A stretch of 64,000 nt of DNA, taken from Curtanaerobium respiraculi (GTDB taxonomy: Bacteria > Actinomycetota > Coriobacteriia > Coriobacteriales > Eggerthellaceae). A program made the translations under genes and the position numbers. Where the stretch lies: assembly GCF_024609215.1 (NCBI RefSeq), contig NZ_JANIPD030000043.1, positions 40,232-104,231 on the forward strand, given 5' to 3'. The stretch's first letter is position 1. Every line of letters starts with the position of its first letter. The notes beneath the pieces are model-generated. The model ran no database searches. It was not told the origin of the DNA and saw nothing but the letters and a program-made list of their open reading frames with translations. Below, piece after piece: positions 1 to 64,000 of this stretch.

Positions 1-170
1 CGCGGTGGCTCAGCATCGCCTTCGCGACCCTGGGCTCGCCATCAGACGCCTGCTTCTACCAGGTGCTCTTCATCGTGCAGGTAGCGATCGCGTTCTGCCT
101 CATCTGCTATGCGTCCGTGCGCTTCGCCCGGGAGATCCTCAAGGGGGGTCACGCGGCAAAAGCCTTTTGA
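1..170 (+). CDS. C-terminal fragment of a membrane protein (cut by window edge)
   Basis: An open frame enters from the left edge (codons begin at base 3) and ends at TGA 168-170. The 55 visible residues contain one strongly hydrophobic stretch (about residues 22-44, rich in V, I, A, F, C) followed by a basic tail ending in KGGHAAKAF, as expected for the last transmembrane helix and cytoplasmic tail of an integral membrane protein. The family cannot be named from this piece. No terminator is obvious before the next gene. Confidence 0.55.
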   Translation, partial: RWLSIAFATLGSPSDACFYQVLFIVQVAIAFCLICYASVRFAREILKGGHAAKAF

Positions 171-336
171 CCGCGTTAAACGGCGCCCGGACCCCCAGCT
201 GACGATCGCTTCCGAACTCCCTTCGACGGGGCGCATTTGCGTCGGAAGCCTCATAAGAATCTGATGATGTCCGTTCGTCCCAAGTGGGAATACCTTAAAA
301 ATAATCCCTGTACGCGGGAGTTCTTCCAATGTGTGC

Positions 337-342
337 TATAGT
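337..342 (+). promoter_or_regulatory. -10 box of the mihF promoter
   Basis: TATAGT preceded by TGTGC gives an extended -10 element. Transcription would start near 349, leaving a leader of about 65 bases before the mihF start. The leader begins with a small perfect hairpin (GCGGA-TTA-TCCGC, 348-360). No convincing -35 hexamer is seen, which fits an extended -10 promoter. Confidence 0.45.
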
Positions 343-413
343 TTCCCGCGGATTATCCGCAAAGGTCCGCGCCGGAAGACTGGCACGCGGCCTCTACGAC
401 CAAGGAGAAAAGT

Positions 414-722
414 ATGCCACTTCCTCAGATGACTCCTGAACAGCGCGCTGCCGCATTGGAAAAGGCGAAGGCCGCCCGCGCGAAGCGCTCTGCTCTGCGC
501 GCCGACATCAAAGCTGGAAAGGTCAGCCTGAAAGAGGTGCTCGCCAGCACCGACGAGATTGCGAAGAAGACCAAGGTCAAGCAGATTCTCGTGTCCCTTC
601 CCGGCGTCGGCAAAGTCACTGCCGAAAACGCCATGGAGGAGATCGGCATCGACGAAAACCGCAAGGTCGGCGGCCTGGGCGCCAACCAAAAGGCGAAGCT
701 GCTCGAGCGTTTCGGGGCGTAA
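414..722 (+). CDS. mihF: Integration host factor, actinobacterial type (mIHF)
   Basis: This 102-residue basic protein matches the actinobacterial integration host factor family: an N-terminal helix rich in A, K and R (TPEQRAAALEKAKAARAKR), then an S13/H2TH-like DNA-binding part with SLPGVGKVTAENAMEEIGI and the closing GLGANQKAKLLERFG. The family binds and bends DNA and organises the nucleoid; it is unrelated to the proteobacterial IhfA/IhfB pair. The ATG at 414 follows AAGGAG at a good distance. It is monocistronic, with its own promoter upstream and a strong terminator downstream. The family is one reason for placing the window in Actinobacteria. Confidence 0.93.
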   Translation: MPLPQMTPEQRAAALEKAKAARAKRSALRADIKAGKVSLKEVLASTDEIAKKTKVKQILVSLPGVGKVTAENAMEEIGIDENRKVGGLGANQKAKLLERFGA

Positions 723-754
723 CCGCGGGAGCGCATATCGGCTCGCATGCGAAG

Positions 755-787
755 GAGCGGGAAGGGTGCATGCCCTTCCCGCTCTTT
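755..787 (+). terminator. Rho-independent terminator of mihF
   Basis: A 12-bp perfect stem (GAGCGGGAAGGG / CCCTTCCCGCTC) with a 6-base loop is followed by TTT, about 30 bases after the mihF stop. Confidence 0.8.
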
Positions 788-827
788 GTGTGCCGAGCAT
801 GCACGCGTCTCTCATGGGCGAAAGTCC

Positions 828-989
828 CTAGGGAGCCGCTGATTTATTCCGCCGGCCCGAGAACGACATGCTGGCGCCGGAGCGGCTCGATCCCCGTTCG
901 CGCACGTCAGCGCGCACGCTCGCCTTTCGCCGCTCCGGCACTCAGCCCGCCGCCCCCGGCCAAGGCGGAATTCATCAGTGCTTTCCTAG
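828..989. repeat. MITE-like palindromic repeat, copy 1
   Basis: This 162-bp element begins CTAGGGAGCCGCTG and ends GCTTTCCTAG, with imperfect inverted termini including TTCCGCC and GGCGGAATTCAT, and encodes no protein. A second copy with the same ends and interior (including CGATCCCCGTTCGCGCACG) lies at 30333-30492. Palindromic architecture, identical CTAG ends and a dispersed location are typical of a non-autonomous miniature transposable element or a REP-like family. It occupies the gap between mihF and the nap operon. Confidence 0.75.
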
Positions 990-1310
990 CGCGCAGCCAA
1001 TGGCAAGGGCGCCCGCCGCGAGGCGGAATCCGAAAGAAGCCGAAATGTGCGATCTTGCTAGGTGCTGAGCTTTGGAGCCGCCGTGTACCGAACGGCGCGC
1101 ACGGTGGTGCGGGATCGATTGCCATCGCGTTTGAAACTGCCCGCCTCAAGTGGGTTGGCATCGGAGACTGGATAGGAGCGGCAAACTTCTCACCTGGTGT
1201 TTTACGCCCTTGATTCGCACTTCCTGAAAGAGGTGAGGGTAAACCCCGATACCGACCTGCATGCTTCCTTCATACCATGACCATATGGGTTGAGACAGAG
1301 GGAGTTCCAG
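990..1310 (+). other. Non-coding region upstream of the nap operon
   Basis: No supportable gene was found here; the frames that cross it overlap the repeat and have no family resemblance. It probably holds the nap promoter. The only structure I can point to is a spaced inverted repeat, CTCACCT (1189-1195) and AGGTGAG (1231-1237), about 75-120 bases before the napG start, which could be a regulator site. No convincing -35/-10 pair was identified. Confidence 0.4.
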
Positions 1311-1982
1311 ATGGCTGATAAAGACATCTCACGCCGCCGATTCCTGGGAGGGGCGGGCGTCGCGGCTGCGAGCGTCGGCGCGCTCGCGGTAGGGGGCCAG
1401 GCTGTTGCTTTCGGCATCACGGGAGACGCGGGGCACATCCGCCCGCCCGGAGCGAAGGACGAGGCCGACTTCTCCGCACGTTGCATTCGCTGCGGCAAAT
1501 GCGTGCAGGCTTGTCCGTACGAGTCCATCAAGCCAGTCCGATCGCTCCTCGATTCGGCTACGGGAACCCCGTATATCGAAGCGCGTTCGCGCGCATGCCG
1601 CATGTGCGCCGACGTGCCCTGCGTGCCCGTATGCCCCACCGGGGCGCTTCGGGACGTCGAGGAACCCGAGCAGATCAAGATGGGCTACGCGGTCATCCTC
1701 GAAGACCTGTGCATCGCCTACGCCGGCATGCGCTGCGAGGTGTGCTACCGCGCCTGCCCCCTCATCGACCAGGCGATCACCATCGATTACCGCGAGCGCG
1801 AGGACGACGCCATCCACCTCATCTTCGCGCCGGTCATCCACGATGACATCTGCACCGGCTGCGGATGGTGCGTCGAGCGGTGCGTGACCGATACCCCCAG
1901 CATCGCCATCGTCCGCACGCTCGAAGAGGCGGAGGCCATGCGCGAGGAGCATCGCAACATGGAAAAGGTTCGCAACTACTAG
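1311..1982 (+). CDS. napG: NapG-type ferredoxin of nitrate reductase
   Basis: A 223-residue exported iron-sulfur protein. A Tat signal with SRRRFLGG near residue 8 is followed by a small hydrophobic stretch. Four cysteine groups then follow (CIRCGKCVQACPY, CRMCADVPCVPVCP, CEVCYRACPL, CTGCGWCVERC), enough for four [4Fe-4S] clusters as in NapG/MauM proteins. NapG passes electrons from quinol via NapH toward NapAB. I chose ATG 1311, preceded by GAGGGAG, over an in-frame TTG at 1290. It heads the operon, and napA follows after a 106-base gap containing a hairpin. It could be called a generic Tat-exported ferredoxin, but napA and napH next door make NapG the best name. Confidence 0.88.
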   Translation: MADKDISRRRFLGGAGVAAASVGALAVGGQAVAFGITGDAGHIRPPGAKDEADFSARCIRCGKCVQACPYESIKPVRSLLDSATGTPYIEARSRACRMCADVPCVPVCPTGALRDVEEPEQIKMGYAVILEDLCIAYAGMRCEVCYRACPLIDQAITIDYREREDDAIHLIFAPVIHDDICTGCGWCVERCVTDTPSIAIVRTLEEAEAMREEHRNMEKVRNY

Positions 1983-1990
1983 TCCTTTTC

Positions 1991-2013
1991 GCGGCGCCTT
2001 AGACAAGCGCCGC
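1991..2013 (+). other. Intergenic hairpin between napG and napA
   Basis: GCGGCGC and GCGCCGC form a perfect 7-bp stem around a 9-base loop, 9 bases after the napG stop. No T-run follows, so it is more likely an mRNA processing or stability structure than a full terminator. It could set different levels for NapG and NapA. Confidence 0.4.
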
Positions 2014-2088
2014 GCGAAGTCCGCGGGGCGGTTCGCATCTCGCGGGACGATACGAGGAAGCAACGAACAGGGAAGAGGAGAGGGAAAC

Positions 2089-4656
2089 ATGGAACTAACC
2101 AGGCGCAATTTCGTGAAGTCGACGGCGGTCGCGCTCGCCTTGGCAGCAGCCGGGGCAAGCGGCGCCGCGCTCACCGGGTGCGCGGGCGGTGGTGATAAAA
2201 AGCCCGCCAGCACGGACGGCGCGACCACGTACCATGGCGTGTGCCGTTTCTGCGGCACCGGGTGCGGTGTGATCGTCAAAGCGAAGAATGGGAAGATCGT
2301 CAGCGTGCAGGGCGATCCCGACAACGTGTCGAACAAGGGGCTGAACTGCGTGAAGGGCTACTACCTCGGCAGCCTCCTGTACGGAGAGGATCGTTTGACC
2401 AAGCCCCTGATCCGCGATGACAGCTCCACCAAGGGAAGTATGGACGGGTTCCGCGAGGCAAGCTGGGACGAGGCGCTCGACCTGGTCGCCGAGAAGATGA
2501 AGACCACTTGGAAGAACGATAAGAGCCGCATGGCCACATGGCTCTCCGGCCAGCAGCCCATCACCGAAGCGTACGCCTGCGCCAAGATGTGGAAGGCCGG
2601 GCTTCGCTGCAACAACATCGACCCCAACGCCCGCCTGTGCATGGCAAGCGCCGTCGTCGGGTTCATGAATGTGTTCCAGACCGACGAGCCCGCCGGGTGC
2701 TACCAGGATCTCGATCTGGCCGACACGTTCGTCACCTGGGGCGCCAACATGGCGGAAGCCCATCCCGTTCTGTACTCGCGCTTCATGGCGCACAAGGAGA
2801 GCTCCGAGAACGTGAAGCAGTGGGATCTGACCACCCTGCGCACGCGCACGAGCGCCAACGCGGACAAAGTCCTCGTGTTCCGCCCGGGCTCCGACATCGC
2901 CATCGCGAACGCGATCTGCAACTACCTGATCGTGAACGACCTCTACGACCATAAGTTCGTCGAGGATCACCTGCAGTTCAAGCAGGGGACCGAGAACATC
3001 GGCAACAGCTTCGAGGACGGTTACGATAAGAGCGAGATCGGCTCGGCGGTCGATAACGTGGAGGGCATCACGTTCGAGCAGTTCGCCGCCCGCCTGGCGC
3101 CCTACACGCTGGAATACGCATCGCAGGTCTCCGGCGTGCCCGCCGCCGATATCGAGGGCTTGGCGAAGGAATTCGCCGACCCCAGCCGCAAGATCATGAG
3201 CCTGTGGACCATGGGCGTGAACCAGCACAACCGCGGCACGTGGATGAACCACTGCATCTACAACATCCATCTGCTGACCGGCAAGATTGCCAAGCCGGGC
3301 AACGGCCCCTTCAGCTTGACCGGCCAGCCCTCCGCGTGCGGCACGGCGCGCGAGGTCGGCACATTCAGCCATCGCCTCCCCGCCGACCTGGTGGTGAAGA
3401 ATCCTCAGCACCGCCGTTACAGCGAGGCCATCTGGAACCTCCCTGAGAACTGGCTCGAGGACATCAAGACCCCTGGCATGCACACGACGAAGATCTTCCG
3501 CGAGATGAGCAAGGGCAATCTCGACTTCCTGTGGACCGCGCACAACAACTGGGCCGTCTCCATGCCCAACCTGACGCGCTTCTTGGGCGTCGACCCGAAA
3601 TACCAGGGCGTCTACTCTTGCTTCACCGTGGTGAACGAGGTCTATCCGACCAAGAGCTGCGAGTACGCGGACGTCGTGTTCCCGGTCGCCATGTGGATGG
3701 AGCGCGAGGGGCAGTTCGGCAACGGCGAGCGACACACCACGGTCTTCGAGAAGGCCGCTGACGCTCCCGGCGAGGCAAAATGGGACCTGTGGGTGTTCAT
3801 GGAGGTCTGGCACCGCGTGCTCGACGGCGAGAAGATCGGCGAAGCCGACGCATTCGACCTGCTGTTCGGCAACGTCTACGATAAGAACGCCGGCGATTTC
3901 GTCAATGGCGACGACCAGCATGCCACCAACAGGATCCTGTGGGACGAGTACCGTATCTTCAGCAATCCCGAGCTCAACGAGAAGGCGCTCGCCATCGACG
4001 AGGACAAGGACGGGAAGTTCGGCGCCAAGCTGCATATGCACGGCAAGCAGCTGGCCCCGTACGACGAGTACTTCGGCCGCGGCGATATGGTGTGGCCCAT
4101 GCGCGACGTGAACGGCGAATGGCTGCCCACCTACTGGCGTTTCGGCTACGGCCCGCAGGAAGAGGGGTACGATCAGGTAGGCATAGAGGAGTACGGCACA
4201 TTGGGCTTGGCCAACGACGTGAGCTTCTACAAGAGCGCCAAGCAGCGCCCCAGCGTGGTGTTCCGCCCGTACGAGCCTCCCGCACAGGAGCCCAGCGACG
4301 AGTACCCGTTCTGGTTCTGCACGGGACGCCTGCTGGAGCATTGGCATACCGGCAGCATGACAATGCGGATCCCCGAGCTGAAGCGCGCGCTGCCCGAATC
4401 CGTCCTGTACATGAACAAGGGCGACGCCGGGAAGCTGGGTGTCTCCACCGGCGACGAGGTGAACGTGACCAGCACGTACGGCACCGTGAAGCTCCACGTT
4501 GACACCGGCGGCCGCGTGGATCCCGACCCGGGCATGACGTTCGCGGCGTTCTTCGACGATTCCCATCTGGTGAACCTGGCGGTGGAGGACGTGTACTGCC
4601 CACTGTCGAAAGAACCCGATTTCAAGAAGACCTGCGTCAAGATCGAGAAGGCATAG
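2089..4656 (+). CDS. napA: Periplasmic-type nitrate reductase catalytic subunit NapA, predicted Tat lipoprotein
   Basis: An 855-residue molybdopterin (bis-MGD) oxidoreductase that reduces nitrate to nitrite outside the membrane. Residues 4-10 carry the Tat motif TRRNFVK, and residues 28-31 read LTGC, a lipobox, so the mature enzyme would be lipid-anchored at Cys31. The [4Fe-4S] ligands are Cys52, Cys55, Cys59 and Cys87. The segment NNIDPNARLCMASAVVGFM is the NapA signature, with Cys184 as probable molybdenum ligand. The C-terminal MGD-binding domain (FCTGRLLEHWHTGSMT) is intact. GAGGAGAGGG precedes the ATG. It sits between napG and napB. NarG- or formate-dehydrogenase-type functions are less likely given the NapA signature and the napB/D/G/H context. 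Confidence 0.92.
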   Translation: MELTRRNFVKSTAVALALAAAGASGAALTGCAGGGDKKPASTDGATTYHGVCRFCGTGCGVIVKAKNGKIVSVQGDPDNVSNKGLNCVKGYYLGSLLYGEDRLTKPLIRDDSSTKGSMDGFREASWDEALDLVAEKMKTTWKNDKSRMATWLSGQQPITEAYACAKMWKAGLRCNNIDPNARLCMASAVVGFMNVFQTDEPAGCYQDLDLADTFVTWGANMAEAHPVLYSRFMAHKESSENVKQWDLTTLRTRTSANADKVLVFRPGSDIAIANAICNYLIVNDLYDHKFVEDHLQFKQGTENIGNSFEDGYDKSEIGSAVDNVEGITFEQFAARLAPYTLEYASQVSGVPAADIEGLAKEFADPSRKIMSLWTMGVNQHNRGTWMNHCIYNIHLLTGKIAKPGNGPFSLTGQPSACGTAREVGTFSHRLPADLVVKNPQHRRYSEAIWNLPENWLEDIKTPGMHTTKIFREMSKGNLDFLWTAHNNWAVSMPNLTRFLGVDPKYQGVYSCFTVVNEVYPTKSCEYADVVFPVAMWMEREGQFGNGERHTTVFEKAADAPGEAKWDLWVFMEVWHRVLDGEKIGEADAFDLLFGNVYDKNAGDFVNGDDQHATNRILWDEYRIFSNPELNEKALAIDEDKDGKFGAKLHMHGKQLAPYDEYFGRGDMVWPMRDVNGEWLPTYWRFGYGPQEEGYDQVGIEEYGTLGLANDVSFYKSAKQRPSVVFRPYEPPAQEPSDEYPFWFCTGRLLEHWHTGSMTMRIPELKRALPESVLYMNKGDAGKLGVSTGDEVNVTSTYGTVKLHVDTGGRVDPDPGMTFAAFFDDSHLVNLAVEDVYCPLSKEPDFKKTCVKIEKA

Positions 4657-4666
4657 GGGGCAAGCC

Positions 4667-5041
4667 ATGAAGAAGAATTTATTCGCGTCCGCCATGGCCG
4701 CCGCCGTCCTCGCTGGCTGCCTCGGTTTGGCAGCGTGCAGCGCCTACAGTCCGAGCACGGCGGATCACACCACCGCTGCCGACTTCGCGAAGTCGGCATC
4801 CTACGCGGAAAGCCAGCCCCCGCTGCAGCCCTATAACGACCATAACGGCCGGTGGGAGGCGTTGGGCACCCAAGGTTGCATGGGGTGCCACGGGGTGAAC
4901 GACAAAGGCAAGCCGGTTCTGGAAAGCGCGACCGCCGTTCCCGAGGATCACTTCGTAAACGGCGATAAGGGCTCGGGGCAGCTCGATGCCAACCGGGCCC
5001 AGTGCATCCAATGCCATCCGGTGGCGGAACCTGAGCGGTAG
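4667..5041 (+). CDS. napB: NapB-like dihaem cytochrome c lipoprotein
   Basis: A 124-residue exported protein with two c-type haem motifs, CMGCH (71-75) and CIQCH (113-117), spaced as in the small electron-donating subunit NapB; PEDHF lies between them. The N-terminus is a lipoprotein signal with possible lipoboxes LAGC (Cys18) and LAAC (Cys24), so like NapA it is probably membrane-anchored rather than freely soluble. It starts 10 bases after the napA stop with AGGGGG as ribosome site. It should hand electrons to the NapA iron-sulfur cluster. Sequence similarity to proteobacterial NapB is limited to the haem region, so the name rests partly on context. Confidence 0.8.
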   Translation: MKKNLFASAMAAAVLAGCLGLAACSAYSPSTADHTTAADFAKSASYAESQPPLQPYNDHNGRWEALGTQGCMGCHGVNDKGKPVLESATAVPEDHFVNGDKGSGQLDANRAQCIQCHPVAEPER

Positions 5042-5105
5042 GCACGATCGCGCGGGCGTCCGCCGAGGGGCGGGTGCCCGCCGCAGTCAAGGAGGGGAGA
5101 GCAGC

Positions 5106-5405
5106 ATGGTGATATCCAGCTTGGTGATCGAAACGACGCACGCCAGCGTGCGGGCGGCCGCGGAAGCGCTCGCGCGGATCGAAGGCGTCGAAGTGCACAA
5201 CGTCGACGAGGAGGCCGATAAGATCGTCGTGACGATCGAAGTCGGCACCATCGGGGAGTCGCATCGAACGGCCAGCGGCTTCATGGATATCCCCGGCGTC
5301 ACCAACGTCGGGTTGGTGTACGCGAATTTCGAGGACGAGCCCTATTTGAAGAAGGAATGGGCCCGCCTCGATGCGGAGAAGGCGGAGATGGCATATGAGC
5401 GATAA
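5106..5405 (+). CDS. napD: NapD-like chaperone
   Basis: A 99-residue cytoplasmic protein with the ferredoxin-like fold pattern of NapD: a first strand MVISSLVIET, helix AAAEALARIEGVEVHNVDEE, strand KIVVTIEVG and the typical DIPGVTNVGLVYANFEDE ending. NapD binds the NapA Tat signal peptide and holds export until the molybdenum cofactor is inserted. ATG 5106 is supported by AAGGAGGGG just upstream; longer in-frame versions start inside napB. Its last 11 bases overlap the start of napH, so the two are probably translationally coupled. Confidence 0.85.
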   Translation: MVISSLVIETTHASVRAAAEALARIEGVEVHNVDEEADKIVVTIEVGTIGESHRTASGFMDIPGVTNVGLVYANFEDEPYLKKEWARLDAEKAEMAYER

Positions 5406-6309
5406 TTCAAGTCCGAAAGCGAGGAAGGGCCGAATCTCGTCGGTGCGCCATGTCGTGCAGGCGCTCATCCTGGCCCTGTTCTGCATCCCGCCCCTAGCGG
5501 TCGGCATGGGCCTGTTCGGGCAGGGGAGCGGCTCCGACGAGCTCGCGCAGACCGCATCGACGCTCCCGTTCTTCGGGTCCCTTTCCTCCACCACGATCTT
5601 CGGATTGAAGGTGATGGACCCCTTCGCGATGCTCGAGGCCATCGCGGCATCGAAGGCGTTCGATCCCGCCTGGCTGCTTGCCGCCCTGCCGGTGCTCGTG
5701 CTCTACGGGCTCATCCGCGGGCGCGCGTTCTGCGGGTGGGCCTGCCCGGTCAACTTCGCCCTCGAAGGCGTCGATTTCCTTCGTGCGAAGCTGGGCATCA
5801 AGGTCGCCGAGCACGCCGTGCCGCGCCACGCGAAGCTGTGGATCGCCTTGGCGGTGCTTGTGCTGTGCGCGCTGACGGGCACCCTCGTGTTCGAGGTCTT
5901 CAGCCCCATCAGCGCCATCAACAAGGGCATCGTCTTCGGAAGCCTGACGGGCCTTGTCGTGCTGGGGGCCATCGTGGTAGCGGAGCTGTTCTGGGGCCAT
6001 CGCGTGTGGTGCCGGAGCCTGTGCCCGCTCGGCGGCATGTACGAGGCGCTCGGCCGCGTCGGGTTCGTGTCGGTGAAGATGGACTCCGATCGATGCATCC
6101 ACTGCGACAAGTGCCGCACCGCCTGCATCTGCGATCCGGATATCCTCGACGGCGTCCTCGATGGGGGCAGGCGCCGCGTGGAGGCCGGGGACTGCATGCT
6201 CTGCGGCAAGTGCATCGACATCTGCCCGACTGAGGCGCTTTCGCTCGGCGTCTGCGCACCCACCGTCGGAGCCCCTGCCGCTTCGCCGCATGCGGAATCC
6301 GCCGCGTAA
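5395..6309 (+). CDS. napH: NapH-type membrane quinol dehydrogenase, iron-sulfur subunit
   Basis: A 304-residue polytopic membrane protein with about four transmembrane segments, the two conserved cysteine motifs of NapH (FCGWACPVNF, CRSLCPLGGMY) and a C-terminal pair of [4Fe-4S] clusters (CIHCDKCRTAC, CMLCGKCIDICP). NapH oxidises menaquinol and with NapG feeds NapAB. No napC tetrahaem cytochrome is in the operon, so NapGH is probably the only quinol route here. The ATG lies inside the napD end (11-base overlap). A terminator-like hairpin follows, closing the operon. Confidence 0.88.
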   Translation: MSDNSSPKARKGRISSVRHVVQALILALFCIPPLAVGMGLFGQGSGSDELAQTASTLPFFGSLSSTTIFGLKVMDPFAMLEAIAASKAFDPAWLLAALPVLVLYGLIRGRAFCGWACPVNFALEGVDFLRAKLGIKVAEHAVPRHAKLWIALAVLVLCALTGTLVFEVFSPISAINKGIVFGSLTGLVVLGAIVVAELFWGHRVWCRSLCPLGGMYEALGRVGFVSVKMDSDRCIHCDKCRTACICDPDILDGVLDGGRRRVEAGDCMLCGKCIDICPTEALSLGVCAPTVGAPAASPHAESAA

Positions 6310-6334
6310 ACCGTCCGAACGCCTCCCATATTCG

Positions 6335-6369
6335 CGAAGGCCCGCCATCCTGCAGGGATCGGGCCTTCG
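6335..6369 (+). terminator. Terminator-like hairpin after napH
   Basis: CGAAGGCCC and GGGCCTTCG form a perfect 9-bp stem 26 bases after the napH stop. The T-tract is weak (TCCTATCT), so termination may be incomplete. Confidence 0.55.
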
Positions 6370-6453
6370 TCCTATCTGGGGCGATGCTTTGCCATCGACC
6401 GCTAAAATCGCCATCGCCGACGAACAAAATGCCTGCGCGCGCCTATTTGGCCT

Positions 6454-6498
6454 TATACTAAAAGGTGCGGTTTCACTAACTCGCATGATTGCAATCAT
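6454..6498 (+). promoter_or_regulatory. Promoter and 14-bp palindromic operator of the GAF-LuxR gene
   Basis: A -10 box TATACT (6454-6459) predicts a start near 6466. Downstream, at 6485-6498, is the perfect palindrome ATGATTGCAATCAT, 21 bases before the ATG at 6520. The palindrome lies within the transcribed leader, a position typical of autorepression. Which protein binds it is unknown; the encoded LuxR-type regulator is the obvious candidate. Confidence 0.45.
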
Positions 6499-6519
6499 TG
6501 TCACTAGGGAAGAACGGGA

Positions 6520-7254
6520 ATGATGACAACCAACTGGAAGGCCATGTCATTGGAGACGGCGCCCGAGCAATTGCGGCGGGCTTTCGGTTTCGACTTCACG
6601 GCGATCGGACTCTCTACCGAAGAGGGCGGACCCTTGCGCTGGGTGTACGTGTCGGGTGCCACCAATGCGCAGTACAAGAGGATCGTCCTCTCGCCGGGGA
6701 GCGGAATCGGAGGCATCACGTTGAAGAACGGCTGCCCGATGATGGTGCGCAACATCGACGAGGAGATCGACCCCCGCGAGTATTCAAGCTATCCGATCGT
6801 CTTCGCCGAGGATCTCTTGAGCTTCTGCGCGCTCCCCCTGATGAAGGGACCGCTGGTGAAGGCCGTGCTGCTCTGCGCGTTCCGCAGCGTCAACCCCGGG
6901 CACGAGAAGATGTTCCGCGCGATGGCGCAGGAGGTCTCGTCGGGGCTCTGCGCGCATTCCGTCCGCTCGTTCGAACCGTCCGAGAGATACGGGTACGGGT
7001 CCGCAGGCTCGGCCGGGCAGCGTGACGAGGCGGCTGAATCCGGCCTCGACCCCTACAAAGTCCTTTCGAACCGCGAGTTGCAGGTGTTCAGACTGCTCGC
7101 CCAGGGCTACACCAACAAGGAGATCGCCGAGCAGATCTTCGTCTCGGTCAAGACGGTCGAGACCCACCGCTCGAAGATCTATTCCAAACTGGGCATCAAA
7201 ACGCGTGCCGAATTGGTCCGTTGCGCGATCAACCATCATCTGATGGATATCTAG
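6520..7254 (+). CDS. GAF-domain LuxR-family regulator, NreA-like nitrate sensor fused to an HTH
   Basis: A 244-residue one-component regulator. Residues about 10-150 form a GAF domain with LRWVYVSGA, KRIVLSPGSGIGG and YPIVFAEDLLSFCALPL, features I recall from the staphylococcal nitrate receptor NreA. A short linker leads to a NarL/LuxR-type HTH (about 176-240: LSNRELQVFRLLAQGYTNKE, VKTVETHRSKIYSKLGI). There is no receiver domain or histidine kinase. Nitrate binding and control of the adjacent nap operon are inferences from this resemblance and the location. The start is one of two adjacent ATGs (6520, 6523) after GGGAAGAACGGGA. Many Coriobacteriia carry LuxR regulators with other sensor domains, so a different ligand is possible. 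Confidence 0.75.
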   Translation: MMTTNWKAMSLETAPEQLRRAFGFDFTAIGLSTEEGGPLRWVYVSGATNAQYKRIVLSPGSGIGGITLKNGCPMMVRNIDEEIDPREYSSYPIVFAEDLLSFCALPLMKGPLVKAVLLCAFRSVNPGHEKMFRAMAQEVSSGLCAHSVRSFEPSERYGYGSAGSAGQRDEAAESGLDPYKVLSNRELQVFRLLAQGYTNKEIAEQIFVSVKTVETHRSKIYSKLGIKTRAELVRCAINHHLMDI

Positions 7255-7295
7255 CGCATACTGCGGCAACTTACGCTATACTTTCGTCTGCACAC

Positions 7296-7370
7296 GGGCC
7301 TGTAGCTCAACGGTGGAGCAGGGGACTCATAATCCTTTGGCTGTCGGTTCGAATCCGGCCGGGCCCACCA
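7296..7370 (+). tRNA. tRNA with CAT anticodon (elongator Met or Ile2)
   Basis: The cloverleaf is complete: acceptor GGGCCTG pairs with CGGGCCC, anticodon CAT is at 7328-7330, the T-arm contains GGTTCGAAT, and CCA is encoded. A -10 box TATACT lies at 7277-7282. The anticodon arm GACTCATAATC occurs in both elongator tRNA-Met and the lysidine-modified tRNA-Ile2, so the amino acid is not settled; it does not look like the initiator. Confidence 0.88.
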
Positions 7371-7387
7371 CATTTTCGATAACGCTG

Positions 7388-7439
7388 AAAATCCACCTCG
7401 GCACCCTTGCCGAACAGGCGGGTCCAGCTATGCTATCCA
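7388..7439 (+). repeat. Direct repeat A: displaced copy of a tRNA promoter
   Basis: Identical at 41 of 52 positions by eye to 10578-10629. It contains TTGCCG (7407-7412), a 16-base spacer and TATGCT (7429-7434), matching the promoter arrangement in front of tRNA-Asn, but is followed by no RNA gene. The two copies bracket the islet 7440-10577. Confidence 0.7.
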
Positions 7440-7630
7440 GCTTTCGGATGCACGCTTACGAAATGGCGCTATAGAGCGCCCGGTGATGGTCCCTCTCCTC
7501 TGCAGGTAGACGGGACGGGCTCCGCCTGAGGAGAATGTATCGGGATCCTGAAGGGTTGTGGCGCCAAATCCTGACGACGAGTGGCTCAGCAGTGAGATCG
7601 TGCGGTCGATGATAGTATCGAAACTCTATA

Positions 7631-7661
7631 TTTACCCAAATGCCATTGGCACTTGGGTAAA
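7631..7661. other. 31-base near-perfect palindrome
   Basis: TTTACCCA and TGGGTAAA form the outer arms, with an inner TGCC-ATT-GGCA stem. It could be a bidirectional terminator or a protein-binding site. It lies in the AT-richer part of the islet and no gene ends next to it, which argues against a simple terminator. Confidence 0.5.
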
Positions 7662-7843
7662 GCCTATTCTCTTTTCTCCCAGTTCATAGTAGGTTCATGT
7701 AGTTAAGAAAGAACTAACTGCAATCGACAGGATGCAAGATCGCGCAAAGTGCGCCCTCTTCTCTTCGCATAGGCAGAAGCCTTAGACAAATTTGAACCGT
7801 CCCCCTTGTTCGAGTGCCTTAATCTAAAACATAGGAGGAAAAG

Positions 7844-8911
7844 ATGAATTGTCCAAACTGCGGTGCTTTAACGGACGAGAATGCAAGATTCTGCATGAAT
7901 TGCGGAGCTCCGCTGGGCTCTTCCACCCAGGCCTCGGAGGGGATTCCGTCTGCTGGCAAGCAAACCCCGGCAATCCAGGAAACGCCGGTTTCCGATCGGG
8001 CAGCGCAGCCTGAACCCCCGCAAGGGCCTACGGTTTATCGGGCAACCCAGCCCATACTGCCGCAGGCCGGCGCACCCGTTCCGCCTGCTGGCACAACACC
8101 GCAGCCCGGTGCTCCGAAAAGCAACGGTAAGGCAATCGCGGCGCTCGTGTGCGGCATTGCCGCAATCGTGCTTTCCGGAACGGTAGTACTAGGCGTAATA
8201 GCGGGGGTTATCGCAATCGTGCTGGGCGTCTCCGCCGCGAAGCAAGCAGATGACGGCAAGGCGAAAGCCGGCAAGATATGCGGCATCATAGGAACAGCCC
8301 TTTCCGTCGCGATGCTCATAGGATGCGTTGTAACAGGTTCCGCGGCCTCCAACCTCACGCAGGGCGATCAAGGCGGGCTCCGGTATACGCAAACAGACCG
8401 GGCCCCTCGCTCGGATGGCAGCTCTTCCTCTGGCTCCAGTAAAGATTCCAGCTCTTCAAAGTCAAGCTCTGGCAGCAACAGCTCAAGCGCTACGGCAAGT
8501 GCGGGCACATACGAAAACAAGCGCTTCGGCTACTCGCTCAAGCTGCCGAGCGGTTTTGCCAAGGTATCGGAGAGCGCGAACGGCGACGGCGCGAGTTTCG
8601 AAAACTCTTCCTTGAACATGAAGGTTGAGGTATTCGGCGAAAACAACACCAACAGCCTGGCACCCGAGCAGCTGATGGAGACATGGTGGAAGGGCGCTCC
8701 CGAGACAACCAGGGAAATCGGCTCCAACTACATTTTGTTCGCTCAGGCGGAAGGCAACACCATGCATCTCTATTACGCGCATGTAGGAGCGGGGTCCATC
8801 GACCAGATGGAGATAACCTACCCGATCGCAAGCGATAACTCCGAGCAGCTCGATGCCGCAGAGGCTCTCGTTGACGGATTCCAAGCGGGGAGTATTGCGG
8901 CATCGCACTAG
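7844..8911 (+). CDS. Zinc-ribbon, DUF4190-like membrane protein with extracytoplasmic domain
   Basis: A 355-residue protein of unknown function. Residues 3-23 are a C4 zinc ribbon (CPNCG, CMNCG). A proline- and glutamine-rich linker follows, then two hydrophobic hairpins (about 96-128 and 146-167) resembling DUF4190. A serine-rich low-complexity linker (about 190-220) leads to a C-terminal domain beginning NKRFGYSLKLPSGF that resembles PsbP/LpqN-like ligand-binding folds and should lie outside the membrane. AGGAGG precedes the ATG. It is the first gene of the islet and is followed after 50 bases by a free-standing zinc ribbon of the same pattern. Comparable proteins are common in Actinobacteria and Firmicutes, but no function is established to my knowledge. 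Confidence 0.75.
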   Translation: MNCPNCGALTDENARFCMNCGAPLGSSTQASEGIPSAGKQTPAIQETPVSDRAAQPEPPQGPTVYRATQPILPQAGAPVPPAGTTPQPGAPKSNGKAIAALVCGIAAIVLSGTVVLGVIAGVIAIVLGVSAAKQADDGKAKAGKICGIIGTALSVAMLIGCVVTGSAASNLTQGDQGGLRYTQTDRAPRSDGSSSSGSSKDSSSSKSSSGSNSSSATASAGTYENKRFGYSLKLPSGFAKVSESANGDGASFENSSLNMKVEVFGENNTNSLAPEQLMETWWKGAPETTREIGSNYILFAQAEGNTMHLYYAHVGAGSIDQMEITYPIASDNSEQLDAAEALVDGFQAGSIAASH

Positions 8912-8961
8912 CGGATCGATGGAATTATCCAGGACGACTGCAAGCAAGGAGTTGATCTCTC

Positions 8962-9039
8962 ATGTATTGCGCCAGTTGCGGCACTCAATTGCCCGATGGA
9001 TCAAAATTCTGCGCAAATTGCGGGACCAAGGTGGAATAA
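8962..9039 (+). CDS. 25-residue free-standing zinc ribbon
   Basis: A very short frame starting at ATG 8962 encodes MYCASCG and FCANCG, a complete C4 zinc ribbon, and stops at TAA 9037-9039. AAGGAG at 8945-8950 is an acceptable ribosome site. The pattern mirrors the first 25 residues of the upstream gene product. It may be a real microprotein or the 5' remnant of a tandem paralogue whose membrane part was lost; the good ribosome site and clean stop right after the second CxxC favour a translated product. Confidence 0.45.
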   Translation: MYCASCGTQLPDGSKFCANCGTKVE

Positions 9040-9059
9040 CAACTGCCAAGCTCTCGACT

Positions 9060-9087
9060 TTGACCGCATTGACGAGTGCTGGATAAT
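9060..9087 (+). promoter_or_regulatory. Promoter of the double-HTH gene
   Basis: TTGACC (9060-9065), a 16-base spacer and GATAAT (9082-9087) are close to the sigma-70 consensus. Transcription would begin near 9094, so the coding start must be downstream; this rejects the longer open frame from 9076 and supports ATG 9130. Confidence 0.65.
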
Positions 9088-9129
9088 GGACTCGTCGTTT
9101 ATTTCGGTCATTTGCGTCAGGAGCGATCT

Positions 9130-10521
9130 ATGCTCTTTGCTGAAGCTTTGAATAACTACATGGAGGCCTATGACATCAAGGCGTCCGCGCTCGCCGAGGC
9201 GAGTGGGCTTTCCGGCGCGAGCATCAGCCGGTTCAAGAACGGCAAGAGGGTTCCTTCTGCCGATGGCGGCACGGTCGAGCGGATCGCAGCGGCCATGGAA
9301 AAGCTCACCGACGGGGTTGTCGGCAAGGAGGAGGCTCTTCGGTCGCTGTCGGCAGATCTCAAAGGCAATACCGTTGATCGCGACCAAGTGGTCGGCAATC
9401 TCAACATCCTGATCGACGCCTTGGAGTTAAACGCAGCCAGCCTCGCGCGCTCTATCGGCTGCGACCCATCGCATCTTTCCAAGATCAGGTCGGGAGCCAG
9501 GCGTCCCGGCAGCGGCGATGAGTTCTGCGAGGGCGTCGCAACTTACGTCTCGAACCAGATCACCGAGAGGAATGCCGAGGCGCTCGCGCATATCATCGGC
9601 TGCAGCGCCGAAGAGGTCCTTTCCCCAGCCGCCTCGAAAGCCGCCCTTCTGAAGTGGCTCGCCTCCGAGGCCGTTCCGCGCGAAAATGCAGTGGAGCACT
9701 TCCTCTACCAGCTCGACGAGTTCGACCTGAACGAGTATCTTTCCGCTATTGATTTCGACGCCATAAAGGTGCCCAGCGTTCCTTTCCAACTGCCCAAGAG
9801 CAGGGACTTCTACAGCATCGAGGGCTTTCGCGAGGCGGAGCTCTCCTGGGGGCGCGCCACCGTCGCCTCAAAAAGCACCGATGACATCTTCATGTACAGC
9901 GACATGCCCATTGAAGAGGAGGCCCAGGACGAGGACTTCGCCAAGCAATGGATGATGGGTGTGGCGGTGATCCTGAAGAAGGGCCTGCGCATCAACATCA
10001 TCCACGACCTCAACCGTCCTCTTCAGGAGATGATGCTCGGGCTGGAAGCCTGGATTCCCCTCTATATGACGGGTCTGGTCTCGCCCGACTACCTCAAGAG
10101 TTACAAACCCACCATCTTCAACCGCTCGCTACGCATTTCAGGGGCGGCGGCGTTGTCTGGCGAATCGATCGAGGGCGCGCATCCGAGCGGCCGCTATCAT
10201 TTGACCAATAACAACGATGAGCTCGCCTTCTTCAAGAAGTATGCCCAGGAGATCCTTGGGAAGGCGGCCCCGCTCATGGAGGCCTACTCGGCAAGCGAAG
10301 AGGCAGACTACGAGCTTTGCCTCAAGGAGATGCTCGATGACGACTCAGCGGTAAGGACCCTGGAGCTGGGAGAGGGCGCGTTCAGGAACATGAAGCTGGA
10401 GTCCATCGAGGGCAAATGCCTCATCATCACGAAGACCAACGACCCTGTGATGCGCTTTGTCATCCGCCATCCGAGGCTCATGCACGCCATCGAGAACCTT
10501 ACCGTGCCGATAGTGGAGTAA
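9130..10521 (+). CDS. Protein with two XRE-type HTH domains and a large unknown C-terminal domain
   Basis: A 463-residue protein. Residues about 1-56 are an XRE helix-turn-helix (LAEASGLSGASISRFKNGKR) and 77-130 a second (LARSIGCDPSHLSKIRSGAR). The remaining 280 residues are an alpha/beta region with INIIHDLNRPLQEMMLGLEA and WIPLYMTGLVSPDYLKSY; I recall this motif in anaerobe regulators but know no function. Having both HTHs at the N-terminus suggests binding of a long or bipartite operator, with the C-terminus as sensor or effector domain. The start is fixed by CAGGAGCG and the promoter at 9060-9087. It is the last gene of the islet. I see no toxin, nuclease or protease motif. Confidence 0.7.
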   Translation: MLFAEALNNYMEAYDIKASALAEASGLSGASISRFKNGKRVPSADGGTVERIAAAMEKLTDGVVGKEEALRSLSADLKGNTVDRDQVVGNLNILIDALELNAASLARSIGCDPSHLSKIRSGARRPGSGDEFCEGVATYVSNQITERNAEALAHIIGCSAEEVLSPAASKAALLKWLASEAVPRENAVEHFLYQLDEFDLNEYLSAIDFDAIKVPSVPFQLPKSRDFYSIEGFREAELSWGRATVASKSTDDIFMYSDMPIEEEAQDEDFAKQWMMGVAVILKKGLRINIIHDLNRPLQEMMLGLEAWIPLYMTGLVSPDYLKSYKPTIFNRSLRISGAAALSGESIEGAHPSGRYHLTNNNDELAFFKKYAQEILGKAAPLMEAYSASEEADYELCLKEMLDDDSAVRTLELGEGAFRNMKLESIEGKCLIITKTNDPVMRFVIRHPRLMHAIENLTVPIVE

Positions 10522-10577
10522 ACGGCGGATATTCAAGCAACCTCAACCAACCGTAACGCCACATTTAGGTAACATCA

Positions 10578-10629
10578 AAAATCCACCTTGGTCCCCTTGC
10601 CAAACAGGGCCGTTCAGCTATACTAACCA
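10578..10629 (+). promoter_or_regulatory. Direct repeat B: promoter of the tRNA-Asn/tRNA-Val unit
   Basis: TTGCCA (10597-10602), a 16-base spacer and TATACT (10619-10624) should start transcription near 10632, 19 bases before tRNA-Asn. It is the functional counterpart of the copy at 7388-7439 and marks the right boundary of the islet. Confidence 0.7.
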
Positions 10630-10650
10630 CTTGCGTTGAAAAGCGTAGAT

Positions 10651-10725
10651 TCCTCGGTAGCTCAACGGCAGAGCATCCGGCTGTTAACCGGAGGGTTGTA
10701 GGTTCGAATCCTACCCGGGGAGCCA
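10651..10725 (+). tRNA. tRNA-Asn (GTT)
   Basis: Acceptor TCCTCGG pairs with CCGGGGA. The anticodon GTT is at 10683-10685 in a CCGGC/ACCGG arm, the T-arm is GTAGG-TTCGAAT-CCTAC, and CCA is encoded. It is cotranscribed with the next tRNA. Confidence 0.95.
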
Positions 10726-10730
10726 TTTTT

Positions 10731-10805
10731 GGGCGTTTGGCGCAGCGGGAGCGCGCTTCCTTCACACGGAAGAGGTCACAGGTTCAAACCCTGTAACGCC
10801 CACCA
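10731..10805 (+). tRNA. tRNA-Val (CAC)
   Basis: Acceptor GGGCGTT pairs with AACGCCC. The anticodon CAC is at 10763-10765, the T-arm contains GGTTCAAAC, and CCA is encoded. It starts 5 bases after tRNA-Asn and is closely similar to the tRNA-Val (GAC) at 63731. Confidence 0.95.
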
Positions 10806-10812
10806 GAACGAT

Positions 10813-10840
10813 CAGCCCGACCGCGCGGTCGGGCTGTTTT
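10813..10840 (+). terminator. Terminator of the tRNA-Asn/tRNA-Val unit
   Basis: A perfect 24-base palindrome (CAGCCCGACCGC/GCGGTCGGGCTG) is followed directly by TTTT. Confidence 0.85.
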
Positions 10841-10870
10841 CATGTACGGGCTCATTCCGGGGAGGCTTCG

Positions 10871-12919
10871 ATGATCATCCAGCTCGAGCATATCGCCAAA
10901 TCCTACGGCGCGCGCACGCTGTTCTCGGATGTGACGTTCAAGCTCGAGTCGTATGACCGGCTTGCCCTGGTCGGCCCGAACGGGGCGGGCAAGACAACGC
11001 TCCTCAACATCATCAGCGGCGAAGACGAACCCGACGAGGGCCGCGTCCTGCTCGCGAAGGGCACCACGGTGGGCTACCTCGAGCAGGAGGCCATCGAAAT
11101 GGGCGATAACCCGCTCTTCGAGGAGGTTCTCAGCAGCCAGCACGAGGTGCTGGAGGCGGAGAGGCGCCTTGCGCGCCTCGAGGCTGGCTTGGGGGAAACC
11201 CCAACCGATGCGCAGCTCGCCGCGGCGGGCCGCGCACGCGACGCCTACGAGGCGCTGGGCGGATATTCCCTCCAATCAAAGGTCCGCAGCGTGCTGTTCG
11301 GCCTCGGGTTCGGCGAGGACGATATGCAGAAGCGCACCGCGGATTACTCGGGCGGTTGGCAGATGCGCATCGCGCTGGCCAAGCTCCTCGTGCGCAACCC
11401 CGACGTGCTCATGCTCGACGAGCCGACGAACCATCTCGACTTGGAGAGCGTCAAATGGCTCGAGGGATTTTTGCGGGGCTACGCAGGTACCGTCATCGTC
11501 GTGTCGCACGACCGAGCCTTCATGGACAACATGGTCGATCGGGTCGCGGAGATCGACCTGGGCACGGTGCGCCTCTACAAGGGCAATTACAGTTCCTATC
11601 TGCTGCAGCGGGAGGAGAGGCTCTCGCTTTTGCGCGCTCGGGCCGAAAAGCAGGCGGACGAGATCGCCCATATGGAGGCATTCATCGAGCGCTTCCGCTA
11701 CAAGGCGACCAAGGCGAAGCAGGTCCAGGACCGGGTGCGGAAGCTGGAGAAGATCGAGCGTATCCAGGTTCCCGAGGAGCGCAAGACCGTCCATTTCAAC
11801 TTCCGCCAGCCGCCCCGCACGGGCGATATGGTGGTCGATCTGCGCGATGTCCGGAAATCCTTCGGCGAGCATACGGTCTACGACGATTTGAACCTGACGT
11901 TGTACCGGGGGCAGAAGATCGCCCTGGTCGGGCCGAACGGCTCGGGCAAATCGACGCTCCTGAAGATGGTGGCGGGCGTCCTCGCGCCCGACGACGGGTC
12001 GGTTTCCTACGGTTCGAACGTCGACGTGACCTACTATGCGCAGCACCAGCTGGAAGAGCTCCATACGGGCAACACGGTGTTCGAGGAGCTCGACCATGCG
12101 GCCCCCGGATGGTCCATCAGCCAGGTGCGCACCCTGCTGGGCGCTTTCCTTTTCCGCAACGACGACGTGGACAAAAAGGTGGGAGTGCTCTCGGGCGGCG
12201 AGAAGAGCCGCCTCGCCCTTGCGAAGATGCTCGTCGCACCCAGGCCGTTGCTGTGCCTGGACGAGCCCACCAACCATCTGGACATCCAGAGCGCCGACGT
12301 GCTCGAGCAGGCGCTTTCCGCATTCGAGGGGACGATATTGCTCATCACGCACGACCGGCACCTGATCCGCGGCGTGGCAAACCGCATCGTGGAGGTCCTT
12401 CCCGGCAAGCTCACCGTATTCGACGGCGACTACGACTACTACCTCTACAAGACGGGCCAAGAGGACGATCCGTCCGTCACCGGTGCGAAATTGTCCGAAA
12501 GCCATGCCTCCTCCCAGGCGAAGTCGGAGGGAAGGGGCAAGGGGTCGGGGTCGAAGGTCACGGTGCGCAGGCATGGGAAATCCTCCGAGAGCCTGACCGC
12601 GCCGAAAGGCAGCGCCCCGAAATCGAAGGAGCAGAAGCGTCGGGAGGCGGAGGCCCGCAACCGCGCGTATAGCACGCTGAAGGACCATCGGAGGCGGATC
12701 GCCCAGTTGGAGGCGCAGATGAAGACGGACGAAAATCGCATGGACGAGATCCTCTCCCTGCTGGCCGACCCCTCCTTCTACACCAACGAATCGGAAAGCT
12801 CCGACATCATCGCCGAGCATGCGAAGCTGAAGGCCCGCATGGAGGCCGGCGAAGGGGAGTGGCTTCGGCTGAATGAGGAGCTTGAGGCGGAGTTGGCGCG
12901 CCAACAGGAGGAAGCCTGA
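10871..12919 (+). CDS. ABC-F family ATPase (translation-associated)
   Basis: A 682-residue soluble protein with two ABC domains and no membrane segments. The first has GPNGAGKTT (about residues 36-44), YSGGWQMR and [11 protein letters not shown]; the second has [17 protein letters not shown] and [12 protein letters not shown] basic helical linker between them ([20 protein letters not shown]) is the P-site interaction motif region of ABC-F proteins, and a charged C-terminal coiled coil follows (about 590-680). ABC-F ATPases act on the ribosome rather than in transport; some give antibiotic resistance. This one is closest in architecture to housekeeping Uup/YdiF types. GGGGAGG precedes ATG 10871. 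Confidence 0.9.
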
Positions 12920-12943
12920 GGGCTTCGGGTATACTTGCTAGCT

Positions 12944-13624
12944 ATGACCACGCAAACCATCGCATATTATCTCTGCATCATCTTCGCGTTCGTTCCCGCC
13001 ATCGTGCTCCACGAGGTGAGCCACGGCTTCGCCGCGTACAAGCTGGGGGACCCGACCGCCAAGGATGCCGGACGGCTCACCGTCAACCCGCTGGCGCATG
13101 TCGATCCGTTCGGCACCATCGTGCTGCCTTTGCTTCTGATGATGGCGCATGCCCCCGTGTTCGGGTACGCGAAACCGGTGCCCTACAACCCGCGCTACTT
13201 CAAGGATAAGCGCAAAGGCGATCTGATCGTGGGGCTGGCGGGGCCGGCGGCGAACCTCGTGATGGCCCTCGTGGGGGCCGGGCTCGCCCATGCGCTCTAC
13301 CCTCTGGCGGCGCAGGGGTTCTCAAACGATGCGTTCGCGTATTTCTACCTGCTGTTCCTTCCTTATTTCACGCTCATCAACCTGTATTTGATGTTTTTCA
13401 ACCTGCTTCCCATCCCGCCCCTGGACGGCAGCAGCATATTCGCGTTCCTGCTCCCCGAAAGGCATCTGCCCGGCTACTACCGCATCCAGCGCTACGCGAT
13501 GCCGATGCTGCTGGTCCTGCTTTTCGTCGTGCCGTATATCTTCCCGGTCGATCCGATATCCCTTTACATGAATTTCTTCGCGGGCAATCTCGCGAATCTC
13601 CTGTTCCCATTCAAGATCTCGTAA
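12944..13624 (+). CDS. Site-2-type (M50) membrane metalloprotease
   Basis: A 226-residue integral membrane protein of the M50B group. HEVSH (about residues 23-27) in the first transmembrane helix is the zinc-binding HExxH, and PIPPLDG near residue 155 is the typical third-ligand motif. Such small S2P proteases, often annotated as YwhC/FtsH-independent types, have poorly defined substrates. ATG 12944 has no ribosome site, but a TATACT box ends 8 bases before it, so the mRNA is probably leaderless; an in-frame TTG at 12935 would lie upstream of the transcription start. trpS follows after 12 bases. Confidence 0.85.
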   Translation: MTTQTIAYYLCIIFAFVPAIVLHEVSHGFAAYKLGDPTAKDAGRLTVNPLAHVDPFGTIVLPLLLMMAHAPVFGYAKPVPYNPRYFKDKRKGDLIVGLAGPAANLVMALVGAGLAHALYPLAAQGFSNDAFAYFYLLFLPYFTLINLYLMFFNLLPIPPLDGSSIFAFLLPERHLPGYYRIQRYAMPMLLVLLFVVPYIFPVDPISLYMNFFAGNLANLLFPFKIS

Positions 13625-14737
<1,113 letters not shown>

Positions 14738-14738
14738 C

Positions 14739-15530
14739 GTGTCGTTCCGGGTTCGCACAGAGAATTTCGAAGGCCCCTTCGACCTGCTTCTCTATCTGGT
14801 CGGGCGGCAACGGGTCGATATCGGCTCGGTGAGCATTGCGGAGATCGCCGACCAGTACCTTGCGGAGATGTCGGCGATGCGCCTGTTCGACCTGGACGTT
14901 GCGAGCGATTTCCTGTTGGTGGCCTCCACATTGCTGGAGATCAAGGCAGCGAGCCTTCTGCCGAGCAGGGAGCATGCCGAGGAGGATGAAGAACTCGAGG
15001 AGCTCTCGCCGTCGGAGGCGCGCGACCAGCTGGTCCAACGCCTGATCCGCTATAAACAATTCAAGAACGCGGCGGCCGACCTCCGTGTGCGCGGCGAGGC
15101 GGAGGCGCGGCTCCATCGCCGCACGGTGGGGCCGGATGCGAGCCTCCTCTCCCTCGTTCCCGACTACCTCGAAGGCCAGACTGCGCATTCGATGGGATTC
15201 CTCGCCGCCCGGGTCCTGGGGCATGTGGACCCGTTCCTCCTCGACAGCGACCATATCGCGGCGAAGCCCATCCCGGTGGAGGTGCATGTGCGGGGCATCC
15301 ACGCCCGGGTGCAGAGCGCCAAGCACCTCGCCTTCAGCTCGCTGGTCGGCGCGCGCACTCCCGCACCGCTCGTGGTCGTCTCCTTCCTGGCGGTACTTGA
15401 GCTATACAAGCGGGGGATGATAAGGCTTTCCCAGCCGGAACCCTTCGGGGATATCCAGCTGGACTATATCGAAGGTTCGGGGCCTCTTTCATTCGAGGGC
15501 GGCAATGCGATATCGAGCGCGGAGGAGTAG
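14739..15530 (+). CDS. scpA: Segregation and condensation protein A
   Basis: This 263-residue kleisin subunit of the bacterial SMC condensin bridges SMC heads with ScpB. The N-terminus FEGPFDLLLYLVGRQRVDIG is the characteristic SMC-neck-binding motif, and the C-terminal winged-helix region ends with VSFLAVLELYKRGMI. The start is GTG 14739, immediately after the trpS stop. scpB follows after 2 bases, the standard arrangement. Confidence 0.95.
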   Translation: MSFRVRTENFEGPFDLLLYLVGRQRVDIGSVSIAEIADQYLAEMSAMRLFDLDVASDFLLVASTLLEIKAASLLPSREHAEEDEELEELSPSEARDQLVQRLIRYKQFKNAAADLRVRGEAEARLHRRTVGPDASLLSLVPDYLEGQTAHSMGFLAARVLGHVDPFLLDSDHIAAKPIPVEVHVRGIHARVQSAKHLAFSSLVGARTPAPLVVVSFLAVLELYKRGMIRLSQPEPFGDIQLDYIEGSGPLSFEGGNAISSAEE

Positions 15531-15532
15531 GG

Positions 15533-16258
15533 ATGTTCGAAGGTTTGTCCGAAGCGGATCTCGCAGGCGCAATCGAGGCGATGCTCTTCGTCACCGACGC
15601 GCCGGTGAGCGCGATTACCATGGCGGACATGCTCCATGCCGATCCCGCTGACGTGCTGCAGGCGTGCTCCGATCTTCGCGAACGGTTGCTCGAGCAGGAT
15701 GGCGGCATCATCCTCACCGAAGTCGCCGGCGGCTGGAGGCTGGCGACGAGTCCCCGGTACCACGGGCTCCTTGAAAGCTACGTGCTTTCGTGGGACACGC
15801 GCAAGCTCTCGCAAGCAGCGCTCGAGGTGCTCGCCATCGTCGCGTATGCCCAGCCTGTCACGCGCGGGGGCATCGCGAACGTCCGCGGCGTCAATTCCGA
15901 TAGCTCGGTGAACTCATTGCTTGAAAAGGGCCTGATCAGGGAGGCGGGGCAAGCCGATTCCCCGGGAAACCCCATCCTCTACGCCACCTCGAAGGCGTTC
16001 CTGGAGAGATTCGGGCTGCGCTCGACTGCCGACCTGCCGCCCCTGGAGGAATTCGCCCCCGACGATCAGACGCGCGATATCATCCGGACGCGGCTCAGCG
16101 CGGCAAAGGGGTTTATCCCGCCCGTTCGGGACGAGCATGCCGAGGCGGGCGAAGACGCGGAGGCTCTCCCGATGCAGCGAGCGCTTTCCGACGCGCTCTC
16201 GACGGCCTCCGGCGTGGTGGATAAGATCGACTTCGACGATTTGGAGTTCGAGGAGTGA
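15533..16258 (+). CDS. scpB: Segregation and condensation protein B
   Basis: A 241-residue ScpB with tandem winged helices; EAMLFVTDAPVS at the N-terminus and ALEVLAIVAYAQPVTRGGIA followed by VNSLLEKGLIREAG are diagnostic. It binds ScpA in the SMC complex and supports chromosome segregation. Its TGA overlaps the next ATG (TGATG), indicating coupled translation. Confidence 0.95.
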   Translation: MFEGLSEADLAGAIEAMLFVTDAPVSAITMADMLHADPADVLQACSDLRERLLEQDGGIILTEVAGGWRLATSPRYHGLLESYVLSWDTRKLSQAALEVLAIVAYAQPVTRGGIANVRGVNSDSSVNSLLEKGLIREAGQADSPGNPILYATSKAFLERFGLRSTADLPPLEEFAPDDQTRDIIRTRLSAAKGFIPPVRDEHAEAGEDAEALPMQRALSDALSTASGVVDKIDFDDLEFEE

Positions 16259-17007
16259 TGGCCGAACCGATGCGCTTGCAGCGTTTCCTGTCCCGCGCCG
16301 GTTCGGGCCACAGCCGGCGCGATGCCGAGCGGCTCATCGCCGCCGGAAGGGTGGCGGTCAACGGCGCAATCGTCGATGCGATGGGCGTCAAGGTGGACCC
16401 CGACGTCGATGAGGTCGCCCTCGACGGGATCGTCCTCGCGCTGGACGCCCCGCTCGTCACGCTCGCCCTGCATAAGCCGACGGGCTTCCTCTCCGCCATG
16501 TCCGACGAGCGGAAGCACTGCGCGAGCGAGCTCGTGCCCGTCGCCGACTCCCCCAGCTTGGTGCACGTGGGCCGTCTGGATCTCAACACGAGCGGCCTGC
16601 TGCTGTTCACGACCGATGGCGACCTGTGCAACGGCCTGCTCCATCCGAGCAAGGAGGTTGCCAAGACCTACGTCGCGCACGTGCAGGGGGTACTCGACGG
16701 GCGTGCCCTCTCGATACTCAGGCGGGGCGTCCACATCGAGACGGAGCGGCACGACTACATCGCCTCGCCGGCCGAGGTGGAGGTCCGCTCGCACGGGCGG
16801 CGTTCCTCCGTGCTCGAGATAACGATACACGAGGGCCATTACCATCAGGTGCGCGACATGTGCAAAACCATCGGGCATCCGGTCACCGCGCTGCAGAGGA
16901 TACGGTTCGGCCCGGTCGAATTGGGCGATTTGGAGCCGGGGGGATGGCGGATGCTCACGGAGCGCGAGGTATCCGCCCTCCACGACGCCGCTGGCATCGC
17001 CCGATGA
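16258..17007 (+). CDS. rluB: RsuA/RluB-family rRNA pseudouridine synthase
   Basis: A 249-residue enzyme with an N-terminal S4 RNA-binding domain (MRLQRFLSRAGSGHSRRDAE) and a catalytic domain carrying GRLDLNTSGLLLFTTDGDL, in which the Asp after GRL is the catalytic residue. The family makes single pseudouridines in 23S or 16S rRNA; RluB is the usual neighbour of scpAB in Gram-positive bacteria, but the exact target is inferred. The start at ATG 16258 overlaps the scpB stop; GTG 16255 is an alternative. Confidence 0.88.
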   Translation: MAEPMRLQRFLSRAGSGHSRRDAERLIAAGRVAVNGAIVDAMGVKVDPDVDEVALDGIVLALDAPLVTLALHKPTGFLSAMSDERKHCASELVPVADSPSLVHVGRLDLNTSGLLLFTTDGDLCNGLLHPSKEVAKTYVAHVQGVLDGRALSILRRGVHIETERHDYIASPAEVEVRSHGRRSSVLEITIHEGHYHQVRDMCKTIGHPVTALQRIRFGPVELGDLEPGGWRMLTEREVSALHDAAGIAR

Positions 17008-17197
17008 CGGTGGCGGGGGCGGGCCGCGTTGCCGCGTTCCGCCGCCGGGGGAGCCTGCGCATCCCCGAGCGCGGGCCCGCGGTGCGCGTCCTTCGTCCAT
17101 CCCCCATTCCGCATGATAAAATGAGCCTGGTTGCAATGACGGCCAGCCTATCACCCCGTTGCCTTGCTGCCGTCCCCTGCGTCCGAAGGAGCACGTC

Positions 17198-18523
17198 GTG
17201 GAAACTTCGTCCTGTACACAGATCAACCCTCTGCCCCATGCGTTGAACGGGTCCATTCGCGTCCCGGGCGACAAATCCATCTCCCATCGCGCCGTGCTCT
17301 TCAGCGCGATGGCGCAAGGGACCTCGCGCATCTCCGGCGTCCTCGACTCGGACGACGTGCGCAGGAGCATCACCGCCATCCAGCAGCTCGGCGCGGAGGT
17401 CGCGCTCGAGAAGCAGCTTGACGGAAGCCTTTCGGGAGGAATCACCGGGTGGGGGTCCGACGGGCCCGTGCAGCCCGCCGATCCCATCGATTGCGGGAAC
17501 TCGGGCACGACTGCGCGGCTGCTCATGGGGGCGCTGGCCCCATGGCCCATACGCGTCACGCTCACCGGGGACGAGTCCCTGCGCAAGCGCCCGATGAGGC
17601 GGATAACGGCGCCCTTGATGAAGATGGGGGCGTCGTTCGACCCTGCGGGGAAGGAGCATCTGCCCATCACCGAGATCGGCTCGCGCGAGCTCAAGCCATT
17701 GAAATACGATTCCCCGATGGCATCGGCGCAGCTGAAGACCGCGGTCCTGCTCGCCGGCCTGGGCGCCCACGGCACCACGACGATCAACGAGCCTGCGATC
17801 TCGCGCAACCACACCGAGCTCATGCTCCCGGAGTTCGGCGCGATAACCACGGCGAGCGACCGGACCGCAAGCGTCGCCGGACCTTGCACGCTCCGCGCCT
17901 GCGAGATCCGCGTTCCGGGCGACCCGAGCAGCGCGGCCTTCATCGTCTGCGCGGCGCTGATGAGGAAAGGGAGCGCGGTGCAGATCGAGAACGTTTCCCT
18001 CAATCCCGCACGGATCGGATTCACGCGCACGCTCGAGCGCATGGGTGCGAGCGTGTCCATCAAGCGCACGGGGAAAGCGGGCAAGGAGCCTTTCGGGATC
18101 ATCGGCGCCTGCTATGGCGGCGACCTGGTCGGGTGCGAGATCCCGCCCCAGTACATCGCGAGCGTCATCGACGAGATCCCCGTGCTTTCTCTGGTCGCCG
18201 CCCATGCTCGGGGTGTGACGGTGTTCCGCCAGACGGGCGAGCTGCGGGTGAAGGAAACCGACCGTCTCGAGGCGACCGTCGAGGGGCTCGACCGGCTGGG
18301 CATCTCCTCATGGACCCACGGAGACGATTTCTTTGTGGAGGGCGACCCCGATTTCACCGTCCCCGACAACGTGGTCTTCGATTCCCATAACGATCATCGC
18401 CTGGCTATGACCTGGGCGCTTGCCGGATTGTGCCATGATACGCCCGTCTTGGTGAATGACTTCGACTGCGTTACTATCAGCTTTCCCGGTTTTTTGAAAA
18501 CGATGGAGGAGCTTGCTCGATGA
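17198..18523 (+). CDS. aroA: 3-phosphoshikimate 1-carboxyvinyltransferase (EPSP synthase)
   Basis: This 441-residue enzyme of the shikimate pathway joins phosphoenolpyruvate to shikimate-3-phosphate. Signatures are GDKSISHRA near the N-terminus, DCGNSGTTARLL in the middle and RVKETDRLEA toward the end. I start at GTG 17198 because AAGGAG lies 6 bases upstream; a longer frame from 17159 begins at a TTG without a ribosome site. A likely -10 box (TAAAAT, about 17116) lies 80 bases upstream. The stop overlaps the cmk start (ATGA). Confidence 0.94.
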   Translation: METSSCTQINPLPHALNGSIRVPGDKSISHRAVLFSAMAQGTSRISGVLDSDDVRRSITAIQQLGAEVALEKQLDGSLSGGITGWGSDGPVQPADPIDCGNSGTTARLLMGALAPWPIRVTLTGDESLRKRPMRRITAPLMKMGASFDPAGKEHLPITEIGSRELKPLKYDSPMASAQLKTAVLLAGLGAHGTTTINEPAISRNHTELMLPEFGAITTASDRTASVAGPCTLRACEIRVPGDPSSAAFIVCAALMRKGSAVQIENVSLNPARIGFTRTLERMGASVSIKRTGKAGKEPFGIIGACYGGDLVGCEIPPQYIASVIDEIPVLSLVAAHARGVTVFRQTGELRVKETDRLEATVEGLDRLGISSWTHGDDFFVEGDPDFTVPDNVVFDSHNDHRLAMTWALAGLCHDTPVLVNDFDCVTISFPGFLKTMEELAR

Positions 18524-19197
18524 TAATTGCGATTGACGGACCTTCGGGTGCGGGAAAGTCGACGGTTTCGAAGGCCGTGGCGCAGCGTTTGGGGTTTGCG
18601 AGTTTGGACACGGGCGCGATGTACCGCGCCGTCGCATGGCGGGCGCTGCAGGATGGCGTCTCGCTCGATGACGGGGCCGCGCTCGGGGCGGTGGCCCGCA
18701 CGCATGAGATCGCATTCGCCGTTCCCAAGGGGCCGGGCCTGCCGCAGCGCGTGAGCATCGGCAGCGCCGACGTCACCGACGCCATCCGCACCGCAGCTAT
18801 CGATCGAGCGGTGTCCTCGGTCTCATCCCATCCGGAAGTGCGCGAGGCCCTGACGCGGCAGCAGCAGCGCATCGGGCGCTCCGGGAACTACGTGGTCGAA
18901 GGACGCGACATCGGAACGGTGGTGTTCCCCGATGCCGAGGTGAAGGTGTTCCTCACAGCAAGCGACGAGGAGCGCGCGCGGCGCCGCGTCGAGCAGAACA
19001 GGCAGCGCGGAATCGGCAGCATCGATTTGGCCGAGGTCCTCGAGGACCTCAAGCAGCGCGACGACCGCGACTCCTCCCGTTCGGCCGCCCCCCTGCGCGC
19101 CGCGGGCGATGCGCTGATCGTGGACTCGAGCGAGATGCCCGCCGACGAGGTCGTCGATCAGATCTGCGCCATGGCGCAAGGGGCCGCCGCATGCTAG
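18520..19197 (+). CDS. cmk: Cytidylate kinase
   Basis: A 225-residue nucleoside monophosphate kinase converting CMP/dCMP to the diphosphates. The P-loop GPSGAGKST starts at about residue 7; LDTGAMYRAVAW and GRDIGTVVFPDAEVKVFLTA are typical Cmk segments. It overlaps aroA by 4 bases and plsC by 7. Confidence 0.95.
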   Translation: MIIAIDGPSGAGKSTVSKAVAQRLGFASLDTGAMYRAVAWRALQDGVSLDDGAALGAVARTHEIAFAVPKGPGLPQRVSIGSADVTDAIRTAAIDRAVSSVSSHPEVREALTRQQQRIGRSGNYVVEGRDIGTVVFPDAEVKVFLTASDEERARRRVEQNRQRGIGSIDLAEVLEDLKQRDDRDSSRSAAPLRAAGDALIVDSSEMPADEVVDQICAMAQGAAAC

Positions 19198-19982
19198 CAC
19201 CGGAGGAGATGTTCGACCGTCCCATCGGCGGCGAGAACAAGGAGAACGAGATCCCCCACTGGTGCGGCAACATCCTCTGGATCCTCGTGACGCTCGTGCA
19301 GAAGATCATCACGCGCTATCGCGTGCACGGAATCGAGAACGTCAGGAACCTGCAGGGGGTTTCCGGGGGCGTGGTCGCCGCAACGCACCATTCGTTCCTC
19401 GACGTCTCGTTCATATGGTGCGCGATCCGCCCCACCCAATGGGGCCGCATGATGGCGCGGGACACATTGTTCAAGAAGAATCGGCTCATCGCCCAGCTCA
19501 TGGCGCGGTGCGCCGCCTTCCCCGTGACGCGGGACTCCGCCGATCGCACGGCGATAAAGCGCGCGGCGGGCATGCTGAGGAACAAGGAGATCGTATGCAT
19601 CTTCCCCGAGGGCACGCGCCGCGGGAAAACGGACACGCCGCCCACGCTGCACGCCGGCGCCGCGCTGATCGCCCGCATGGGCAAGGCGCCCCTGATCCCC
19701 GCCTGCGCGCGCAACTCCGACAAGGTGAAGGAGAAGGGCCGGCTCTTCTTCCGGTGGCCCACGGTCCACGTGTTCTTCGGTAAGCCGGTGTTTGTGAAAT
19801 GGTTCGACTTCCTTCCCAAGGAGGAGCGGCTCGAGGCATGCGTGTGGTACGTTATGCGCGAATCCTTCGCCCTGCAGGAAGGCTGCGCCCCGGAAGACGT
19901 CGATATGGCGGCGCTCTTCCCCGACTCCAAGGACTACGCTCCCGTGTTCGCCGGGCGCATGCTGGGGGAGGGGCAGGTCTGA
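19191..19982 (+). CDS. plsC: 1-acyl-sn-glycerol-3-phosphate acyltransferase
   Basis: This 263-residue membrane-associated enzyme makes phosphatidic acid. HHSFLD (HxxxxD catalytic motif, about residues 65-70) and FPEGTR (about 140) are intact. The N-terminus has one hydrophobic segment (ILWILVTLVQKII). Cmk-PlsC neighbours are common in Actinobacteria, where plsC, der and cmk cluster. With plsY and gpsA downstream, most of the phosphatidic acid pathway is in one run. The ATG lies inside the end of cmk. Confidence 0.9.
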   Translation: MLAPEEMFDRPIGGENKENEIPHWCGNILWILVTLVQKIITRYRVHGIENVRNLQGVSGGVVAATHHSFLDVSFIWCAIRPTQWGRMMARDTLFKKNRLIAQLMARCAAFPVTRDSADRTAIKRAAGMLRNKEIVCIFPEGTRRGKTDTPPTLHAGAALIARMGKAPLIPACARNSDKVKEKGRLFFRWPTVHVFFGKPVFVKWFDFLPKEERLEACVWYVMRESFALQEGCAPEDVDMAALFPDSKDYAPVFAGRMLGEGQV

Positions 19983-20821
19983 TGAACATCGTGAAAGCCG
20001 ATTGCGCGGGAGCCTGCTATGGCGTGCAGCGCGCTTTGAACCTGGCCATGGAGGCGTCGGAATCCGCCGGCAGCGTCCAGACGCTCGGACCGCTGATCCA
20101 CAACCCCCAAGTCGTCGCCCGCCTGCAACGGCGGGGCGTCACCGTCGCCGACGGCCCGGACGATGTCACCGCCGATAGCGTCATCATCCGCAGCCATGGA
20201 GTGACGCCGCAGGTGAAAGCGCAGGTGGATGGAAAGGGCTGCTCGGTCGTGGATGCGACGTGCCCGCATGTGCTGCGCGCGCAGAATGCCGCGCACGAGC
20301 TTGCCCGCGCGGGGCGGACCGTCATCGTCGTCGGGGAGCGAAGCCATCCGGAGGTCGAGGGGCTCAGGGCCTGGGCCGAGGCGGCCGGGCGGGGCAGGGT
20401 GCTCGTCGTCGCCTCGGCAGACGACCTTCCCGAGCGCATCGACGAGCCCGTCGGCGTCGTCGTGCAAACCACGCAGCGCAGGGCGGTGCTGAACGAGGTG
20501 CTTGCAGCCCTGCGCAATCGCGGCATCGACCCCGAGGTCCAGGACACGATATGCAACGCCACGCGCGACCGCCAGCAGGCGGCGGAGGACCTCGCCCGCA
20601 CGGTGGACGCGATGGTGGTTATCGGCGGCCACAACAGCTCGAACACCACCAGGCTCTACGAGATCTGCGCCGCCGCCGCTCCGAAGGCCTTCCATATCGA
20701 AACCCCCGACGAGCTCAAGCGCGAAGATTTCAAGGGGGTCTCGTCGGTTGGCATCACGGCCGGGGCCTCCACCCCCGAAGATATGATAGATTCTGTCATC
20801 GCTCAATTGGAACGTTGGTAA
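19982..20821 (+). CDS. ispH: 4-hydroxy-3-methylbut-2-enyl diphosphate reductase
   Basis: A 279-residue iron-sulfur enzyme, the last step of the MEP isoprenoid pathway. The three cluster cysteines are in ADCAGACYGVQRAL, DATCPHV and DTICNATRDRQ; SHGV and GGHNSSNTTRL are substrate-binding motifs. The first motif reads GACYGV instead of the common GFCxGV. ATG overlaps the plsC stop by one base (TGATG). der follows after 14 bases. Confidence 0.94.
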   Translation: MNIVKADCAGACYGVQRALNLAMEASESAGSVQTLGPLIHNPQVVARLQRRGVTVADGPDDVTADSVIIRSHGVTPQVKAQVDGKGCSVVDATCPHVLRAQNAAHELARAGRTVIVVGERSHPEVEGLRAWAEAAGRGRVLVVASADDLPERIDEPVGVVVQTTQRRAVLNEVLAALRNRGIDPEVQDTICNATRDRQQAAEDLARTVDAMVVIGGHNSSNTTRLYEICAAAAPKAFHIETPDELKREDFKGVSSVGITAGASTPEDMIDSVIAQLERW

Positions 20822-20835
20822 TTAAGAAGGTAGCC

Positions 20836-22149
20836 ATGGCCCATCATCTTGTGGCGGTCGTCGGACGTCCGAATGTGGGGAAATCCACGTTCGTGAACCG
20901 CATCTCCGGGAACGACGATGCCATCGTCCATCATATGCGCGGCGTCACGCGCGATCGCAGCTATCACGAGGCAGATTGGAACGGACGCGATTTCACCCTG
21001 ATCGACACCGGCGGCATCGAGATGGGCGGCGACGACCGCTTCCAATCCTCCATACGGGGGCAGGCGTTCGAAGCGGCCCAGGAATGCGACGTCATCATCT
21101 TCCTCGTCGATGGCAAGACCGGCATCAATGCGGATGACGAGGCAGTCGCGCGCATCCTGCGCAAAGGCGGCACCCCGGTGCTCCTTGCCGTCAACAAGCT
21201 CGACAACCCCGCCGACCAGAGCGCAGCGTACGAGTTCTACAGCCTGGGGCTGGGCGATCCCTGGCCGATCAGCTCCATCCACGGGATCGGGACCGGAGAC
21301 CTGCTCGACGCCCTGGTGGCCGAGCTGGACCAGATCCCCTTGCGCGACGAGGACGACGGGGACGAGGTCAACGTGGCGATCATCGGGCGGCCGAACGCTG
21401 GGAAGAGCAGCCTTCTGAACATGCTCTCCGGCGACGAGCGCTCGATCGTCTCGGACGTGTCGGGGACCACGCGCGACGCCATCGACACGGTGGTGCGCCA
21501 CGATGGGAAGGCCTATCGGCTGGTGGACACCGCCGGCATGCGGCGGAAGAGCCAGATCGACCACAGCGTCGAATACTACGGGTTCGTCCGCAGCATGCGC
21601 GCCATCGACCGCGCCGATGTCGCGCTCCTGATCATCGATGGCACGCTCGGCGTGACGGATCAGGACCAGCGCGTCGCCGGGATCGCTGCGGAGAAGGGCT
21701 GCGCCATCGTCACGGTGCTGAACAAGTGGGACGCGGTCGAGGGACCGGACGCGAAGCAGGCCGTCCGCGACCAAGTGGAGGAGAAGCTGCATTTCATCGG
21801 CTATGCGCCGGTCATCGCCGTGTCCGCTCTGACGGGGAAGAACACCGGCAAGATATGGGAGCATATCGACACGGCGTTCGAGGGATACAGCCGCACGGTG
21901 TCCACCAACGCACTCAACACCTGGTTGGGCGATCTGCGGGAGTTCGGCCATACGATCAGCCGGGGCAAGAAGCAGCTGAAGCTGAAATTCGTCACGCAAA
22001 CCGCCGGGAGGCCGCCTCAGTTCACCTTCTTCGCCAACCATCCCGAGATCGTGACCGACCAGTACGAGAGGTACCTCGAGGGGCGCCTGCGCCAGCGATT
22101 CGACTTCACGGGCACTCCGATCCGGATCAAATTCAAGCGGAGGGACTGA
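20836..22149 (+). CDS. der: Ribosome biogenesis GTPase Der (EngA)
   Basis: A 437-residue tandem GTPase needed for 50S subunit assembly. It has two G domains with P-loops GRPNVGKST (about residue 9) and GRPNAGKSS (about 180), two DTxG motifs (DTGGIE, DTAGMR), and NKLD and NKWD specificity motifs, then a KH-like C-terminal domain ending GTPIRIKFKRRD. ATG 20836 is preceded by AAGAAGG; the open frame runs back through ispH but that part is not Der. Confidence 0.96.
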   Translation: MAHHLVAVVGRPNVGKSTFVNRISGNDDAIVHHMRGVTRDRSYHEADWNGRDFTLIDTGGIEMGGDDRFQSSIRGQAFEAAQECDVIIFLVDGKTGINADDEAVARILRKGGTPVLLAVNKLDNPADQSAAYEFYSLGLGDPWPISSIHGIGTGDLLDALVAELDQIPLRDEDDGDEVNVAIIGRPNAGKSSLLNMLSGDERSIVSDVSGTTRDAIDTVVRHDGKAYRLVDTAGMRRKSQIDHSVEYYGFVRSMRAIDRADVALLIIDGTLGVTDQDQRVAGIAAEKGCAIVTVLNKWDAVEGPDAKQAVRDQVEEKLHFIGYAPVIAVSALTGKNTGKIWEHIDTAFEGYSRTVSTNALNTWLGDLREFGHTISRGKKQLKLKFVTQTAGRPPQFTFFANHPEIVTDQYERYLEGRLRQRFDFTGTPIRIKFKRRD

Positions 22150-22151
22150 TC

Positions 22152-22787
22152 TTGCTTCCCCACATTGCGCTCATCGCCGCGGCTGCAATCGCATTCGTCC
22201 TCGGCTCGATTCCGAATGGGATCGTCGTGGGGAAGCTGTTCTACCATACCGACATAAGGACGGTGGGGTCGGGCAACATCGGCACGACCAACGCGATCCG
22301 CGCCCTGGGGAAGAAGGGCGGGTACGCGGTGTTCGCCCTGGATTTCCTCAAGGGCGTCCTTTCGGGCGCGGTGGCTTGGCTGATCGCGGGCGCGGCGCTC
22401 GCTGACGGAGATGGCGGTCTGACGGTTGGGGATTTCCTCGCCGTCGCGTTCGCTTGCTGCATCTGGGGGCATATCTTCTGTCCTTGGCTCGGCTTCAAGG
22501 GCGGCAAGGGCATCGCCGTCGCCGTCGGCTGCCTGTTCGCCACATTCGGGCCGGTGGGGGCCCTGCTCGAGCTCGCCTCCTTCATCGTCGTCGTTATGCT
22601 GACCAAGTACGTCTCAGCGGGCTCGCTCGCCGCCGCGGCGCTCTGCCCCCTCTTCGCGGCTTATTATTTCTGGGGCGACCTGCCGGCGTGGATCCTCTGC
22701 ACGGCGGCGGCGCTCACAGTGGTATGGGCGCATCGGGAGAACCTCTCGCGGCTCATCTCCCGCACGGAAAGGAAAATCGGACAGTAG
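22152..22787 (+). CDS. plsY: Acyl phosphate:glycerol-3-phosphate acyltransferase
   Basis: A 211-residue polytopic membrane enzyme for the first acylation of glycerol-3-phosphate. GSIPNGIVVGK, GSGNIGTTNAIRALG and GFKGGKGIAVAVG are the three conserved PlsY motifs. The start is TTG 22152, two bases after the der stop, with GGAGGG 6 bases upstream; no ATG or GTG fits. PlsY works with gpsA (next) and plsC (19191). Confidence 0.92.
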   Translation: MLPHIALIAAAAIAFVLGSIPNGIVVGKLFYHTDIRTVGSGNIGTTNAIRALGKKGGYAVFALDFLKGVLSGAVAWLIAGAALADGDGGLTVGDFLAVAFACCIWGHIFCPWLGFKGGKGIAVAVGCLFATFGPVGALLELASFIVVVMLTKYVSAGSLAAAALCPLFAAYYFWGDLPAWILCTAAALTVVWAHRENLSRLISRTERKIGQ

Positions 22788-22824
22788 GGTTGTTGTTCGC
22801 ATGATTGCGGAATAGGTGGTTGGA

Positions 22825-23829
22825 ATGAAAATCGGAATCATCGGCGCGGGTTCGTGGGGCACGGCGCTTGCCCAGCTCCTTGGGCGGCAAGGGCATAACG
22901 TCCTCATATGGGCCCGTCGACCGGACGTGGTGTCGTCCATCAACTGCGACCACGTGAACCCACGGTACTTCTCCGATATCGAGCTCTCGCGCAATGTCGT
23001 GGCGACGGTCGCGTACGAGGATTGCCTGGCGAATGCCAGCGCAGTCGCTGTCGTCACCCCCTCGAACCTGCTGCGCGGCACGGCGCGCGCGCTGGCGCGG
23101 TGCACGCCCTCGGACATCCCGGTTGTCATCTGCAGCAAGGGCATCGAGGCGAAGAGCGGCTTTCTAGCGACGCAGATCTTCGAGCAGGAGATGGGCGATG
23201 CCGACCGATTTGCCGTGCTCTCCGGCCCGAACCACGCCGAGGAGGTCATATCGGGGGAGTACAGCGCGAGCGTGATCGCCAGCACAAGCTCCGAGGTCGC
23301 GTCATTTTTGCAGGAGGTCTTCGCCGCCCCGCATTTTCGAACGTATGCCAGCACCGACGTGGTCGGTGTGGAGGTGTGCGCCGCAGCCAAGAACGTCATG
23401 GCGATCGCGGTGGGCTTGAGCTACGGGCTCGGCATGGGCGATAACACGGCGGCCCTTCTCATGACGCGCGGGCTCGCCGAGATGAGCCGCCTCACCAATG
23501 CGTTGGGAGGGGAAGCGATAACGTGCATGGGGCTTGCGGGCATGGGGGACCTCGTTGTCACCTGCACCTCGCAGCACTCCCGCAACCGCCGGTTCGGGGA
23601 GATGATCGCCCGCGGCGGAACGCTCAAGGAGTTCCAGGATGAGACGCATATGGTGGTCGAAGGCGCCTTGGCGGCGCAGACGATTCTGCCCCTCGCGGAA
23701 AGGGTGGGCGTCGAGCTTCCCATCGCCCAGGTCGTGCACGACGTCATCTGGGAGGGCGCGGATCCGCAGGAGGCGGGGGAAGCCCTGGCTTCCCGCCCCT
23801 TGAACCGGGAGTTCTACGGCCTTGAGTAG
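22825..23829 (+). CDS. gpsA: Glycerol-3-phosphate dehydrogenase [NAD(P)+]
   Basis: This 334-residue enzyme reduces dihydroxyacetone phosphate to supply glycerol-3-phosphate for PlsY. The N-terminal Rossmann motif is GAGSWGTALAQLL, the catalytic lysine lies in AAKNVMAIAVGLSYG, and the signature GLAGMGDLVVTC is present. ATG 22825 is preferred over GTG 22816. The end overlaps the following ogt start by 8 bases. Confidence 0.95.
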   Translation: MKIGIIGAGSWGTALAQLLGRQGHNVLIWARRPDVVSSINCDHVNPRYFSDIELSRNVVATVAYEDCLANASAVAVVTPSNLLRGTARALARCTPSDIPVVICSKGIEAKSGFLATQIFEQEMGDADRFAVLSGPNHAEEVISGEYSASVIASTSSEVASFLQEVFAAPHFRTYASTDVVGVEVCAAAKNVMAIAVGLSYGLGMGDNTAALLMTRGLAEMSRLTNALGGEAITCMGLAGMGDLVVTCTSQHSRNRRFGEMIARGGTLKEFQDETHMVVEGALAAQTILPLAERVGVELPIAQVVHDVIWEGADPQEAGEALASRPLNREFYGLE

Positions 23830-24298
23830 GGAAGCGCCCTCGTATTATTCCTACCCCACGTCGATAGGGGTGCTCACCATCTCCTGCCGGGAGGGGGCGG
23901 TCTCACGCGTATCCTTCGGCGCACGCGAGCCCGCCGAAGGTGAGCGCCGCCCGTCCGAGCTCAGCAACCGGGCCGTCAACCAGATCCACGAGTACCTCTC
24001 CGGGAAGCGCAAGGTGTTCGATATCCCCATGCAGGCGCGGGGAACCGAATTCCAACGGGCTGTTTGGCGCTGCATCGCGGCGATTCCCTACGGGCAGACG
24101 CGTTCGTACGCCGACGTGGCGGCCTCCATTGGCAGGCCGACGGCGTTCCGCGCCGTCGGCCTCGCATGCAACGCCAATCCGCTGCCCCTCCTCGTCCCCT
24201 GCCATCGCGTGGTGGGCAGCAACGGCAGCCTCACCGGCTATGCAGGCGGTGTGGAACTCAAGCGGTTGCTGCTCGCATTGGAGCAGCGCTCCTCCTAA
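23822..24298 (+). CDS. ogt: Methylated-DNA--protein-cysteine methyltransferase
   Basis: A 158-residue suicide DNA-repair protein that moves O6-alkyl groups from guanine to its own cysteine in PCHRVVG. RAVWRCIAAIPYGQTRSYAD and the helix-turn-helix residues are present. The start appears to be TTG 23822, overlapping the gpsA stop; no better start exists upstream of the conserved core. The ferment of overlapping genes suggests translational coupling with gpsA. Confidence 0.9.
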   Translation: MSREAPSYYSYPTSIGVLTISCREGAVSRVSFGAREPAEGERRPSELSNRAVNQIHEYLSGKRKVFDIPMQARGTEFQRAVWRCIAAIPYGQTRSYADVAASIGRPTAFRAVGLACNANPLPLLVPCHRVVGSNGSLTGYAGGVELKRLLLALEQRSS

Positions 24299-24349
24299 AA
24301 CGGCTACAATCGAGGCTACAACCGCATACGAGCGAGAAGAAAGGCCTCC

Positions 24350-25063
24350 GTGTTCGATCGCATACGCATTTCGCCCTCCATACTTTCGTCCGATTTCATG
24401 AATCTCGAGCGAGAGGTTCGAAGCTGCGAGGAGGCGGGGGCCGACTGGCTGCACGTCGACGTCATGGACGGCCATTTCGTGCCGAATCTCACCATCGGCG
24501 TCCCGGTGGAAAGCCAGCTCGCCTCCATCGCGCGCATCCCGTTGGACGTCCATTTGATGATCTCGAACCCCTTGGTGCAGCTCCCGTGGTTCCTCACGTG
24601 CAAGCCCGCCGTGGTCACCGTCCATTGGGAGGCACTGGGCCGCGATGGCGCATCGGCCGTGGACGATGCGCGCGAGGTGGTGCGCATCGTCCACGAGGCA
24701 GGGTCGAAGGCCGGCATCGCGCTGAAGCCGGATACCCCCGTGGACGTTCTGGCCCCCACGATCGACGCATGGGACATGGTGCTGGTCATGAGCGTGTTCC
24801 CTGGATTCTCCGGGCAAAGCTACATCCCGGAAAGCGCTGAGCGCGTCGGGCGGGTCGCCGCTCTGGCGCGGGCGGCGGGTACAGCCCCCCTCATCCAAGT
24901 CGACGGGGGGATGAACGCGACGACGGCGGCGTACGTTGGAGCGCAGGGCGCGGACGTCATCGTCGCCGGAAACGGGATTTTCAAGGCGGATGACCGGGCG
25001 GCGGCCATCGAGGGCATCAGATGTTCCGCCGAGCGATCCCGCTCTGCGGCGAAGGAAGCGTGA
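24350..25063 (+). CDS. rpe: Ribulose-phosphate 3-epimerase
   Basis: This 237-residue TIM-barrel enzyme of the pentose phosphate pathway interconverts ribulose-5- and xylulose-5-phosphate. ISPSILSSDF, HVDVMDGHFVPN, DVHLMI, MSVFPGFSGQ and VDGGMN are the standard motifs with metal ligands. The GTG start follows AGAAAGG. Two overlapping TACAAT/TACAAC boxes (24303-24320) suggest a local promoter after ogt. The stop lies just before the cysteine desulfurase start. Confidence 0.94.
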   Translation: MFDRIRISPSILSSDFMNLEREVRSCEEAGADWLHVDVMDGHFVPNLTIGVPVESQLASIARIPLDVHLMISNPLVQLPWFLTCKPAVVTVHWEALGRDGASAVDDAREVVRIVHEAGSKAGIALKPDTPVDVLAPTIDAWDMVLVMSVFPGFSGQSYIPESAERVGRVAALARAAGTAPLIQVDGGMNATTAAYVGAQGADVIVAGNGIFKADDRAAAIEGIRCSAERSRSAAKEA

Positions 25064-25068
25064 CTGCG

Positions 25069-26271
25069 ATGGAGAAGGGCCGGATCTACCTGGATTGGGC
25101 GGCCACGGCACCCTTATGCCCCGAAGCAGCCGCTGCCATGCTCCCGTTCCAGACCGTCGAGGGCAACATCGCGGTGAACGCGAACGCGAACAGCCTGCAT
25201 ATGGAAGGCAGGACGGCGTTCGCCGCCATGGAGGACGCCCGGGCGCAGCTTGCACGCTGCGTGGGGGCGCGGCCTGATGAAATCGTCTTCACGAGCGGGG
25301 CGACCGAATCCGACAACGAGGCGATCTTCGGGCTCGCCCTCGCAGCGAGGGCGAGCCGCGCCCAAGCTGGGAAACCTGTCGAGCATCCGCGCATCGTCAC
25401 ATGCAGCATCGAGCACGATGCCGTCCTGAACGCCGCCCTGTCGTTGGAGCGGTTCGGCTTTGCGGTGGACGTCCTCCCGGTCGACGGCGGCGGGTTCGTG
25501 TCGCTCGACGACGTTCGGGAGGCGCTCGGGCCGGAGACGGTGCTCGTGAGCATCATGATGGCGAACAACGAGGTGGGCAGCATCCAGCCCGTTGCCGACA
25601 TCGCGAAGGCTGCGAAGGCGTGCGGGGCGCTGGTGCACACCGACGCGACGCAGGCTCTGGGGAAACTCCCCGTCGATTTCCGCGGGCTCGGCGTCGATGC
25701 GCTGAGCCTGTCCTCCCATAAGATCGGAGGGCCGAAGGGGGTGGGCGCACTCGTGCTGAGGTCGGGTGCGCCGTTCACGCCCCTCATGAGCGGCGGGGGC
25801 CAGGAGGGCGGCAGGCGGGGCGGCACCCAGAACGTCGTCGGCATGGTCGGGTTCGCCGCCGCCGCACGGGCGGTCGCCTCAGATTCCAACCAGGTGAGAC
25901 GGGAATCAGCTCGCCTGATGGCGCTGCGCGATAAACTGTACGAGCGCCTGGCGGCCTTTCCGCAGGTGCGTCCGACGGTCGACTGCCCTGCCGGATCTGA
26001 GGGGTTCCTCCCCAACATCGTCAACGTGTGCGTGCGCGGCCTGGAGAGCGAGACGCTGATCTTGCGCTTCGACCACCTCGGCGTTGCCGTGTCCGGGGGA
26101 AGCGCCTGCAGCTCCCATTCGCTTGAGCCGAGCCGCGTCCTGAAGGCGTTGGGGATCGATCGCGACACGGCGCTGTGCAGTCTGCGATTCAGCTTGGGCC
26201 GGGGGACGATCGAAGCCGAAATCGACCGGGCGCTCGAACTCTTCGAACGGGTCATCGCCTGGCAGGCGTGA
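25069..26271 (+). CDS. Cysteine desulfurase (NifS/IscS type)
   Basis: This 400-residue PLP enzyme takes sulfur from cysteine for Fe-S cluster or tRNA thiolation. SSHKIGGPKGVGAL holds the PLP lysine, HTDATQALGK the cofactor-binding Asp, and SGGSACSSHSLEPS the catalytic cysteine loop. The start is ATG 25069; an overlapping GTG at 25060 is possible but sits too close to AAGGA. No iscU or mnmA is adjacent, so the sulfur acceptor is unknown and I give no symbol. Confidence 0.9.
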   Translation: MEKGRIYLDWAATAPLCPEAAAAMLPFQTVEGNIAVNANANSLHMEGRTAFAAMEDARAQLARCVGARPDEIVFTSGATESDNEAIFGLALAARASRAQAGKPVEHPRIVTCSIEHDAVLNAALSLERFGFAVDVLPVDGGGFVSLDDVREALGPETVLVSIMMANNEVGSIQPVADIAKAAKACGALVHTDATQALGKLPVDFRGLGVDALSLSSHKIGGPKGVGALVLRSGAPFTPLMSGGGQEGGRRGGTQNVVGMVGFAAAARAVASDSNQVRRESARLMALRDKLYERLAAFPQVRPTVDCPAGSEGFLPNIVNVCVRGLESETLILRFDHLGVAVSGGSACSSHSLEPSRVLKALGIDRDTALCSLRFSLGRGTIEAEIDRALELFERVIAWQA

Positions 26272-26296
26272 GGTTCTCCGGGAAAGGCGGAAAGGG

Positions 26297-27211
26297 ATGC
26301 AAGCATCGAATCCAGAGATCCCTTGCAGGATTCCAAATCAATGCGGATCGGAGATGCGGGCCGATAGCGCCCCCGAGGGGCGATCCGGGATCGCCGGCTG
26401 GACGGTCGGCGCGCTTGAGGCCGTTTTGCTGAGGCGGTTCCCCTCCGATGAGGCGGAGGAGTGGGATCGGACCGGCCTTCTGGTGGGGGATCCCTCCAGT
26501 CCCGCCGCGGGTGTCGCCGTCGCCCTCGACGCGACCGTCCGAGCCGTCCGCAGTGCCGTGCGGCTCGGGGCGAACGTCCTGGTGACGCATCATCCGGCAT
26601 ACCTCGATCCGCCTGCGCGCATCTCCCCGGCGGGTCCCGGCGCATTCGGCCCGGGCACCGTCGTCTGGGAGGCGGTCCGCACAGGGGTCGCCCTGATGAA
26701 CTTCCACACCGCCCTCGATGCGAGCGAGGAGGCGGCGGCCGTCCTGCCGGGGATGCTGGGGTTGGAACTGCGCGGCATCGTCGACGTCCGCGTGCCTCGC
26801 AACGGCCACGGATACGGGCAGCTCTGCGACATCCCCGCAGCTGCGGGCATGACTGCCGGCGAACTAGCCGCTCGCGCGCTTCGCGTGTTCGGCAGGCAAC
26901 CGCGGATATGGGGCGATGCGGAGGCGCGCATCCGCACGGCCGTGACGTGCACGGGATCCCAGTCGGGACTTGCCCGCATCTGCGTGGCCAGCGGCTACGA
27001 TGCGCTCGTCTGCGGGGAGGTGCGCTACCACGATGCCCTCGACGCCGCAGAGGCCGGGCTCGTCATCGTGGAGCTGGGGCATGATGTGAGCGAGTTGCCC
27101 CTGTGCGGCGTCCTCGCATCCTCCCTTCGCGATGCGGGCTTTCCGGAGAGCGCGATCGCGGTGCTCGATCAGAATTCGAACTGGGCCACACCGGATCTTT
27201 TGAGAAAGTAG
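26297..27211 (+). CDS. NIF3-like dinuclear metal-centre protein
   Basis: A 304-residue member of the NIF3/YbgI (DUF34) family, proposed GTP cyclohydrolase-related or metal-dependent hydrolases without a settled role. Metal ligands are visible in VTHHPAYLD and MNFHTALDASEE, and in ELGHDVSE near the C-terminus. The N-terminus before WTVGALEAVLLRRFP is longer than usual; ATG 26297 has a GGAAAGG site, ATG 26354 is an alternative. It is followed by the zinc-ribbon coiled-coil protein, a widespread pairing. Confidence 0.85.
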   Translation: MQASNPEIPCRIPNQCGSEMRADSAPEGRSGIAGWTVGALEAVLLRRFPSDEAEEWDRTGLLVGDPSSPAAGVAVALDATVRAVRSAVRLGANVLVTHHPAYLDPPARISPAGPGAFGPGTVVWEAVRTGVALMNFHTALDASEEAAAVLPGMLGLELRGIVDVRVPRNGHGYGQLCDIPAAAGMTAGELAARALRVFGRQPRIWGDAEARIRTAVTCTGSQSGLARICVASGYDALVCGEVRYHDALDAAEAGLVIVELGHDVSELPLCGVLASSLRDAGFPESAIAVLDQNSNWATPDLLRK

Positions 27212-27216
27212 GCGGC

Positions 27217-27936
27217 ATGGAAGCCACTCCCGAACAGATTTCCCTCCTCCAGCAGCTTCAAGAGCACGACCGCCGGAGGCTCCGCGCGAAGCTCGCATTG
27301 GAGAATTTGCCGCAGCCGGCGAAGATCGCGGCCGTCCGGTCGAAGAGGGAGGCGGTTCAGGCGAAATTCGACCAGATAGAGACGTTGAGGCAACGGCAAG
27401 ACGAAGCGTTGGAGCATATCGGCGACGAGGACGCCCAGCTCGTCGAGCGCCAGAAGGAGACGCAGGCGAAGATCGACGAGCTTCAGGGCGACTATCGAAG
27501 CGTCAACTCGCTCACGCGCGACCTCGAGGGCATCGCGAAGCGCCGTGAAACGCTCGAGTTCGAGTCGACGAACATCATGGGCAAGCTCGATGAGATCTCC
27601 GTCCTTGCGTCGAAGGTCGCCGCGGCGCTCGAGCAGCTTTCCGCGCAGGAGGCGAAGCTTTCGGATTCCTACGGCGAGAAGGCCGTTGAATTGAAGCGCA
27701 TCATGGAGGATGAGGGCCAAGCCGCCTTGCGCGTCGCCTCCGACCTGCCGCGCAACCTTCTTGCATGGTATCGCGATGCCGCACGGCTCCATGGCGGCAT
27801 CGGGATCGCGCTGCTCGAGGAAGGCAGGTGCGGGGCGTGCAGGAACGTCATCGAGGAGAATCGCCTGCTCCAAATCAGGCGCGAGGCGCCGCTGTCCACC
27901 TGCCCGCATTGCGGGCGGATCCTCATCGTCGAATAG
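27217..27936 (+). CDS. Coiled-coil protein with C4 zinc ribbon (CT398/DUF164 type)
   Basis: A 239-residue protein, mostly a long antiparallel coiled coil (about residues 10-180), ending in a zinc ribbon with CGACR and CPHCGRIL. It belongs to the CT398/Rv2229c-like family, usually encoded beside NIF3 as here; a link to flagellar or secretion ATPases is known for the chlamydial member only. The start at ATG 27217 is 5 bases after the NIF3 stop; frames extending upstream overlap NIF3. Confidence 0.85.
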   Translation: MEATPEQISLLQQLQEHDRRRLRAKLALENLPQPAKIAAVRSKREAVQAKFDQIETLRQRQDEALEHIGDEDAQLVERQKETQAKIDELQGDYRSVNSLTRDLEGIAKRRETLEFESTNIMGKLDEISVLASKVAAALEQLSAQEAKLSDSYGEKAVELKRIMEDEGQAALRVASDLPRNLLAWYRDAARLHGGIGIALLEEGRCGACRNVIEENRLLQIRREAPLSTCPHCGRILIVE

Positions 27937-28020
27937 GGCGGGGAGGCGGGCCGATTCACCTGTCGGAAATTCTTTGGAGCCGATTCCCCGCGGCGGGGGA
28001 ACGGCTACAATGCATGAGCT

Positions 28021-28710
28021 ATGGCATCCAGAAAGCAACAAGCCTCCCGGGCGCTCCGCGTCGCATTGCCGGTCATGGCCGGCTATGTCGGCATAGGGAT
28101 CCCCTGCGGGATCATGGAGCATCAGATCGGCATGGATGCGCTGATGGCCTTCGTGGTGAGCATGACCTTCTACTCGGGTGCCGGCCAGTTCATGGTTCCC
28201 AGCATGTGGCTCGCCGGCCAGCCGATCGGCGCGATCGTCGCCAGCGTCTCGTTCGTCAACACGCGGCAAATCCTCTATTCCGCCGCGTTCTCGCGCTTCT
28301 TCACCCACGTCAGGAAGCGGGCGACCCTGCTCTTCAGCGGCACGGTGACCGATGAGTCGTTCGGCGTCAACATGGCTAAATTCCAAGAGGATTCCGGGTG
28401 GTCGGCCGCCGAATCGACGATGGTGAACGTCATGTGCATGACGACGTGGGCGCTCGCCAACGCGATCGGGGTGCTCGTGGGCGGGGCCATCGCCATCCCC
28501 ACCGCGATCGCGTCGTTCGCCATGACGTCGATCTTCATCTGCCTGCTCGCCGCGCAGAAGGCGAGCGCGGTCAACATCGTGGTGATCATCGTCTCCGCTC
28601 TCGGCGTTTTCATGTGCAAGAGCATCGGCCTGGCCGGCCCCGCGATCCTGTTGGGCGCGATCGCGGGCGTCGTCGCCGGATTGGCGTTCAAGGCGGTGCG
28701 CGCCTCATGA
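28021..28710 (+). CDS. azlC: AzlC-type amino acid exporter, large subunit
   Basis: This 229-residue polytopic membrane protein forms a branched-chain amino acid exporter with AzlD. The N-terminus VALPVMAGYVGIGIPCGIME and YSGAGQFMVPSMWLAG are typical AzlC segments. A TACAAT box ends 9 bases before the ATG and there is no ribosome site, so the transcript is probably leaderless. azlD overlaps its stop by 4 bases. Other exported substrates are possible. Confidence 0.88.
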   Translation: MASRKQQASRALRVALPVMAGYVGIGIPCGIMEHQIGMDALMAFVVSMTFYSGAGQFMVPSMWLAGQPIGAIVASVSFVNTRQILYSAAFSRFFTHVRKRATLLFSGTVTDESFGVNMAKFQEDSGWSAAESTMVNVMCMTTWALANAIGVLVGGAIAIPTAIASFAMTSIFICLLAAQKASAVNIVVIIVSALGVFMCKSIGLAGPAILLGAIAGVVAGLAFKAVRAS

Positions 28711-29030
28711 GCACGGCCGATTTCCTCGTGGTGTACGGGCTCTCGTTCCTCACCATGCTCGCCTGCCGGTGCCTGCCGATCTTCGTGTTGAAGGGCCGCG
28801 AGCTCTCGCAGGGGGTCCAGGATGCGCTCAACCTCATCCCGCCCGCCGCGTTCGCTGCCCTGGTCGCCAACGACCTCCTCTCTCCCGGCATGCTCGATGC
28901 GGGCCTGTGGCCCGGGCTGCTCCCGCTTGTCGCCGCCGCCATCGTGCTCGCGGTCGCCCGCACGACGAAATCGCTCATCTGGTGCGCGCTCACGGGCGTT
29001 GTCGCCTACGCCTTGCTTCTCATGCTGTAG
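28707..29030 (+). CDS. azlD: AzlD-type amino acid exporter, small subunit
   Basis: A 107-residue membrane protein with four hydrophobic segments. MLACRCLPIFVLKGR matches the AzlD pattern (TxxxRxLPF) and the length fits the family. It starts in an ATGA overlap with azlC, so the two subunits are made together. The gap to rplS (123 bases) carries the rplS promoter. Confidence 0.88.
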   Translation: MSTADFLVVYGLSFLTMLACRCLPIFVLKGRELSQGVQDALNLIPPAAFAALVANDLLSPGMLDAGLWPGLLPLVAAAIVLAVARTTKSLIWCALTGVVAYALLLML

Positions 29031-29064
29031 GTTGCCACTGTTCCTCCACAATCGGTTGTTCTCC

Positions 29065-29093
29065 TTGCAGGAGCGAACGGAGGGCGTTATACT
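29065..29093 (+). promoter_or_regulatory. rplS promoter
   Basis: TTGCAG (29065-29070), a 17-base spacer and TATACT (29088-29093), giving a leader of about 55 bases before rplS. It matches the TTGC/TATACT form of the tRNA promoters in this window. Confidence 0.6.
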
Positions 29094-29153
29094 TCTCAAT
29101 CGCGTCAAATACGAAGCCCGCCCGGTTTCGGATCGATTATAGAAGGAACGAAG

Positions 29154-29498
29154 ATGGACATCATTCGCGCTATCGAACAGCAGCAGATCAAGCAGGACCT
29201 CCCTGATTTCAATGTGGGCGACACGGTGAAGGTCCACTACCGCATCACCGAGGGCAACCGCGAGCGTATCCAGGTGTTCCAGGGCGATGTCATCAGGCGT
29301 CATGGCGCGAGCAACCGCGAGACCTTCACGGTGCGCAAGATCAGCTTCAACGTGGGGGTTGAGCGCACCTTCCCGGTACATAGCCCCAAAATCGACAAGG
29401 TCGAGGTGACTCGCCGCGGCGATGTCCGCCGCGCGAAGCTGTACTACCTGCGCGACAAGGTGGGCAAGGCCGCGAAAATCAAGGAAAAGGCGTTTTAA
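29154..29498 (+). CDS. rplS: 50S ribosomal protein L19
   Basis: A 114-residue L19 at the normal length: [53 protein letters not shown] and [10 protein letters not shown] are standard. L19 sits at the 30S-50S interface. AAGGAACGAAG precedes the ATG. It has its own promoter and a terminator, with rnhB just behind. Confidence 0.97.
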
Positions 29499-29509
29499 GC
29501 CGATTTCAG

Positions 29510-29534
29510 GGGCCCGCACGGGCCCTTCTTTTTT
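29510..29534 (+). terminator. Terminator between rplS and rnhB
   Basis: GGGCCCG and CGGGCCC form the stem, followed by TTCTTTTTT. It ends only 13 bases before the rnhB start, so rnhB must be expressed by readthrough or from a promoter I do not see. Confidence 0.8.
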
Positions 29535-29547
29535 GGAGCGACCTCCG

Positions 29548-30336
29548 ATGGCGAAGAACTTCCAAACCGCTGCCGACATCATCGCACGCCTTAGAGCGGC
29601 CGACGCCGACGAGCTGGCCGTGCTGGAACGCACGGTGCGGGCCGACACGCGCAAGACGGTGCAGGGCGCCCTGCGGACGGCGCGCAAACGCATCGATGCG
29701 CAGAGGGCCGAGGCGGCCCGTCTCGACGCCATGTACGAGACGCAGGAGCGGATCGCGGATGGGCGCGTGGCCGTCGGGCTGGACGAAGTCGGGCGCGGTC
29801 CCCTCGCCGGGCCGCTCACCGTGGGCGCGGTCATCCTCCCCCTGGATCCCCGCATCCAGGGCATACACGACTCGAAGCAGCTTTCCGCGGAGGCCCGCGA
29901 GGAATGCGCCGCGCGGATCAGGCTCGAAGCGGCGGCATACGCCATCGTCCACATCCCCCCGCGCGATATCGACGAGTTCGGCATGACCGCCTGCCTCAAA
30001 ACCGCCTTTTCTCGGGCGGTGCGGGAAATCGAGGCGCAGGGAATCATCCCCGATGTGGTGCTCCTGGACGGAAACCCCCTCCGTTTCGACCCGAGGGAAG
30101 TCAACGTCGTCAAGGGCGATGCGACCTGCGCGAGCATCGGTGCCGCCAGCATCATCGCCAAGGTCGAGCGGGACGCCCTCATGGTGCGCTTCGCAAGCGA
30201 GTACCCCGGATACGGGTTCGAACGCAACAAAGGCTACGGTTCCGAGGAGCACCAGGCTGCCATCCGCGAGCATGGCCTCACCCCCATCCACCGACGCTCG
30301 TTCTGTACCTCGTTTCTTCAAGATGCCCTATTCTAG
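29548..30336 (+). CDS. rnhB: Ribonuclease HII
   Basis: This 262-residue enzyme removes RNA from RNA-DNA hybrids and misincorporated ribonucleotides. Catalytic acidic residues are in VGLDEVGRGPLAGP (Asp and Glu), DVVLLDGNP and KGDATCASIGAASIIAKVER. An N-terminal helical extension of about 75 residues precedes the catalytic core, as in many Gram-positive RNase HII proteins. TTGGAG precedes ATG 29548. The stop codon TAG (30334-30336) lies inside the terminal CTAG of the MITE-like repeat, so insertion may have altered the native C-terminus. Confidence 0.93.
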   Translation: MAKNFQTAADIIARLRAADADELAVLERTVRADTRKTVQGALRTARKRIDAQRAEAARLDAMYETQERIADGRVAVGLDEVGRGPLAGPLTVGAVILPLDPRIQGIHDSKQLSAEAREECAARIRLEAAAYAIVHIPPRDIDEFGMTACLKTAFSRAVREIEAQGIIPDVVLLDGNPLRFDPREVNVVKGDATCASIGAASIIAKVERDALMVRFASEYPGYGFERNKGYGSEEHQAAIREHGLTPIHRRSFCTSFLQDALF

Positions 30337-30492
30337 GGAACCGCTGGTGAATTCCGCCAGCCCGGGGACGGTATGCTGGCGTCGGAGGGGCTCGATCCCC
30401 GTTCGCGCACGCCTGCGCTCGCTCGGCTTCCGCCGCTTTGGCACTCAGCCCGCCGTCCCCGGCCAAGGTGGAATTCATTGGTGCTTCCCTAG
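30333..30492. repeat. MITE-like palindromic repeat, copy 2
   Basis: A 160-bp element starting CTAGGGAACCGCTG and ending GTGCTTCCCTAG, with inverted ends containing GAATTCCGCC and GGTGGAATTC. It shares most of its sequence with 828-989. Its first four bases supply the last bases and stop codon of rnhB. No open frame inside is convincing. Confidence 0.75.
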
Positions 30493-30672
30493 CGGTGCGG
30501 CCGCTCCTCATGGTTGCGGCGAGGCGCGTCCTTCGGCAGCTCGTCCGATGCCTGTCGCGGTATGATCCTGCGATTGCCCCGCTATCGGCGCGCGAGTGGC
30601 GCGGGTACGCCATCCCGCATCATTCGGTGACCGTGCTCGGGTAAGGTCCATCCCTGATGAAAGGGGAAGACC
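30493..30672 (+). other. Non-coding spacer before yraN
   Basis: 180 bases without a gene. It should hold the promoter for the yraN-comM-dprA unit; no clear -35/-10 pair was found. An AAAGGGGAAG ribosome site lies at its end. Confidence 0.4.
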
Positions 30673-31236
30673 ATGAATCCATCTTCAATCGCCGTCAACA
30701 TCGATCAGACCATCCAGGCGGGCTTCGTCGCGAACGGAGGAAGGCATCTTAGGGATGCGACCGGATCGCATCAGGTCGGCGTCACGTTCGAGGATGAGGG
30801 CTCGGGGGGAGCGGACGGGCGCCCGCCGTTCTTCAAAGTCGATGACTCCAGCCCCGGGCGGCATAACAGCGAGCTCGGCGAGAAGGGGGAGGATGCCGCT
30901 GCGGCGTTTCTCGTCCATGAAGGGTACAGCATCCTCGAGCGCAACTGGCGCTGCCGATACGGGGAGGCGGACATCATCGCCTTCGACGGGGCTGCCCTTC
31001 ATTTCATCGAGGTCAAAACGCGGCTGTCCGAAGAGCGGGGCTTTCCCGCCGAGGCGGTCGATGCGCGCAAGAGAAGGCGCTACGAGATACTGGTGGAGGT
31101 CTACCTGCGCGACCACGACATCCCCGTTGACGTGGGCATCGAATTCGGCATCATCTCCATCATCGTGACCGGTTCTAATTCTGCTTTCCTGCGGTTCCAT
31201 CGGAACGCCTTCGCGAGTGACGGCTTCCGGCGATGA
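30673..31236 (+). CDS. yraN: YraN/UPF0102 family nuclease-like protein with N-terminal extension
   Basis: A 187-residue protein. From about residue 68 it matches the UPF0102 family (GEKGEDAAAAFLVHEGYSI, NWRCRYGEADIIAFDG, FIEVKTRLS), a Holliday-junction-resolvase-like fold with the PD-(D/E)xK-type residues D, E and K in place. The first 67 residues (low-complexity, acidic) are not part of the family, which is normally about 120 residues; the ribosome site directly before ATG 30673 supports translation of the extension. Its stop overlaps comM (ATGA). Confidence 0.82.
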   Translation: MNPSSIAVNIDQTIQAGFVANGGRHLRDATGSHQVGVTFEDEGSGGADGRPPFFKVDDSSPGRHNSELGEKGEDAAAAFLVHEGYSILERNWRCRYGEADIIAFDGAALHFIEVKTRLSEERGFPAEAVDARKRRRYEILVEVYLRDHDIPVDVGIEFGIISIIVTGSNSAFLRFHRNAFASDGFRR

Positions 31237-32729
31237 GGGAATGCACGGTGCAGAGCGCCACCATCGTGGGGGTAGATGCGGTGCCCGTGAACGTGGAGGT
31301 GGCCATCACCCAGGGCATACCGGGCATTTCGATCGTCGGCATGCCGGACGCTGCGATACAGGAGGCGCGCGAGCGCATACGGGCTGCCATCCGCGCATGC
31401 GGCTTCGATATGCCGCGAGGAAAGGTCGTCGTCAACCTGTCTCCGAGCTTTATCAGGAAAACGGGCTCGGGATTCGACCTTCCCATCGCCGTAGCGATAC
31501 TCGCCGCCAGCCAGCAGGTCCCCCGTGCGTTCGCGGAGGGGAACCTGATCGTGGGGGAGCTTTCGCTCGAAGGGAGCTGCAAGCCGGTGCGGGGAATGCT
31601 CGCGTACCTGCTATGCGCCGCACAGCAGGGAAGGGGGCTCATCTGCCCGCCCAGCGGGGAGGACCTGGCATCGTGGTGCGATATCCCGATACGAACGGCG
31701 CACACGTTGACGGCGTTTTCGGATGGCGGTTTCGAGGACCCCCTCGTTTCTGACGAGCCTCCCGCAACCGAACTGCTCGATTTCGCCGATGTGGGAGGCC
31801 ATGCCACGGCGAAGCGCGCATTGCAGATAGCGGCTACGGGGAACCACGGCGTTCTGCTCATGGGGCCTCCCGGTTCGGGAAAGAGCATGCTCGCCTCGCG
31901 GCTCCCCAGCATACTGCCTCCGCTGACTGAGCGCGAACGGCTCGAAACCGCCCGCATCCACTCGATCGTCGGAGAGGACCTCTCGGGAATCTTCCTCGGC
32001 AGGCGGCCGTTCAGGGCACCCCATCATTCCTCCACGATGGTCGGCCTGATCGGGGGAGGGAATCCGGTGAGGCCGGGGGAGATCTCCCTCGCGCACAACG
32101 GGGTCCTCTTCCTCGACGAGCTGGCGGAGTTCTCCCCAGCGGTGCTCCAATCCATCCGCCAGCCCCTCGAGCAAGGGTCTATCTCGATCACCCGCGCGAC
32201 GGGCACCGTCTCGATGCCGGCGAGGTTCATGCTCGTGGCGGCGAGCAATCCCTGCCCCTGCGGGTACTATGGGGATTCGAAGGTCGCCTGCACCTGCAGC
32301 GCCACGCAGGTGAGCGCTTACCAAAACCGCATCGGCGGTCCCTTGATCGACCGGATCGACATATGCCTCGACGTCTGGCGCGGCGATTTCGACGAGGTGG
32401 TCGGGGGCGGTATGGGCCTTGGCTCGTCGGCGATGCGGGAGGGCGTGCAGATGGGCCGCTCGTTCGCATTCCAGCGCGCCAGCCATCAAGGCTTCAAGCG
32501 GGCCTCCTCCCCGCACGAGATGATGGCGCTCTGCGGCATGGATGATCCCACGACGAGGTACTTCAAAAGCATGGCGGAAGCATATCTGCTTTCCGGGCGG
32601 GGGATCATGCGCGTGCTGGGCGTCGCCCGCACGATCGCGGACATGGAGGAGAGCATGCGCGTCGGGCAGGCGCACATCGCCGAGGCGTTGAACCTCAGGG
32701 TTCGCTCGTCGGTGGGAGGAGCGGCATGA
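31233..32729 (+). CDS. comM: ComM/YifB-type Mg-chelatase-like AAA ATPase
   Basis: A 498-residue protein with an N-terminal Lon-protease-like domain (GIPGISIVGMPDAAIQEARE), an AAA core with Walker A GPPGSGKSML (about residue 212), Walker B GVLFLDELAEF and a C-terminal Mg-chelatase domain including a zinc-binding NPCPCGYYG segment. ComM is a helicase that promotes branch migration during natural transformation. Its neighbours yraN and dprA are also DNA-uptake genes. It overlaps both by 4 bases. Confidence 0.93.
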   Translation: MRECTVQSATIVGVDAVPVNVEVAITQGIPGISIVGMPDAAIQEARERIRAAIRACGFDMPRGKVVVNLSPSFIRKTGSGFDLPIAVAILAASQQVPRAFAEGNLIVGELSLEGSCKPVRGMLAYLLCAAQQGRGLICPPSGEDLASWCDIPIRTAHTLTAFSDGGFEDPLVSDEPPATELLDFADVGGHATAKRALQIAATGNHGVLLMGPPGSGKSMLASRLPSILPPLTERERLETARIHSIVGEDLSGIFLGRRPFRAPHHSSTMVGLIGGGNPVRPGEISLAHNGVLFLDELAEFSPAVLQSIRQPLEQGSISITRATGTVSMPARFMLVAASNPCPCGYYGDSKVACTCSATQVSAYQNRIGGPLIDRIDICLDVWRGDFDEVVGGGMGLGSSAMREGVQMGRSFAFQRASHQGFKRASSPHEMMALCGMDDPTTRYFKSMAEAYLLSGRGIMRVLGVARTIADMEESMRVGQAHIAEALNLRVRSSVGGAA

Positions 32730-33730
32730 GCGCGTCGCTTGAGCCCACAGTCGAGGAGGGGCGGGCGCAGCAAGCCCGTCTGGGTTACCGGCCGTATAAC
32801 GGCCCGAAGCTCGAGGGTCCGCGTGCGGAGATCGCCGTCGACGACGATCGGTACCCTCCATCCCTGGGATTCGTGCGCAACCCTCCTTCCACGCTGTACT
32901 GCATCGGGGATCCAGCGGCGCTGGCCGAGGGGCTTGCCGTCGTCGGCGCGCGCCGAGCAACGCCCTATGGAAGGGCCTGCGCGGAGAAATTCGCGTCCAT
33001 CGCCGCCCAGCACGGCATAGCGATCATCTCGGGGGGAGCGCGGGGGTGCGATGGCGTCGCGCATCGGGCCGCGCTGGCCTGCGGCACGCCCACGGTCGCG
33101 ATCCTGGGCGGGGGGTGCGACCAAATCTACCCCGCCAGCCATTACCGGTTGTTCCAGCAAATCGTCGATGCGGGGGGCGTCGTCGTGTCGGAGCGCGAGT
33201 GGTCGTTCCCGGCCCTCCCCTATACATTCCGCGAGAGGAACCGGTTGATCGCCGGGCTGGCGCGCGCGGTGCTCATCGTCGAGGCAGGATTGCCGTCGGG
33301 GACGTTCAGCACGGCGGACGAGGCGCTTGCGGCGAACAGGGATGTGCTGGTCGTCCCCGGGGCCATCACGAGCCCGACGTCGGCCGGCTCCAACCAGCTG
33401 ATGCATCAAGGCGCCTATCCCGTGGTGAGCGGGGAGGCGTTCGAGGATGCGCTCAGTAGGATCTTCCCCATCGCGGAGCAGGAGGCCCCCTCGGGCACAG
33501 GGGATCCGTACGCGCGTTTCACCGATGTTCCCGAACGACGGCGCGACGTCCTGCTCGAAGCGCTTCTGGCGGATCCCATGCGCATGGACGACATCCTCAG
33601 GACCGTGCCCCCGCTTCTCCCGCATGAGGAGGAGCCCGTGGCGCATATCAACGTCCACCTGGCTGAGTTGGAGCGGGACAAGCTGATTGCACGCTATCCC
33701 GATGGTCGTTACGGTCCCTGCAAGGCGTAG
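32726..33730 (+). CDS. dprA: DNA processing protein DprA (Smf)
   Basis: A 334-residue protein that binds incoming single-stranded DNA and loads RecA. The Rossmann-like core shows LAVVGARRATPYGRACAEKF, ISGGARGCDGVAHRAAL, GTPTVAILGGG, PYTFRERNRLIAGL and EAGLPSGTFSTADEALA. A C-terminal winged-helix-like domain (about 265-334) is present. The N-terminal SAM-like domain of long DprA forms is missing or very short. ATGA overlap with comM. Confidence 0.94.
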   Translation: MSASLEPTVEEGRAQQARLGYRPYNGPKLEGPRAEIAVDDDRYPPSLGFVRNPPSTLYCIGDPAALAEGLAVVGARRATPYGRACAEKFASIAAQHGIAIISGGARGCDGVAHRAALACGTPTVAILGGGCDQIYPASHYRLFQQIVDAGGVVVSEREWSFPALPYTFRERNRLIAGLARAVLIVEAGLPSGTFSTADEALAANRDVLVVPGAITSPTSAGSNQLMHQGAYPVVSGEAFEDALSRIFPIAEQEAPSGTGDPYARFTDVPERRRDVLLEALLADPMRMDDILRTVPPLLPHEEEPVAHINVHLAELERDKLIARYPDGRYGPCKA

Positions 33731-33759
33731 TGGAAGAGGTTTGCTATAGTAGCCTCGCT

Positions 33760-35136
33760 ATGGATTCGAAACAGGTGCACATCATCGGCGCCGGCCTCGC
33801 CGGGTCGGAGGCCGCCCTCCAGCTCGCCGCGCGCGGCGTGCGCGTCTCCCTTTTCGAGCAGCGGCCCGCCGTCCGGACCGCCGTGCACGAAACCGGCCTC
33901 TGCGCCGAGTTGGTATGCTCCAACTCGCTGAAGAGCGTGAAGCCCGCAAGCGCTGCCGGCATGCTGAAGGCGGAACTGGAAACGTTGGGTTCGCCCGTAT
34001 TTGCCTGCGCCCGGGCAACGAGCGTGCCGGCGGGAGGCGCGCTCGCCGTCGACCGCATGCGGTTCTCGGAATCGGTGACGCGCCTGGTGAAAGAGCATCC
34101 CCTCATCGGAAGGGTGGGCGGGGAGGCGGTCTCCGTCCGCGAGGACGGCCGCGTCGTCTACCGGGATGCTGCGGGGGACGAGCGCGTCTCGCCCCCCGCG
34201 GACGCGGTGCTGATAGCCACCGGACCCCTCACCGGGGATTCTTTGGCGCACTGGCTCGAGGATAAGACCGGCTCGAGGGGATTGGCGTTCTACGACGCCG
34301 CTGCCCCCATCGTCATGGCGGACTCATTGGATGAATCGCGGATCTTCCGGCAGAGCCGATACGGGGGCGATGCCCCGGGCGATTACCTCAACGCGCCGTT
34401 CACCAAGGAGGAGTACGAGTCGTTCATCGCCGAGCTGATTGCCGCCGACCGCGTGATCGGACGCGATTTCGAAACGAAGGACCTGTTCAACGCATGCCAA
34501 CCGATCGAGGAGATCGCACGGAAGGGCGTCGATGCGCCCCGGTTCGGCCCCCTGAAGCCGGTGGGGCTCGTCGATCCCGCCACGGGCAGGCGCCCATGGG
34601 CAGCGCTTCAGCTGAGGGCGGAGGATGCCGCGGGGCAAAGCTGCAATCTGGTGGGCTTCCAGACCAACCTGACCTTCGGGGAGCAGAAACGGGTGTTCCG
34701 GATGATCCCCGGCCTCGAGCACGCCGAATTCGCGCGGTTCGGGGTGATGCACCGCAACACCTTCGTCGATGCCCCCCACATCCTCGATGCGCACCTGCGC
34801 CTCAGCTCCGCCCGCGGCGTGCCCGTGTATCTCGCCGGCCAGCTCTCCGGCACGGAAGGGTATTGCGAGGCGATGCGCTCCGGCTTGCATGCGGCGATCT
34901 CGATCGACTTCCTCCTCCGGGGCATGCGACCCCCTGCGCTGCCGAGGGAGACGGCGTTCGGGGCGCTGATCGCCTATGCGACCGACCCCGCGACCGTCGA
35001 TTACCAGCCCATGCACGTCAACTTTGGCATCATGCCGCCGCTGGAGCCGCCGATCCGCAATAAGCAGGCCCGCTACGCGGCCTACGCCGAACGGGGGACG
35101 CAGGCGCTGGAGCGCTACGCACGGGCGGTGGGGTAG
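33760..35136 (+). CDS. trmFO: tRNA (uracil-54-C5)-methyltransferase, folate-dependent
   Basis: This 458-residue flavoenzyme makes ribothymidine-54 in tRNA using methylenetetrahydrofolate. The FAD motif GAGLAGSEAALQLA is at residues 10-23, with ETGLCAELVCSNSLKS, GLAFYDAAAPIV and LNAPFTKEEYE typical of TrmFO/Gid. The start at ATG 33760 follows a TATAGT box by 9 bases with no ribosome site, so it is likely leaderless; a GTG at 33730 would lie upstream of the promoter. topA, often placed between dprA and trmFO in Gram-positive bacteria, is absent here. Confidence 0.93.
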   Translation: MDSKQVHIIGAGLAGSEAALQLAARGVRVSLFEQRPAVRTAVHETGLCAELVCSNSLKSVKPASAAGMLKAELETLGSPVFACARATSVPAGGALAVDRMRFSESVTRLVKEHPLIGRVGGEAVSVREDGRVVYRDAAGDERVSPPADAVLIATGPLTGDSLAHWLEDKTGSRGLAFYDAAAPIVMADSLDESRIFRQSRYGGDAPGDYLNAPFTKEEYESFIAELIAADRVIGRDFETKDLFNACQPIEEIARKGVDAPRFGPLKPVGLVDPATGRRPWAALQLRAEDAAGQSCNLVGFQTNLTFGEQKRVFRMIPGLEHAEFARFGVMHRNTFVDAPHILDAHLRLSSARGVPVYLAGQLSGTEGYCEAMRSGLHAAISIDFLLRGMRPPALPRETAFGALIAYATDPATVDYQPMHVNFGIMPPLEPPIRNKQARYAAYAERGTQALERYARAVG

Positions 35137-35140
35137 CCCC

Positions 35141-36085
35141 ATGTCCGGCGACTGCGAAATCGACGGGGGCTTCGCCGCGCTCATCGAGGAATTCTGCCGT
35201 GCTCTCAAGGTCGAGCGGAACGCCTCGGAGCATACGGTCCGCAACTACCGGCTCGACCTCTGCGATTTCGGCCGCTGGGCGCAGCGCGCGCACGTCGACC
35301 CCCTCGGTCCCACGCACCGGCAGCTGCGGCGCTACCTCGCCGACCTGGACGCCGCCCGCTATGCGCGGGGGACGATCAACCGCCGGATATCAGCCCTCCG
35401 CGGCTTCTACCGCTGGTGCATCCAGGCAGGCCATGCGGAGGCGAACCCCGCCGACTCGATAGCGTCGCTCAAGCGGGGGGGAACCCTGCCGCATCGGATC
35501 GGGCCCGAGGACATGGCCCGGATCCTGCGGGTATGGAGCGGAACCGACGAAGAGGGGAAACCGCGCGCCCAAACCGCGCTCGACATGAGGAACCAGGCGC
35601 TGCTCGAATTCCTCTACGCCTGCGGGGCGCGCATCGCCGAGGCGTCGAGCCTGCTCATCGCTGACATCGATTTCGCCGCGATGGAGGTGCGCGTGCTCGG
35701 CAAGGGGAGCAAGGAGAGGATCATACCGATCCATCGGCTGGCGTTGGACAGCATGCGCGCCTACATCGACGTTGCGCGCCCCGAGCTCGTCCGCGGGCGC
35801 GGCGAGAACCCGTACTGCTTCGTGAGCTCGCGTGGGAATAGATGGGGGACCGATGGAATGCGCAAGATGTTCCACGAGACGTTGGTTCGGGCCGGGGTCG
35901 ATGCCGTGTACACGCCTCACGACCTGCGCCATACCTTCGCCAGCGACGTCCTCGACGGGGGGGCCGACCTGCGCAGCGTCCAGGAGATGCTGGGGCACAG
36001 CAGCCTTTCGACCACCCAGATCTACACCCACCTGAGCGTCGAGAAGCTGAAATCCGCCCATGCGCAGGCGCATCCCCGCGGATAA
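35141..36085 (+). CDS. xerC: Tyrosine recombinase XerC/XerD type
   Basis: A 314-residue site-specific recombinase. The N-terminal SAM-like domain (ERNASEHTVRNYRLDLCDF) is followed by a catalytic domain with Arg in ACGARIAE, Lys in GKGSKER, HDLRH, LGHSSLSTTQIYTH and the nucleophilic Tyr in IYTH. It resolves chromosome dimers at dif. The position behind trmFO is that of the housekeeping xerC/codV, so this is not evidence of a mobile element. The ATG at 35141 lies 4 bases after the trmFO stop. Confidence 0.92.
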   Translation: MSGDCEIDGGFAALIEEFCRALKVERNASEHTVRNYRLDLCDFGRWAQRAHVDPLGPTHRQLRRYLADLDAARYARGTINRRISALRGFYRWCIQAGHAEANPADSIASLKRGGTLPHRIGPEDMARILRVWSGTDEEGKPRAQTALDMRNQALLEFLYACGARIAEASSLLIADIDFAAMEVRVLGKGSKERIIPIHRLALDSMRAYIDVARPELVRGRGENPYCFVSSRGNRWGTDGMRKMFHETLVRAGVDAVYTPHDLRHTFASDVLDGGADLRSVQEMLGHSSLSTTQIYTHLSVEKLKSAHAQAHPRG

Positions 36086-36101
36086 GCGAATCTTGCGCGC
36101 C

Positions 36102-36120
36102 CGAACGAACGTGCTACCAT
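36102..36120 (+). promoter_or_regulatory. uvrA promoter with LexA-like half sites
   Basis: CGAACGAACGTGCT (36102-36115) resembles the Gram-positive SOS box CGAACN4GTTCG with mismatches in the right half, and abuts a possible -10 box TACCAT (36115-36120). It lies 36 bases before the uvrA start. The right half is imperfect, so SOS control is only a proposal. Confidence 0.35.
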
Positions 36121-36155
36121 CACGTGTTTAGTGAAGATCGAGAAAGCAGGCAGAC

Positions 36156-38981
<2,826 letters not shown>

Positions 38982-38996
38982 TATAATCCGTTCGCT

Positions 38997-39635
38997 ATGA
39001 ACCAGAGGCAACGAGAAAAAATCGCGCTCGTCGTGTTCCTCCTTCTGCTGTTCGGGGGAATCTGCGGAAGCATTTGGTATATGAGCGTCGGGCACCAGTG
39101 GAACACCGCCGCCACGACGATCGACGAGGCGACGGGATCGCTCGAAAACTATACCGCCATCATATACGACGGCGTGGCCGTTCCCAAGGCGGGCTCCGAA
39201 ACCTCGGCGGCGCCTCGCACGCGCGCGTCGGTCGCCGAGGAGTACCAGGGCAAGAAGGCCGATGTCATCCAGCTCGACTCGGTGCAGCCGAGCCAGTACA
39301 GCGAAGGAACCATACTCCGCGCCGGGGGGAGGCGCATCGGCGTTTTCAGCGTGTTCACCCGCGCGGAGGCGAGCCAGTACCAGAACCGCGTCTCGACGTT
39401 CGCGAAGGAGGAGGTCGACTTCATCGTCTGCATCACCTCTGACGGGTCGCTCCTGGTCGGCAGCGAGGGAGTGCAGGGCATCGATATCGTGATCACGACC
39501 GACCCCCTTTCCCCATCGTTCAAGAGCCACCATGGCGAGGCGTACGTCGTCGAAAGCCCCGCCGCCGGCAAAATCGGCACGATACTGGTGAGCCCCAGCA
39601 ACGTGGTTTCCAGCAAGGCCCTGTCCGGGAAATAG
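38997..39635 (+). CDS. Membrane-anchored protein of unknown function
   Basis: A 212-residue protein with an N-terminal membrane anchor (about residues 9-30, IALVVFLLLLFGGICGSIWYM) and an extracytoplasmic domain. The part from about 95 onward (GTILRAGGRRIGVFSVFTRA, VDFIVCITSDG, GIDIVITTD) loosely recalls the C-terminal half of calcineurin-like metallophosphatases, but no catalytic His/Asp set is visible, so an active enzyme is unlikely. A TATAAT box ends 9 bases before the ATG without a ribosome site, suggesting a leaderless mRNA. It is monocistronic between uvrA and gdhA. Confidence 0.6.
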   Translation: MNQRQREKIALVVFLLLLFGGICGSIWYMSVGHQWNTAATTIDEATGSLENYTAIIYDGVAVPKAGSETSAAPRTRASVAEEYQGKKADVIQLDSVQPSQYSEGTILRAGGRRIGVFSVFTRAEASQYQNRVSTFAKEEVDFIVCITSDGSLLVGSEGVQGIDIVITTDPLSPSFKSHHGEAYVVESPAAGKIGTILVSPSNVVSSKALSGK

Positions 39636-39666
39636 CCCGCCGGCATCGACGTCCCCCGAAAGTTAA

Positions 39667-41070
<1,404 letters not shown>

Positions 41071-41104
41071 GATCCCGCCCGCTCCTCTTCTACGCATTCG
41101 TTGC

Positions 41105-41138
41105 AGATGGGGGTCTCGCCTCGGCGGGGCCCCCATCT
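41105..41138 (+). terminator. Hairpin after gdhA
   Basis: AGATGGGGG and CCCCCATCT form a perfect 9-bp outer stem with a GC-rich inner part. No T-run follows because the uvrC -10 box begins 5 bases later. Probably the gdhA terminator. Confidence 0.6.
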
Positions 41139-41155
41139 CGCCTATACTTGCATCC

Positions 41156-43096
41156 ATGGATAACGAGCGCATAGAGCAGATCAAACGGCAGCTGGACGAT
41201 GTTCCCACGCTGCCCGGCGTGTATCTGTGGAAGGACGGGGATGGCCAGGTCATCTATGTGGGGAAGGCGAAGCAGCTGCGCGCCCGCATGCGGCAGTACG
41301 TGAACTTCCAGGACGACCGCGCGAAGATCCCGCTGCTCGTCGACAGCATCCGCTCGTTCGAGTACATCGTCGTCCAGAACGAATACGAGGCGCTGGTCCT
41401 CGAGAAGAACCTCATCAACCAATACAGCCCGTATTTCAACGCGGACTTCAAGGACGACAAGAGCTACCCTTTCATCGCCGTCACGAAGGGCGACCTGTTC
41501 CCCGCTATTAAATTCACACGGGAGAAGCACAAGCCGACCACCTCGTACTTCGGACCGTACACGGACAGCCGCGCCGCCCGTCGCCTGATCGACATCGCGC
41601 GGAAGATCGTCCCGCTCTGCTCCACGAGCTGCACGTCATGGAAGGCGATGAACCGCGATATCGAAAAGCGCGGCGCCGACGCCTATTTCGCGTCGGAGCA
41701 CCGTCCGTGCTTCGACTGCCATGTGGGGCTGGCCCCCGGCGCCTGCTGCGGGATGATCTCCGCGGAGGACTACGGGCAGAACGTGCGCCGCGTCGAGCGC
41801 TTCCTGCGAGGCAACCACCGCGAATTCATCGATCGCCTTGCGCAGGAGATGCAGGAGGCGGCGGCGGAGTTGGATTTCGAACGAGCCGCCCGCCTGAAAA
41901 GCCGCATCGGCATCATCGAATCGCTCGCCGACAAGCAGCACGCGGTGCTCGGCGACCGCGCCAACGCCGATGTCATCGGCTTCTTCCGCGAGGATATCAT
42001 CGCGGGCGTGCACGTCCTGTCGGTGCGCGAGGGGCGCGTGATCAACGGCAACGAGTTCGTGTTGAACAAGGGGACCGACGTTCCCGACCAGGACCTGCTC
42101 CACAGCTTCCTGCTGCGCTATTACGATACGACCACGAGCATCCCGCGCGAGGTCATCGTTGCGGATGAGCCCGAGGATCGCGGGGCGATGGAGGCGTGGC
42201 TGACCGGGAAGCTTGCGAGCGCGCATGGCGCCCGGGTGCGCTTCACCGTTCCCGAGCGCGGGGGGAAACGCGACCTTCTCGCCATGGCGCAGGCCAACGC
42301 GCAGCATACGCTGATGCGGTACAAGGTCCGCACCGATTACGAGGACAAGCGTATCAACGACGCGCTCCTGCAGCTCGAAAGCGCGCTCGCCCTCGAGGCG
42401 CCGCCGCTGCGCATCGAATGCTTCGACATCAGCACCCTCCATGGGAGCTACACGGTGGCGAGCATGGTGGTGTTCACCGACGGCAGGCCCGACAAAAGCC
42501 AGTACCGGCGCTTCAAGATCAGGGCGGAACTGGACGAGGCCAACGACTTCCTGAGCATGCAGGAGGTGCTGGGCCGCCGCTATTCCCCCGAGCGCATGGC
42601 CGATGAGCGGTTCGGGCGGAAGCCCGACCTGCTCATCCTCGACGGCGGCAAACCGCAGCTGACCGCCGCGATGGAGCAGCTCGGCGCCATGGGCGTCGAC
42701 ATCCCCATGGCGGGCCTTGCCAAGCGGGACGAGGAGCTGTTCGTCCCCTGGCAGGATTCGGGCCCGGTCGTCCTGCCGGGCGGGTCGCCCAGCCTCTACC
42801 TGGTGAAGCACGTGCGCGACGAATCGCATCGCTTCGCCATCTCGTTCCATCGCGAGTTGCGCGGGAAGGGGATGACGTCGAGCATACTGGACGAGGTGGC
42901 GGGGATAGGGCCCGTCCGCAAGAAAGCCCTGTTGAAGCGATTCAAGAGCTTCAAGAACCTGCGAACGGCGACGGAGGAGGAGCTCATCGGGGCGCATATC
43001 GTCCCCGAAGACGTCGCGCGCGAGTTGCACCTCGTGCTGCACCAGTATAATGAAGGCAGAAGCGAAGCATCCGACCCGCGCCGATTGGAGGACTGA
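41156..43096 (+). CDS. uvrC: Excinuclease ABC subunit C
   Basis: A 646-residue dual-incision nuclease. The N-terminal GIY-YIG domain contains PGVYLWKDGDGQVIYVGKAK; a UVR motif lies near 220-250 (ELDFERAARLKSRIGIIE); the RNase H-like domain has RIECFDISTLHGSYTVASMV; and a helix-hairpin-helix pair closes the protein (GIGPVRKKALLKRF). TATACT (41143-41148) ends 7 bases before the ATG, so translation is probably leaderless. rapZ overlaps the stop. Confidence 0.96.
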   Translation: MDNERIEQIKRQLDDVPTLPGVYLWKDGDGQVIYVGKAKQLRARMRQYVNFQDDRAKIPLLVDSIRSFEYIVVQNEYEALVLEKNLINQYSPYFNADFKDDKSYPFIAVTKGDLFPAIKFTREKHKPTTSYFGPYTDSRAARRLIDIARKIVPLCSTSCTSWKAMNRDIEKRGADAYFASEHRPCFDCHVGLAPGACCGMISAEDYGQNVRRVERFLRGNHREFIDRLAQEMQEAAAELDFERAARLKSRIGIIESLADKQHAVLGDRANADVIGFFREDIIAGVHVLSVREGRVINGNEFVLNKGTDVPDQDLLHSFLLRYYDTTTSIPREVIVADEPEDRGAMEAWLTGKLASAHGARVRFTVPERGGKRDLLAMAQANAQHTLMRYKVRTDYEDKRINDALLQLESALALEAPPLRIECFDISTLHGSYTVASMVVFTDGRPDKSQYRRFKIRAELDEANDFLSMQEVLGRRYSPERMADERFGRKPDLLILDGGKPQLTAAMEQLGAMGVDIPMAGLAKRDEELFVPWQDSGPVVLPGGSPSLYLVKHVRDESHRFAISFHRELRGKGMTSSILDEVAGIGPVRKKALLKRFKSFKNLRTATEEELIGAHIVPEDVARELHLVLHQYNEGRSEASDPRRLED

Positions 43097-44016
43097 TGGC
43101 GGAATCCACACCCGAACTCGTTGTCATCACCGGCATGAGCGGTGCGGGCCGCACCGAGGCGATGCGCACCTTCGAGGACATGGGATATTTCTGCATCGAC
43201 AACCTCCCGCCCAGCCTGCTGAAGTCGCTCGTCACAAGCGAGAGCATCCCCACCGACAAGGAGGGCGGCCGCAGGCTCGCCGTCGTATGCGATGCCCGCA
43301 ACAAGAACTACCTCCGCGAGCTCACCCACGAGCTGGCCCGGCTGCAGGAGGCGGGGATCGACTACCGCATCATCTTCCTCGACGCGATCGACAGCGTGAT
43401 CTTGGGCCGGTACAAGGCCAGCAGGCGGCGGCACCCCCTCAACATCGACGGGCGGGCCACGATAACCCAGAGCATCAACCAGGAGCGCGAGCTTCTGCAC
43501 GATCTGCGCCTGCGGGCGGACTGCATCATCGACACCTCCAGCCTGCGCCCGATCGAGCTGCGCCGCCGCGTGGCCGACCTGTTCGCCGAGGGCACGCGCA
43601 AGCAGGGGATGGAGGTCGTCGTGTACTCATTCGGATTCAAGCACGCGCCCGCCAGCGATGCGGACATCGTGATCGACGTGCGGTTCTTGCCCAATCCCTA
43701 CTACGACCCCCAGATGCGGCACCTGACCGGCCTCGATGGCACCGTGCGCGACTTCGTGCTCGGGAGGCCCGAGACGAAGGCCTTCCTGGAGAAATGGGAG
43801 GCGCTGCTGGAATGCGTCATGCCCGGCTACGTTGCGGAGGGGAAGTCCCAGCTCTGCATCGCCGTCGGGTGCACCGGGGGGCAGCATCGCAGCGTCGCCC
43901 TCGCTGAGGCGACGGGCGCCTTCCTGAAGGAGTCCGGCTATTCGGTGCATGTATCGCATCGCGACCTCCCGCGCGTCGGCGCAGACGCATCCCGAAGCGG
44001 GGAGGCGGGGCAATGA
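43096..44016 (+). CDS. rapZ: RapZ-family nucleotide-binding protein
   Basis: A 306-residue P-loop protein (GMSGAGRTEAM at about residue 13; note Arg in place of the usual Lys after GAG) with the RapZ hallmarks FCIDNLP, SFGFKHAPASDADIVIDVRF, LPNPYYDPQMRHLTGLD and CIAVGCTGGQHRSVALAE. In E. coli RapZ is an RNA-binding adaptor; in Gram-positives its partners are not settled. It lies in the uvrC-rapZ-yvcK-whiA order conserved in Actinobacteria, starting in a TGATG overlap. Confidence 0.93.
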   Translation: MAESTPELVVITGMSGAGRTEAMRTFEDMGYFCIDNLPPSLLKSLVTSESIPTDKEGGRRLAVVCDARNKNYLRELTHELARLQEAGIDYRIIFLDAIDSVILGRYKASRRRHPLNIDGRATITQSINQERELLHDLRLRADCIIDTSSLRPIELRRRVADLFAEGTRKQGMEVVVYSFGFKHAPASDADIVIDVRFLPNPYYDPQMRHLTGLDGTVRDFVLGRPETKAFLEKWEALLECVMPGYVAEGKSQLCIAVGCTGGQHRSVALAEATGAFLKESGYSVHVSHRDLPRVGADASRSGEAGQ

Positions 44017-45113
44017 GGCATTTCAGCTACGAGCCTTCGAACACCGAGGCGTTCGACGCGATCGGCGCGGCGAAACCCGTCTCGGGCGGGGAGCGCCCCG
44101 CGCATGCGGTGGTGATCGGCGGCGGCACGGGCGCGCCCATGTCCATTCGGACGCTCCTGTCCATGGGGGTTTCCACGAGCGCCGTCGTGGCCATGGCCGA
44201 CGACGGCGGAAGCACCGGGGAGCTGCGCGCAGCGGCAGATGCGACGCCCCCGGGCGACGTGCGCAAATGCCTGGCCGCGTTCGCGTCGGACCCCGCTGAC
44301 CCGCTGACGAAGGCGTTCAAGTACCGGTTCGAATTCGCGAACAACCACACGCTGGGCAACCTCATGATCGCCGCGCTCGAGGACGCCACCGGATCTTTCC
44401 CCCAGGCGATACGGATCTGCGAGGATCTCCTCCACGCGCGGGGGCACGTGCACCCCAGCACGCTCGACAAGGTCGTGCTGTGCGGCCGTACGAGAGACGG
44501 GCATACGGTCGAAGGGCAGGCGCTGCTCTCGCACTCGCGCACCGCGCTCGAGAGCGTGTGGTTGAAGGCCCCCAACACCGGGACGCCGTATCCCGGGGCG
44601 ATCAAGGCGATCTGCGAGGCGGATCTGATCGTGCTGGGGCCGGGGAGCCTGTTCACGAGCATCATCCCCAACCTGCTGGTGCCCGGCGTGCTCGAGGCGA
44701 TCCAGAGCTCGCGGGCGAAGACGCTCTTCGTCTGCAGCTTGGCCGACATGCAGGGGGAGACATGGGGGCTTTCCGCGGAGGAGCACGTCGCCGCACTCGA
44801 GGACCACGGCCTGGCCGGCATGCTCGACTACGTCCTGGTGCACACGGACCATCCGCTGCGCCCGGGCGGGAGCACCCCTGGCGTCCACCCGCGCCTCATT
44901 CCGCTCGGGCGGGACGAGTCCGCCGGCACTATCTCCTCCCGCGTGCGCCCTGTCCGCATATCGTACGAAAGCGCCCGCCGCATACAGCAGACGGGGCCGG
45001 TGGTGATCGCCCGCGACCTCGCCGATCCGAATCGCCCCACCTGGCATGATCCGCGTGCCCTGCGCGAAGCGTTCACGGGGGTGTTGAAGCTGTGTCTTTC
45101 ACCGCAGATATAA
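44013..45113 (+). CDS. yvcK: YvcK/CuvA gluconeogenesis factor
   Basis: A 366-residue UDP-sugar-binding protein of the CofD-like fold, needed for growth on gluconeogenic carbon and for cell shape. VVIGGGTGAPMSIRTLL, VVAMADDGGSTGELR, PPGDVRKCLAAF, NHTLGNLMIAAL and DLIVLGPGSLFTSIIPNLLV are conserved. It overlaps rapZ by 4 bases and whiA by 22. Confidence 0.93.
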   Translation: MRHFSYEPSNTEAFDAIGAAKPVSGGERPAHAVVIGGGTGAPMSIRTLLSMGVSTSAVVAMADDGGSTGELRAAADATPPGDVRKCLAAFASDPADPLTKAFKYRFEFANNHTLGNLMIAALEDATGSFPQAIRICEDLLHARGHVHPSTLDKVVLCGRTRDGHTVEGQALLSHSRTALESVWLKAPNTGTPYPGAIKAICEADLIVLGPGSLFTSIIPNLLVPGVLEAIQSSRAKTLFVCSLADMQGETWGLSAEEHVAALEDHGLAGMLDYVLVHTDHPLRPGGSTPGVHPRLIPLGRDESAGTISSRVRPVRISYESARRIQQTGPVVIARDLADPNRPTWHDPRALREAFTGVLKLCLSPQI

Positions 45114-46045
45114 AGGAGGAGCTCTCGCGCGTTGCGCCCACCTGCTCCCATTGCGAGCGGGCGACGCTCTCCGCCCTCGTGCGCATCGAGGGATCGCTGT
45201 TTCTCCAGGGGGGCGGCCGCATGCACCTTGAGATCGACACGGATACGCCGCAGGCTGCGCGGATCATGGTGAAGCTGCTGCATTCCAGCTACGATCTCCG
45301 GACCGATCTGACCATGCGGCGCAACGTCCTGCACAAAACCCCAAACTACCTGATCAACGTCCCCATGCAGGAGGGCCTTGAATCCGCGCTGCGCGACCTG
45401 GGGATATTGGGCGACGCGGGGATAGGGCAGGGGATCGACCCGCACCTCGTCGAGAAACGGTGCTGCGCGGCGGCTTACCTGCGCGGGGCATTCCTGGGCT
45501 GCGGATTCGTGTCGAGCCCCAAGGGCGATTTCCACTTCGAGATGCCGATCGCCTCGGTCGAGCAGGCGGAGGGCATCGTGGCCCTCATGGCGGAGGCGGG
45601 CATCGAGGCGAAGACGATGCAGCGCCGCAACAACACCATCGTGTACCTGAAGAGCGGCACGGCCATATCGAATTTCCTCGCGTTCACGGGCGCCCACAAT
45701 GCGGCCCTCGCCATGGAGAACGAACGCGTCATCAAAAGCGTCCGCAACGATGTGAACCGGCGGGTCAACGCGGAGTTGGCCAACCAACAGAAGACGACCG
45801 ACGCGAGCGTGGAGCAGGTCATCGCCATCCACGACGTGGTCGACCATTTCGGCATGGAGGGCCTTCCGCCCGCATTGCAGGAATTCATCAGGCTGAGGGT
45901 GCAGCATCCCGATGCCACGTTGCGGGAGTTGGGGGAATACGCGAACCCGCCCCTGTCGAAAAGCGCCGTGTACCATCGAGTGCGCCGCATCGAGCGGCTG
46001 GCTGCCAGAGCGCATGGCGATAGTTCCTCAGGGGAACAGAAATAG
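45092..46045 (+). CDS. whiA: Sporulation-type transcription regulator WhiA
   Basis: A 317-residue protein with an N-terminal LAGLIDADG-like domain (SFTADIKEELSRV, AYLRGAFLGCGFVSSP) and a C-terminal HTH (LPPALQEFIRLRVQHPDATL, LSKSAVYHRVRRIERLA). WhiA is universal in Gram-positives; in Streptomyces it controls sporulation septation and elsewhere affects division. The start is GTG 45092 inside the yvcK end. No whiB-like gene is nearby. Confidence 0.94.
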   Translation: MSFTADIKEELSRVAPTCSHCERATLSALVRIEGSLFLQGGGRMHLEIDTDTPQAARIMVKLLHSSYDLRTDLTMRRNVLHKTPNYLINVPMQEGLESALRDLGILGDAGIGQGIDPHLVEKRCCAAAYLRGAFLGCGFVSSPKGDFHFEMPIASVEQAEGIVALMAEAGIEAKTMQRRNNTIVYLKSGTAISNFLAFTGAHNAALAMENERVIKSVRNDVNRRVNAELANQQKTTDASVEQVIAIHDVVDHFGMEGLPPALQEFIRLRVQHPDATLRELGEYANPPLSKSAVYHRVRRIERLAARAHGDSSSGEQK

Positions 46046-46048
46046 CGA

Positions 46049-46054
46049 TATACT
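46049..46054 (+). promoter_or_regulatory. -10 box of the pgk-tpiA promoter
   Basis: TATACT lies 3 bases after the whiA stop, giving a leader of about 70 bases before pgk. A matching -35 was not found. Confidence 0.45.
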
Positions 46055-46129
46055 ATAGTGCGTCGCGAAGCGGCCCTGTCTGGGTTAACCGGGCCTCTTT
46101 CCAGGAAGCCCTTGAACGAAAGGAAATCC

Positions 46130-47314
46130 ATGGCTGACATCAAACTCGTCGAGCAGGCGGATGTAGCGGGGAAACGCGTCCTCGTCCGCGTCGACTTCAA
46201 CGTTCCCATCGCCGATGGCGTCGTCACCGATGACACCCGCATCCGCAGAGCGCTTCCCACGATAGCCTATCTGGTTGGGAAGGGGGCGAAGGTCATACTG
46301 ATGAGCCATCTCGGCCGTCCTTCCGGCACAGGATACGAGGAAAAGTTCAGCATCAAGCCCGCCGCCGACCGCCTCGCCGCACTCGTCGACGCGCCCGTCG
46401 CCTTCGCAGGGGACACCATCGGCCCGAAGGCGAAGGAGGCGGTGCAGAACCTCGCAGGCGGACAGATCCTCGTCCTCGAGAACCTGCGCTTCGACAAGCG
46501 CGAGAAGAAGAACGATCCCGGATTCGCCCGTGCGCTTGCCGATCTCGCAGAGATATACGTCAACGATGCCTTCGGCACCGCGCACCGCGCCCATGCGAGC
46601 ACGGCCGGCGTCGCCCACCTGCTTCCCGCCTATGCCGGATACTTGCTGCAGAACGAGGTCGCCACGCTCACCGGCATGCTCGACGATCCCAAACGGCCCT
46701 TCGTTGCCATCCTCGGCGGATCGAAGGTGTCCGACAAGGTGGGCGTGATCGACTCGCTCATCGACAAGGCCGATACGATCATCATCGGCGGCGGCATGTG
46801 CTTCACGTTCCTCCTCGCGCAGGGAAAGGCCGTCGGGGCCAGCCTGAAGGAAGAGGAGTGGATCGACCGCGCCGGCGAGATGCTGAAGAAGGCCGATGCC
46901 GCCGGATGCAAGATCCTGCTTCCGAGCGACGTGGTCGTGGCGGATAGGTTCGCCGAGGATGCGGCCGTCTCGACCGTTCCCGTGGATGCCATCCCGGCGG
47001 ATATGATGGGGCTCGACATCGGCCCGGAAACCGCCAAAGCTTACGCCGATGCCGTTGCCGGCGGCAAGACGGTCTTCTGGAACGGGCCCATGGGCGTGTT
47101 CGAGATGAGGCCCTTCGAGGCCGGTACGAAGGCCGTCGCGGAGGCGATGGCGGCAAATGCCGAGGGGGACACCATCATCGGCGGCGGCGACAGCGTGGCA
47201 GCGGTGAACAAGTTCGGCCTAGCGGATCGCATGACGTTCATCAGCACCGGCGGCGGCGCGTCGATGGAACTGGTCGAAGGCAAGGCGCTTCCCGGCGTCG
47301 AGGCCCTGAAATAA
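46130..47314 (+). CDS. pgk: Phosphoglycerate kinase
   Basis: This 394-residue glycolytic enzyme transfers phosphate from 1,3-bisphosphoglycerate to ADP. RVLVRVDFNVPIADG, ILMSHLGRPSG, FVAILGGSKVSDKVGVID and TIIGGGDSVAAV are present. The start at ATG 46130 follows AAAGGAAA. The gap gene, which normally precedes pgk in the whiA-gap-pgk-tpi cluster, is missing here. Confidence 0.97.
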   Translation: MADIKLVEQADVAGKRVLVRVDFNVPIADGVVTDDTRIRRALPTIAYLVGKGAKVILMSHLGRPSGTGYEEKFSIKPAADRLAALVDAPVAFAGDTIGPKAKEAVQNLAGGQILVLENLRFDKREKKNDPGFARALADLAEIYVNDAFGTAHRAHASTAGVAHLLPAYAGYLLQNEVATLTGMLDDPKRPFVAILGGSKVSDKVGVIDSLIDKADTIIIGGGMCFTFLLAQGKAVGASLKEEEWIDRAGEMLKKADAAGCKILLPSDVVVADRFAEDAAVSTVPVDAIPADMMGLDIGPETAKAYADAVAGGKTVFWNGPMGVFEMRPFEAGTKAVAEAMAANAEGDTIIGGGDSVAAVNKFGLADRMTFISTGGGASMELVEGKALPGVEALK

Positions 47315-47324
47315 GGAGGCTCTC

Positions 47325-48095
47325 ATGCGCAAACCGGTCATGGCGGGCAATTGGAAGATGAACAAGACGTGGGCCGAGTCGGTCGTGCTCGCGCAGGGCA
47401 TCAGCAACCGCAGCAAGGATTCATGGGACGACGATGTCGAGGTGGTCGTATGTCCGGCAACCGTCAACATCAAAGCCGTCGATTCCGTGTTCGAATTCGA
47501 TCACACGCCGGTCGCCATCGGCGCCCAGAACGTCCATTGGGAGGCGAAGGGAGCCTTCACCGGCGAGGTGAGCATCAAGATGCTGCAGGATGTCGGAGCC
47601 TCCTACTGCATCGTCGGCCATTCCGAGAGGCGCGGCTATTTCGGGGAGACCGACGAGATGGTCAACGACAAGGCAACCGCGCTCCTCGAAGCCGGCATGA
47701 CCCCTATCATCTGCTGCGGCGAGAGCCTCGCCATCCGTGACGAGGGCACGTATCTGGAATTCGTCACCAAGCAGGTCCTCGCGGCTTTGGCCGGGCTCGA
47801 TGAGGCCCAGATCGCCAAAAGCATCATCGCCTATGAGCCGATCTGGGCAATCGGCACGGGTCGCACCGCCATCCCCGAGCAGGCGCAGGAGGTGTGCGCC
47901 GCCATCCGCGCGTGCATCGGCGAGCTTGCCGGCCCCGCGGCAGCGGAGGCGGTGCGCGTGCTTTACGGAGGCAGCATGAAGCCGGCGAACGTCGAGGGGC
48001 TCATGGCGCAGCCCGATATCGACGGCGGCCTCATCGGTGGCGCTGCTTTGGATGCCGCAGCGTTCGAGCAGCTCGTCGAAGCCTGCTTGAAGTAG
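47325..48095 (+). CDS. tpiA: Triosephosphate isomerase
   Basis: This 256-residue TIM barrel interconverts dihydroxyacetone phosphate and glyceraldehyde-3-phosphate. GNWKMN carries the catalytic Lys, CIVGHSERR the His, and AYEPIWAIGTG the Glu of the active-site loop. AAGGAGG precedes the ATG 10 bases after pgk. Confidence 0.97.
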   Translation: MRKPVMAGNWKMNKTWAESVVLAQGISNRSKDSWDDDVEVVVCPATVNIKAVDSVFEFDHTPVAIGAQNVHWEAKGAFTGEVSIKMLQDVGASYCIVGHSERRGYFGETDEMVNDKATALLEAGMTPIICCGESLAIRDEGTYLEFVTKQVLAALAGLDEAQIAKSIIAYEPIWAIGTGRTAIPEQAQEVCAAIRACIGELAGPAAAEAVRVLYGGSMKPANVEGLMAQPDIDGGLIGGAALDAAAFEQLVEACLK

Positions 48096-48116
48096 CCCGG
48101 TGAATACCCTATCCGC

Positions 48117-48151
48117 AAAGGGGGAAAGGCAACGCGTGCCTTTCCCCCTTT
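48117..48151 (+). terminator. Terminator of pgk-tpiA
   Basis: AAAGGGGGAAAGGC and GCCTTTCCCCCTTT form a 14-bp stem with a 7-base loop, about 20 bases after the tpiA stop. Confidence 0.8.
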
Positions 48152-48166
48152 CCCGTGGCGCAGCGG

Positions 48167-48172
48167 TATACT
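48167..48172 (+). promoter_or_regulatory. -10 box of gpmI
   Basis: TATACT, right after the tpiA terminator; leader of about 30 bases containing CAGGGAAAGG as ribosome site for ATG 48208. Confidence 0.45.
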
Positions 48173-48207
48173 CTCCCTGTACATATCTTCCAGGGAAAGG
48201 CCTTGAA

Positions 48208-49755
48208 ATGGATATATCCCACTTGCACCTGCCTGCCGCGCTCATCATCATGGACGGGTTCGGCATCGCCCCCGACGGCCCTGGGAACGCGATCAGCCTG
48301 GCCGAGAAGCCCACGTTGGACGCGCTCGCGCAGACGTGCCCCCACATACGGATCCAAGCATCCGGCGAGTACGTGGGATTGCCCGACGGTCAGATGGGTA
48401 ACTCGGAGGTGGGCCATCTGAACATCGGCGCCGGACGGGTGGTGTTCCAGGAGCTCACGCGCATCAACCGCGCATGCAAGGACGGCAGCATGGCTTCGAA
48501 CGAATTCGTGCAGAAGGCCCTGCGCGTCGCGAAGCGGCCGGGCAGCGTCCTGCACCTCATGGGGCTCGTGTCGCCCGGCGGCGTCCATTCCAGCAGCGAG
48601 CATCTGTACACGCTCATGCGCATCGCGGCGGGGCAGGGCGTTCCCCATGTGCACATCCACTGCTTCATGGACGGCCGCGACGTGCCCCCGGCAAGCGGCA
48701 AGGGCTATATCGAGGAATTGCAGGCAGTGGTCGGGGAGTGCCGTGCCCAAGGCTGCGACATGCATGTCGCCAGCATCTCGGGACGCTACTATGCGATGGA
48801 TCGTGATAACCGATGGGAGCGGGTGGAGAAGGCGTACCGCGCCCTCGTGCATTGCGACCCCGCATCGGATCTGGATCCGGCATCCTTCATGCAGGCGAGC
48901 TACGATGCCGGGGTCACCGACGAATTCGTCGTTCCGGGCGCGTTCACGGACCGGGGCGTTCAAGACCGGGATGCCGTCATCTTCTTCAATTTCCGTCCCG
49001 ACCGCGCCCGTGAGATCACCCATGCGTTCGTCGATAAAGAGCTGATAACGGGGGAGACGGCACCGCGGCCCTACTACGTCTGCCTCACGGAATACGATCC
49101 GAAAATCCCCGCGGACGTCGCGTTCCCGAAGGAGTTCCCATCCAACGTCCTCGCCGACGTCCTTTCCGACGGGGGGCTCACGCAATACCATATCGCCGAA
49201 ACCGAGAAATACGCCCATGTGACGTTCTTCCTGAATGGCGGCGTCGAGGCGCCGAAGGCGGGGGAGGAGCGCCAGATAATCCCCAGTCCCAAGGTCGCCA
49301 CCTACGATCTCCAACCGGAGATGAGCGAACCCGCGGTCGCGGACAGCCTCGCCCAGGCCATCGACGATGGCAAGGCCGACGTGTATATCGTCAACTTCGC
49401 GAACTGCGACATGGTCGGGCATACCGGCGTCATCCCCGCCGCGGTGAAGGCGGTCGAGGCCGTCGACGCCGGCATTGCGCGCGTGCTCGCCGCGCTGAAG
49501 CGGAAGGGCGGCATCGCGTTGGTGACCGCCGACCACGGCAACGCGGATGTGATGATCGCATCCGATGGAAGCCCCCATACGGCGCATACGACCAGTCCCG
49601 TGCCGCTCTTCCTCGTCGATTACGCCGGATTGGGCAAGACGCTCGAAGCCCCGGCGGACCGGGAGGGCGCGCTCTGCGACATCGCCCCCACGCTGCTCGA
49701 GATGATCGGCGTGGACGCGCCCGGGGAGATGACGGGGCAGAGCCTGCTCCGCTAA
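48208..49755 (+). CDS. gpmI: 2,3-bisphosphoglycerate-independent phosphoglycerate mutase
   Basis: This 515-residue manganese enzyme of the alkaline-phosphatase superfamily interconverts 3- and 2-phosphoglycerate. MDGFGIAPDGPGNAI, the phosphoserine segment MGNSEVGHLNIGAGR, HCFMDGRDVPP, SGRYYAMDRDNRWER and TADHGNAD are in place. ATG 48208 is chosen because the upstream extension overlaps the terminator and promoter. It has its own transcription unit between tpiA and secG, an unusual spot compared with the actinobacterial pgk-tpiA-secG order. Confidence 0.96.
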   Translation: MDISHLHLPAALIIMDGFGIAPDGPGNAISLAEKPTLDALAQTCPHIRIQASGEYVGLPDGQMGNSEVGHLNIGAGRVVFQELTRINRACKDGSMASNEFVQKALRVAKRPGSVLHLMGLVSPGGVHSSSEHLYTLMRIAAGQGVPHVHIHCFMDGRDVPPASGKGYIEELQAVVGECRAQGCDMHVASISGRYYAMDRDNRWERVEKAYRALVHCDPASDLDPASFMQASYDAGVTDEFVVPGAFTDRGVQDRDAVIFFNFRPDRAREITHAFVDKELITGETAPRPYYVCLTEYDPKIPADVAFPKEFPSNVLADVLSDGGLTQYHIAETEKYAHVTFFLNGGVEAPKAGEERQIIPSPKVATYDLQPEMSEPAVADSLAQAIDDGKADVYIVNFANCDMVGHTGVIPAAVKAVEAVDAGIARVLAALKRKGGIALVTADHGNADVMIASDGSPHTAHTTSPVPLFLVDYAGLGKTLEAPADREGALCDIAPTLLEMIGVDAPGEMTGQSLLR

Positions 49756-49832
49756 TGCCCCCGCGTGTCGGCCGAGCGGCAAGAGCGGCCGGCAGGAGCC
49801 GTGCAGAATGCGTGAGGGGCGAACCGGCAACC

Positions 49833-49860
49833 TTGCGCATTCGGCTTGGCGCCTTATAAT
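49833..49860 (+). promoter_or_regulatory. secG promoter
   Basis: TTGCGC (49833-49838), a 16-base spacer and TATAAT (49855-49860). Confidence 0.55.
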
Positions 49861-49914
49861 TGGGAACTTGCGGGCGGAGGAGCCCGATTTCCGCATACTA
49901 CGTATGAAAGAGAC

Positions 49915-50172
49915 ATGCCAGTGAACGCACTGCTTATCATCCTCATCATCGCGCTCGTCATCTCCGGCGCCGGGCTGATTGTGTTCATCATGCTCCATTC
50001 CGGCAAGGGGACGGGTATTTCCGATGCCATCGCCAGCTCGCTGTACAACAGCAGCACCGGCACCAGCATCATCGAAAAGAACCTCGACCGTATCACGATC
50101 GTGTTCGCGATCGTCTTCATCGTCTCGCTCGTGCTTCTGATGATCGTCTACCCAAAGGGGACGATCGGATAA
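49915..50172 (+). CDS. secG: Preprotein translocase subunit SecG
   Basis: An 85-residue membrane protein with two transmembrane helices (about 6-28 and 60-78) separated by LHSGKGTGISDAIASSLYNS, the conserved cytoplasmic loop of SecG. It stimulates SecYEG export. ATG 49915 follows GAAAGAG; GTG 49921 is an alternative. Confidence 0.92.
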   Translation: MPVNALLIILIIALVISGAGLIVFIMLHSGKGTGISDAIASSLYNSSTGTSIIEKNLDRITIVFAIVFIVSLVLLMIVYPKGTIG

Positions 50173-50180
50173 ATTCCCCC

Positions 50181-50208
50181 TTGCAACGCGATGGGCTTCT
50201 GCTAAACT
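50181..50208 (+). promoter_or_regulatory. tRNA-Leu promoter
   Basis: TTGCAA (50181-50186), a 16-base spacer and TAAACT (50203-50208), matching the tRNA promoter form seen at 10597 and 63393. Confidence 0.6.
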
Positions 50209-50230
50209 ATCCAGCGTTGCAAAGCATCAC

Positions 50231-50319
50231 GTCGGAGTGGTGGAACGGCAGACACGCTAGCTTGAGGTGCTAGTGCCTACTTTTCGGGCTTGCGGGTTCA
50301 AATCCCGCCTCCGACACCA
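50231..50319 (+). tRNA. tRNA-Leu (GAG)
   Basis: A class II tRNA of 89 bases with a long variable arm. Acceptor GTCGGAG pairs with CTCCGAC, anticodon GAG is at 50264-50266 in the CTAGC/GCTAG arm, the T-arm contains GGTTCAAAT, and CCA is encoded. Confidence 0.95.
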
Positions 50320-50325
50320 GGATCC

Positions 50326-50351
50326 AAAAGGCTCGCTTCGAGCCTTTTTTT
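50326..50351 (+). terminator. Terminator of tRNA-Leu
   Basis: AAAAGGCTCG and CGAGCCTTTT form a 10-bp stem with a CTT loop and run into a 7-T tract. The symmetric A/T flanks may also serve the convergent ATPase gene on the other strand. Confidence 0.85.
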
Positions 50352-50427
50352 ATGCCGCTCGCGTATCCGTTGCCCACCATTTCCCCTTCCGGCCATCTGC
50401 CATTCCGCGATCGCGCGCTTCATCTGC

Positions 50428-51267
50428 CTACCGCACGCGAGATGGTTTCGACCGCAGTTCATGCAAATACCTCTCATCGACTTCGCGATGCCGCGTCACC
50501 GCGACGCAGGCGTAAACGCACCTGCCCTCGCCCACGTCCACACGGTCGATCAGCACGTCCGTCCCGTAGATTGTGCGCATGGCCTCTTTCGTGATCACCT
50601 CGTGGGGAGCTCCTTTCGCAAGCACCCGCCCCCCGTGGAGGACTATCACCGAGTCGGCGCAGTAGAAAGCATGTGCCGGATCGTGCGTGACCATGAGCAC
50701 CGACATGCCGCTATCCACCAAATTGCGCATGCGGGAGAGCACCAGCTGCTGGTTCCCGAAATCAAGGCTTGCCGTGGGTTCGTCCATGACGAGGATATCG
50801 GGCTGCTGCGCGAGCGCCCGGGCGATGAGCACGAGCTGCTGCTGGCCCCCCGATAGCTCGCTGTACGGTTCGTTGGCAAGGTTCTGTATCTCGAGCTGGC
50901 ACAATGCCGCATAGGCAACGCGTCGATCGTGCCGCGTAAGCGATGCCATCTGGCTTACATAGGGCGTGCGCCCCATGAGCACGACGTCTTTTACCTGGAA
51001 GGGAAAGGGGAGCTTATGCGTTTGCGGGATATAGGCGAAATGGCCGGCCCGCTCCCGCTCGCCCATCGCGAGCACGTCTTCGCCGCCCACGTGGATGCTG
51101 CCCGCAATGGGATCGAGCAGTCCCAAGATGGTCTTCAACGTCGTTGTCTTCCCGCACCCGTTCGCGCCGATGATGCAGCAGAACTCGCACGGAGCAAGAT
51201 CGAACGTCACATCGTGGACGAGGGGGTTTCCGCCATACCCGCTCGTAAGGTCGCGAACCTCCAGCAT
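50428..51267 (-). CDS. FecE-type ABC transporter ATPase (system 1)
   Basis: A 279-residue ATP-binding subunit of an iron-siderophore/cobalamin-type importer. Walker A GANGCGKTT (about residue 34), Q-loop YIPQTHKLPFPF, signature LSGGQQQLVLIARAL and Walker B ILVMDEPTASLDFGNQQ are intact. The start at ATG 51267 (minus) follows GGAAGG; the frame extends further upstream but only as spacer. It lies behind the permease gene on the same strand, with the binding protein divergent at 52620. Substrate unknown. Confidence 0.9.
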   Translation of the reverse strand: MLEVRDLTSGYGGNPLVHDVTFDLAPCEFCCIIGANGCGKTTTLKTILGLLDPIAGSIHVGGEDVLAMGERERAGHFAYIPQTHKLPFPFQVKDVVLMGRTPYVSQMASLTRHDRRVAYAALCQLEIQNLANEPYSELSGGQQQLVLIARALAQQPDILVMDEPTASLDFGNQQLVLSRMRNLVDSGMSVLMVTHDPAHAFYCADSVIVLHGGRVLAKGAPHEVITKEAMRTIYGTDVLIDRVDVGEGRCVYACVAVTRHREVDERYLHELRSKPSRVR

Positions 51268-51350
51268 CGACCATCCTTCCCCCTGGCCACGTGGGCATCC
51301 GATTCCACGGCATTGCGAAGATTCCCAGCCTTGCTCTCGAGCGGTCATCG

Positions 51351-52442
51351 TCAGTTCCACCCTTTCGAATTGTGGTGGAAGATGACGGCGAAGAACGGCA
51401 CCCCCAAGATGGCGGTGAGGATTCCGATGGGTATCTCCATGGACAGCAGGCAGCGCGCGATGTCGTCGACGATTAACAGGTAGGTCGCCCCCAATATGAT
51501 GCTTGCGGGGAGCAGCTTGTGGTAGTTCGGGCCCACCAGCGCACGCGCGAGATGGGGTATGACGAGCCCGATCCACCCGATGACCCCCGAAACTGCCACG
51601 GAAACGGAGGTGAGCAGCGTGGCGGCCACGATCACGATGAAGCGCGTGCGCTTCGTATCGACCCCCAGGGCGCGCGCCTCGTCATCGCCCAATGAGAGCA
51701 CGTTGAGCTTCCACCGTTCGATGATGAGGAGCGCATATCCGATGAGCATCGGAATGAGGGCGATGGCGAGGTCGCTTTGATTCGCTCCCGAAAAACTGCC
51801 CATGAGCCAGTAGGTGATGGAGGGCAATTTATCGTTCACATCGGCAGCCAGCTTCACGATCGACGTGCCCGCCTGGAAGAGGGTCGATACCAGGATGCCG
51901 CCCAGCACCAATCCCAACAGCCGGTCGTATTTCACCATGCGGTTGAGGAACACCGCCATGCCGACAGCGGCCAAGCCCCCGCCGAAGGCGAGAAGCTGCG
52001 TCACCACGTTGGGAAGGCCGATGAGCAGCCCGATGCAGGCGCCCAAGCTCGCCCCCGCGCTCGCCCCGAGCAGATCGGGTGAAACCAACGGGTTGCGGAA
52101 CATGCCCTGGAACGCCGCCCCCGCGCTCGCAAGCGCCGCGCCCACCAATACGACCAGAAGGATGCGCGGAATGCGGATATTGAAGATGACCTTGTCGAGG
52201 CTCAAATCGCTCTGGGTTGCGACGGCGTCGTTGATATGGCGGGAAATACCTTCGATGAGCTCGATGGGAGTCACCGGATAACGACCCAACGCGAAGCTTA
52301 TGAGCACGATGGCGACGAGGCCCAGCGGCAACGCTATCTTCACACACAGGGATGTGCGAAGCGCGAATGTCCGGTCCGCTTCGCGTCCGAACAGATCATC
52401 GGCCTCCTGGTCAAAACGAGTTTCAGACGATTCGATGTGCAT
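51351..52442 (-). CDS. FecCD-type ABC transporter permease (system 1)
   Basis: A 363-residue polytopic membrane protein with about ten hydrophobic helices and typical FecCD/BtuC segments: RIPRILLVVLVGAALASAGA, FRNPLVSPDLLGASAGASLG and GWIGLVIPHLARALVGPNYH (the coupling helix region). A hydrophilic N-terminus of about 30 residues precedes the first helix. It should pair as a homodimer with the ATPase at 50428. It is transcribed away from the binding-protein gene at 52620. Confidence 0.9.
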   Translation of the reverse strand: MHIESSETRFDQEADDLFGREADRTFALRTSLCVKIALPLGLVAIVLISFALGRYPVTPIELIEGISRHINDAVATQSDLSLDKVIFNIRIPRILLVVLVGAALASAGAAFQGMFRNPLVSPDLLGASAGASLGACIGLLIGLPNVVTQLLAFGGGLAAVGMAVFLNRMVKYDRLLGLVLGGILVSTLFQAGTSIVKLAADVNDKLPSITYWLMGSFSGANQSDLAIALIPMLIGYALLIIERWKLNVLSLGDDEARALGVDTKRTRFIVIVAATLLTSVSVAVSGVIGWIGLVIPHLARALVGPNYHKLLPASIILGATYLLIVDDIARCLLSMEIPIGILTAILGVPFFAVIFHHNSKGWN

Positions 52443-52522
52443 GTGAACTTCCAGGTGATTATCGCGGGTGTTGCAAAACCATTTACCCGCCCGCTATTCA
52501 ATCCAATCGAAAAACAGGCGCA

Positions 52523-52551
52523 TTGTCATTATTCTCGCACATGTTTATTCT
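52523..52551 (+). promoter_or_regulatory. Promoter of binding protein 1
   Basis: TTGTCA (52523-52528), a 17-base spacer and TATTCT (52546-52551) in the AT-rich divergent region 52443-52619. Palindromic regulator sites are not obvious. Confidence 0.4.
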
Positions 52552-52619
52552 TTATCATATATCATAGGATCTGCAAATAGCGAGGGATGAGGCCTTCGCG
52601 TTTGAAGAAAGAAGGGGAT

Positions 52620-53753
52620 ATGAGGAAAACGCTTCGTAAGAGCATGCTCGGCATCGCGCTTGCATGCATCCTTGCCATAGCGGGGTTTACCGCCTTAGCA
52701 GGGTGCAGCAGCTCAAGCTCGACCAGCCAAGCATCGAGCTCGCCTTCCGCCAGCCAATCGGCTACCCGCACGATAACCGATGCCGCCGGTCGCACCGTCG
52801 AGATTCCCGCGGTGGCAGATCTCGAGAAGTCGGTTTACTGCACGAGCCCGATCTCTCAGATGTACCTGTATTCGCTCGCACCTGAACTAGCAGGCGGCAC
52901 GAATTCGAACTACAGCGATGCCGAGATGAAGTACCTTCCGGATACGGTGAAGGATCTGCCGAGCTATGGCACCTGGGCCATGAACGGAACGCTCGACAAC
53001 GAAGCGATGATGGCGGGCGGGATCAAGCTATTGCTGGATGTGTCATCATCCGCCATCACCGATAGCGATATCTCCGCAGCCAACGAGCTCCAAGAGCAGA
53101 CGGGCATTCCCGTCGTGCTGTTCGACGGATCGGTGGACAAGACCCCGGATACCTACCGCCAAATCGGCGAGGTGCTCGGCCAGCAAGAGCATGCCGAGCA
53201 ATGCGCCCAATATTGCGAGAAAGCCTATGACGAGGTCACGGCTGCTGTTTCGAAGGTGCCCGATTCCGAGAAGGTCAGCGTGTACTATGCCGAAGGGCCT
53301 GACGGATTGAAGACCGAACCGCAGAACTCACCCCATTTCACGACATTCGCAACCGCAGGTGCCATCGATGCCGCGCAATGCGATATGACCAAGGGGTCCG
53401 GCATGACGCAAGTTTCGCTTGAGAACGTCATAGCGTGGAACCCGCAGGTCATCATCGCATGGAGCGCCAAATATCGCGGTGGATCGGATGAGGCGATCCG
53501 CACGAGCAGCGACTGGGCATCCATCGACGCCGTGCGGGACGGCAAGGTGTACACGATCCCATGCCTGCCGTACACCTGGGGGGATCGCCCCCCGTCGGTA
53601 ACCCGCTACATCGGCATGCAGTGGCTCGCCAACAAGCTGTACCCCGCCTATTACGATGTGGATATGGTGAAGACGACGCAGGAGTTCTACAGCACGTTCT
53701 TCAACGTGACCCTCAGCGCGCAAGAGGCTCAGGACATCCTCAACGTATCGTGA
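52620..53753 (+). CDS. FecB/BtuF-type solute-binding lipoprotein (system 1)
   Basis: A 377-residue lipoprotein. The signal peptide ends in LAGC (Cys29), followed by a serine-rich linker and a helical-backbone binding fold (TRTITDAAGRTVEIP at the start; NVIAWNPQVIIAW and DGKVYTIPCLPYTWGDRPPS in the C-lobe). It ends with YYDVDMVKTTQEFYSTFFNV, as in binding proteins for iron complexes or other metals. ATG 52620 follows AAGGGG. It is divergent from the permease and ATPase genes and followed by a terminator. The ligand cannot be read from sequence. Confidence 0.88.
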   Translation: MRKTLRKSMLGIALACILAIAGFTALAGCSSSSSTSQASSSPSASQSATRTITDAAGRTVEIPAVADLEKSVYCTSPISQMYLYSLAPELAGGTNSNYSDAEMKYLPDTVKDLPSYGTWAMNGTLDNEAMMAGGIKLLLDVSSSAITDSDISAANELQEQTGIPVVLFDGSVDKTPDTYRQIGEVLGQQEHAEQCAQYCEKAYDEVTAAVSKVPDSEKVSVYYAEGPDGLKTEPQNSPHFTTFATAGAIDAAQCDMTKGSGMTQVSLENVIAWNPQVIIAWSAKYRGGSDEAIRTSSDWASIDAVRDGKVYTIPCLPYTWGDRPPSVTRYIGMQWLANKLYPAYYDVDMVKTTQEFYSTFFNVTLSAQEAQDILNVS

Positions 53754-53802
53754 TCGCCGCGGACGATTTCCGTCTATTCGCGAACCCAACTGAACGCCAT
53801 CT

Positions 53803-53832
53803 GCCGACCCCGCTCGATCCGGGGTCGGCTTT
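53803..53832 (+). terminator. Terminator after binding protein 1
   Basis: GCCGACCCC and GGGGTCGGC form the stem, followed by TTT, about 50 bases after the stop. Confidence 0.65.
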
Positions 53833-53929
53833 GCGCTTATTACCGGCTTTCGGCGTGGCAGGATGGTTCTCATGCTGTATTCGCGCCCCTTGCGCAGCGA
53901 CGTCTCCGCCCCGTCTTCCGCAGCTGTGT

Positions 53930-54504
53930 TTACTTGCGCTTGGCAATCATGACGGCGGCGGTTAACGCGGCGGCGCCGACTGCGGCAGCGGCTACGACGC
54001 CTTTGTTGTCCTTTGCCGCCTGCATGACGGTTTGGCCTGCATCGGCGGCAACGGCGCCGTAGTTGGCCAGCGTTTCCTGCGTGCCACCCAGTCCCTCGGA
54101 CACGGCGTACGACGCGGTGGAAACAGATGCGTACGTGCCCGGGTTCTCGTCCACGGTTTTGCCCAGGATATTATTGGCCGCGTAAATGCCGCTGATGGCC
54201 GCGGGCTCCATCCCTAAGCCATTGTGGTCACCTTCCAACCCTCGCCGGCCTTTTCCACCTTGGTCACCAGGTTGCCCAGCAGCACATTGCCGCTGGCCTG
54301 GCTCAGGCGCTCGGTCATGCCGTCGGCGTCGAAGTCGAAGCGGATCAGGCTCATGACCAGCTGCATGCTGGTGTCGTTGCAGATGCGCCCGCCCATGTAG
54401 TCGGCGATCAGCAGGTAGTCGTGGTCGGCCTTCTGCAGGTCAAGCGCGCAGTTCATGCCAGCGGCACCGGCGCCTACGATTATGGTCTTGTGATCGAATG
54501 CCAT
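53930..54504 (-). pseudogene. Remnant of an FAD-dependent oxidoreductase
   Basis: The minus strand encodes an N-terminal piece from ATG 54504 with a dinucleotide-binding motif (IIVGAGAAGMNCALDL) that stops after VTTMA. A C-terminal piece in another frame begins GMEPAAISGIYAANNIL, the typical last FAD-contact region of flavoproteins, and runs to a stop at 53930. The two pieces overlap at about 54214-54238, and the middle of the protein (a normal member would be several hundred residues) is missing, so a large internal deletion plus frameshift has occurred. A good ribosome site (AGAGAGGAAA) still precedes the start. Confidence 0.75.
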
Positions 54505-54540
54505 GGCGGTTTCCTCTCTCGATGTGACAAACGCTACGGT

Positions 54541-54687
54541 TGGTTGTCACAGCTCGCAGGTCGAAGGTCTTCTCGGGCAGCAGCTCGGCAACCGCCTTGA
54601 ACACAGCTTCCTTAACGGCGAAGCCCCCAGCCAGATGCTCGGTGGAGCGGGGCCGTGCGGCGGCGGCATCGCGCTTCCCCGAAGAGG
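54541..54687 (-). pseudogene. Fragment of holo-ACP synthase (acpS)
   Basis: A 49-codon open stretch on the minus strand between a TAG and the flavoprotein remnant reads RSTEHLAGGFAVKEAVFKAV and then PEKTFDLRAV. This is the conserved core of 4'-phosphopantetheinyl transferase AcpS (HLAxRFAxKEAxxKA). No start codon, N-terminal DxxxxxR region or C-terminal part remains. It supports the view that 53930-54700 is a decaying patch. Confidence 0.6.
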
Positions 54688-54735
54688 CCTACCGCTTGGG
54701 CAGGTCGCTGTAATTCTCAAGAGGGAAACTCATTC

Positions 54736-54785
54736 CTTGATTTCTGTGTTCGCATAAATTATAGTAAACGTAAAGAATTTTATGC
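54736..54785 (+). promoter_or_regulatory. hipBA promoter with overlapping inverted-repeat operator
   Basis: TTGATT (54736-54741), a 17-base spacer and TATAGT (54759-54764) form a good promoter. CGCATAAATT (54750-54759) and AATTTTATGCG (54775-54785) form an inverted repeat spanning the -10 box and start point, where HipB binding would block transcription. Confidence 0.6.
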
Positions 54786-54806
54786 GTTCGCAGAAACCAG
54801 GTTTCT

Positions 54807-55025
54807 ATGCAGACGATCCACTCAGTAGCTGACCTCGGGTTGGCTATCCGCGTAGAACGAAAAGCGCAGGGGCTCACCCAAACGCAGCTTGCGGATTTAA
54901 GCGGGTCGGGACTCACCTTCATATCGAACCTCGAACGCGGCAAGACGACCTCCGAAATCGGGAAGGTCCTTACCGTCATGAACACGCTCGGCTTGGACAT
55001 GGCCTGCATGAAGCGGGGCCAGTGA
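54807..55025 (+). CDS. hipB: HipB-like antitoxin, XRE-type repressor
   Basis: A 72-residue helix-turn-helix protein (LGLAIRVERKAQGLTQTQLA, SGLTFISNLERGKTT) of HipB type, the DNA-binding antitoxin of a HipBA toxin-antitoxin module. It overlaps hipA by one base (TGATG), ensuring coupled synthesis. Autoregulation through the inverted repeat at 54750-54785 is likely. GC is lower than in the housekeeping genes. Confidence 0.85.
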   Translation: MQTIHSVADLGLAIRVERKAQGLTQTQLADLSGSGLTFISNLERGKTTSEIGKVLTVMNTLGLDMACMKRGQ

Positions 55026-56305
55026 TGGACCTTCCCGTTTCGCGCCAAACTGCCGATGGGATTGTCGATGTGGGATGTATCGTCGACATCGAGGGTCTCA
55101 ATCCGCGGTTTTCCTATCTCCCTGAGTATCTGACCAATCCGCAGCGTGGCTCGTTGTCGCTTTCCCTTCCCCTGCGGGAAGCAGCGTTTAGCGAGGACGA
55201 GTTCAGGCCGTATTTCGAGGGGTTGCTGCCAGAAGGCGATGAACGACGTGCCTTAGCAGCGCGACTTGCCGTGCGGGAAGACGACTATCTGGCGATTCTT
55301 GCACGGTGCGGAATCGACTGCATCGGCGACGTCATATTGAATAAACAGGCATATGTCGAGTCGGCAGCGTATCGGCCGATTGCTCTGGACAGGCTGCATT
55401 CGAACACGGCAACCCCCAACCCCAGCGCGCGTATGCAAAGTGAATCTCGCCTGTCTCTTGCGGGAACGCAGTCGAAAGTCGGCCTCTATCACGATGATGA
55501 AGAAGAGTTTTCGGAGGGTTGGTTCCAGCCGTTGGGCGGTGCTCCTTCGAATTTCATCGTGAAGTTCGCGCATGACGAACTGCCCGACTTGCTCACTGTC
55601 GAGTTCCTTTCCCTCGCCTGTGCCAAGGCGTGCGGTTTAGAGGTTGCTGAAACGCATCTCGTCAATCCAGCTGCTCCACTTCTGTGCTCGCGCAGGTTCG
55701 ATCGCAAAGAACGCGCTGGCGGAACAATCGGTGGATTGCCGGCCCCCTTGCGGCTCCATCAAGAAGACTTCACCCAGGCCATGGGCCTGCTCCCTGCATC
55801 GAAGTATGCCGAGCTCGAGCCATCGACAGCGCAATCGGTGGCAGAGTTCATGCAGATGCATTTCTCGGCACCTGGCCTTGCCCGCCTTGCCTTCGCACGC
55901 CTGGCGCTTTTCAACTACCTCATCGGCAACTGCGACAACCACCTGAAGAACTTCTCCATTCTGCATTCGGAAGATGGTAGATCCTTCCGCCTTGCTCCGG
56001 CATACGACATCGTGAGCACTGCGTATTTCGCGCGATTCAGCAGGCAGATGGGCATGGCGATAGGAGGCACACGCGATATCGATGCGGTGGCCCCCTCTGA
56101 CTTAGCTATGTTGTCGAAGCAGATGGATGTGGCGCCGCGCCTACTCCACGGAGTGGTGGAAGGTTTTCAATCACATGCCGTTCCCGCATTGCGAAGCGAG
56201 GCGGAAAAACTTGCCGCTCTTGGCTTTAGCGCGGCGCCTTATATCGCCGATGATCTGGAGTCAAAATTGGCTCCTCGTATGCAGGTGCTGCGAGAATCTT
56301 TCTAG
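55025..56305 (+). CDS. hipA: HipA-like serine/threonine kinase toxin
   Basis: A 426-residue HipA-family kinase. The HipA N-terminal subdomain (GLLPEGDERRALAARLAVRE, SLAGTQSKVGLY) is followed by the kinase core with VKF for ATP binding, CSRRFDRK, LHQEDFTQAMG, the catalytic loop GNCDNHLKNFSIL and the metal site LAPAYDIV. E. coli HipA phosphorylates glutamyl-tRNA synthetase and induces persistence; the target here is unknown. All catalytic motifs look intact. Confidence 0.88.
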   Translation: MDLPVSRQTADGIVDVGCIVDIEGLNPRFSYLPEYLTNPQRGSLSLSLPLREAAFSEDEFRPYFEGLLPEGDERRALAARLAVREDDYLAILARCGIDCIGDVILNKQAYVESAAYRPIALDRLHSNTATPNPSARMQSESRLSLAGTQSKVGLYHDDEEEFSEGWFQPLGGAPSNFIVKFAHDELPDLLTVEFLSLACAKACGLEVAETHLVNPAAPLLCSRRFDRKERAGGTIGGLPAPLRLHQEDFTQAMGLLPASKYAELEPSTAQSVAEFMQMHFSAPGLARLAFARLALFNYLIGNCDNHLKNFSILHSEDGRSFRLAPAYDIVSTAYFARFSRQMGMAIGGTRDIDAVAPSDLAMLSKQMDVAPRLLHGVVEGFQSHAVPALRSEAEKLAALGFSAAPYIADDLESKLAPRMQVLRESF

Positions 56306-56375
56306 TTCGTTTCTTGCGGATGAGAGATGCTCGAAGGTTTAAGGGGCAAGCCGGAAACATCATGGATGATTCCGA

Positions 56376-57110
56376 TCAGGCCCCGCAGGAGGAGTTTTCG
56401 TTGAGAAGGGCGCATTCGAGTGCAATAAATCCGCTCAGCCTGAAGTGGTTCTTCGAAAAGTCGATGATTCCCTCGCTTCTCAGCTTGCCCAATTCTGCCG
56501 ACAATGAGCTGCGCTCGACATTCAGATAATTCGCCATCTGCTGCCTGTCGAAGGGGATGTCGAATGAGCGCGAACCGCTGCTCTCGCTTTGGTATGACAG
56601 GAAGGTGAGTATCTTCTTTCTTATCGTGCGTTGCGACAGGGTATCGAGTTTCTTCATGAGCTGCAGTTTGCTGTCCACGATAATCCGCGTGAAATTGCCG
56701 ATCAGGATGCTGAAGCATTCGCCGAGCGGGTCATCCCGGCGATGGCATATGGCGTTACGGTCGAACAGTATGAGCCTGCAGTCGGTCAACGCCACGGCGT
56801 TGGCCGGGGGCTTGTCCACGTCCGAAAACGCAAGTATCCCCCCGATCGTCTGCCCGGGTCCCGCGATGCTGAGTATGTGCTTGTCCCCCCATGCGTCCGT
56901 TGTGGCGATTTCGACCCTGCCCGATACCAGGTAGTCGAAACAGGACACCTGTTGGTGCAGCGTGAATATGAGGTCGCCCTTTGGAACGGATGCGAACCGA
57001 GCCTGCATGCGATTAGCTACGGCGTCGATCTGGTCGCGGGAAAGGCCATTGAAAAGCGATGACCGAATCAAGATGCGTGTAACTTCATCCATATTGTTCG
57101 AATGCGACAT
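56376..57110 (-). CDS. Crp/Fnr-family transcription regulator
   Basis: A 244-residue protein with a cyclic-nucleotide-binding-like sensor domain (about 19-135: LFNGLSRDQIDAVANRM, YLVSGRVEIATTDAWGDKHI) and a C-terminal winged HTH (about 165-235: FDRQQMANYLNVERSSLSAE, GKLRSEGIIDF). There is no FNR-type N-terminal cysteine cluster. It is divergent from the binding-protein-2 gene, and a perfect palindrome (57174-57187) lies in the shared region, so it probably controls the importer operon and itself. The effector is unknown. Confidence 0.85.
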   Translation of the reverse strand: MSHSNNMDEVTRILIRSSLFNGLSRDQIDAVANRMQARFASVPKGDLIFTLHQQVSCFDYLVSGRVEIATTDAWGDKHILSIAGPGQTIGGILAFSDVDKPPANAVALTDCRLILFDRNAICHRRDDPLGECFSILIGNFTRIIVDSKLQLMKKLDTLSQRTIRKKILTFLSYQSESSGSRSFDIPFDRQQMANYLNVERSSLSAELGKLRSEGIIDFSKNHFRLSGFIALECALLNENSSCGA

Positions 57111-57173
57111 GGTTCACCTTTTGTCTCGCGTGCGGAGCCGCTAAGCGATCGACCGCAATTCATTTCCTCATCC

Positions 57174-57208
57174 GTTGGATATCCAACATATTCTCAAACA
57201 AGTATAAT
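57174..57208 (+). promoter_or_regulatory. Palindromic regulator site and promoter of the importer-GTPase operon
   Basis: GTTGGATATCCAAC (57174-57187) is a perfect 14-bp palindrome. TATAAT (57203-57208) starts 15 bases after it. The palindrome occupies the -35 region, as for a class II activator site or a competing repressor. The adjacent Crp/Fnr-family gene is the likely source of the binding protein. The remaining leader is about 75 bases. Confidence 0.6.
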
Positions 57209-57292
57209 CTACTCTTCGATATATGGTGCAAGCAAGAATAATCCTGCTTATGGCTTGACGATGCAATGGATACAAGTTGGAAAGGAGCAGGC

Positions 57293-58459
57293 ATGAAGGA
57301 ACGCATCATGGGAAGAGGGAAGGATAGGCGGCGCAGCGTCGGTTTTGTTGCAATCGCAATCGCCCTGATCATGGCTTTGGCGGTCTGCGCAGGTTGCGCA
57401 TCGCCTTCACCTTCGAACGAGAGAGCGTCAAGCGCCAGCGTGTCCAGCGCTAGCGCATCGGCGGACGGTACGCGCACGATAACCGACGCTTTGGGCCGCG
57501 AAGTGAAGGTTCCCGCGAAGGTGGAACGCGTCGCAATCGTCCAGGTGCCTATCCTGAGCACGTATGTCGCATACCAAGGCGGCACGACCAAAGGCCTGGT
57601 CGGCGTCTCGAAGAACATTATCGGCAGCATGAAGGGCTCGGTTCTCATGGACATGATTCCCGACCTGCAGAATCTTTCCTCCGATTGCTTTGCCGACGGC
57701 AAATTGAACATGGAAGAGCTCGTCAAGCTCAAGGCTGATGTCATCATCATTCCCAACCAGAATGCTGAGCTGGCCGAAAATCTGCAGAAAGCCGGCTTGA
57801 ACGCGGTGGCGTTCAACGTCGCCGGAGATCCGAAAGCGCTATACGTCGAGTGGTTGCGCATGCTAGAAGATCTGTTCGACGAGCCGGGTAAGATGGATGC
57901 ATGCATCGTCGATGGCGAAGCCATGTACCAGAAGGTTGAGAAAGCTGTCGGCGATGCGAGTGACAAGCCCAGCATTCTGACAGTGTTCGGGTATTCAAAT
58001 GGAAACATGCAGGTTACGGGCAGCGGTTCGCGCGCCACATTCTGGTATCAGTACGCAAACGCGGCCAACGCAGCCGAAGAGATCAATGGCATCGACGGCA
58101 CCAGCATGGAGCAGGTCGTCGCCTGGAACCCGGACATCATTCTGCTGCCCGGCATCGGTCAGTGCCAATACCTGCCGCCCGATCTGATCGGCAACACCAT
58201 CGAAGGAGCCGATTTCTCCGCGCTCTCCGCAGTTCAAAACGGCAAAGTGTATTGCAACGGCCTGGGCAGCTGGAGCTGGTTCACCCCGAGCGTCGACTGG
58301 CCTTTGACGATGGAATGGCTTGCGAAGGTCACCCATCCTGATTTGACCTCGGACATCGATGTCGTTGCCGACACGAAGGCGTATTACAAGAGCTATTACA
58401 ACGTCGATCTCAGCGATGCCCAGATGAGCGACATATTCCCCGACTACGCGGGAATCTGA
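57293..58459 (+). CDS. FecB/BtuF-type solute-binding lipoprotein (system 2)
   Basis: A 388-residue lipoprotein with a basic N-terminus, hydrophobic core and probable lipobox ending at Cys35 (VCAGC). After a serine/alanine linker comes TRTITDALGREVKVP, the same opening as binding protein 1, then VIIIPNQNAELAENLQKAG in the N-lobe and QVVAWNPDIILLPG and QNGKVYCNGLGSWSWFTPS in the C-lobe. It ends in YNVDLSDAQMSDIFPDY. AAAGGAG precedes ATG 57293. It is the first gene of a six-gene operon that continues to 63220. Ligand unknown; iron, cobalamin-like or other metal complexes are possible. Confidence 0.87.
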   Translation: MKERIMGRGKDRRRSVGFVAIAIALIMALAVCAGCASPSPSNERASSASVSSASASADGTRTITDALGREVKVPAKVERVAIVQVPILSTYVAYQGGTTKGLVGVSKNIIGSMKGSVLMDMIPDLQNLSSDCFADGKLNMEELVKLKADVIIIPNQNAELAENLQKAGLNAVAFNVAGDPKALYVEWLRMLEDLFDEPGKMDACIVDGEAMYQKVEKAVGDASDKPSILTVFGYSNGNMQVTGSGSRATFWYQYANAANAAEEINGIDGTSMEQVVAWNPDIILLPGIGQCQYLPPDLIGNTIEGADFSALSAVQNGKVYCNGLGSWSWFTPSVDWPLTMEWLAKVTHPDLTSDIDVVADTKAYYKSYYNVDLSDAQMSDIFPDYAGI

Positions 58460-58490
58460 TCAGGGACCCCGGCTCGATAAAGGGGCATGC

Positions 58491-59513
58491 GTGCTTGAGA
58501 AGCTGTTCGATAGCAGAAAGCGCTATGTGGTCTACGGAGCGCTCGCCGCGGCGGTTGCCGCGGCGGCGTTCATATGCCTGACGTGCGGCCGCATGCCCCT
58601 TTCCGTCTCGGAGGTATGGGGCGACATCGCCGCGCACCTCACGGGAGGCGATGTCGACCACAATATCGACCTCGTCGTCTTCTCGCTGCGCATCCCGCGC
58701 ATTCTGCTTGCATTGTTCGTAGGCGCGGGGTTGGCATGTGCCGGCGCCTCGTACCAAAGCGTGTTTTCGAATCCGCTTGCCACCCCCGATACATTGGGCG
58801 TTGCGAGCGGCGCGGCCGTCGGCGCCGTGGTGGGCCTGCTGCTCGATTTTCCCATGGCGATAGTGCACTTGTCCGCGTTCCTAGCTGGTTTGGGCGCTAC
58901 GGCGCTGACGGTGATGTTCGCGCGCGTGCAGGCCACCATGACGATAACAAGGCTCATCCTCTCGGGTGTCATTGTGACGTCGCTGATGAATGCCACGATA
59001 TCCATCGTGAAACTGGTCGCCGACCCCGCAGACCAGCTACCTGAGATCACGTATTGGCTCATGGGCGGGCTTACGGGCGCCACGGATACCGCGCTCACAT
59101 ATGGGGGCATCTGTATCACGGTGGGCATCGCGGGGCTCATGCTGCTGCGGTGGCGGCTGAACATATTAGCACTCAGCGAAGAGGAGGCGCGCGCATCGGG
59201 TATGCGTATCGCTCCCATGCGCCTTGCCGTCATCGTGCTTTCAACGCTCATCACGGCATCGGTGGTATCCATCTGCGGGCAGGTTGGCTGGGTGGGGTTG
59301 GTCATTCCCCATTGCGCGCGTTTGATCTGCGGATCCAACAACCGCTTCGTCATACCGACGAGCGTGCTGCTCGGCGCGCTGTTCATGGTGGTGGTCGACA
59401 CCGCGGCTCGTTCGGCGCTTGCCATGGAGATCCCGCTCTCCATTCTCACCGCATTCATTGGCGCCCCGGTATTCGTGGTGCTTCTGCGCAACACGGGTAG
59501 GGCGGTGAAATGA
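58491..59513 (+). CDS. FecCD-type ABC transporter permease (system 2)
   Basis: A 340-residue membrane protein with the FecCD pattern: RIPRILLALFVGAGLACAGA, FSNPLATPDTLGVASGAAVG and GWVGLVIPHCARLICGSNNR. The start is GTG 58491, with AAAGGGG upstream. The arrangement of motifs parallels the system 1 permease, indicating a shared family but with clearly different sequence. It overlaps the ATPase gene by 4 bases. Confidence 0.9.
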   Translation: MLEKLFDSRKRYVVYGALAAAVAAAAFICLTCGRMPLSVSEVWGDIAAHLTGGDVDHNIDLVVFSLRIPRILLALFVGAGLACAGASYQSVFSNPLATPDTLGVASGAAVGAVVGLLLDFPMAIVHLSAFLAGLGATALTVMFARVQATMTITRLILSGVIVTSLMNATISIVKLVADPADQLPEITYWLMGGLTGATDTALTYGGICITVGIAGLMLLRWRLNILALSEEEARASGMRIAPMRLAVIVLSTLITASVVSICGQVGWVGLVIPHCARLICGSNNRFVIPTSVLLGALFMVVVDTAARSALAMEIPLSILTAFIGAPVFVVLLRNTGRAVK

Positions 59514-60316
59514 AGCTGCGGGTTGAAAATGCATCCTTCAGCTATGGGAAGGGCGAAGGCGGCGAGGTCATTCGAAGCCTGTCCTTCGGGGTGGATGCCG
59601 GCGAGCTTCTTTACCTGGTGGGTCCGAACGCCGTGGGGAAGTCGACGCTGCTCCGTTGCATGCTGGGCATTCTCAAGTGGAGCGAAGGCCGGACGCTGCT
59701 GGATGGGCAAGATGTTGCTGCGCTGAAGCCACGTGACATGTGGTCGCATGTGGGATATGTGCCGCAGGTGCATCACACGACGCTGTCCTTGACCGCCTTG
59801 GAAACCGTGCTGTTGGGAAGAAGCGCCCACATCGGTTTATTTTCGCAGCCTTCTGCTGAGGACGAACAGGCAGCCATGAGGGCGCTCGGCGATGTGGGGA
59901 TGGCGAGCGCAGCTCGTAGGCAGTTGCAGCTGCTGTCCGGAGGCCAACAGAGGCTCGTGCTCATCGCGAAAGCCTTGGCAGCCCATCCCCACGTTCTGGT
60001 TCTGGACGAACCGGAATCCGGGCTTGACTTCCACAACCAGCTTGTGGTGCTGGACCTGCTAAGCCAGCTGGCGCATGAACAGGGGCTGGCCGTGATCATG
60101 ACCACGCATTATCCCGAACACGCGCTTCGGGGGCATGGGAAAGCCCTCCTTTTGGAAGGGCCGGGGGAAGCGCTCTTCGGCGATTCGCTTTCCGTGATCA
60201 CCGAAGAGAATATGCGGCGTGCGTTCAGAGCAGACATTCGCATTCGCGAAGTGGGCATCGATGGATCAACGTATCGGAGCATCATCGCGCTCGGCGCACT
60301 TGATGGCAAACGATGA
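59510..60316 (+). CDS. FecE-type ABC transporter ATPase (system 2)
   Basis: A 268-residue ATPase: Walker A GPNAVGKST (about residue 41; Val replaces the usual Gly/Ala), Q-loop YVPQVHHTTLS, signature LSGGQQRLVLIAKAL, Walker B VLVLDEPESGLDFHNQ and H-loop TTHYPEHAL. It energises the system 2 permease. ATGA overlap with the permease gene; the next gene starts 82 bases on. Confidence 0.9.
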   Translation: MKLRVENASFSYGKGEGGEVIRSLSFGVDAGELLYLVGPNAVGKSTLLRCMLGILKWSEGRTLLDGQDVAALKPRDMWSHVGYVPQVHHTTLSLTALETVLLGRSAHIGLFSQPSAEDEQAAMRALGDVGMASAARRQLQLLSGGQQRLVLIAKALAAHPHVLVLDEPESGLDFHNQLVVLDLLSQLAHEQGLAVIMTTHYPEHALRGHGKALLLEGPGEALFGDSLSVITEENMRRAFRADIRIREVGIDGSTYRSIIALGALDGKR

Positions 60317-60398
60317 CGGTGAGACAGGGGATCAGGTGCTTTGCCATCTGCGGCCCATCGTCAAGTGAAAAGGAAAAACGAGTGGAGGAGAGACAGCC

Positions 60399-61088
60399 AT
60401 GCAATTCATTACCGTTGCCGGACCGCCGTCATCGGGGAAAACATCGGTCATTCTCAAAGCGATAGACCGGCTGAAAGCTCAGGGAAAGCGCGTGGGCGTG
60501 GTGAAGTTCGATTGCCTGAGCTCGCTCGACGATAAGACGTACGAACGCCACGATGTCCCCGTTGTAGTGGGCTTGGCGGGCAACCTATGCCCAGACCACT
60601 TCTTCATCATCAACATCGAGCAGTGCATAGAGTGGGGCGAACGCGAAGGCTTCGATGTGCTCATAAGCGAAAGCGCCGGCCTATGCAACCGTTGCTCGCC
60701 GCACGTGAGGGGCATCTTGGCAATCTGCGTTATCGATAATCTGGCCGGCATCAATACGCCGAAGAAGATCGGTCCCATGCTTCGCCTCGCCGATGTTGTC
60801 GTGGTGACCAAGGGCGACATCGTAAGCCAGGCGGAACGCGAGGTGTTTTACAACCATATTCACCAGGTGAACCCTCGTGCGCGCATCGTGCCCGCAAACG
60901 GCATAACCGGGCAGGGCTCTGTTCAGATCGCCAATCTCATGGCTGCGGAGCGTGATGTCGAGACGCTGTTGGGGGAGCACCTACGCTTTTCGATGCCCTC
61001 GGGGTTGTGCTCGTATTGCTTGGGGCAGACGCTCATCAGCGATACGAATTCATCGGGAAGCGTGCGCCGTATAGATTTCGGACACTAG
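60399..61088 (+). CDS. HypB/UreG-like (G3E-related) P-loop GTPase
   Basis: A 229-residue soluble protein. P-loop GPPSSGKTS is at residues 8-16, a switch-like VVKFDCLSS follows, and ESAGLCNRCSPHVRG (Glu91, Cys96, Cys99) takes the place of the ESGG/ENVG metal-relay segment of UreG and HypB. TKGD is the nucleotide-specificity motif. NGITGQGS and a second cysteine pair CSYC (204-207) follow. HypB and UreG insert nickel; here the CxxC pairs could bind a metal or cluster. GGAGGAG precedes the ATG. I recall close relatives in many anaerobes beside ABC importers, without assigned function. Confidence 0.8.
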   Translation: MQFITVAGPPSSGKTSVILKAIDRLKAQGKRVGVVKFDCLSSLDDKTYERHDVPVVVGLAGNLCPDHFFIINIEQCIEWGEREGFDVLISESAGLCNRCSPHVRGILAICVIDNLAGINTPKKIGPMLRLADVVVVTKGDIVSQAEREVFYNHIHQVNPRARIVPANGITGQGSVQIANLMAAERDVETLLGEHLRFSMPSGLCSYCLGQTLISDTNSSGSVRRIDFGH

Positions 61089-61100
61089 CAGGGGGATATC

Positions 61101-62150
61101 ATGGAAAAACGCGAAGTAGAGCGATACCTGCTGAAGACGGGGTACGACGATCTGATCGAACGGTTCCCCTATCTGGAAAACATGTTCTCGGCCATTCGTA
61201 TCAGCCCATTTGCGGGGACGGATACCGTTATAGACATCCTGAACTCATACCCGGATGAGAGCTTTACCGATTACGGGTTCACTAAGACCGCCTTTGCGAC
61301 ATCCATCATCGATTTCATCGACACATATGGGTTCGAGGAACGGGAAGATAGCCCGGCGATCGCCAGCATCACGATTCGCGGCGGGCATGATAAGGACGGC
61401 TATCCCGAAGGCCTGGATGTCACGGTGCGTGCCGGTGAAGTAGTTTGCATCGTAGGCCCCACAGGTTCTGGAAAAAGCCGCCTGCTGGAGGATGTGGAAT
61501 CCCTTGCGCAGGACGATACGCCATCGGGTCGGTCGGTGCTGGTGAACGGAGAAGCTCCATCCGAAGAGATGCGCGCTCGAATGGGGAGGCGCATGATCGC
61601 CCAAATCACGCAGAACATGAACTTCGTCATAGATCTGACGGTTGCGGCGTTTGTGAGTATGCATGCTCAGAGCAGAAACGTATTCGATCCGTGCATCATC
61701 GACCGCGTAATAGCATGCGCGAACGAACTGTCGGGCGAGCATTTCGAGGGAGATACGCCGATAACGCAACTATCGGGCGGACAATCGCGTGCGCTCATGG
61801 TGGCGGATACCGTGGTTCTTTCCGAATCCCCCATCGTGCTTATCGATGAAATCGAGAATGCCGGCATCGACCGCGCTGCAGCGCTTTCCATGCTCGTCGA
61901 TGAGGGCAAAATCGTTCTGCTGTCCACCCACGACCCGGTATTGGCGCTCGGCGGATGCCGCAGGCTCGTCATTGAGAATGGCGCGGTGAAGGCGATACTG
62001 GAAAGCACACCTGAAGAGCGCAAGAATCTTTCGCTGCTTCGCAAGCTCGATTCGTTCATGCTGTCATTGCGCAATGGAATCCGGGGTGGCGAACGATTGG
62101 ATGACGACCTGAGAGCCAGATTGCATGGCGCGTTGTCGGCAGCCGAGTAG
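61101..62150 (+). CDS. ABC-type ATPase without permease, with N-terminal DUF1858-like domain
   Basis: A 349-residue soluble ATPase. Residues about 1-75 are a small helical domain (DTVIDILNSYP, FTDYGFTK) resembling DUF1858. The ABC core has Walker A GPTGSGKSRLLED (about 119-131), Q-loop QITQNMNF, signature LSGGQSRALMVAD (about 223) and H-loop STHDP. Walker B is IVLIDEIENAG where importers have DEPT. The Q-loop environment lacks the coupling-helix partner features of FecE proteins. No membrane partner of its own is present. It starts 12 bases after the GTPase gene and probably acts on a soluble partner, such as the next gene product. Confidence 0.78.
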   Translation: MEKREVERYLLKTGYDDLIERFPYLENMFSAIRISPFAGTDTVIDILNSYPDESFTDYGFTKTAFATSIIDFIDTYGFEEREDSPAIASITIRGGHDKDGYPEGLDVTVRAGEVVCIVGPTGSGKSRLLEDVESLAQDDTPSGRSVLVNGEAPSEEMRARMGRRMIAQITQNMNFVIDLTVAAFVSMHAQSRNVFDPCIIDRVIACANELSGEHFEGDTPITQLSGGQSRALMVADTVVLSESPIVLIDEIENAGIDRAAALSMLVDEGKIVLLSTHDPVLALGGCRRLVIENGAVKAILESTPEERKNLSLLRKLDSFMLSLRNGIRGGERLDDDLRARLHGALSAAE

Positions 62151-62161
62151 AAGGAGGGCAC

Positions 62162-63220
62162 ATGGATACCTTGCATACGCTCGAATATGACCAAGGTTTG
62201 CTCGACCTGGTGGGAGATGCCGTAGCAAGCCATACCGCCAAAAGGAATCTCGATCTCATGGTGGGCGTTCCCTGTCCGATGAAGCAGCGATTTAGGAATG
62301 AATACGACCAATACGAAGCGAAATACCGTGCTGAAACAGGCAGAAGGCTTTTCAGCTTCGTTCCCACGATGTGTCCTGCGGATTTGGAAACCGAGAACAC
62401 GGTGCGCGACTATGAGGCTATGAAAACCACCGATGATATCCCCGATCTGATGATCGATATGGTGTTCGGCGACTTGATATTCACAGATTTCTTCGATCGC
62501 TTCGTGACGAAGGGCGCGTTTAAACGCGTGATGGATGCGGCGCCGCTTCCCATCATGGACCCCGTGCTGTTCAGGGAGCGCTATGATGCGTTCAACCCGC
62601 TGGCGCTGTTTCCCGAGGTTCTGCTTGTGGATAGGGAGGAATTGGGAGGCAGGCCGGTCCCGCATAAGCTTGAGGACCTGATGGACCCCGTATACAAAGG
62701 CTGCATCGCGGCGCCCGACCAGCACAACGAGATAGGCACGAGATTCCTTCTGCACATCTGGAAGCAGTATGGCGAAGAGGGCCTTGCCGCGATGGAGCGC
62801 AACTTCAGTATCGGGTTCGTGGGTCCCGAAGCCGCCCGCACCGCCGGTACGAAATCGGAGCCTCGCTGCGCCATTTACATGGCCCCGTGGATCTTTGCGC
62901 AGGGGTCTGAAAACCCCGGTCGCGTTGACGTGGTCTGGCCGGAAGACGGCGTGCTCGCGCAGCCGATAGCCCTGCTTGCCAGAAAGGATATGAAGCCCGA
63001 GAATCAACCGCTGCTGGATTGGCTGCTTTCCGAGCAGGTTGGGCGTATCTTCTCGGACAACTACTTCTTGTCCACGCATCCAAACGTGGACAACCATATG
63101 CCCGAAGGGGCAAAAGTAACATGGCTCGGTTGGGATTGGATTTACAATGCGGATATCGCGGCGAAGAAGGTCGAGCTGGAACAACGCTTCGCGCGCTTTC
63201 ATAGGAAAGGCTTGTGCTGA
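62162..63220 (+). CDS. Cytoplasmic solute-binding-protein-like (PBP2 fold) protein
   Basis: A 352-residue protein resembling iron(III)-type periplasmic binding proteins (PLEDLMDPVYKGCIAAPD, VVWPEDGVLAQPIALLAR, NQPLLDWLLSEQVGRIFSDN). There is no signal peptide, Tat motif or lipobox: the first 30 residues are charged and helical. A conserved-looking Cys38 in GVPCPMK and another in VPTMCPADLE are possible metal or cofactor ligands. AGAAGGAGG precedes the ATG. It closes the six-gene operon. A cytoplasmic receptor or carrier for whatever the FecBCD part imports is my inference. Confidence 0.75.
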   Translation: MDTLHTLEYDQGLLDLVGDAVASHTAKRNLDLMVGVPCPMKQRFRNEYDQYEAKYRAETGRRLFSFVPTMCPADLETENTVRDYEAMKTTDDIPDLMIDMVFGDLIFTDFFDRFVTKGAFKRVMDAAPLPIMDPVLFRERYDAFNPLALFPEVLLVDREELGGRPVPHKLEDLMDPVYKGCIAAPDQHNEIGTRFLLHIWKQYGEEGLAAMERNFSIGFVGPEAARTAGTKSEPRCAIYMAPWIFAQGSENPGRVDVVWPEDGVLAQPIALLARKDMKPENQPLLDWLLSEQVGRIFSDNYFLSTHPNVDNHMPEGAKVTWLGWDWIYNADIAAKKVELEQRFARFHRKGLC

Positions 63221-63432
63221 GGGTAAGGCGCTGTGCTGGAGTCCACGTCCCAGCTCGGAGCGGAAACAGCGTCGGCAGGATGGCCTGCTTGCGATTTTGC
63301 GCCGCCAGTTTCCGGCGTGGTTGGAGACGGTTGGAGCATGTGTTCCGGCATGTGTTCAGGTTATGGACGGTAGGTCTCCCAAAAATTGGGGCTTGCTTCA
63401 AGGGGTCTGTCGCGTATAATATTTTCTTGCGC
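63221..63432 (+). other. Spacer between the importer operon and the tRNA group
   Basis: 212 bases with no gene. CGCCG/CGGCG arms around 63299-63317 form a weak hairpin that may end the operon. Short tandem similarities (GGTTGGAG twice, GCATGTGTTC twice, 63321-63360) are visible. The last 40 bases are the tRNA-Gly promoter. Confidence 0.4.
63393..63420 (+). promoter_or_regulatory. Promoter of tRNA-Gly
   Basis: TTGCTT (63393-63398), a 16-base spacer and TATAAT (63415-63420), 13 bases before the tRNA. Confidence 0.65.
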
Positions 63433-63508
<76 letters not shown>

Positions 63509-63519
63509 TTGCTGAATGG

Positions 63520-63553
63520 GGCCGGCCGAACACAACTATTCGGCCGGCCTTTT
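63520..63553 (+). terminator. Terminator after tRNA-Gly
   Basis: GGCCGGCCGAA and TTCGGCCGGCC form an 11-bp stem with an 8-base loop, followed by TTTT. It lies only 10 bases before tRNA-Cys, which therefore needs readthrough or its own promoter. Confidence 0.8.
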
Positions 63554-63562
63554 AAGTGAGAT

Positions 63563-63636
63563 GGCGACGTGGCCAAGTGGTAAGGCATGGGCCTGCAAAG
63601 CCTTGATCTCCGGTTCGAATCCGGACGTCGCCTCCA
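63563..63636 (+). tRNA. tRNA-Cys (GCA)
   Basis: Acceptor GGCGACG pairs with CGTCGCC, anticodon GCA is at 63595-63597, the T-arm contains GGTTCGAAT, and CCA is encoded. Confidence 0.95.
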
Positions 63637-63730
63637 TCTTCATCGATAATGGGCGTTTTTTATAAAGCGGTTTACAAAACGGACAGCTTTGGTAGAATAC
63701 GCAAGCGTCGCGCACGCGACATACCCTTGA

Positions 63731-63805
63731 GGGCGTTTAGCTCAGGGGGAGAGCGCTTCCCTGACACGGAAGAGGCCACAAGTTCAAATCTTGTAACGCC
63801 CACCA
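63731..63805 (+). tRNA. tRNA-Val (GAC)
   Basis: Acceptor GGGCGTT pairs with AACGCCC, anticodon GAC is at 63763-63765, the T-arm contains AGTTCAAAT, and CCA is encoded. Confidence 0.95.
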
Positions 63806-63812
63806 TACATTC

Positions 63813-63849
63813 GCAGGTCAGAGGCTATACTCTCTGGCCTGCTTCTTTT
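63813..63849 (+). terminator. Terminator after tRNA-Val
   Basis: GCAGGTCAGAG and CTCTGGCCTGC form an 11-bp stem (one G-T pair) followed by TTCTTTT. Confidence 0.8.
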
Positions 63850-63881
63850 ATGCCGCAATTCGGGGTTATAGGCGGGTTATA

Positions 63882-63988
63882 GGCCAAAACGTGTTGATGA
63901 ATGTCGCTATAACCCCAGTTCAAATGTCCTAAAACAGCCCTGAAAGTTCATGCGCCCCAACTTTGCAGTCGGCCAAAACGTGTTGATG
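63882..63988 (+). repeat. Pair of 18-bp direct repeats downstream of tRNA-Val
   Basis: GGCCAAAACGTGTTGATG occurs at 63882-63899 and again at 63971-63988, 89 bases apart. Between them lies AT-richer DNA with GGTTATAG and CTATAACC inverted sequences. Exact repeats just after a tRNA 3' end recall the arm sites of an integrated element, but no integrase is visible before the window ends. Confidence 0.5.
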
Positions 63989-64000
63989 GATTCTATCGAA

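Follow-up and report, generated by a model that had tools for sequence, protein, structure and literature searches.

How nitrogenase obtains its metals has been worked out mainly in diazotrophs of the Azotobacter type and far less in obligate anaerobes, and NifQ is a known molybdenum donor. Many nitrogenase-like enzymes of anaerobes are, to our knowledge, without a known function. NifDK-like genes have been described next to ABC transporters, and a coupling of metal transport and cofactor assembly has been suggested (excerpt of PMC3464626). Molybdate is transported by MolBC-A, an ABC importer of Type II (excerpt of PMC4031551), and the G3E family of GTPases has been defined as including HypB, UreG, MeaB and COG0523 (excerpt of PMC9164220).

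Here we describe a conserved three-protein module, whose gene links to nitrogenase and nitrogenase-like enzymes offer a testable entry point to these systems. It is part of a six-gene cassette in Curtanaerobium respiraculi, located in the window, i.e. the whole stretch of 64,000 nucleotides that was analysed, and consists of a HypB/UreG-like GTPase, a permease-less ABC ATPase, and a solute-binding protein (SBP) without signal peptide, together termed the triad. The original prediction knew of no described function for this gene set, and a literature search likewise found none published.

The cassette and its surroundings

The six ORFs of the cassette (Table 1) are all encoded on the forward strand, with intergenic gaps of 31, -4, 82, 12 and 11 bases in this order, and the Pfam scores of all six proteins exceed the gathering threshold, which bears out the original prediction of these six genes in tight spacing on one strand. 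In the frame of the FecB lipoprotein, the earliest ATG is at 57266, and the start at 57293 is directly preceded by AAAGGAG; the N-terminus is hydrophobic and followed by AGC. The first three genes encode a FecBCD-type importer, with FecCD, Peripla_BP_2 and ABC ATPase domains all above gathering, and no named FecBCD equivalog (vitamin B12, F420-0, heme, ferric siderophores) was over the NCBIfam cut-off among the matches listed, which for the FecE ATPase are the best 25 of 187. Of nine FecB proteins compared with that of the cassette, the one of locus L137 (32%, 214 bits) is closest, and it comes from an operon of triad, NifHDK-like and FecBCD genes, and the closest three of 14 compared FecC proteins (L140, L141, L143) are all from NifHDK-like/FecBCD cassettes. 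There is no membrane protein among the last three genes, and the ABC ATPase is thus permease-less, as had been noted.

Table 1. Features of the cassette and of the adjacent region in the window
Feature	Coordinates	Strand	Evidence
Second FecE-type ATPase	50428..51267	-	Pfam ABC_tran 106.7 bits
Second FecCD-type permease	51351..52442	-	Pfam FecCD 287.5 bits
Second FecB-type lipoprotein	52587..53753	+	Pfam Peripla_BP_2
Crp/Fnr-type regulator, divergent from cassette	56376..57110	-	Pfam cNMP_binding and HTH_Crp_2
FecB/BtuF-type substrate-binding lipoprotein	57293..58459	+	Pfam Peripla_BP_2 54.1 bits
FecCD-type permease	58491..59513	+	Pfam FecCD 263.9 bits
FecE-type ATPase of the importer	59510..60316	+	Pfam ABC_tran 98.7 bits; 4-base overlap with permease gene
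G3E (HypB/UreG-like) GTPase	60399..61088	+	Pfam cobW (CobW/HypB/UreG) 50.2 bits
Permease-less ABC ATPase	61101..62150	+	Pfam ABC_tran 55.7 bits, residues 104-250
Cytosolic SBP, FbpA/FutA fold	62162..63220	+	Pfam SBP_bac_6 167.3 bits

Two neighbouring features go beyond the earlier description, namely the divergent Crp/Fnr-type regulator gene and a second, divergent FecBCD set (50428-53753), 3.5 kb upstream of the cassette. The second FecB lipoprotein probably belongs to the extended locus; its nearest compared FecB proteins are from the type II triad loci (see below) L021, L008, L024 and L162, and the nearest compared FecC proteins of the second permease are from L024 and L008. A divergent Crp-type gene adjoins triads also in L137 (by Pfam), L163-L166 (by BLAST label) and L138 (by eye). 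An inverted repeat with arms of at least 8 that could represent a Crp-type site is absent from positions 57090-57300 of the window, and promoter and terminator scans gave results no better than with shuffled sequence.

Co-occurrence and types of the triad

Within 5 kb of the GTPase gene, the ABC ATPase is encoded in 80/80 loci from named genomes and the SBP in 78/80, the two exceptions being L016 and L019, of which L019 sits at a contig end. GTPase and ABC ATPase are even fused in L036, as confirmed by Pfam, and L042 and L064 show the same pattern. The triad is a genuine and widespread module, as its presence in 78 of 80 related loci is far beyond chance. A joint occurrence of the three soluble genes had been expected, with rare co-occurrence named as the outcome that would speak against it, and the neighbourhoods showed the opposite of the latter.

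In a tree of the GTPases, 57 rows form the type I clade, and all others, including the GTPase of the window, are termed type II, which may be paraphyletic; the rows of L132, L134 and L135 are long branches of unsure placement. The 80 loci comprise 27 of type II and 53 others. Six of the 80 have no row in the tree, five having GTPases identical to others, and the sixth, L081, was grouped with type I because of its zinc-ribbon gene. An SBP search of the host's own class matched only 2/149 genomes, the host itself and one with a weak 28% match, and because of this divergence of the SBP the GTPase was taken as query instead, which was positive in 6/296 genomes of that class. Tblastn against plasmids gave one useful record, an unannotated, chromosome-sized Fusobacterium sequence.

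A FecC gene adjoins 10/27 type II loci but 0/53 others; it is not in view at 17/27 type II loci, with 7 of the 27 loci being shorter than 15 kb. L162, from a genome of the same family, has the same six genes in rearranged order, and L137 contains a single run GTPase-ABC-SBP-NifH-NifD-NifK-like-FecB-FecC-FecE. It could be argued that the vicinity of FecBCD and triad reflects no common function, the latter serving as an NTPase module in stress or regulation, as triads also occur without FecBCD, namely in type I and in a divergent form in L138 and L163-L166, and as FecC is not seen at the majority of type II loci. With FecC being confined to type II among these 80 loci, the six genes reshuffled together in L162, and the run with NifHDK-like genes in L137, such a mere neighbourhood is most improbable.

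The three soluble proteins

The GTPase of the window carries GPPSSGKT, ESAG and TKGD and thus belongs to the G3E family, the exact forms of whose motifs we take to be a Walker A, the G3 glutamate and a G4 [NT]KxD. In an alignment of 30 sequences, G8-T15, E91 and D140 are invariant, as are C64-P-D-H67 (CPDH), C96/C99 and C204/C207. A GTPase profile search matched UreG and HypB structures, with the Cys-Pro of CPDH aligning over the Cys-Pro of UreG; the CPDH resembles the metal site of HypB and UreG and may provide metal ligands, and a CPxH motif is presumably located just where these two proteins bind metal. The GTPase is nevertheless not HypB, which is its best NCBIfam match but reaches only 50.3 bits (TIGR00073, cut-off 121.2), nor UreG (TIGR00101, 23 bits, cut-off 204.2), nor a COG0523 protein, as CxCC is absent and the cysteines are at positions 39, 64, 76, 96, 99, 110, 204 and 207.

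Because HypB is the best match, a role in nickel supply for [NiFe]- or CODH-type maturation could be considered, in which the GTPase would be a HypB paralogue and a small zinc-ribbon protein of type I loci its HypA-like partner. This 80-residue protein starts with MH(D/E/S) and has a weak HypA match (21.5 bits, cut-off 28.9). The HypB score of the GTPase, however, is far below cut-off, no hydrogenase, urease or CODH genes were recognised by eye beside the triads among the loci listed, the zinc-ribbon pattern is found at 31/53 type I but 0/27 type II loci, and it is nitrogenase to which type II is linked, all of which makes nickel a very improbable metal of this system.

The triad ABC ATPase has an additional N-terminal stretch of about 85 residues that is mostly helical in the model, and DEIENAG is invariant in its Walker B/D-loop region (14 aligned sequences). 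Foldseek with the model matched ABC ATPases, CbiO1 first. The SBP is a member of SBP_bac_6 with the FbpA fold, and no export signal was found in the protein of the window and 20 aligned relatives, in line with the original assignment as an SBP without signal peptide. Its peak 15-residue hydropathy within the first 75 residues is low (0.85) compared with the FecB lipoprotein (3.05), and for the first 45 residues the peaks range from 0.11 to 1.71 in 21 type II SBPs, including that of the window, and from 1.81 to 3.14 in ten FecB proteins. A PDB search with the single SBP sequence gave no match, a search with the SBP profile matched FbpA-type and other binding proteins, and the best structural matches of the SBP model are ferric-binding proteins. 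The SBP has a PCPxK motif, and C38 is invariant in 21 aligned sequences. Judged from the aligned ranges, and assuming His/Glu/Tyr-Tyr as the ligands of ferric-binding proteins, the SBP seems to us to lack their tyrosine pair.

Linkage to nitrogenase and nitrogenase-like genes

Nitrogenase component-1 genes are present in 22/22 type II genomes examined (of 27) versus 5/18 type I genomes, these 40 genomes having been picked from two by-eye lists of gene arrangements that later matched the tree. In the C. ljungdahlii class sample, component 1 was found at E < 1e-100 in 3/3 type II genomes, one of them being the chosen centre of the sample, and in 0/9 type I genomes. The Fisher values of this analysis overstate significance, because relatives are not independent. 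Genes for NifHDK, NifH or NifV-like proteins adjoin the triad in L036, L042, L041 and L007. Neither this link of type II nor the second FecBCD set nor triads without FecBCD had been foreseen.

NifB is over the cut-off in 19/22 type II genomes (below in G149, G151 and G163), and AnfG/VnfG occurs in 10/41 genomes, 8 of which are among these 22, and therefore the triad marks no single nitrogenase type. A specificity for V or Fe-only nitrogenase was rejected, as AnfG is present in only 8/22 type II genomes. In the C. ljungdahlii class sample, 9 of 12 genomes with strong nitrogenase matches have no GTPase, which is why the GTPase cannot be required for nitrogenase as such. A simple replacement of NifQ by the triad was also rejected: NifQ and the triad occur together in 4/29 type II genomes, and none of the 9 nif-bearing genomes of the class sample that have no GTPase contains NifQ, and this distribution is therefore not a replacement pattern.

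The genome of the window has two FecBCD operons, each with NifHDK-like genes. A search of this genome for NifB gave no match, its NifDK-like genes are only divergent, and its best PF00148 match has an E-value of 1.2e-28, versus 9.8e-102 or better in the 22 type II genomes. A NifB-dependent nitrogenase system was thus rejected for this genome.

Which metal?

Importers of the FecBCD, ModABC and ZnuABC-like types lie beside part of the triad loci. ModB-type permease genes adjoin 10/80 loci, spread over four phyla, a count that leaves out L026 (whose match resembles part of a sulfate permease) and the weak match in L073 as well as L002 and L154 (outside the 80-locus set). By eye, ModABC is complete in eight of the ten (L012, L021, L031, L033, L034, L036, L041, L042), and for L032 and L068 the ModB match alone was seen. 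A ModE-domain gene is present in L060, a molybdopterin-domain regulator in L036, and DUF364 in L024 (Pfam) and in L016, L068 and L072 (tblastn). In the C. ljungdahlii class sample, MoaC shows a weak trend (6/13 GTPase-bearing versus 33/183 other genomes). Another 6/13 GTPase-bearing genomes (G284, G301, G310, G334, G357, G378), all type I except G301, have neither MoaC nor PF00148 over cut-off. Molybdenum for the whole triad family was therefore rejected and kept as a guess for type II alone, where it is our best guess, with another metal or a chelate being possible.

Iron has to be weighed here, as the triad could be an iron or Fe-S relay inside the cell, for supply and repair under starvation or nitrosative/redox stress, with nitrogenases as big Fe-S consumers and with type I serving Hcp and other damaged centres. 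Ferric-binding proteins as best matches of the SBP model would agree with this, as would FecBCD, presumably the family of siderophore and heme importers, Hcp at 4/53 type I loci (L039, L056, L061, L073), the Crp-type or (by eye) Rrf2-like regulators that adjoin several triads, and the triad genomes without MoaC and nitrogenase. The ModB-type genes and the ModE-domain gene, however, point to another metal, the ferric-ligand tyrosines seem to be missing, and triad-less genomes dominate the class samples (183/196; 290/296) although they, as is generally known, need Fe-S clusters as well. An iron relay thus appears unlikely.

Import might also concern an organic metallocofactor, a tetrapyrrole/corrinoid or other chelate, that is remodelled in the cell, with NifHDK-like, SUMT-like and radical SAM enzymes and a methyltransferase modifying or reducing it; what the triad takes out or puts in would then be this cofactor and not a bare metal. 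Some nitrogenase-like enzymes indeed act on tetrapyrroles (excerpt of PMC11423573). SAM methyltransferase genes are found at 9/27 type II versus 0/53 other loci, a radical SAM gene of the HmdB/BioB-like kind in both L008 and L024, SUMT-like and TrmO genes in L050, and TonB-receptor-like genes (by eye) in L016, L050 and L060, and NifHDK-like genes are located in FecBCD operons. Yet such modifying genes are not seen in the cassette region of the window, corrinoid importer models are all below the curated cut-off among the NCBIfam matches listed, and the SBP fold and the GTPase family are generally best known for small ions, so that a remodelled cofactor is distinctly unlikely.

A possible route from import to client

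We give an even chance to the view that the cassette is a metallocentre supply line, in which FecBCD imports a metal complex and the triad passes the metal to a nitrogenase or nitrogenase-like client. FecBCD would import the complex, with molybdenum as the best guess, and the FbpA-fold SBP, having no signal peptide, would take up the metal species in the cytosol. The permease-less ABC ATPase, which has the build of a transporter motor, would act on the soluble SBP and drive metal release, and the G3E GTPase, as a metallochaperone of the HypB/UreG kind, would hand the metal to the client. In most type II genomes nitrogenase, or the machinery that makes its cofactor, would be this client, and in the NifB-less genome of the window it may be one of the two NifHDK-like systems or a molybdoenzyme. 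The originally predicted metal import and delivery is supported in part, by the metal or chelate importers beside part of the loci, the G3E motifs and the CPDH. While gene content, the joint occurrence of the triad genes, their links to FecBCD and nitrogenase-type genes, and the folds and motifs are shown, we infer that a metal is handled, and also its identity and ligand, the direction and order of hand-over and the client in this host.

It is possible, but doubtful, that the system is in fact an unrecognised machine that uses ATP and GTP to insert a heterometal (or a metal chelate) into metallocentres of the nitrogenase type, built from a membrane-free ABC motor, a cytosolic SBP and a G3E GTPase that passes the metal to nitrogenase and nitrogenase-like enzymes, and fed by dedicated FecBCD importers. 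If so, metal delivery of this kind would be new, and it could explain how nitrogenase is fed in many NifQ-less anaerobes and how nitrogenase-like enzymes mature without NifB.

Comparison with known systems

Like the triad in its proposed role, NifQ and other nitrogenase cofactor donors feed metal to nitrogenase assembly, and the fold of NifQ is presumably unrelated to those of the triad proteins. The ferric-binding proteins FbpA and FutA share SBP_bac_6 with the triad SBP but are exported and have their own permease, whereas the triad SBP has neither signal peptide nor permease; its invariant Cys38 would, going by the aligned range, lie within about one residue of the presumed His ligand site of FbpA. 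Among the importers, MolB is, we assume, a FecCD family member. MolBC-A is a precedent for molybdate transport via a Type II (BtuCD-like) importer, and the excerpt of PMC4031551 mentions no triad with it, unlike in the window. The pairing of NifDK-like genes with ABC transporters in the excerpt of PMC3464626 recurs in the window genome in two operons, but the GTPase/ABC/SBP triad is absent from the account in that excerpt, and in the window FecBCD joins the triad and not NifHDK-like genes.

The nickel maturation systems HypA/HypB and UreE/F/G/H (excerpt of PMC9164220) have the G3E family and its motifs in common with the triad GTPase, and for the triad, too, we propose accessory proteins that are dedicated to a metalloenzyme. 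Where those systems have partners such as HypA or UreF/H, the triad GTPase has an ABC ATPase together with the cytosolic SBP, and unlike the HypB/UreG systems its type II branch is linked to nitrogenase-type genes. The triad would also add to the few metallochaperone systems an importer-to-client route with a cytosolic SBP and a membrane-free ABC motor.

The cassette and its surroundings

The six genes described in the original prediction, encoding a FecB binding protein, a FecCD permease, a FecE ATPase, a G3E HypB/UreG-like GTPase, a permease-less ABC ATPase and a solute-binding protein (SBP), are all present in the window and read as stated, according to ORFs and Pfam. They are tightly spaced, with intergenic gaps of 31, -4, 82, 12 and 11 bases, and the SBP, the product of the last gene, has no export signal. 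Also nearby, and overlooked in the prediction, are a Crp/Fnr-type gene that diverges from the cassette and a further FecBCD set (see table). The genome comprises 2.5 Mb in 44 contigs and is 99.5% complete; its host is probably an Eggerthellaceae-like actinobacterium.

As to other genes in the window, two short ORFs resemble, by eye, broken remnants of a flavocytochrome/FAD oxidoreductase gene, and the cassette is immediately followed by three tRNA genes, possibly a site where an acquired island could insert. Far upstream, a Nap-like molybdopterin oxidoreductase gene (Pfam) is followed by cytochrome-like and NapD-type-looking genes, as judged by eye.

Coordinates of the features discussed (window positions unless a locus is named)
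Feature	Position	Strand	Remark
Nap-like molybdopterin oxidoreductase	2089-5405
Second FecBCD set	50428-53753
Two short ORFs	53930-54504	-
HipA-like kinase	55022-56305		HipA domains both present; flanked by the FecBCD sets
Crp/Fnr-type gene	56376-57110		divergent from cassette
Six-gene cassette	57293-63220	+
tRNA-Gly, tRNA-Cys, tRNA-Val	63433-63805
80-residue protein of type I loci (example)	L061:5168-5410
NifHDK-like + FecBCD run, window genome	L088:7400-13667 (G000:C1)		three Nif-like genes Pfam-confirmed
NifHDK-like + FecBCD run, window genome	L089:4918-11192 (G000:C3)

The triad as a module

It had also been surmised that the GTPase, the ABC ATPase and the SBP without signal peptide (the triad) travel together, and this is borne out. 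A scan of named genomes, started from one GTPase pair, gave 431 matching stretches, of which 407 were relatives. In the best 80 of these 407 the ABC ATPase gene lies within 5 kb of the GTPase gene on the same strand in all 80 loci and the SBP gene in 78; of the two exceptions, L016 shows no SBP, and L019 begins at the GTPase. A 507-residue GTPase-ABC fusion is encoded in L036, and the same pattern is visible in L042 and L064. The triad is a real module, and according to the record titles it occurs in phyla that include Bacillota, Bacteroidota, Actinomycetota, Pseudomonadota, Thermodesulfobacteriota, Spirochaetota, Fusobacteriota and Krumholzibacteriota.

A tree of 92 GTPase sequences contains a well-supported clade of 57 rows (100/99), named type I. 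The other 35 rows, minus the long branches L132, L134 and L135, constitute type II, in which the window GTPase adjoins Propionibacteriaceae (5 rows, 100/98). Type I loci, where read, have the order SBP, GTPase, ABC, and their SBP carries an extra N-terminus that we take to be DUF1858-like, the DUF1858 match being weak (L003). An 80-residue protein with a zinc-ribbon pattern, MH(D/E/S)GC...CxxC...CPxC...PCHAFD, and with weak HypA and zinc-ribbon matches below the cut-offs, is encoded at 31 of the 53 loci of type I but at none of the 27 of type II. Hcp is found at 4/53 type I loci, and ModABC genes lie nearby in Krumholzibacteriota bins and one Gemmatimonadales bin. In type II the gene order is variable, and FecC (10/27 loci), a SAM methyltransferase (9/27), DUF364 (4/27) and nifH (3/27) are found there but at none of the 53 other loci, while ModB is found at 6/27 versus 5/53, one of the latter doubtful. 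A divergent form (GTPase-ABC-SBP) that faces a Crp-type gene is found in L137, L138 and L163-L166, and in L138 and L166 an NMT1/SsuABC-type importer lies beyond this regulator.

Association of type II triads with nitrogenase-like systems

The nitrogenase component 1 family (PF00148) was searched in the genomes of 40 loci chosen before the tree, 22 of which proved to be type II and 18 type I. It was found in all 22 type II genomes searched, which represent 22 of the 27 type II loci (best E 9.8e-102 to 2.8e-140), and in 5 of the 18 of type I. At L007, L036, L041 and L042 nif-type genes had already been visible nearby at the time of choosing, and without these the type II count is 18/18; Fisher values for this comparison are too small, because the genomes are related. 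Of 41 chosen genomes, 34 had a NifB match above the cut-off, among them 19 of the 22 of type II, and 10 had AnfG. Two genomes, those of L033 and L036, have an unusual load of nitrogenase-type genes, with 36 and 28 PF00148 matches.

A second, even sample covered 196 genomes of the class of Clostridium ljungdahlii (G159, genome of L024). The GTPase was found in 13 of them at E up to 1e-30, and PF00148 exceeded the cut-off in 32, with E <1e-100 in 12. All three type II genomes (G159, the sample centre, G278 and G367) belong to these 12, versus none of the nine type I genomes. The overlap across the whole sample is modest (PF00148 in 5/13 GTPase-bearing versus 27/183 other genomes), and since 9 of the 12 strong-PF00148 genomes lack the GTPase, nitrogenase does not generally require the triad.

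The operon closest to the logic of the window is found in L137, where GTPase, ABC, SBP, NifH-like, NifD-like, NifK-like, FecB, FecC and FecE genes, all Pfam-confirmed except FecE, form a single run divergent from a Crp-type gene. The window's own genome has no NifB match; its four PF00148 matches form two pairs, each within a run of NifH-, NifD- and NifK-like genes with FecB, FecC and FecE. Among those compared, the closest counterparts of FecB and FecC at 57-59.5 kb belong to importers of such NifHDK-like cassettes (for FecB, that of L137), and the second FecBCD set, at 50-54 kb, is nearest to those of type II triad loci. From these split affinities the window locus seems to be a mix, in which one system contributes an importer and the other both an importer and the triad. 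The GTPase is found in 6 of 296 genomes of the window's class. Among these six is G407, from the window's own family, where all six cassette genes recur, arranged as FecC, FecE, GTPase, ABC, FecB, SBP.

Hydrogenase maturation genes adjoin nitrogenase-like genes in L142, L145 and L147, which carry two NifDK-like sets, HypF and, by eye, HypD/HypE-like genes, with HydF in L147 (Pfam) and L145 (by eye).

Possible substrates and comparison with known systems

The original prediction proposed import of a metal or metallo-cofactor with intracellular hand-over. The best-supported reading, to which about even odds are given, is that triad and importer form a route supplying metal to nitrogenase and to nitrogenase-like systems. 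For molybdenum speak ModB-type genes, which stand by 10/80 loci from four phyla (Bacillota, Thermodesulfobacteriota, Krumholzibacteriota and Gemmatimonadota), the ModE domain of a gene in L060, the molybdopterin domain of a regulator in L036, the genome context of DUF364, which takes in Mo, W and V transport (PMC2954201), and the precedent of a Type II importer carrying molybdate (PMC4031551). Against it, 6 of the 13 GTPase-bearing genomes of the class sample lack MoaC and also any PF00148 match above the cut-off, NifQ accompanies the triad in 4/29 type II genomes, and in Fusobacterium vincentii, where a MoaC search gave no match, the triad is followed by genes that look ZnuABC-like by eye. 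MoaC was found in 9/22 type II genomes and in the window's genome, some of the genomes being incomplete MAGs; a true absence of MoaC would rule out a Moco enzyme as client in the genome concerned. The main rivals to a metal supply line are that the triad is a relay for iron or clusters, or that the system serves chelate remodelling.

In the literature searched, mostly open-access papers, no published function for this gene set was found; one may exist outside it. The triad does not appear in the available part of the account of nitrogenase-like gene neighbourhoods by Dos Santos et al. (PMC3464626), where these genes are described as adjoining ABC transporters and also hydrogenase maturation genes; what is added here to the original prediction is the link of the type II branch to nitrogenase and such nitrogenase-like systems.
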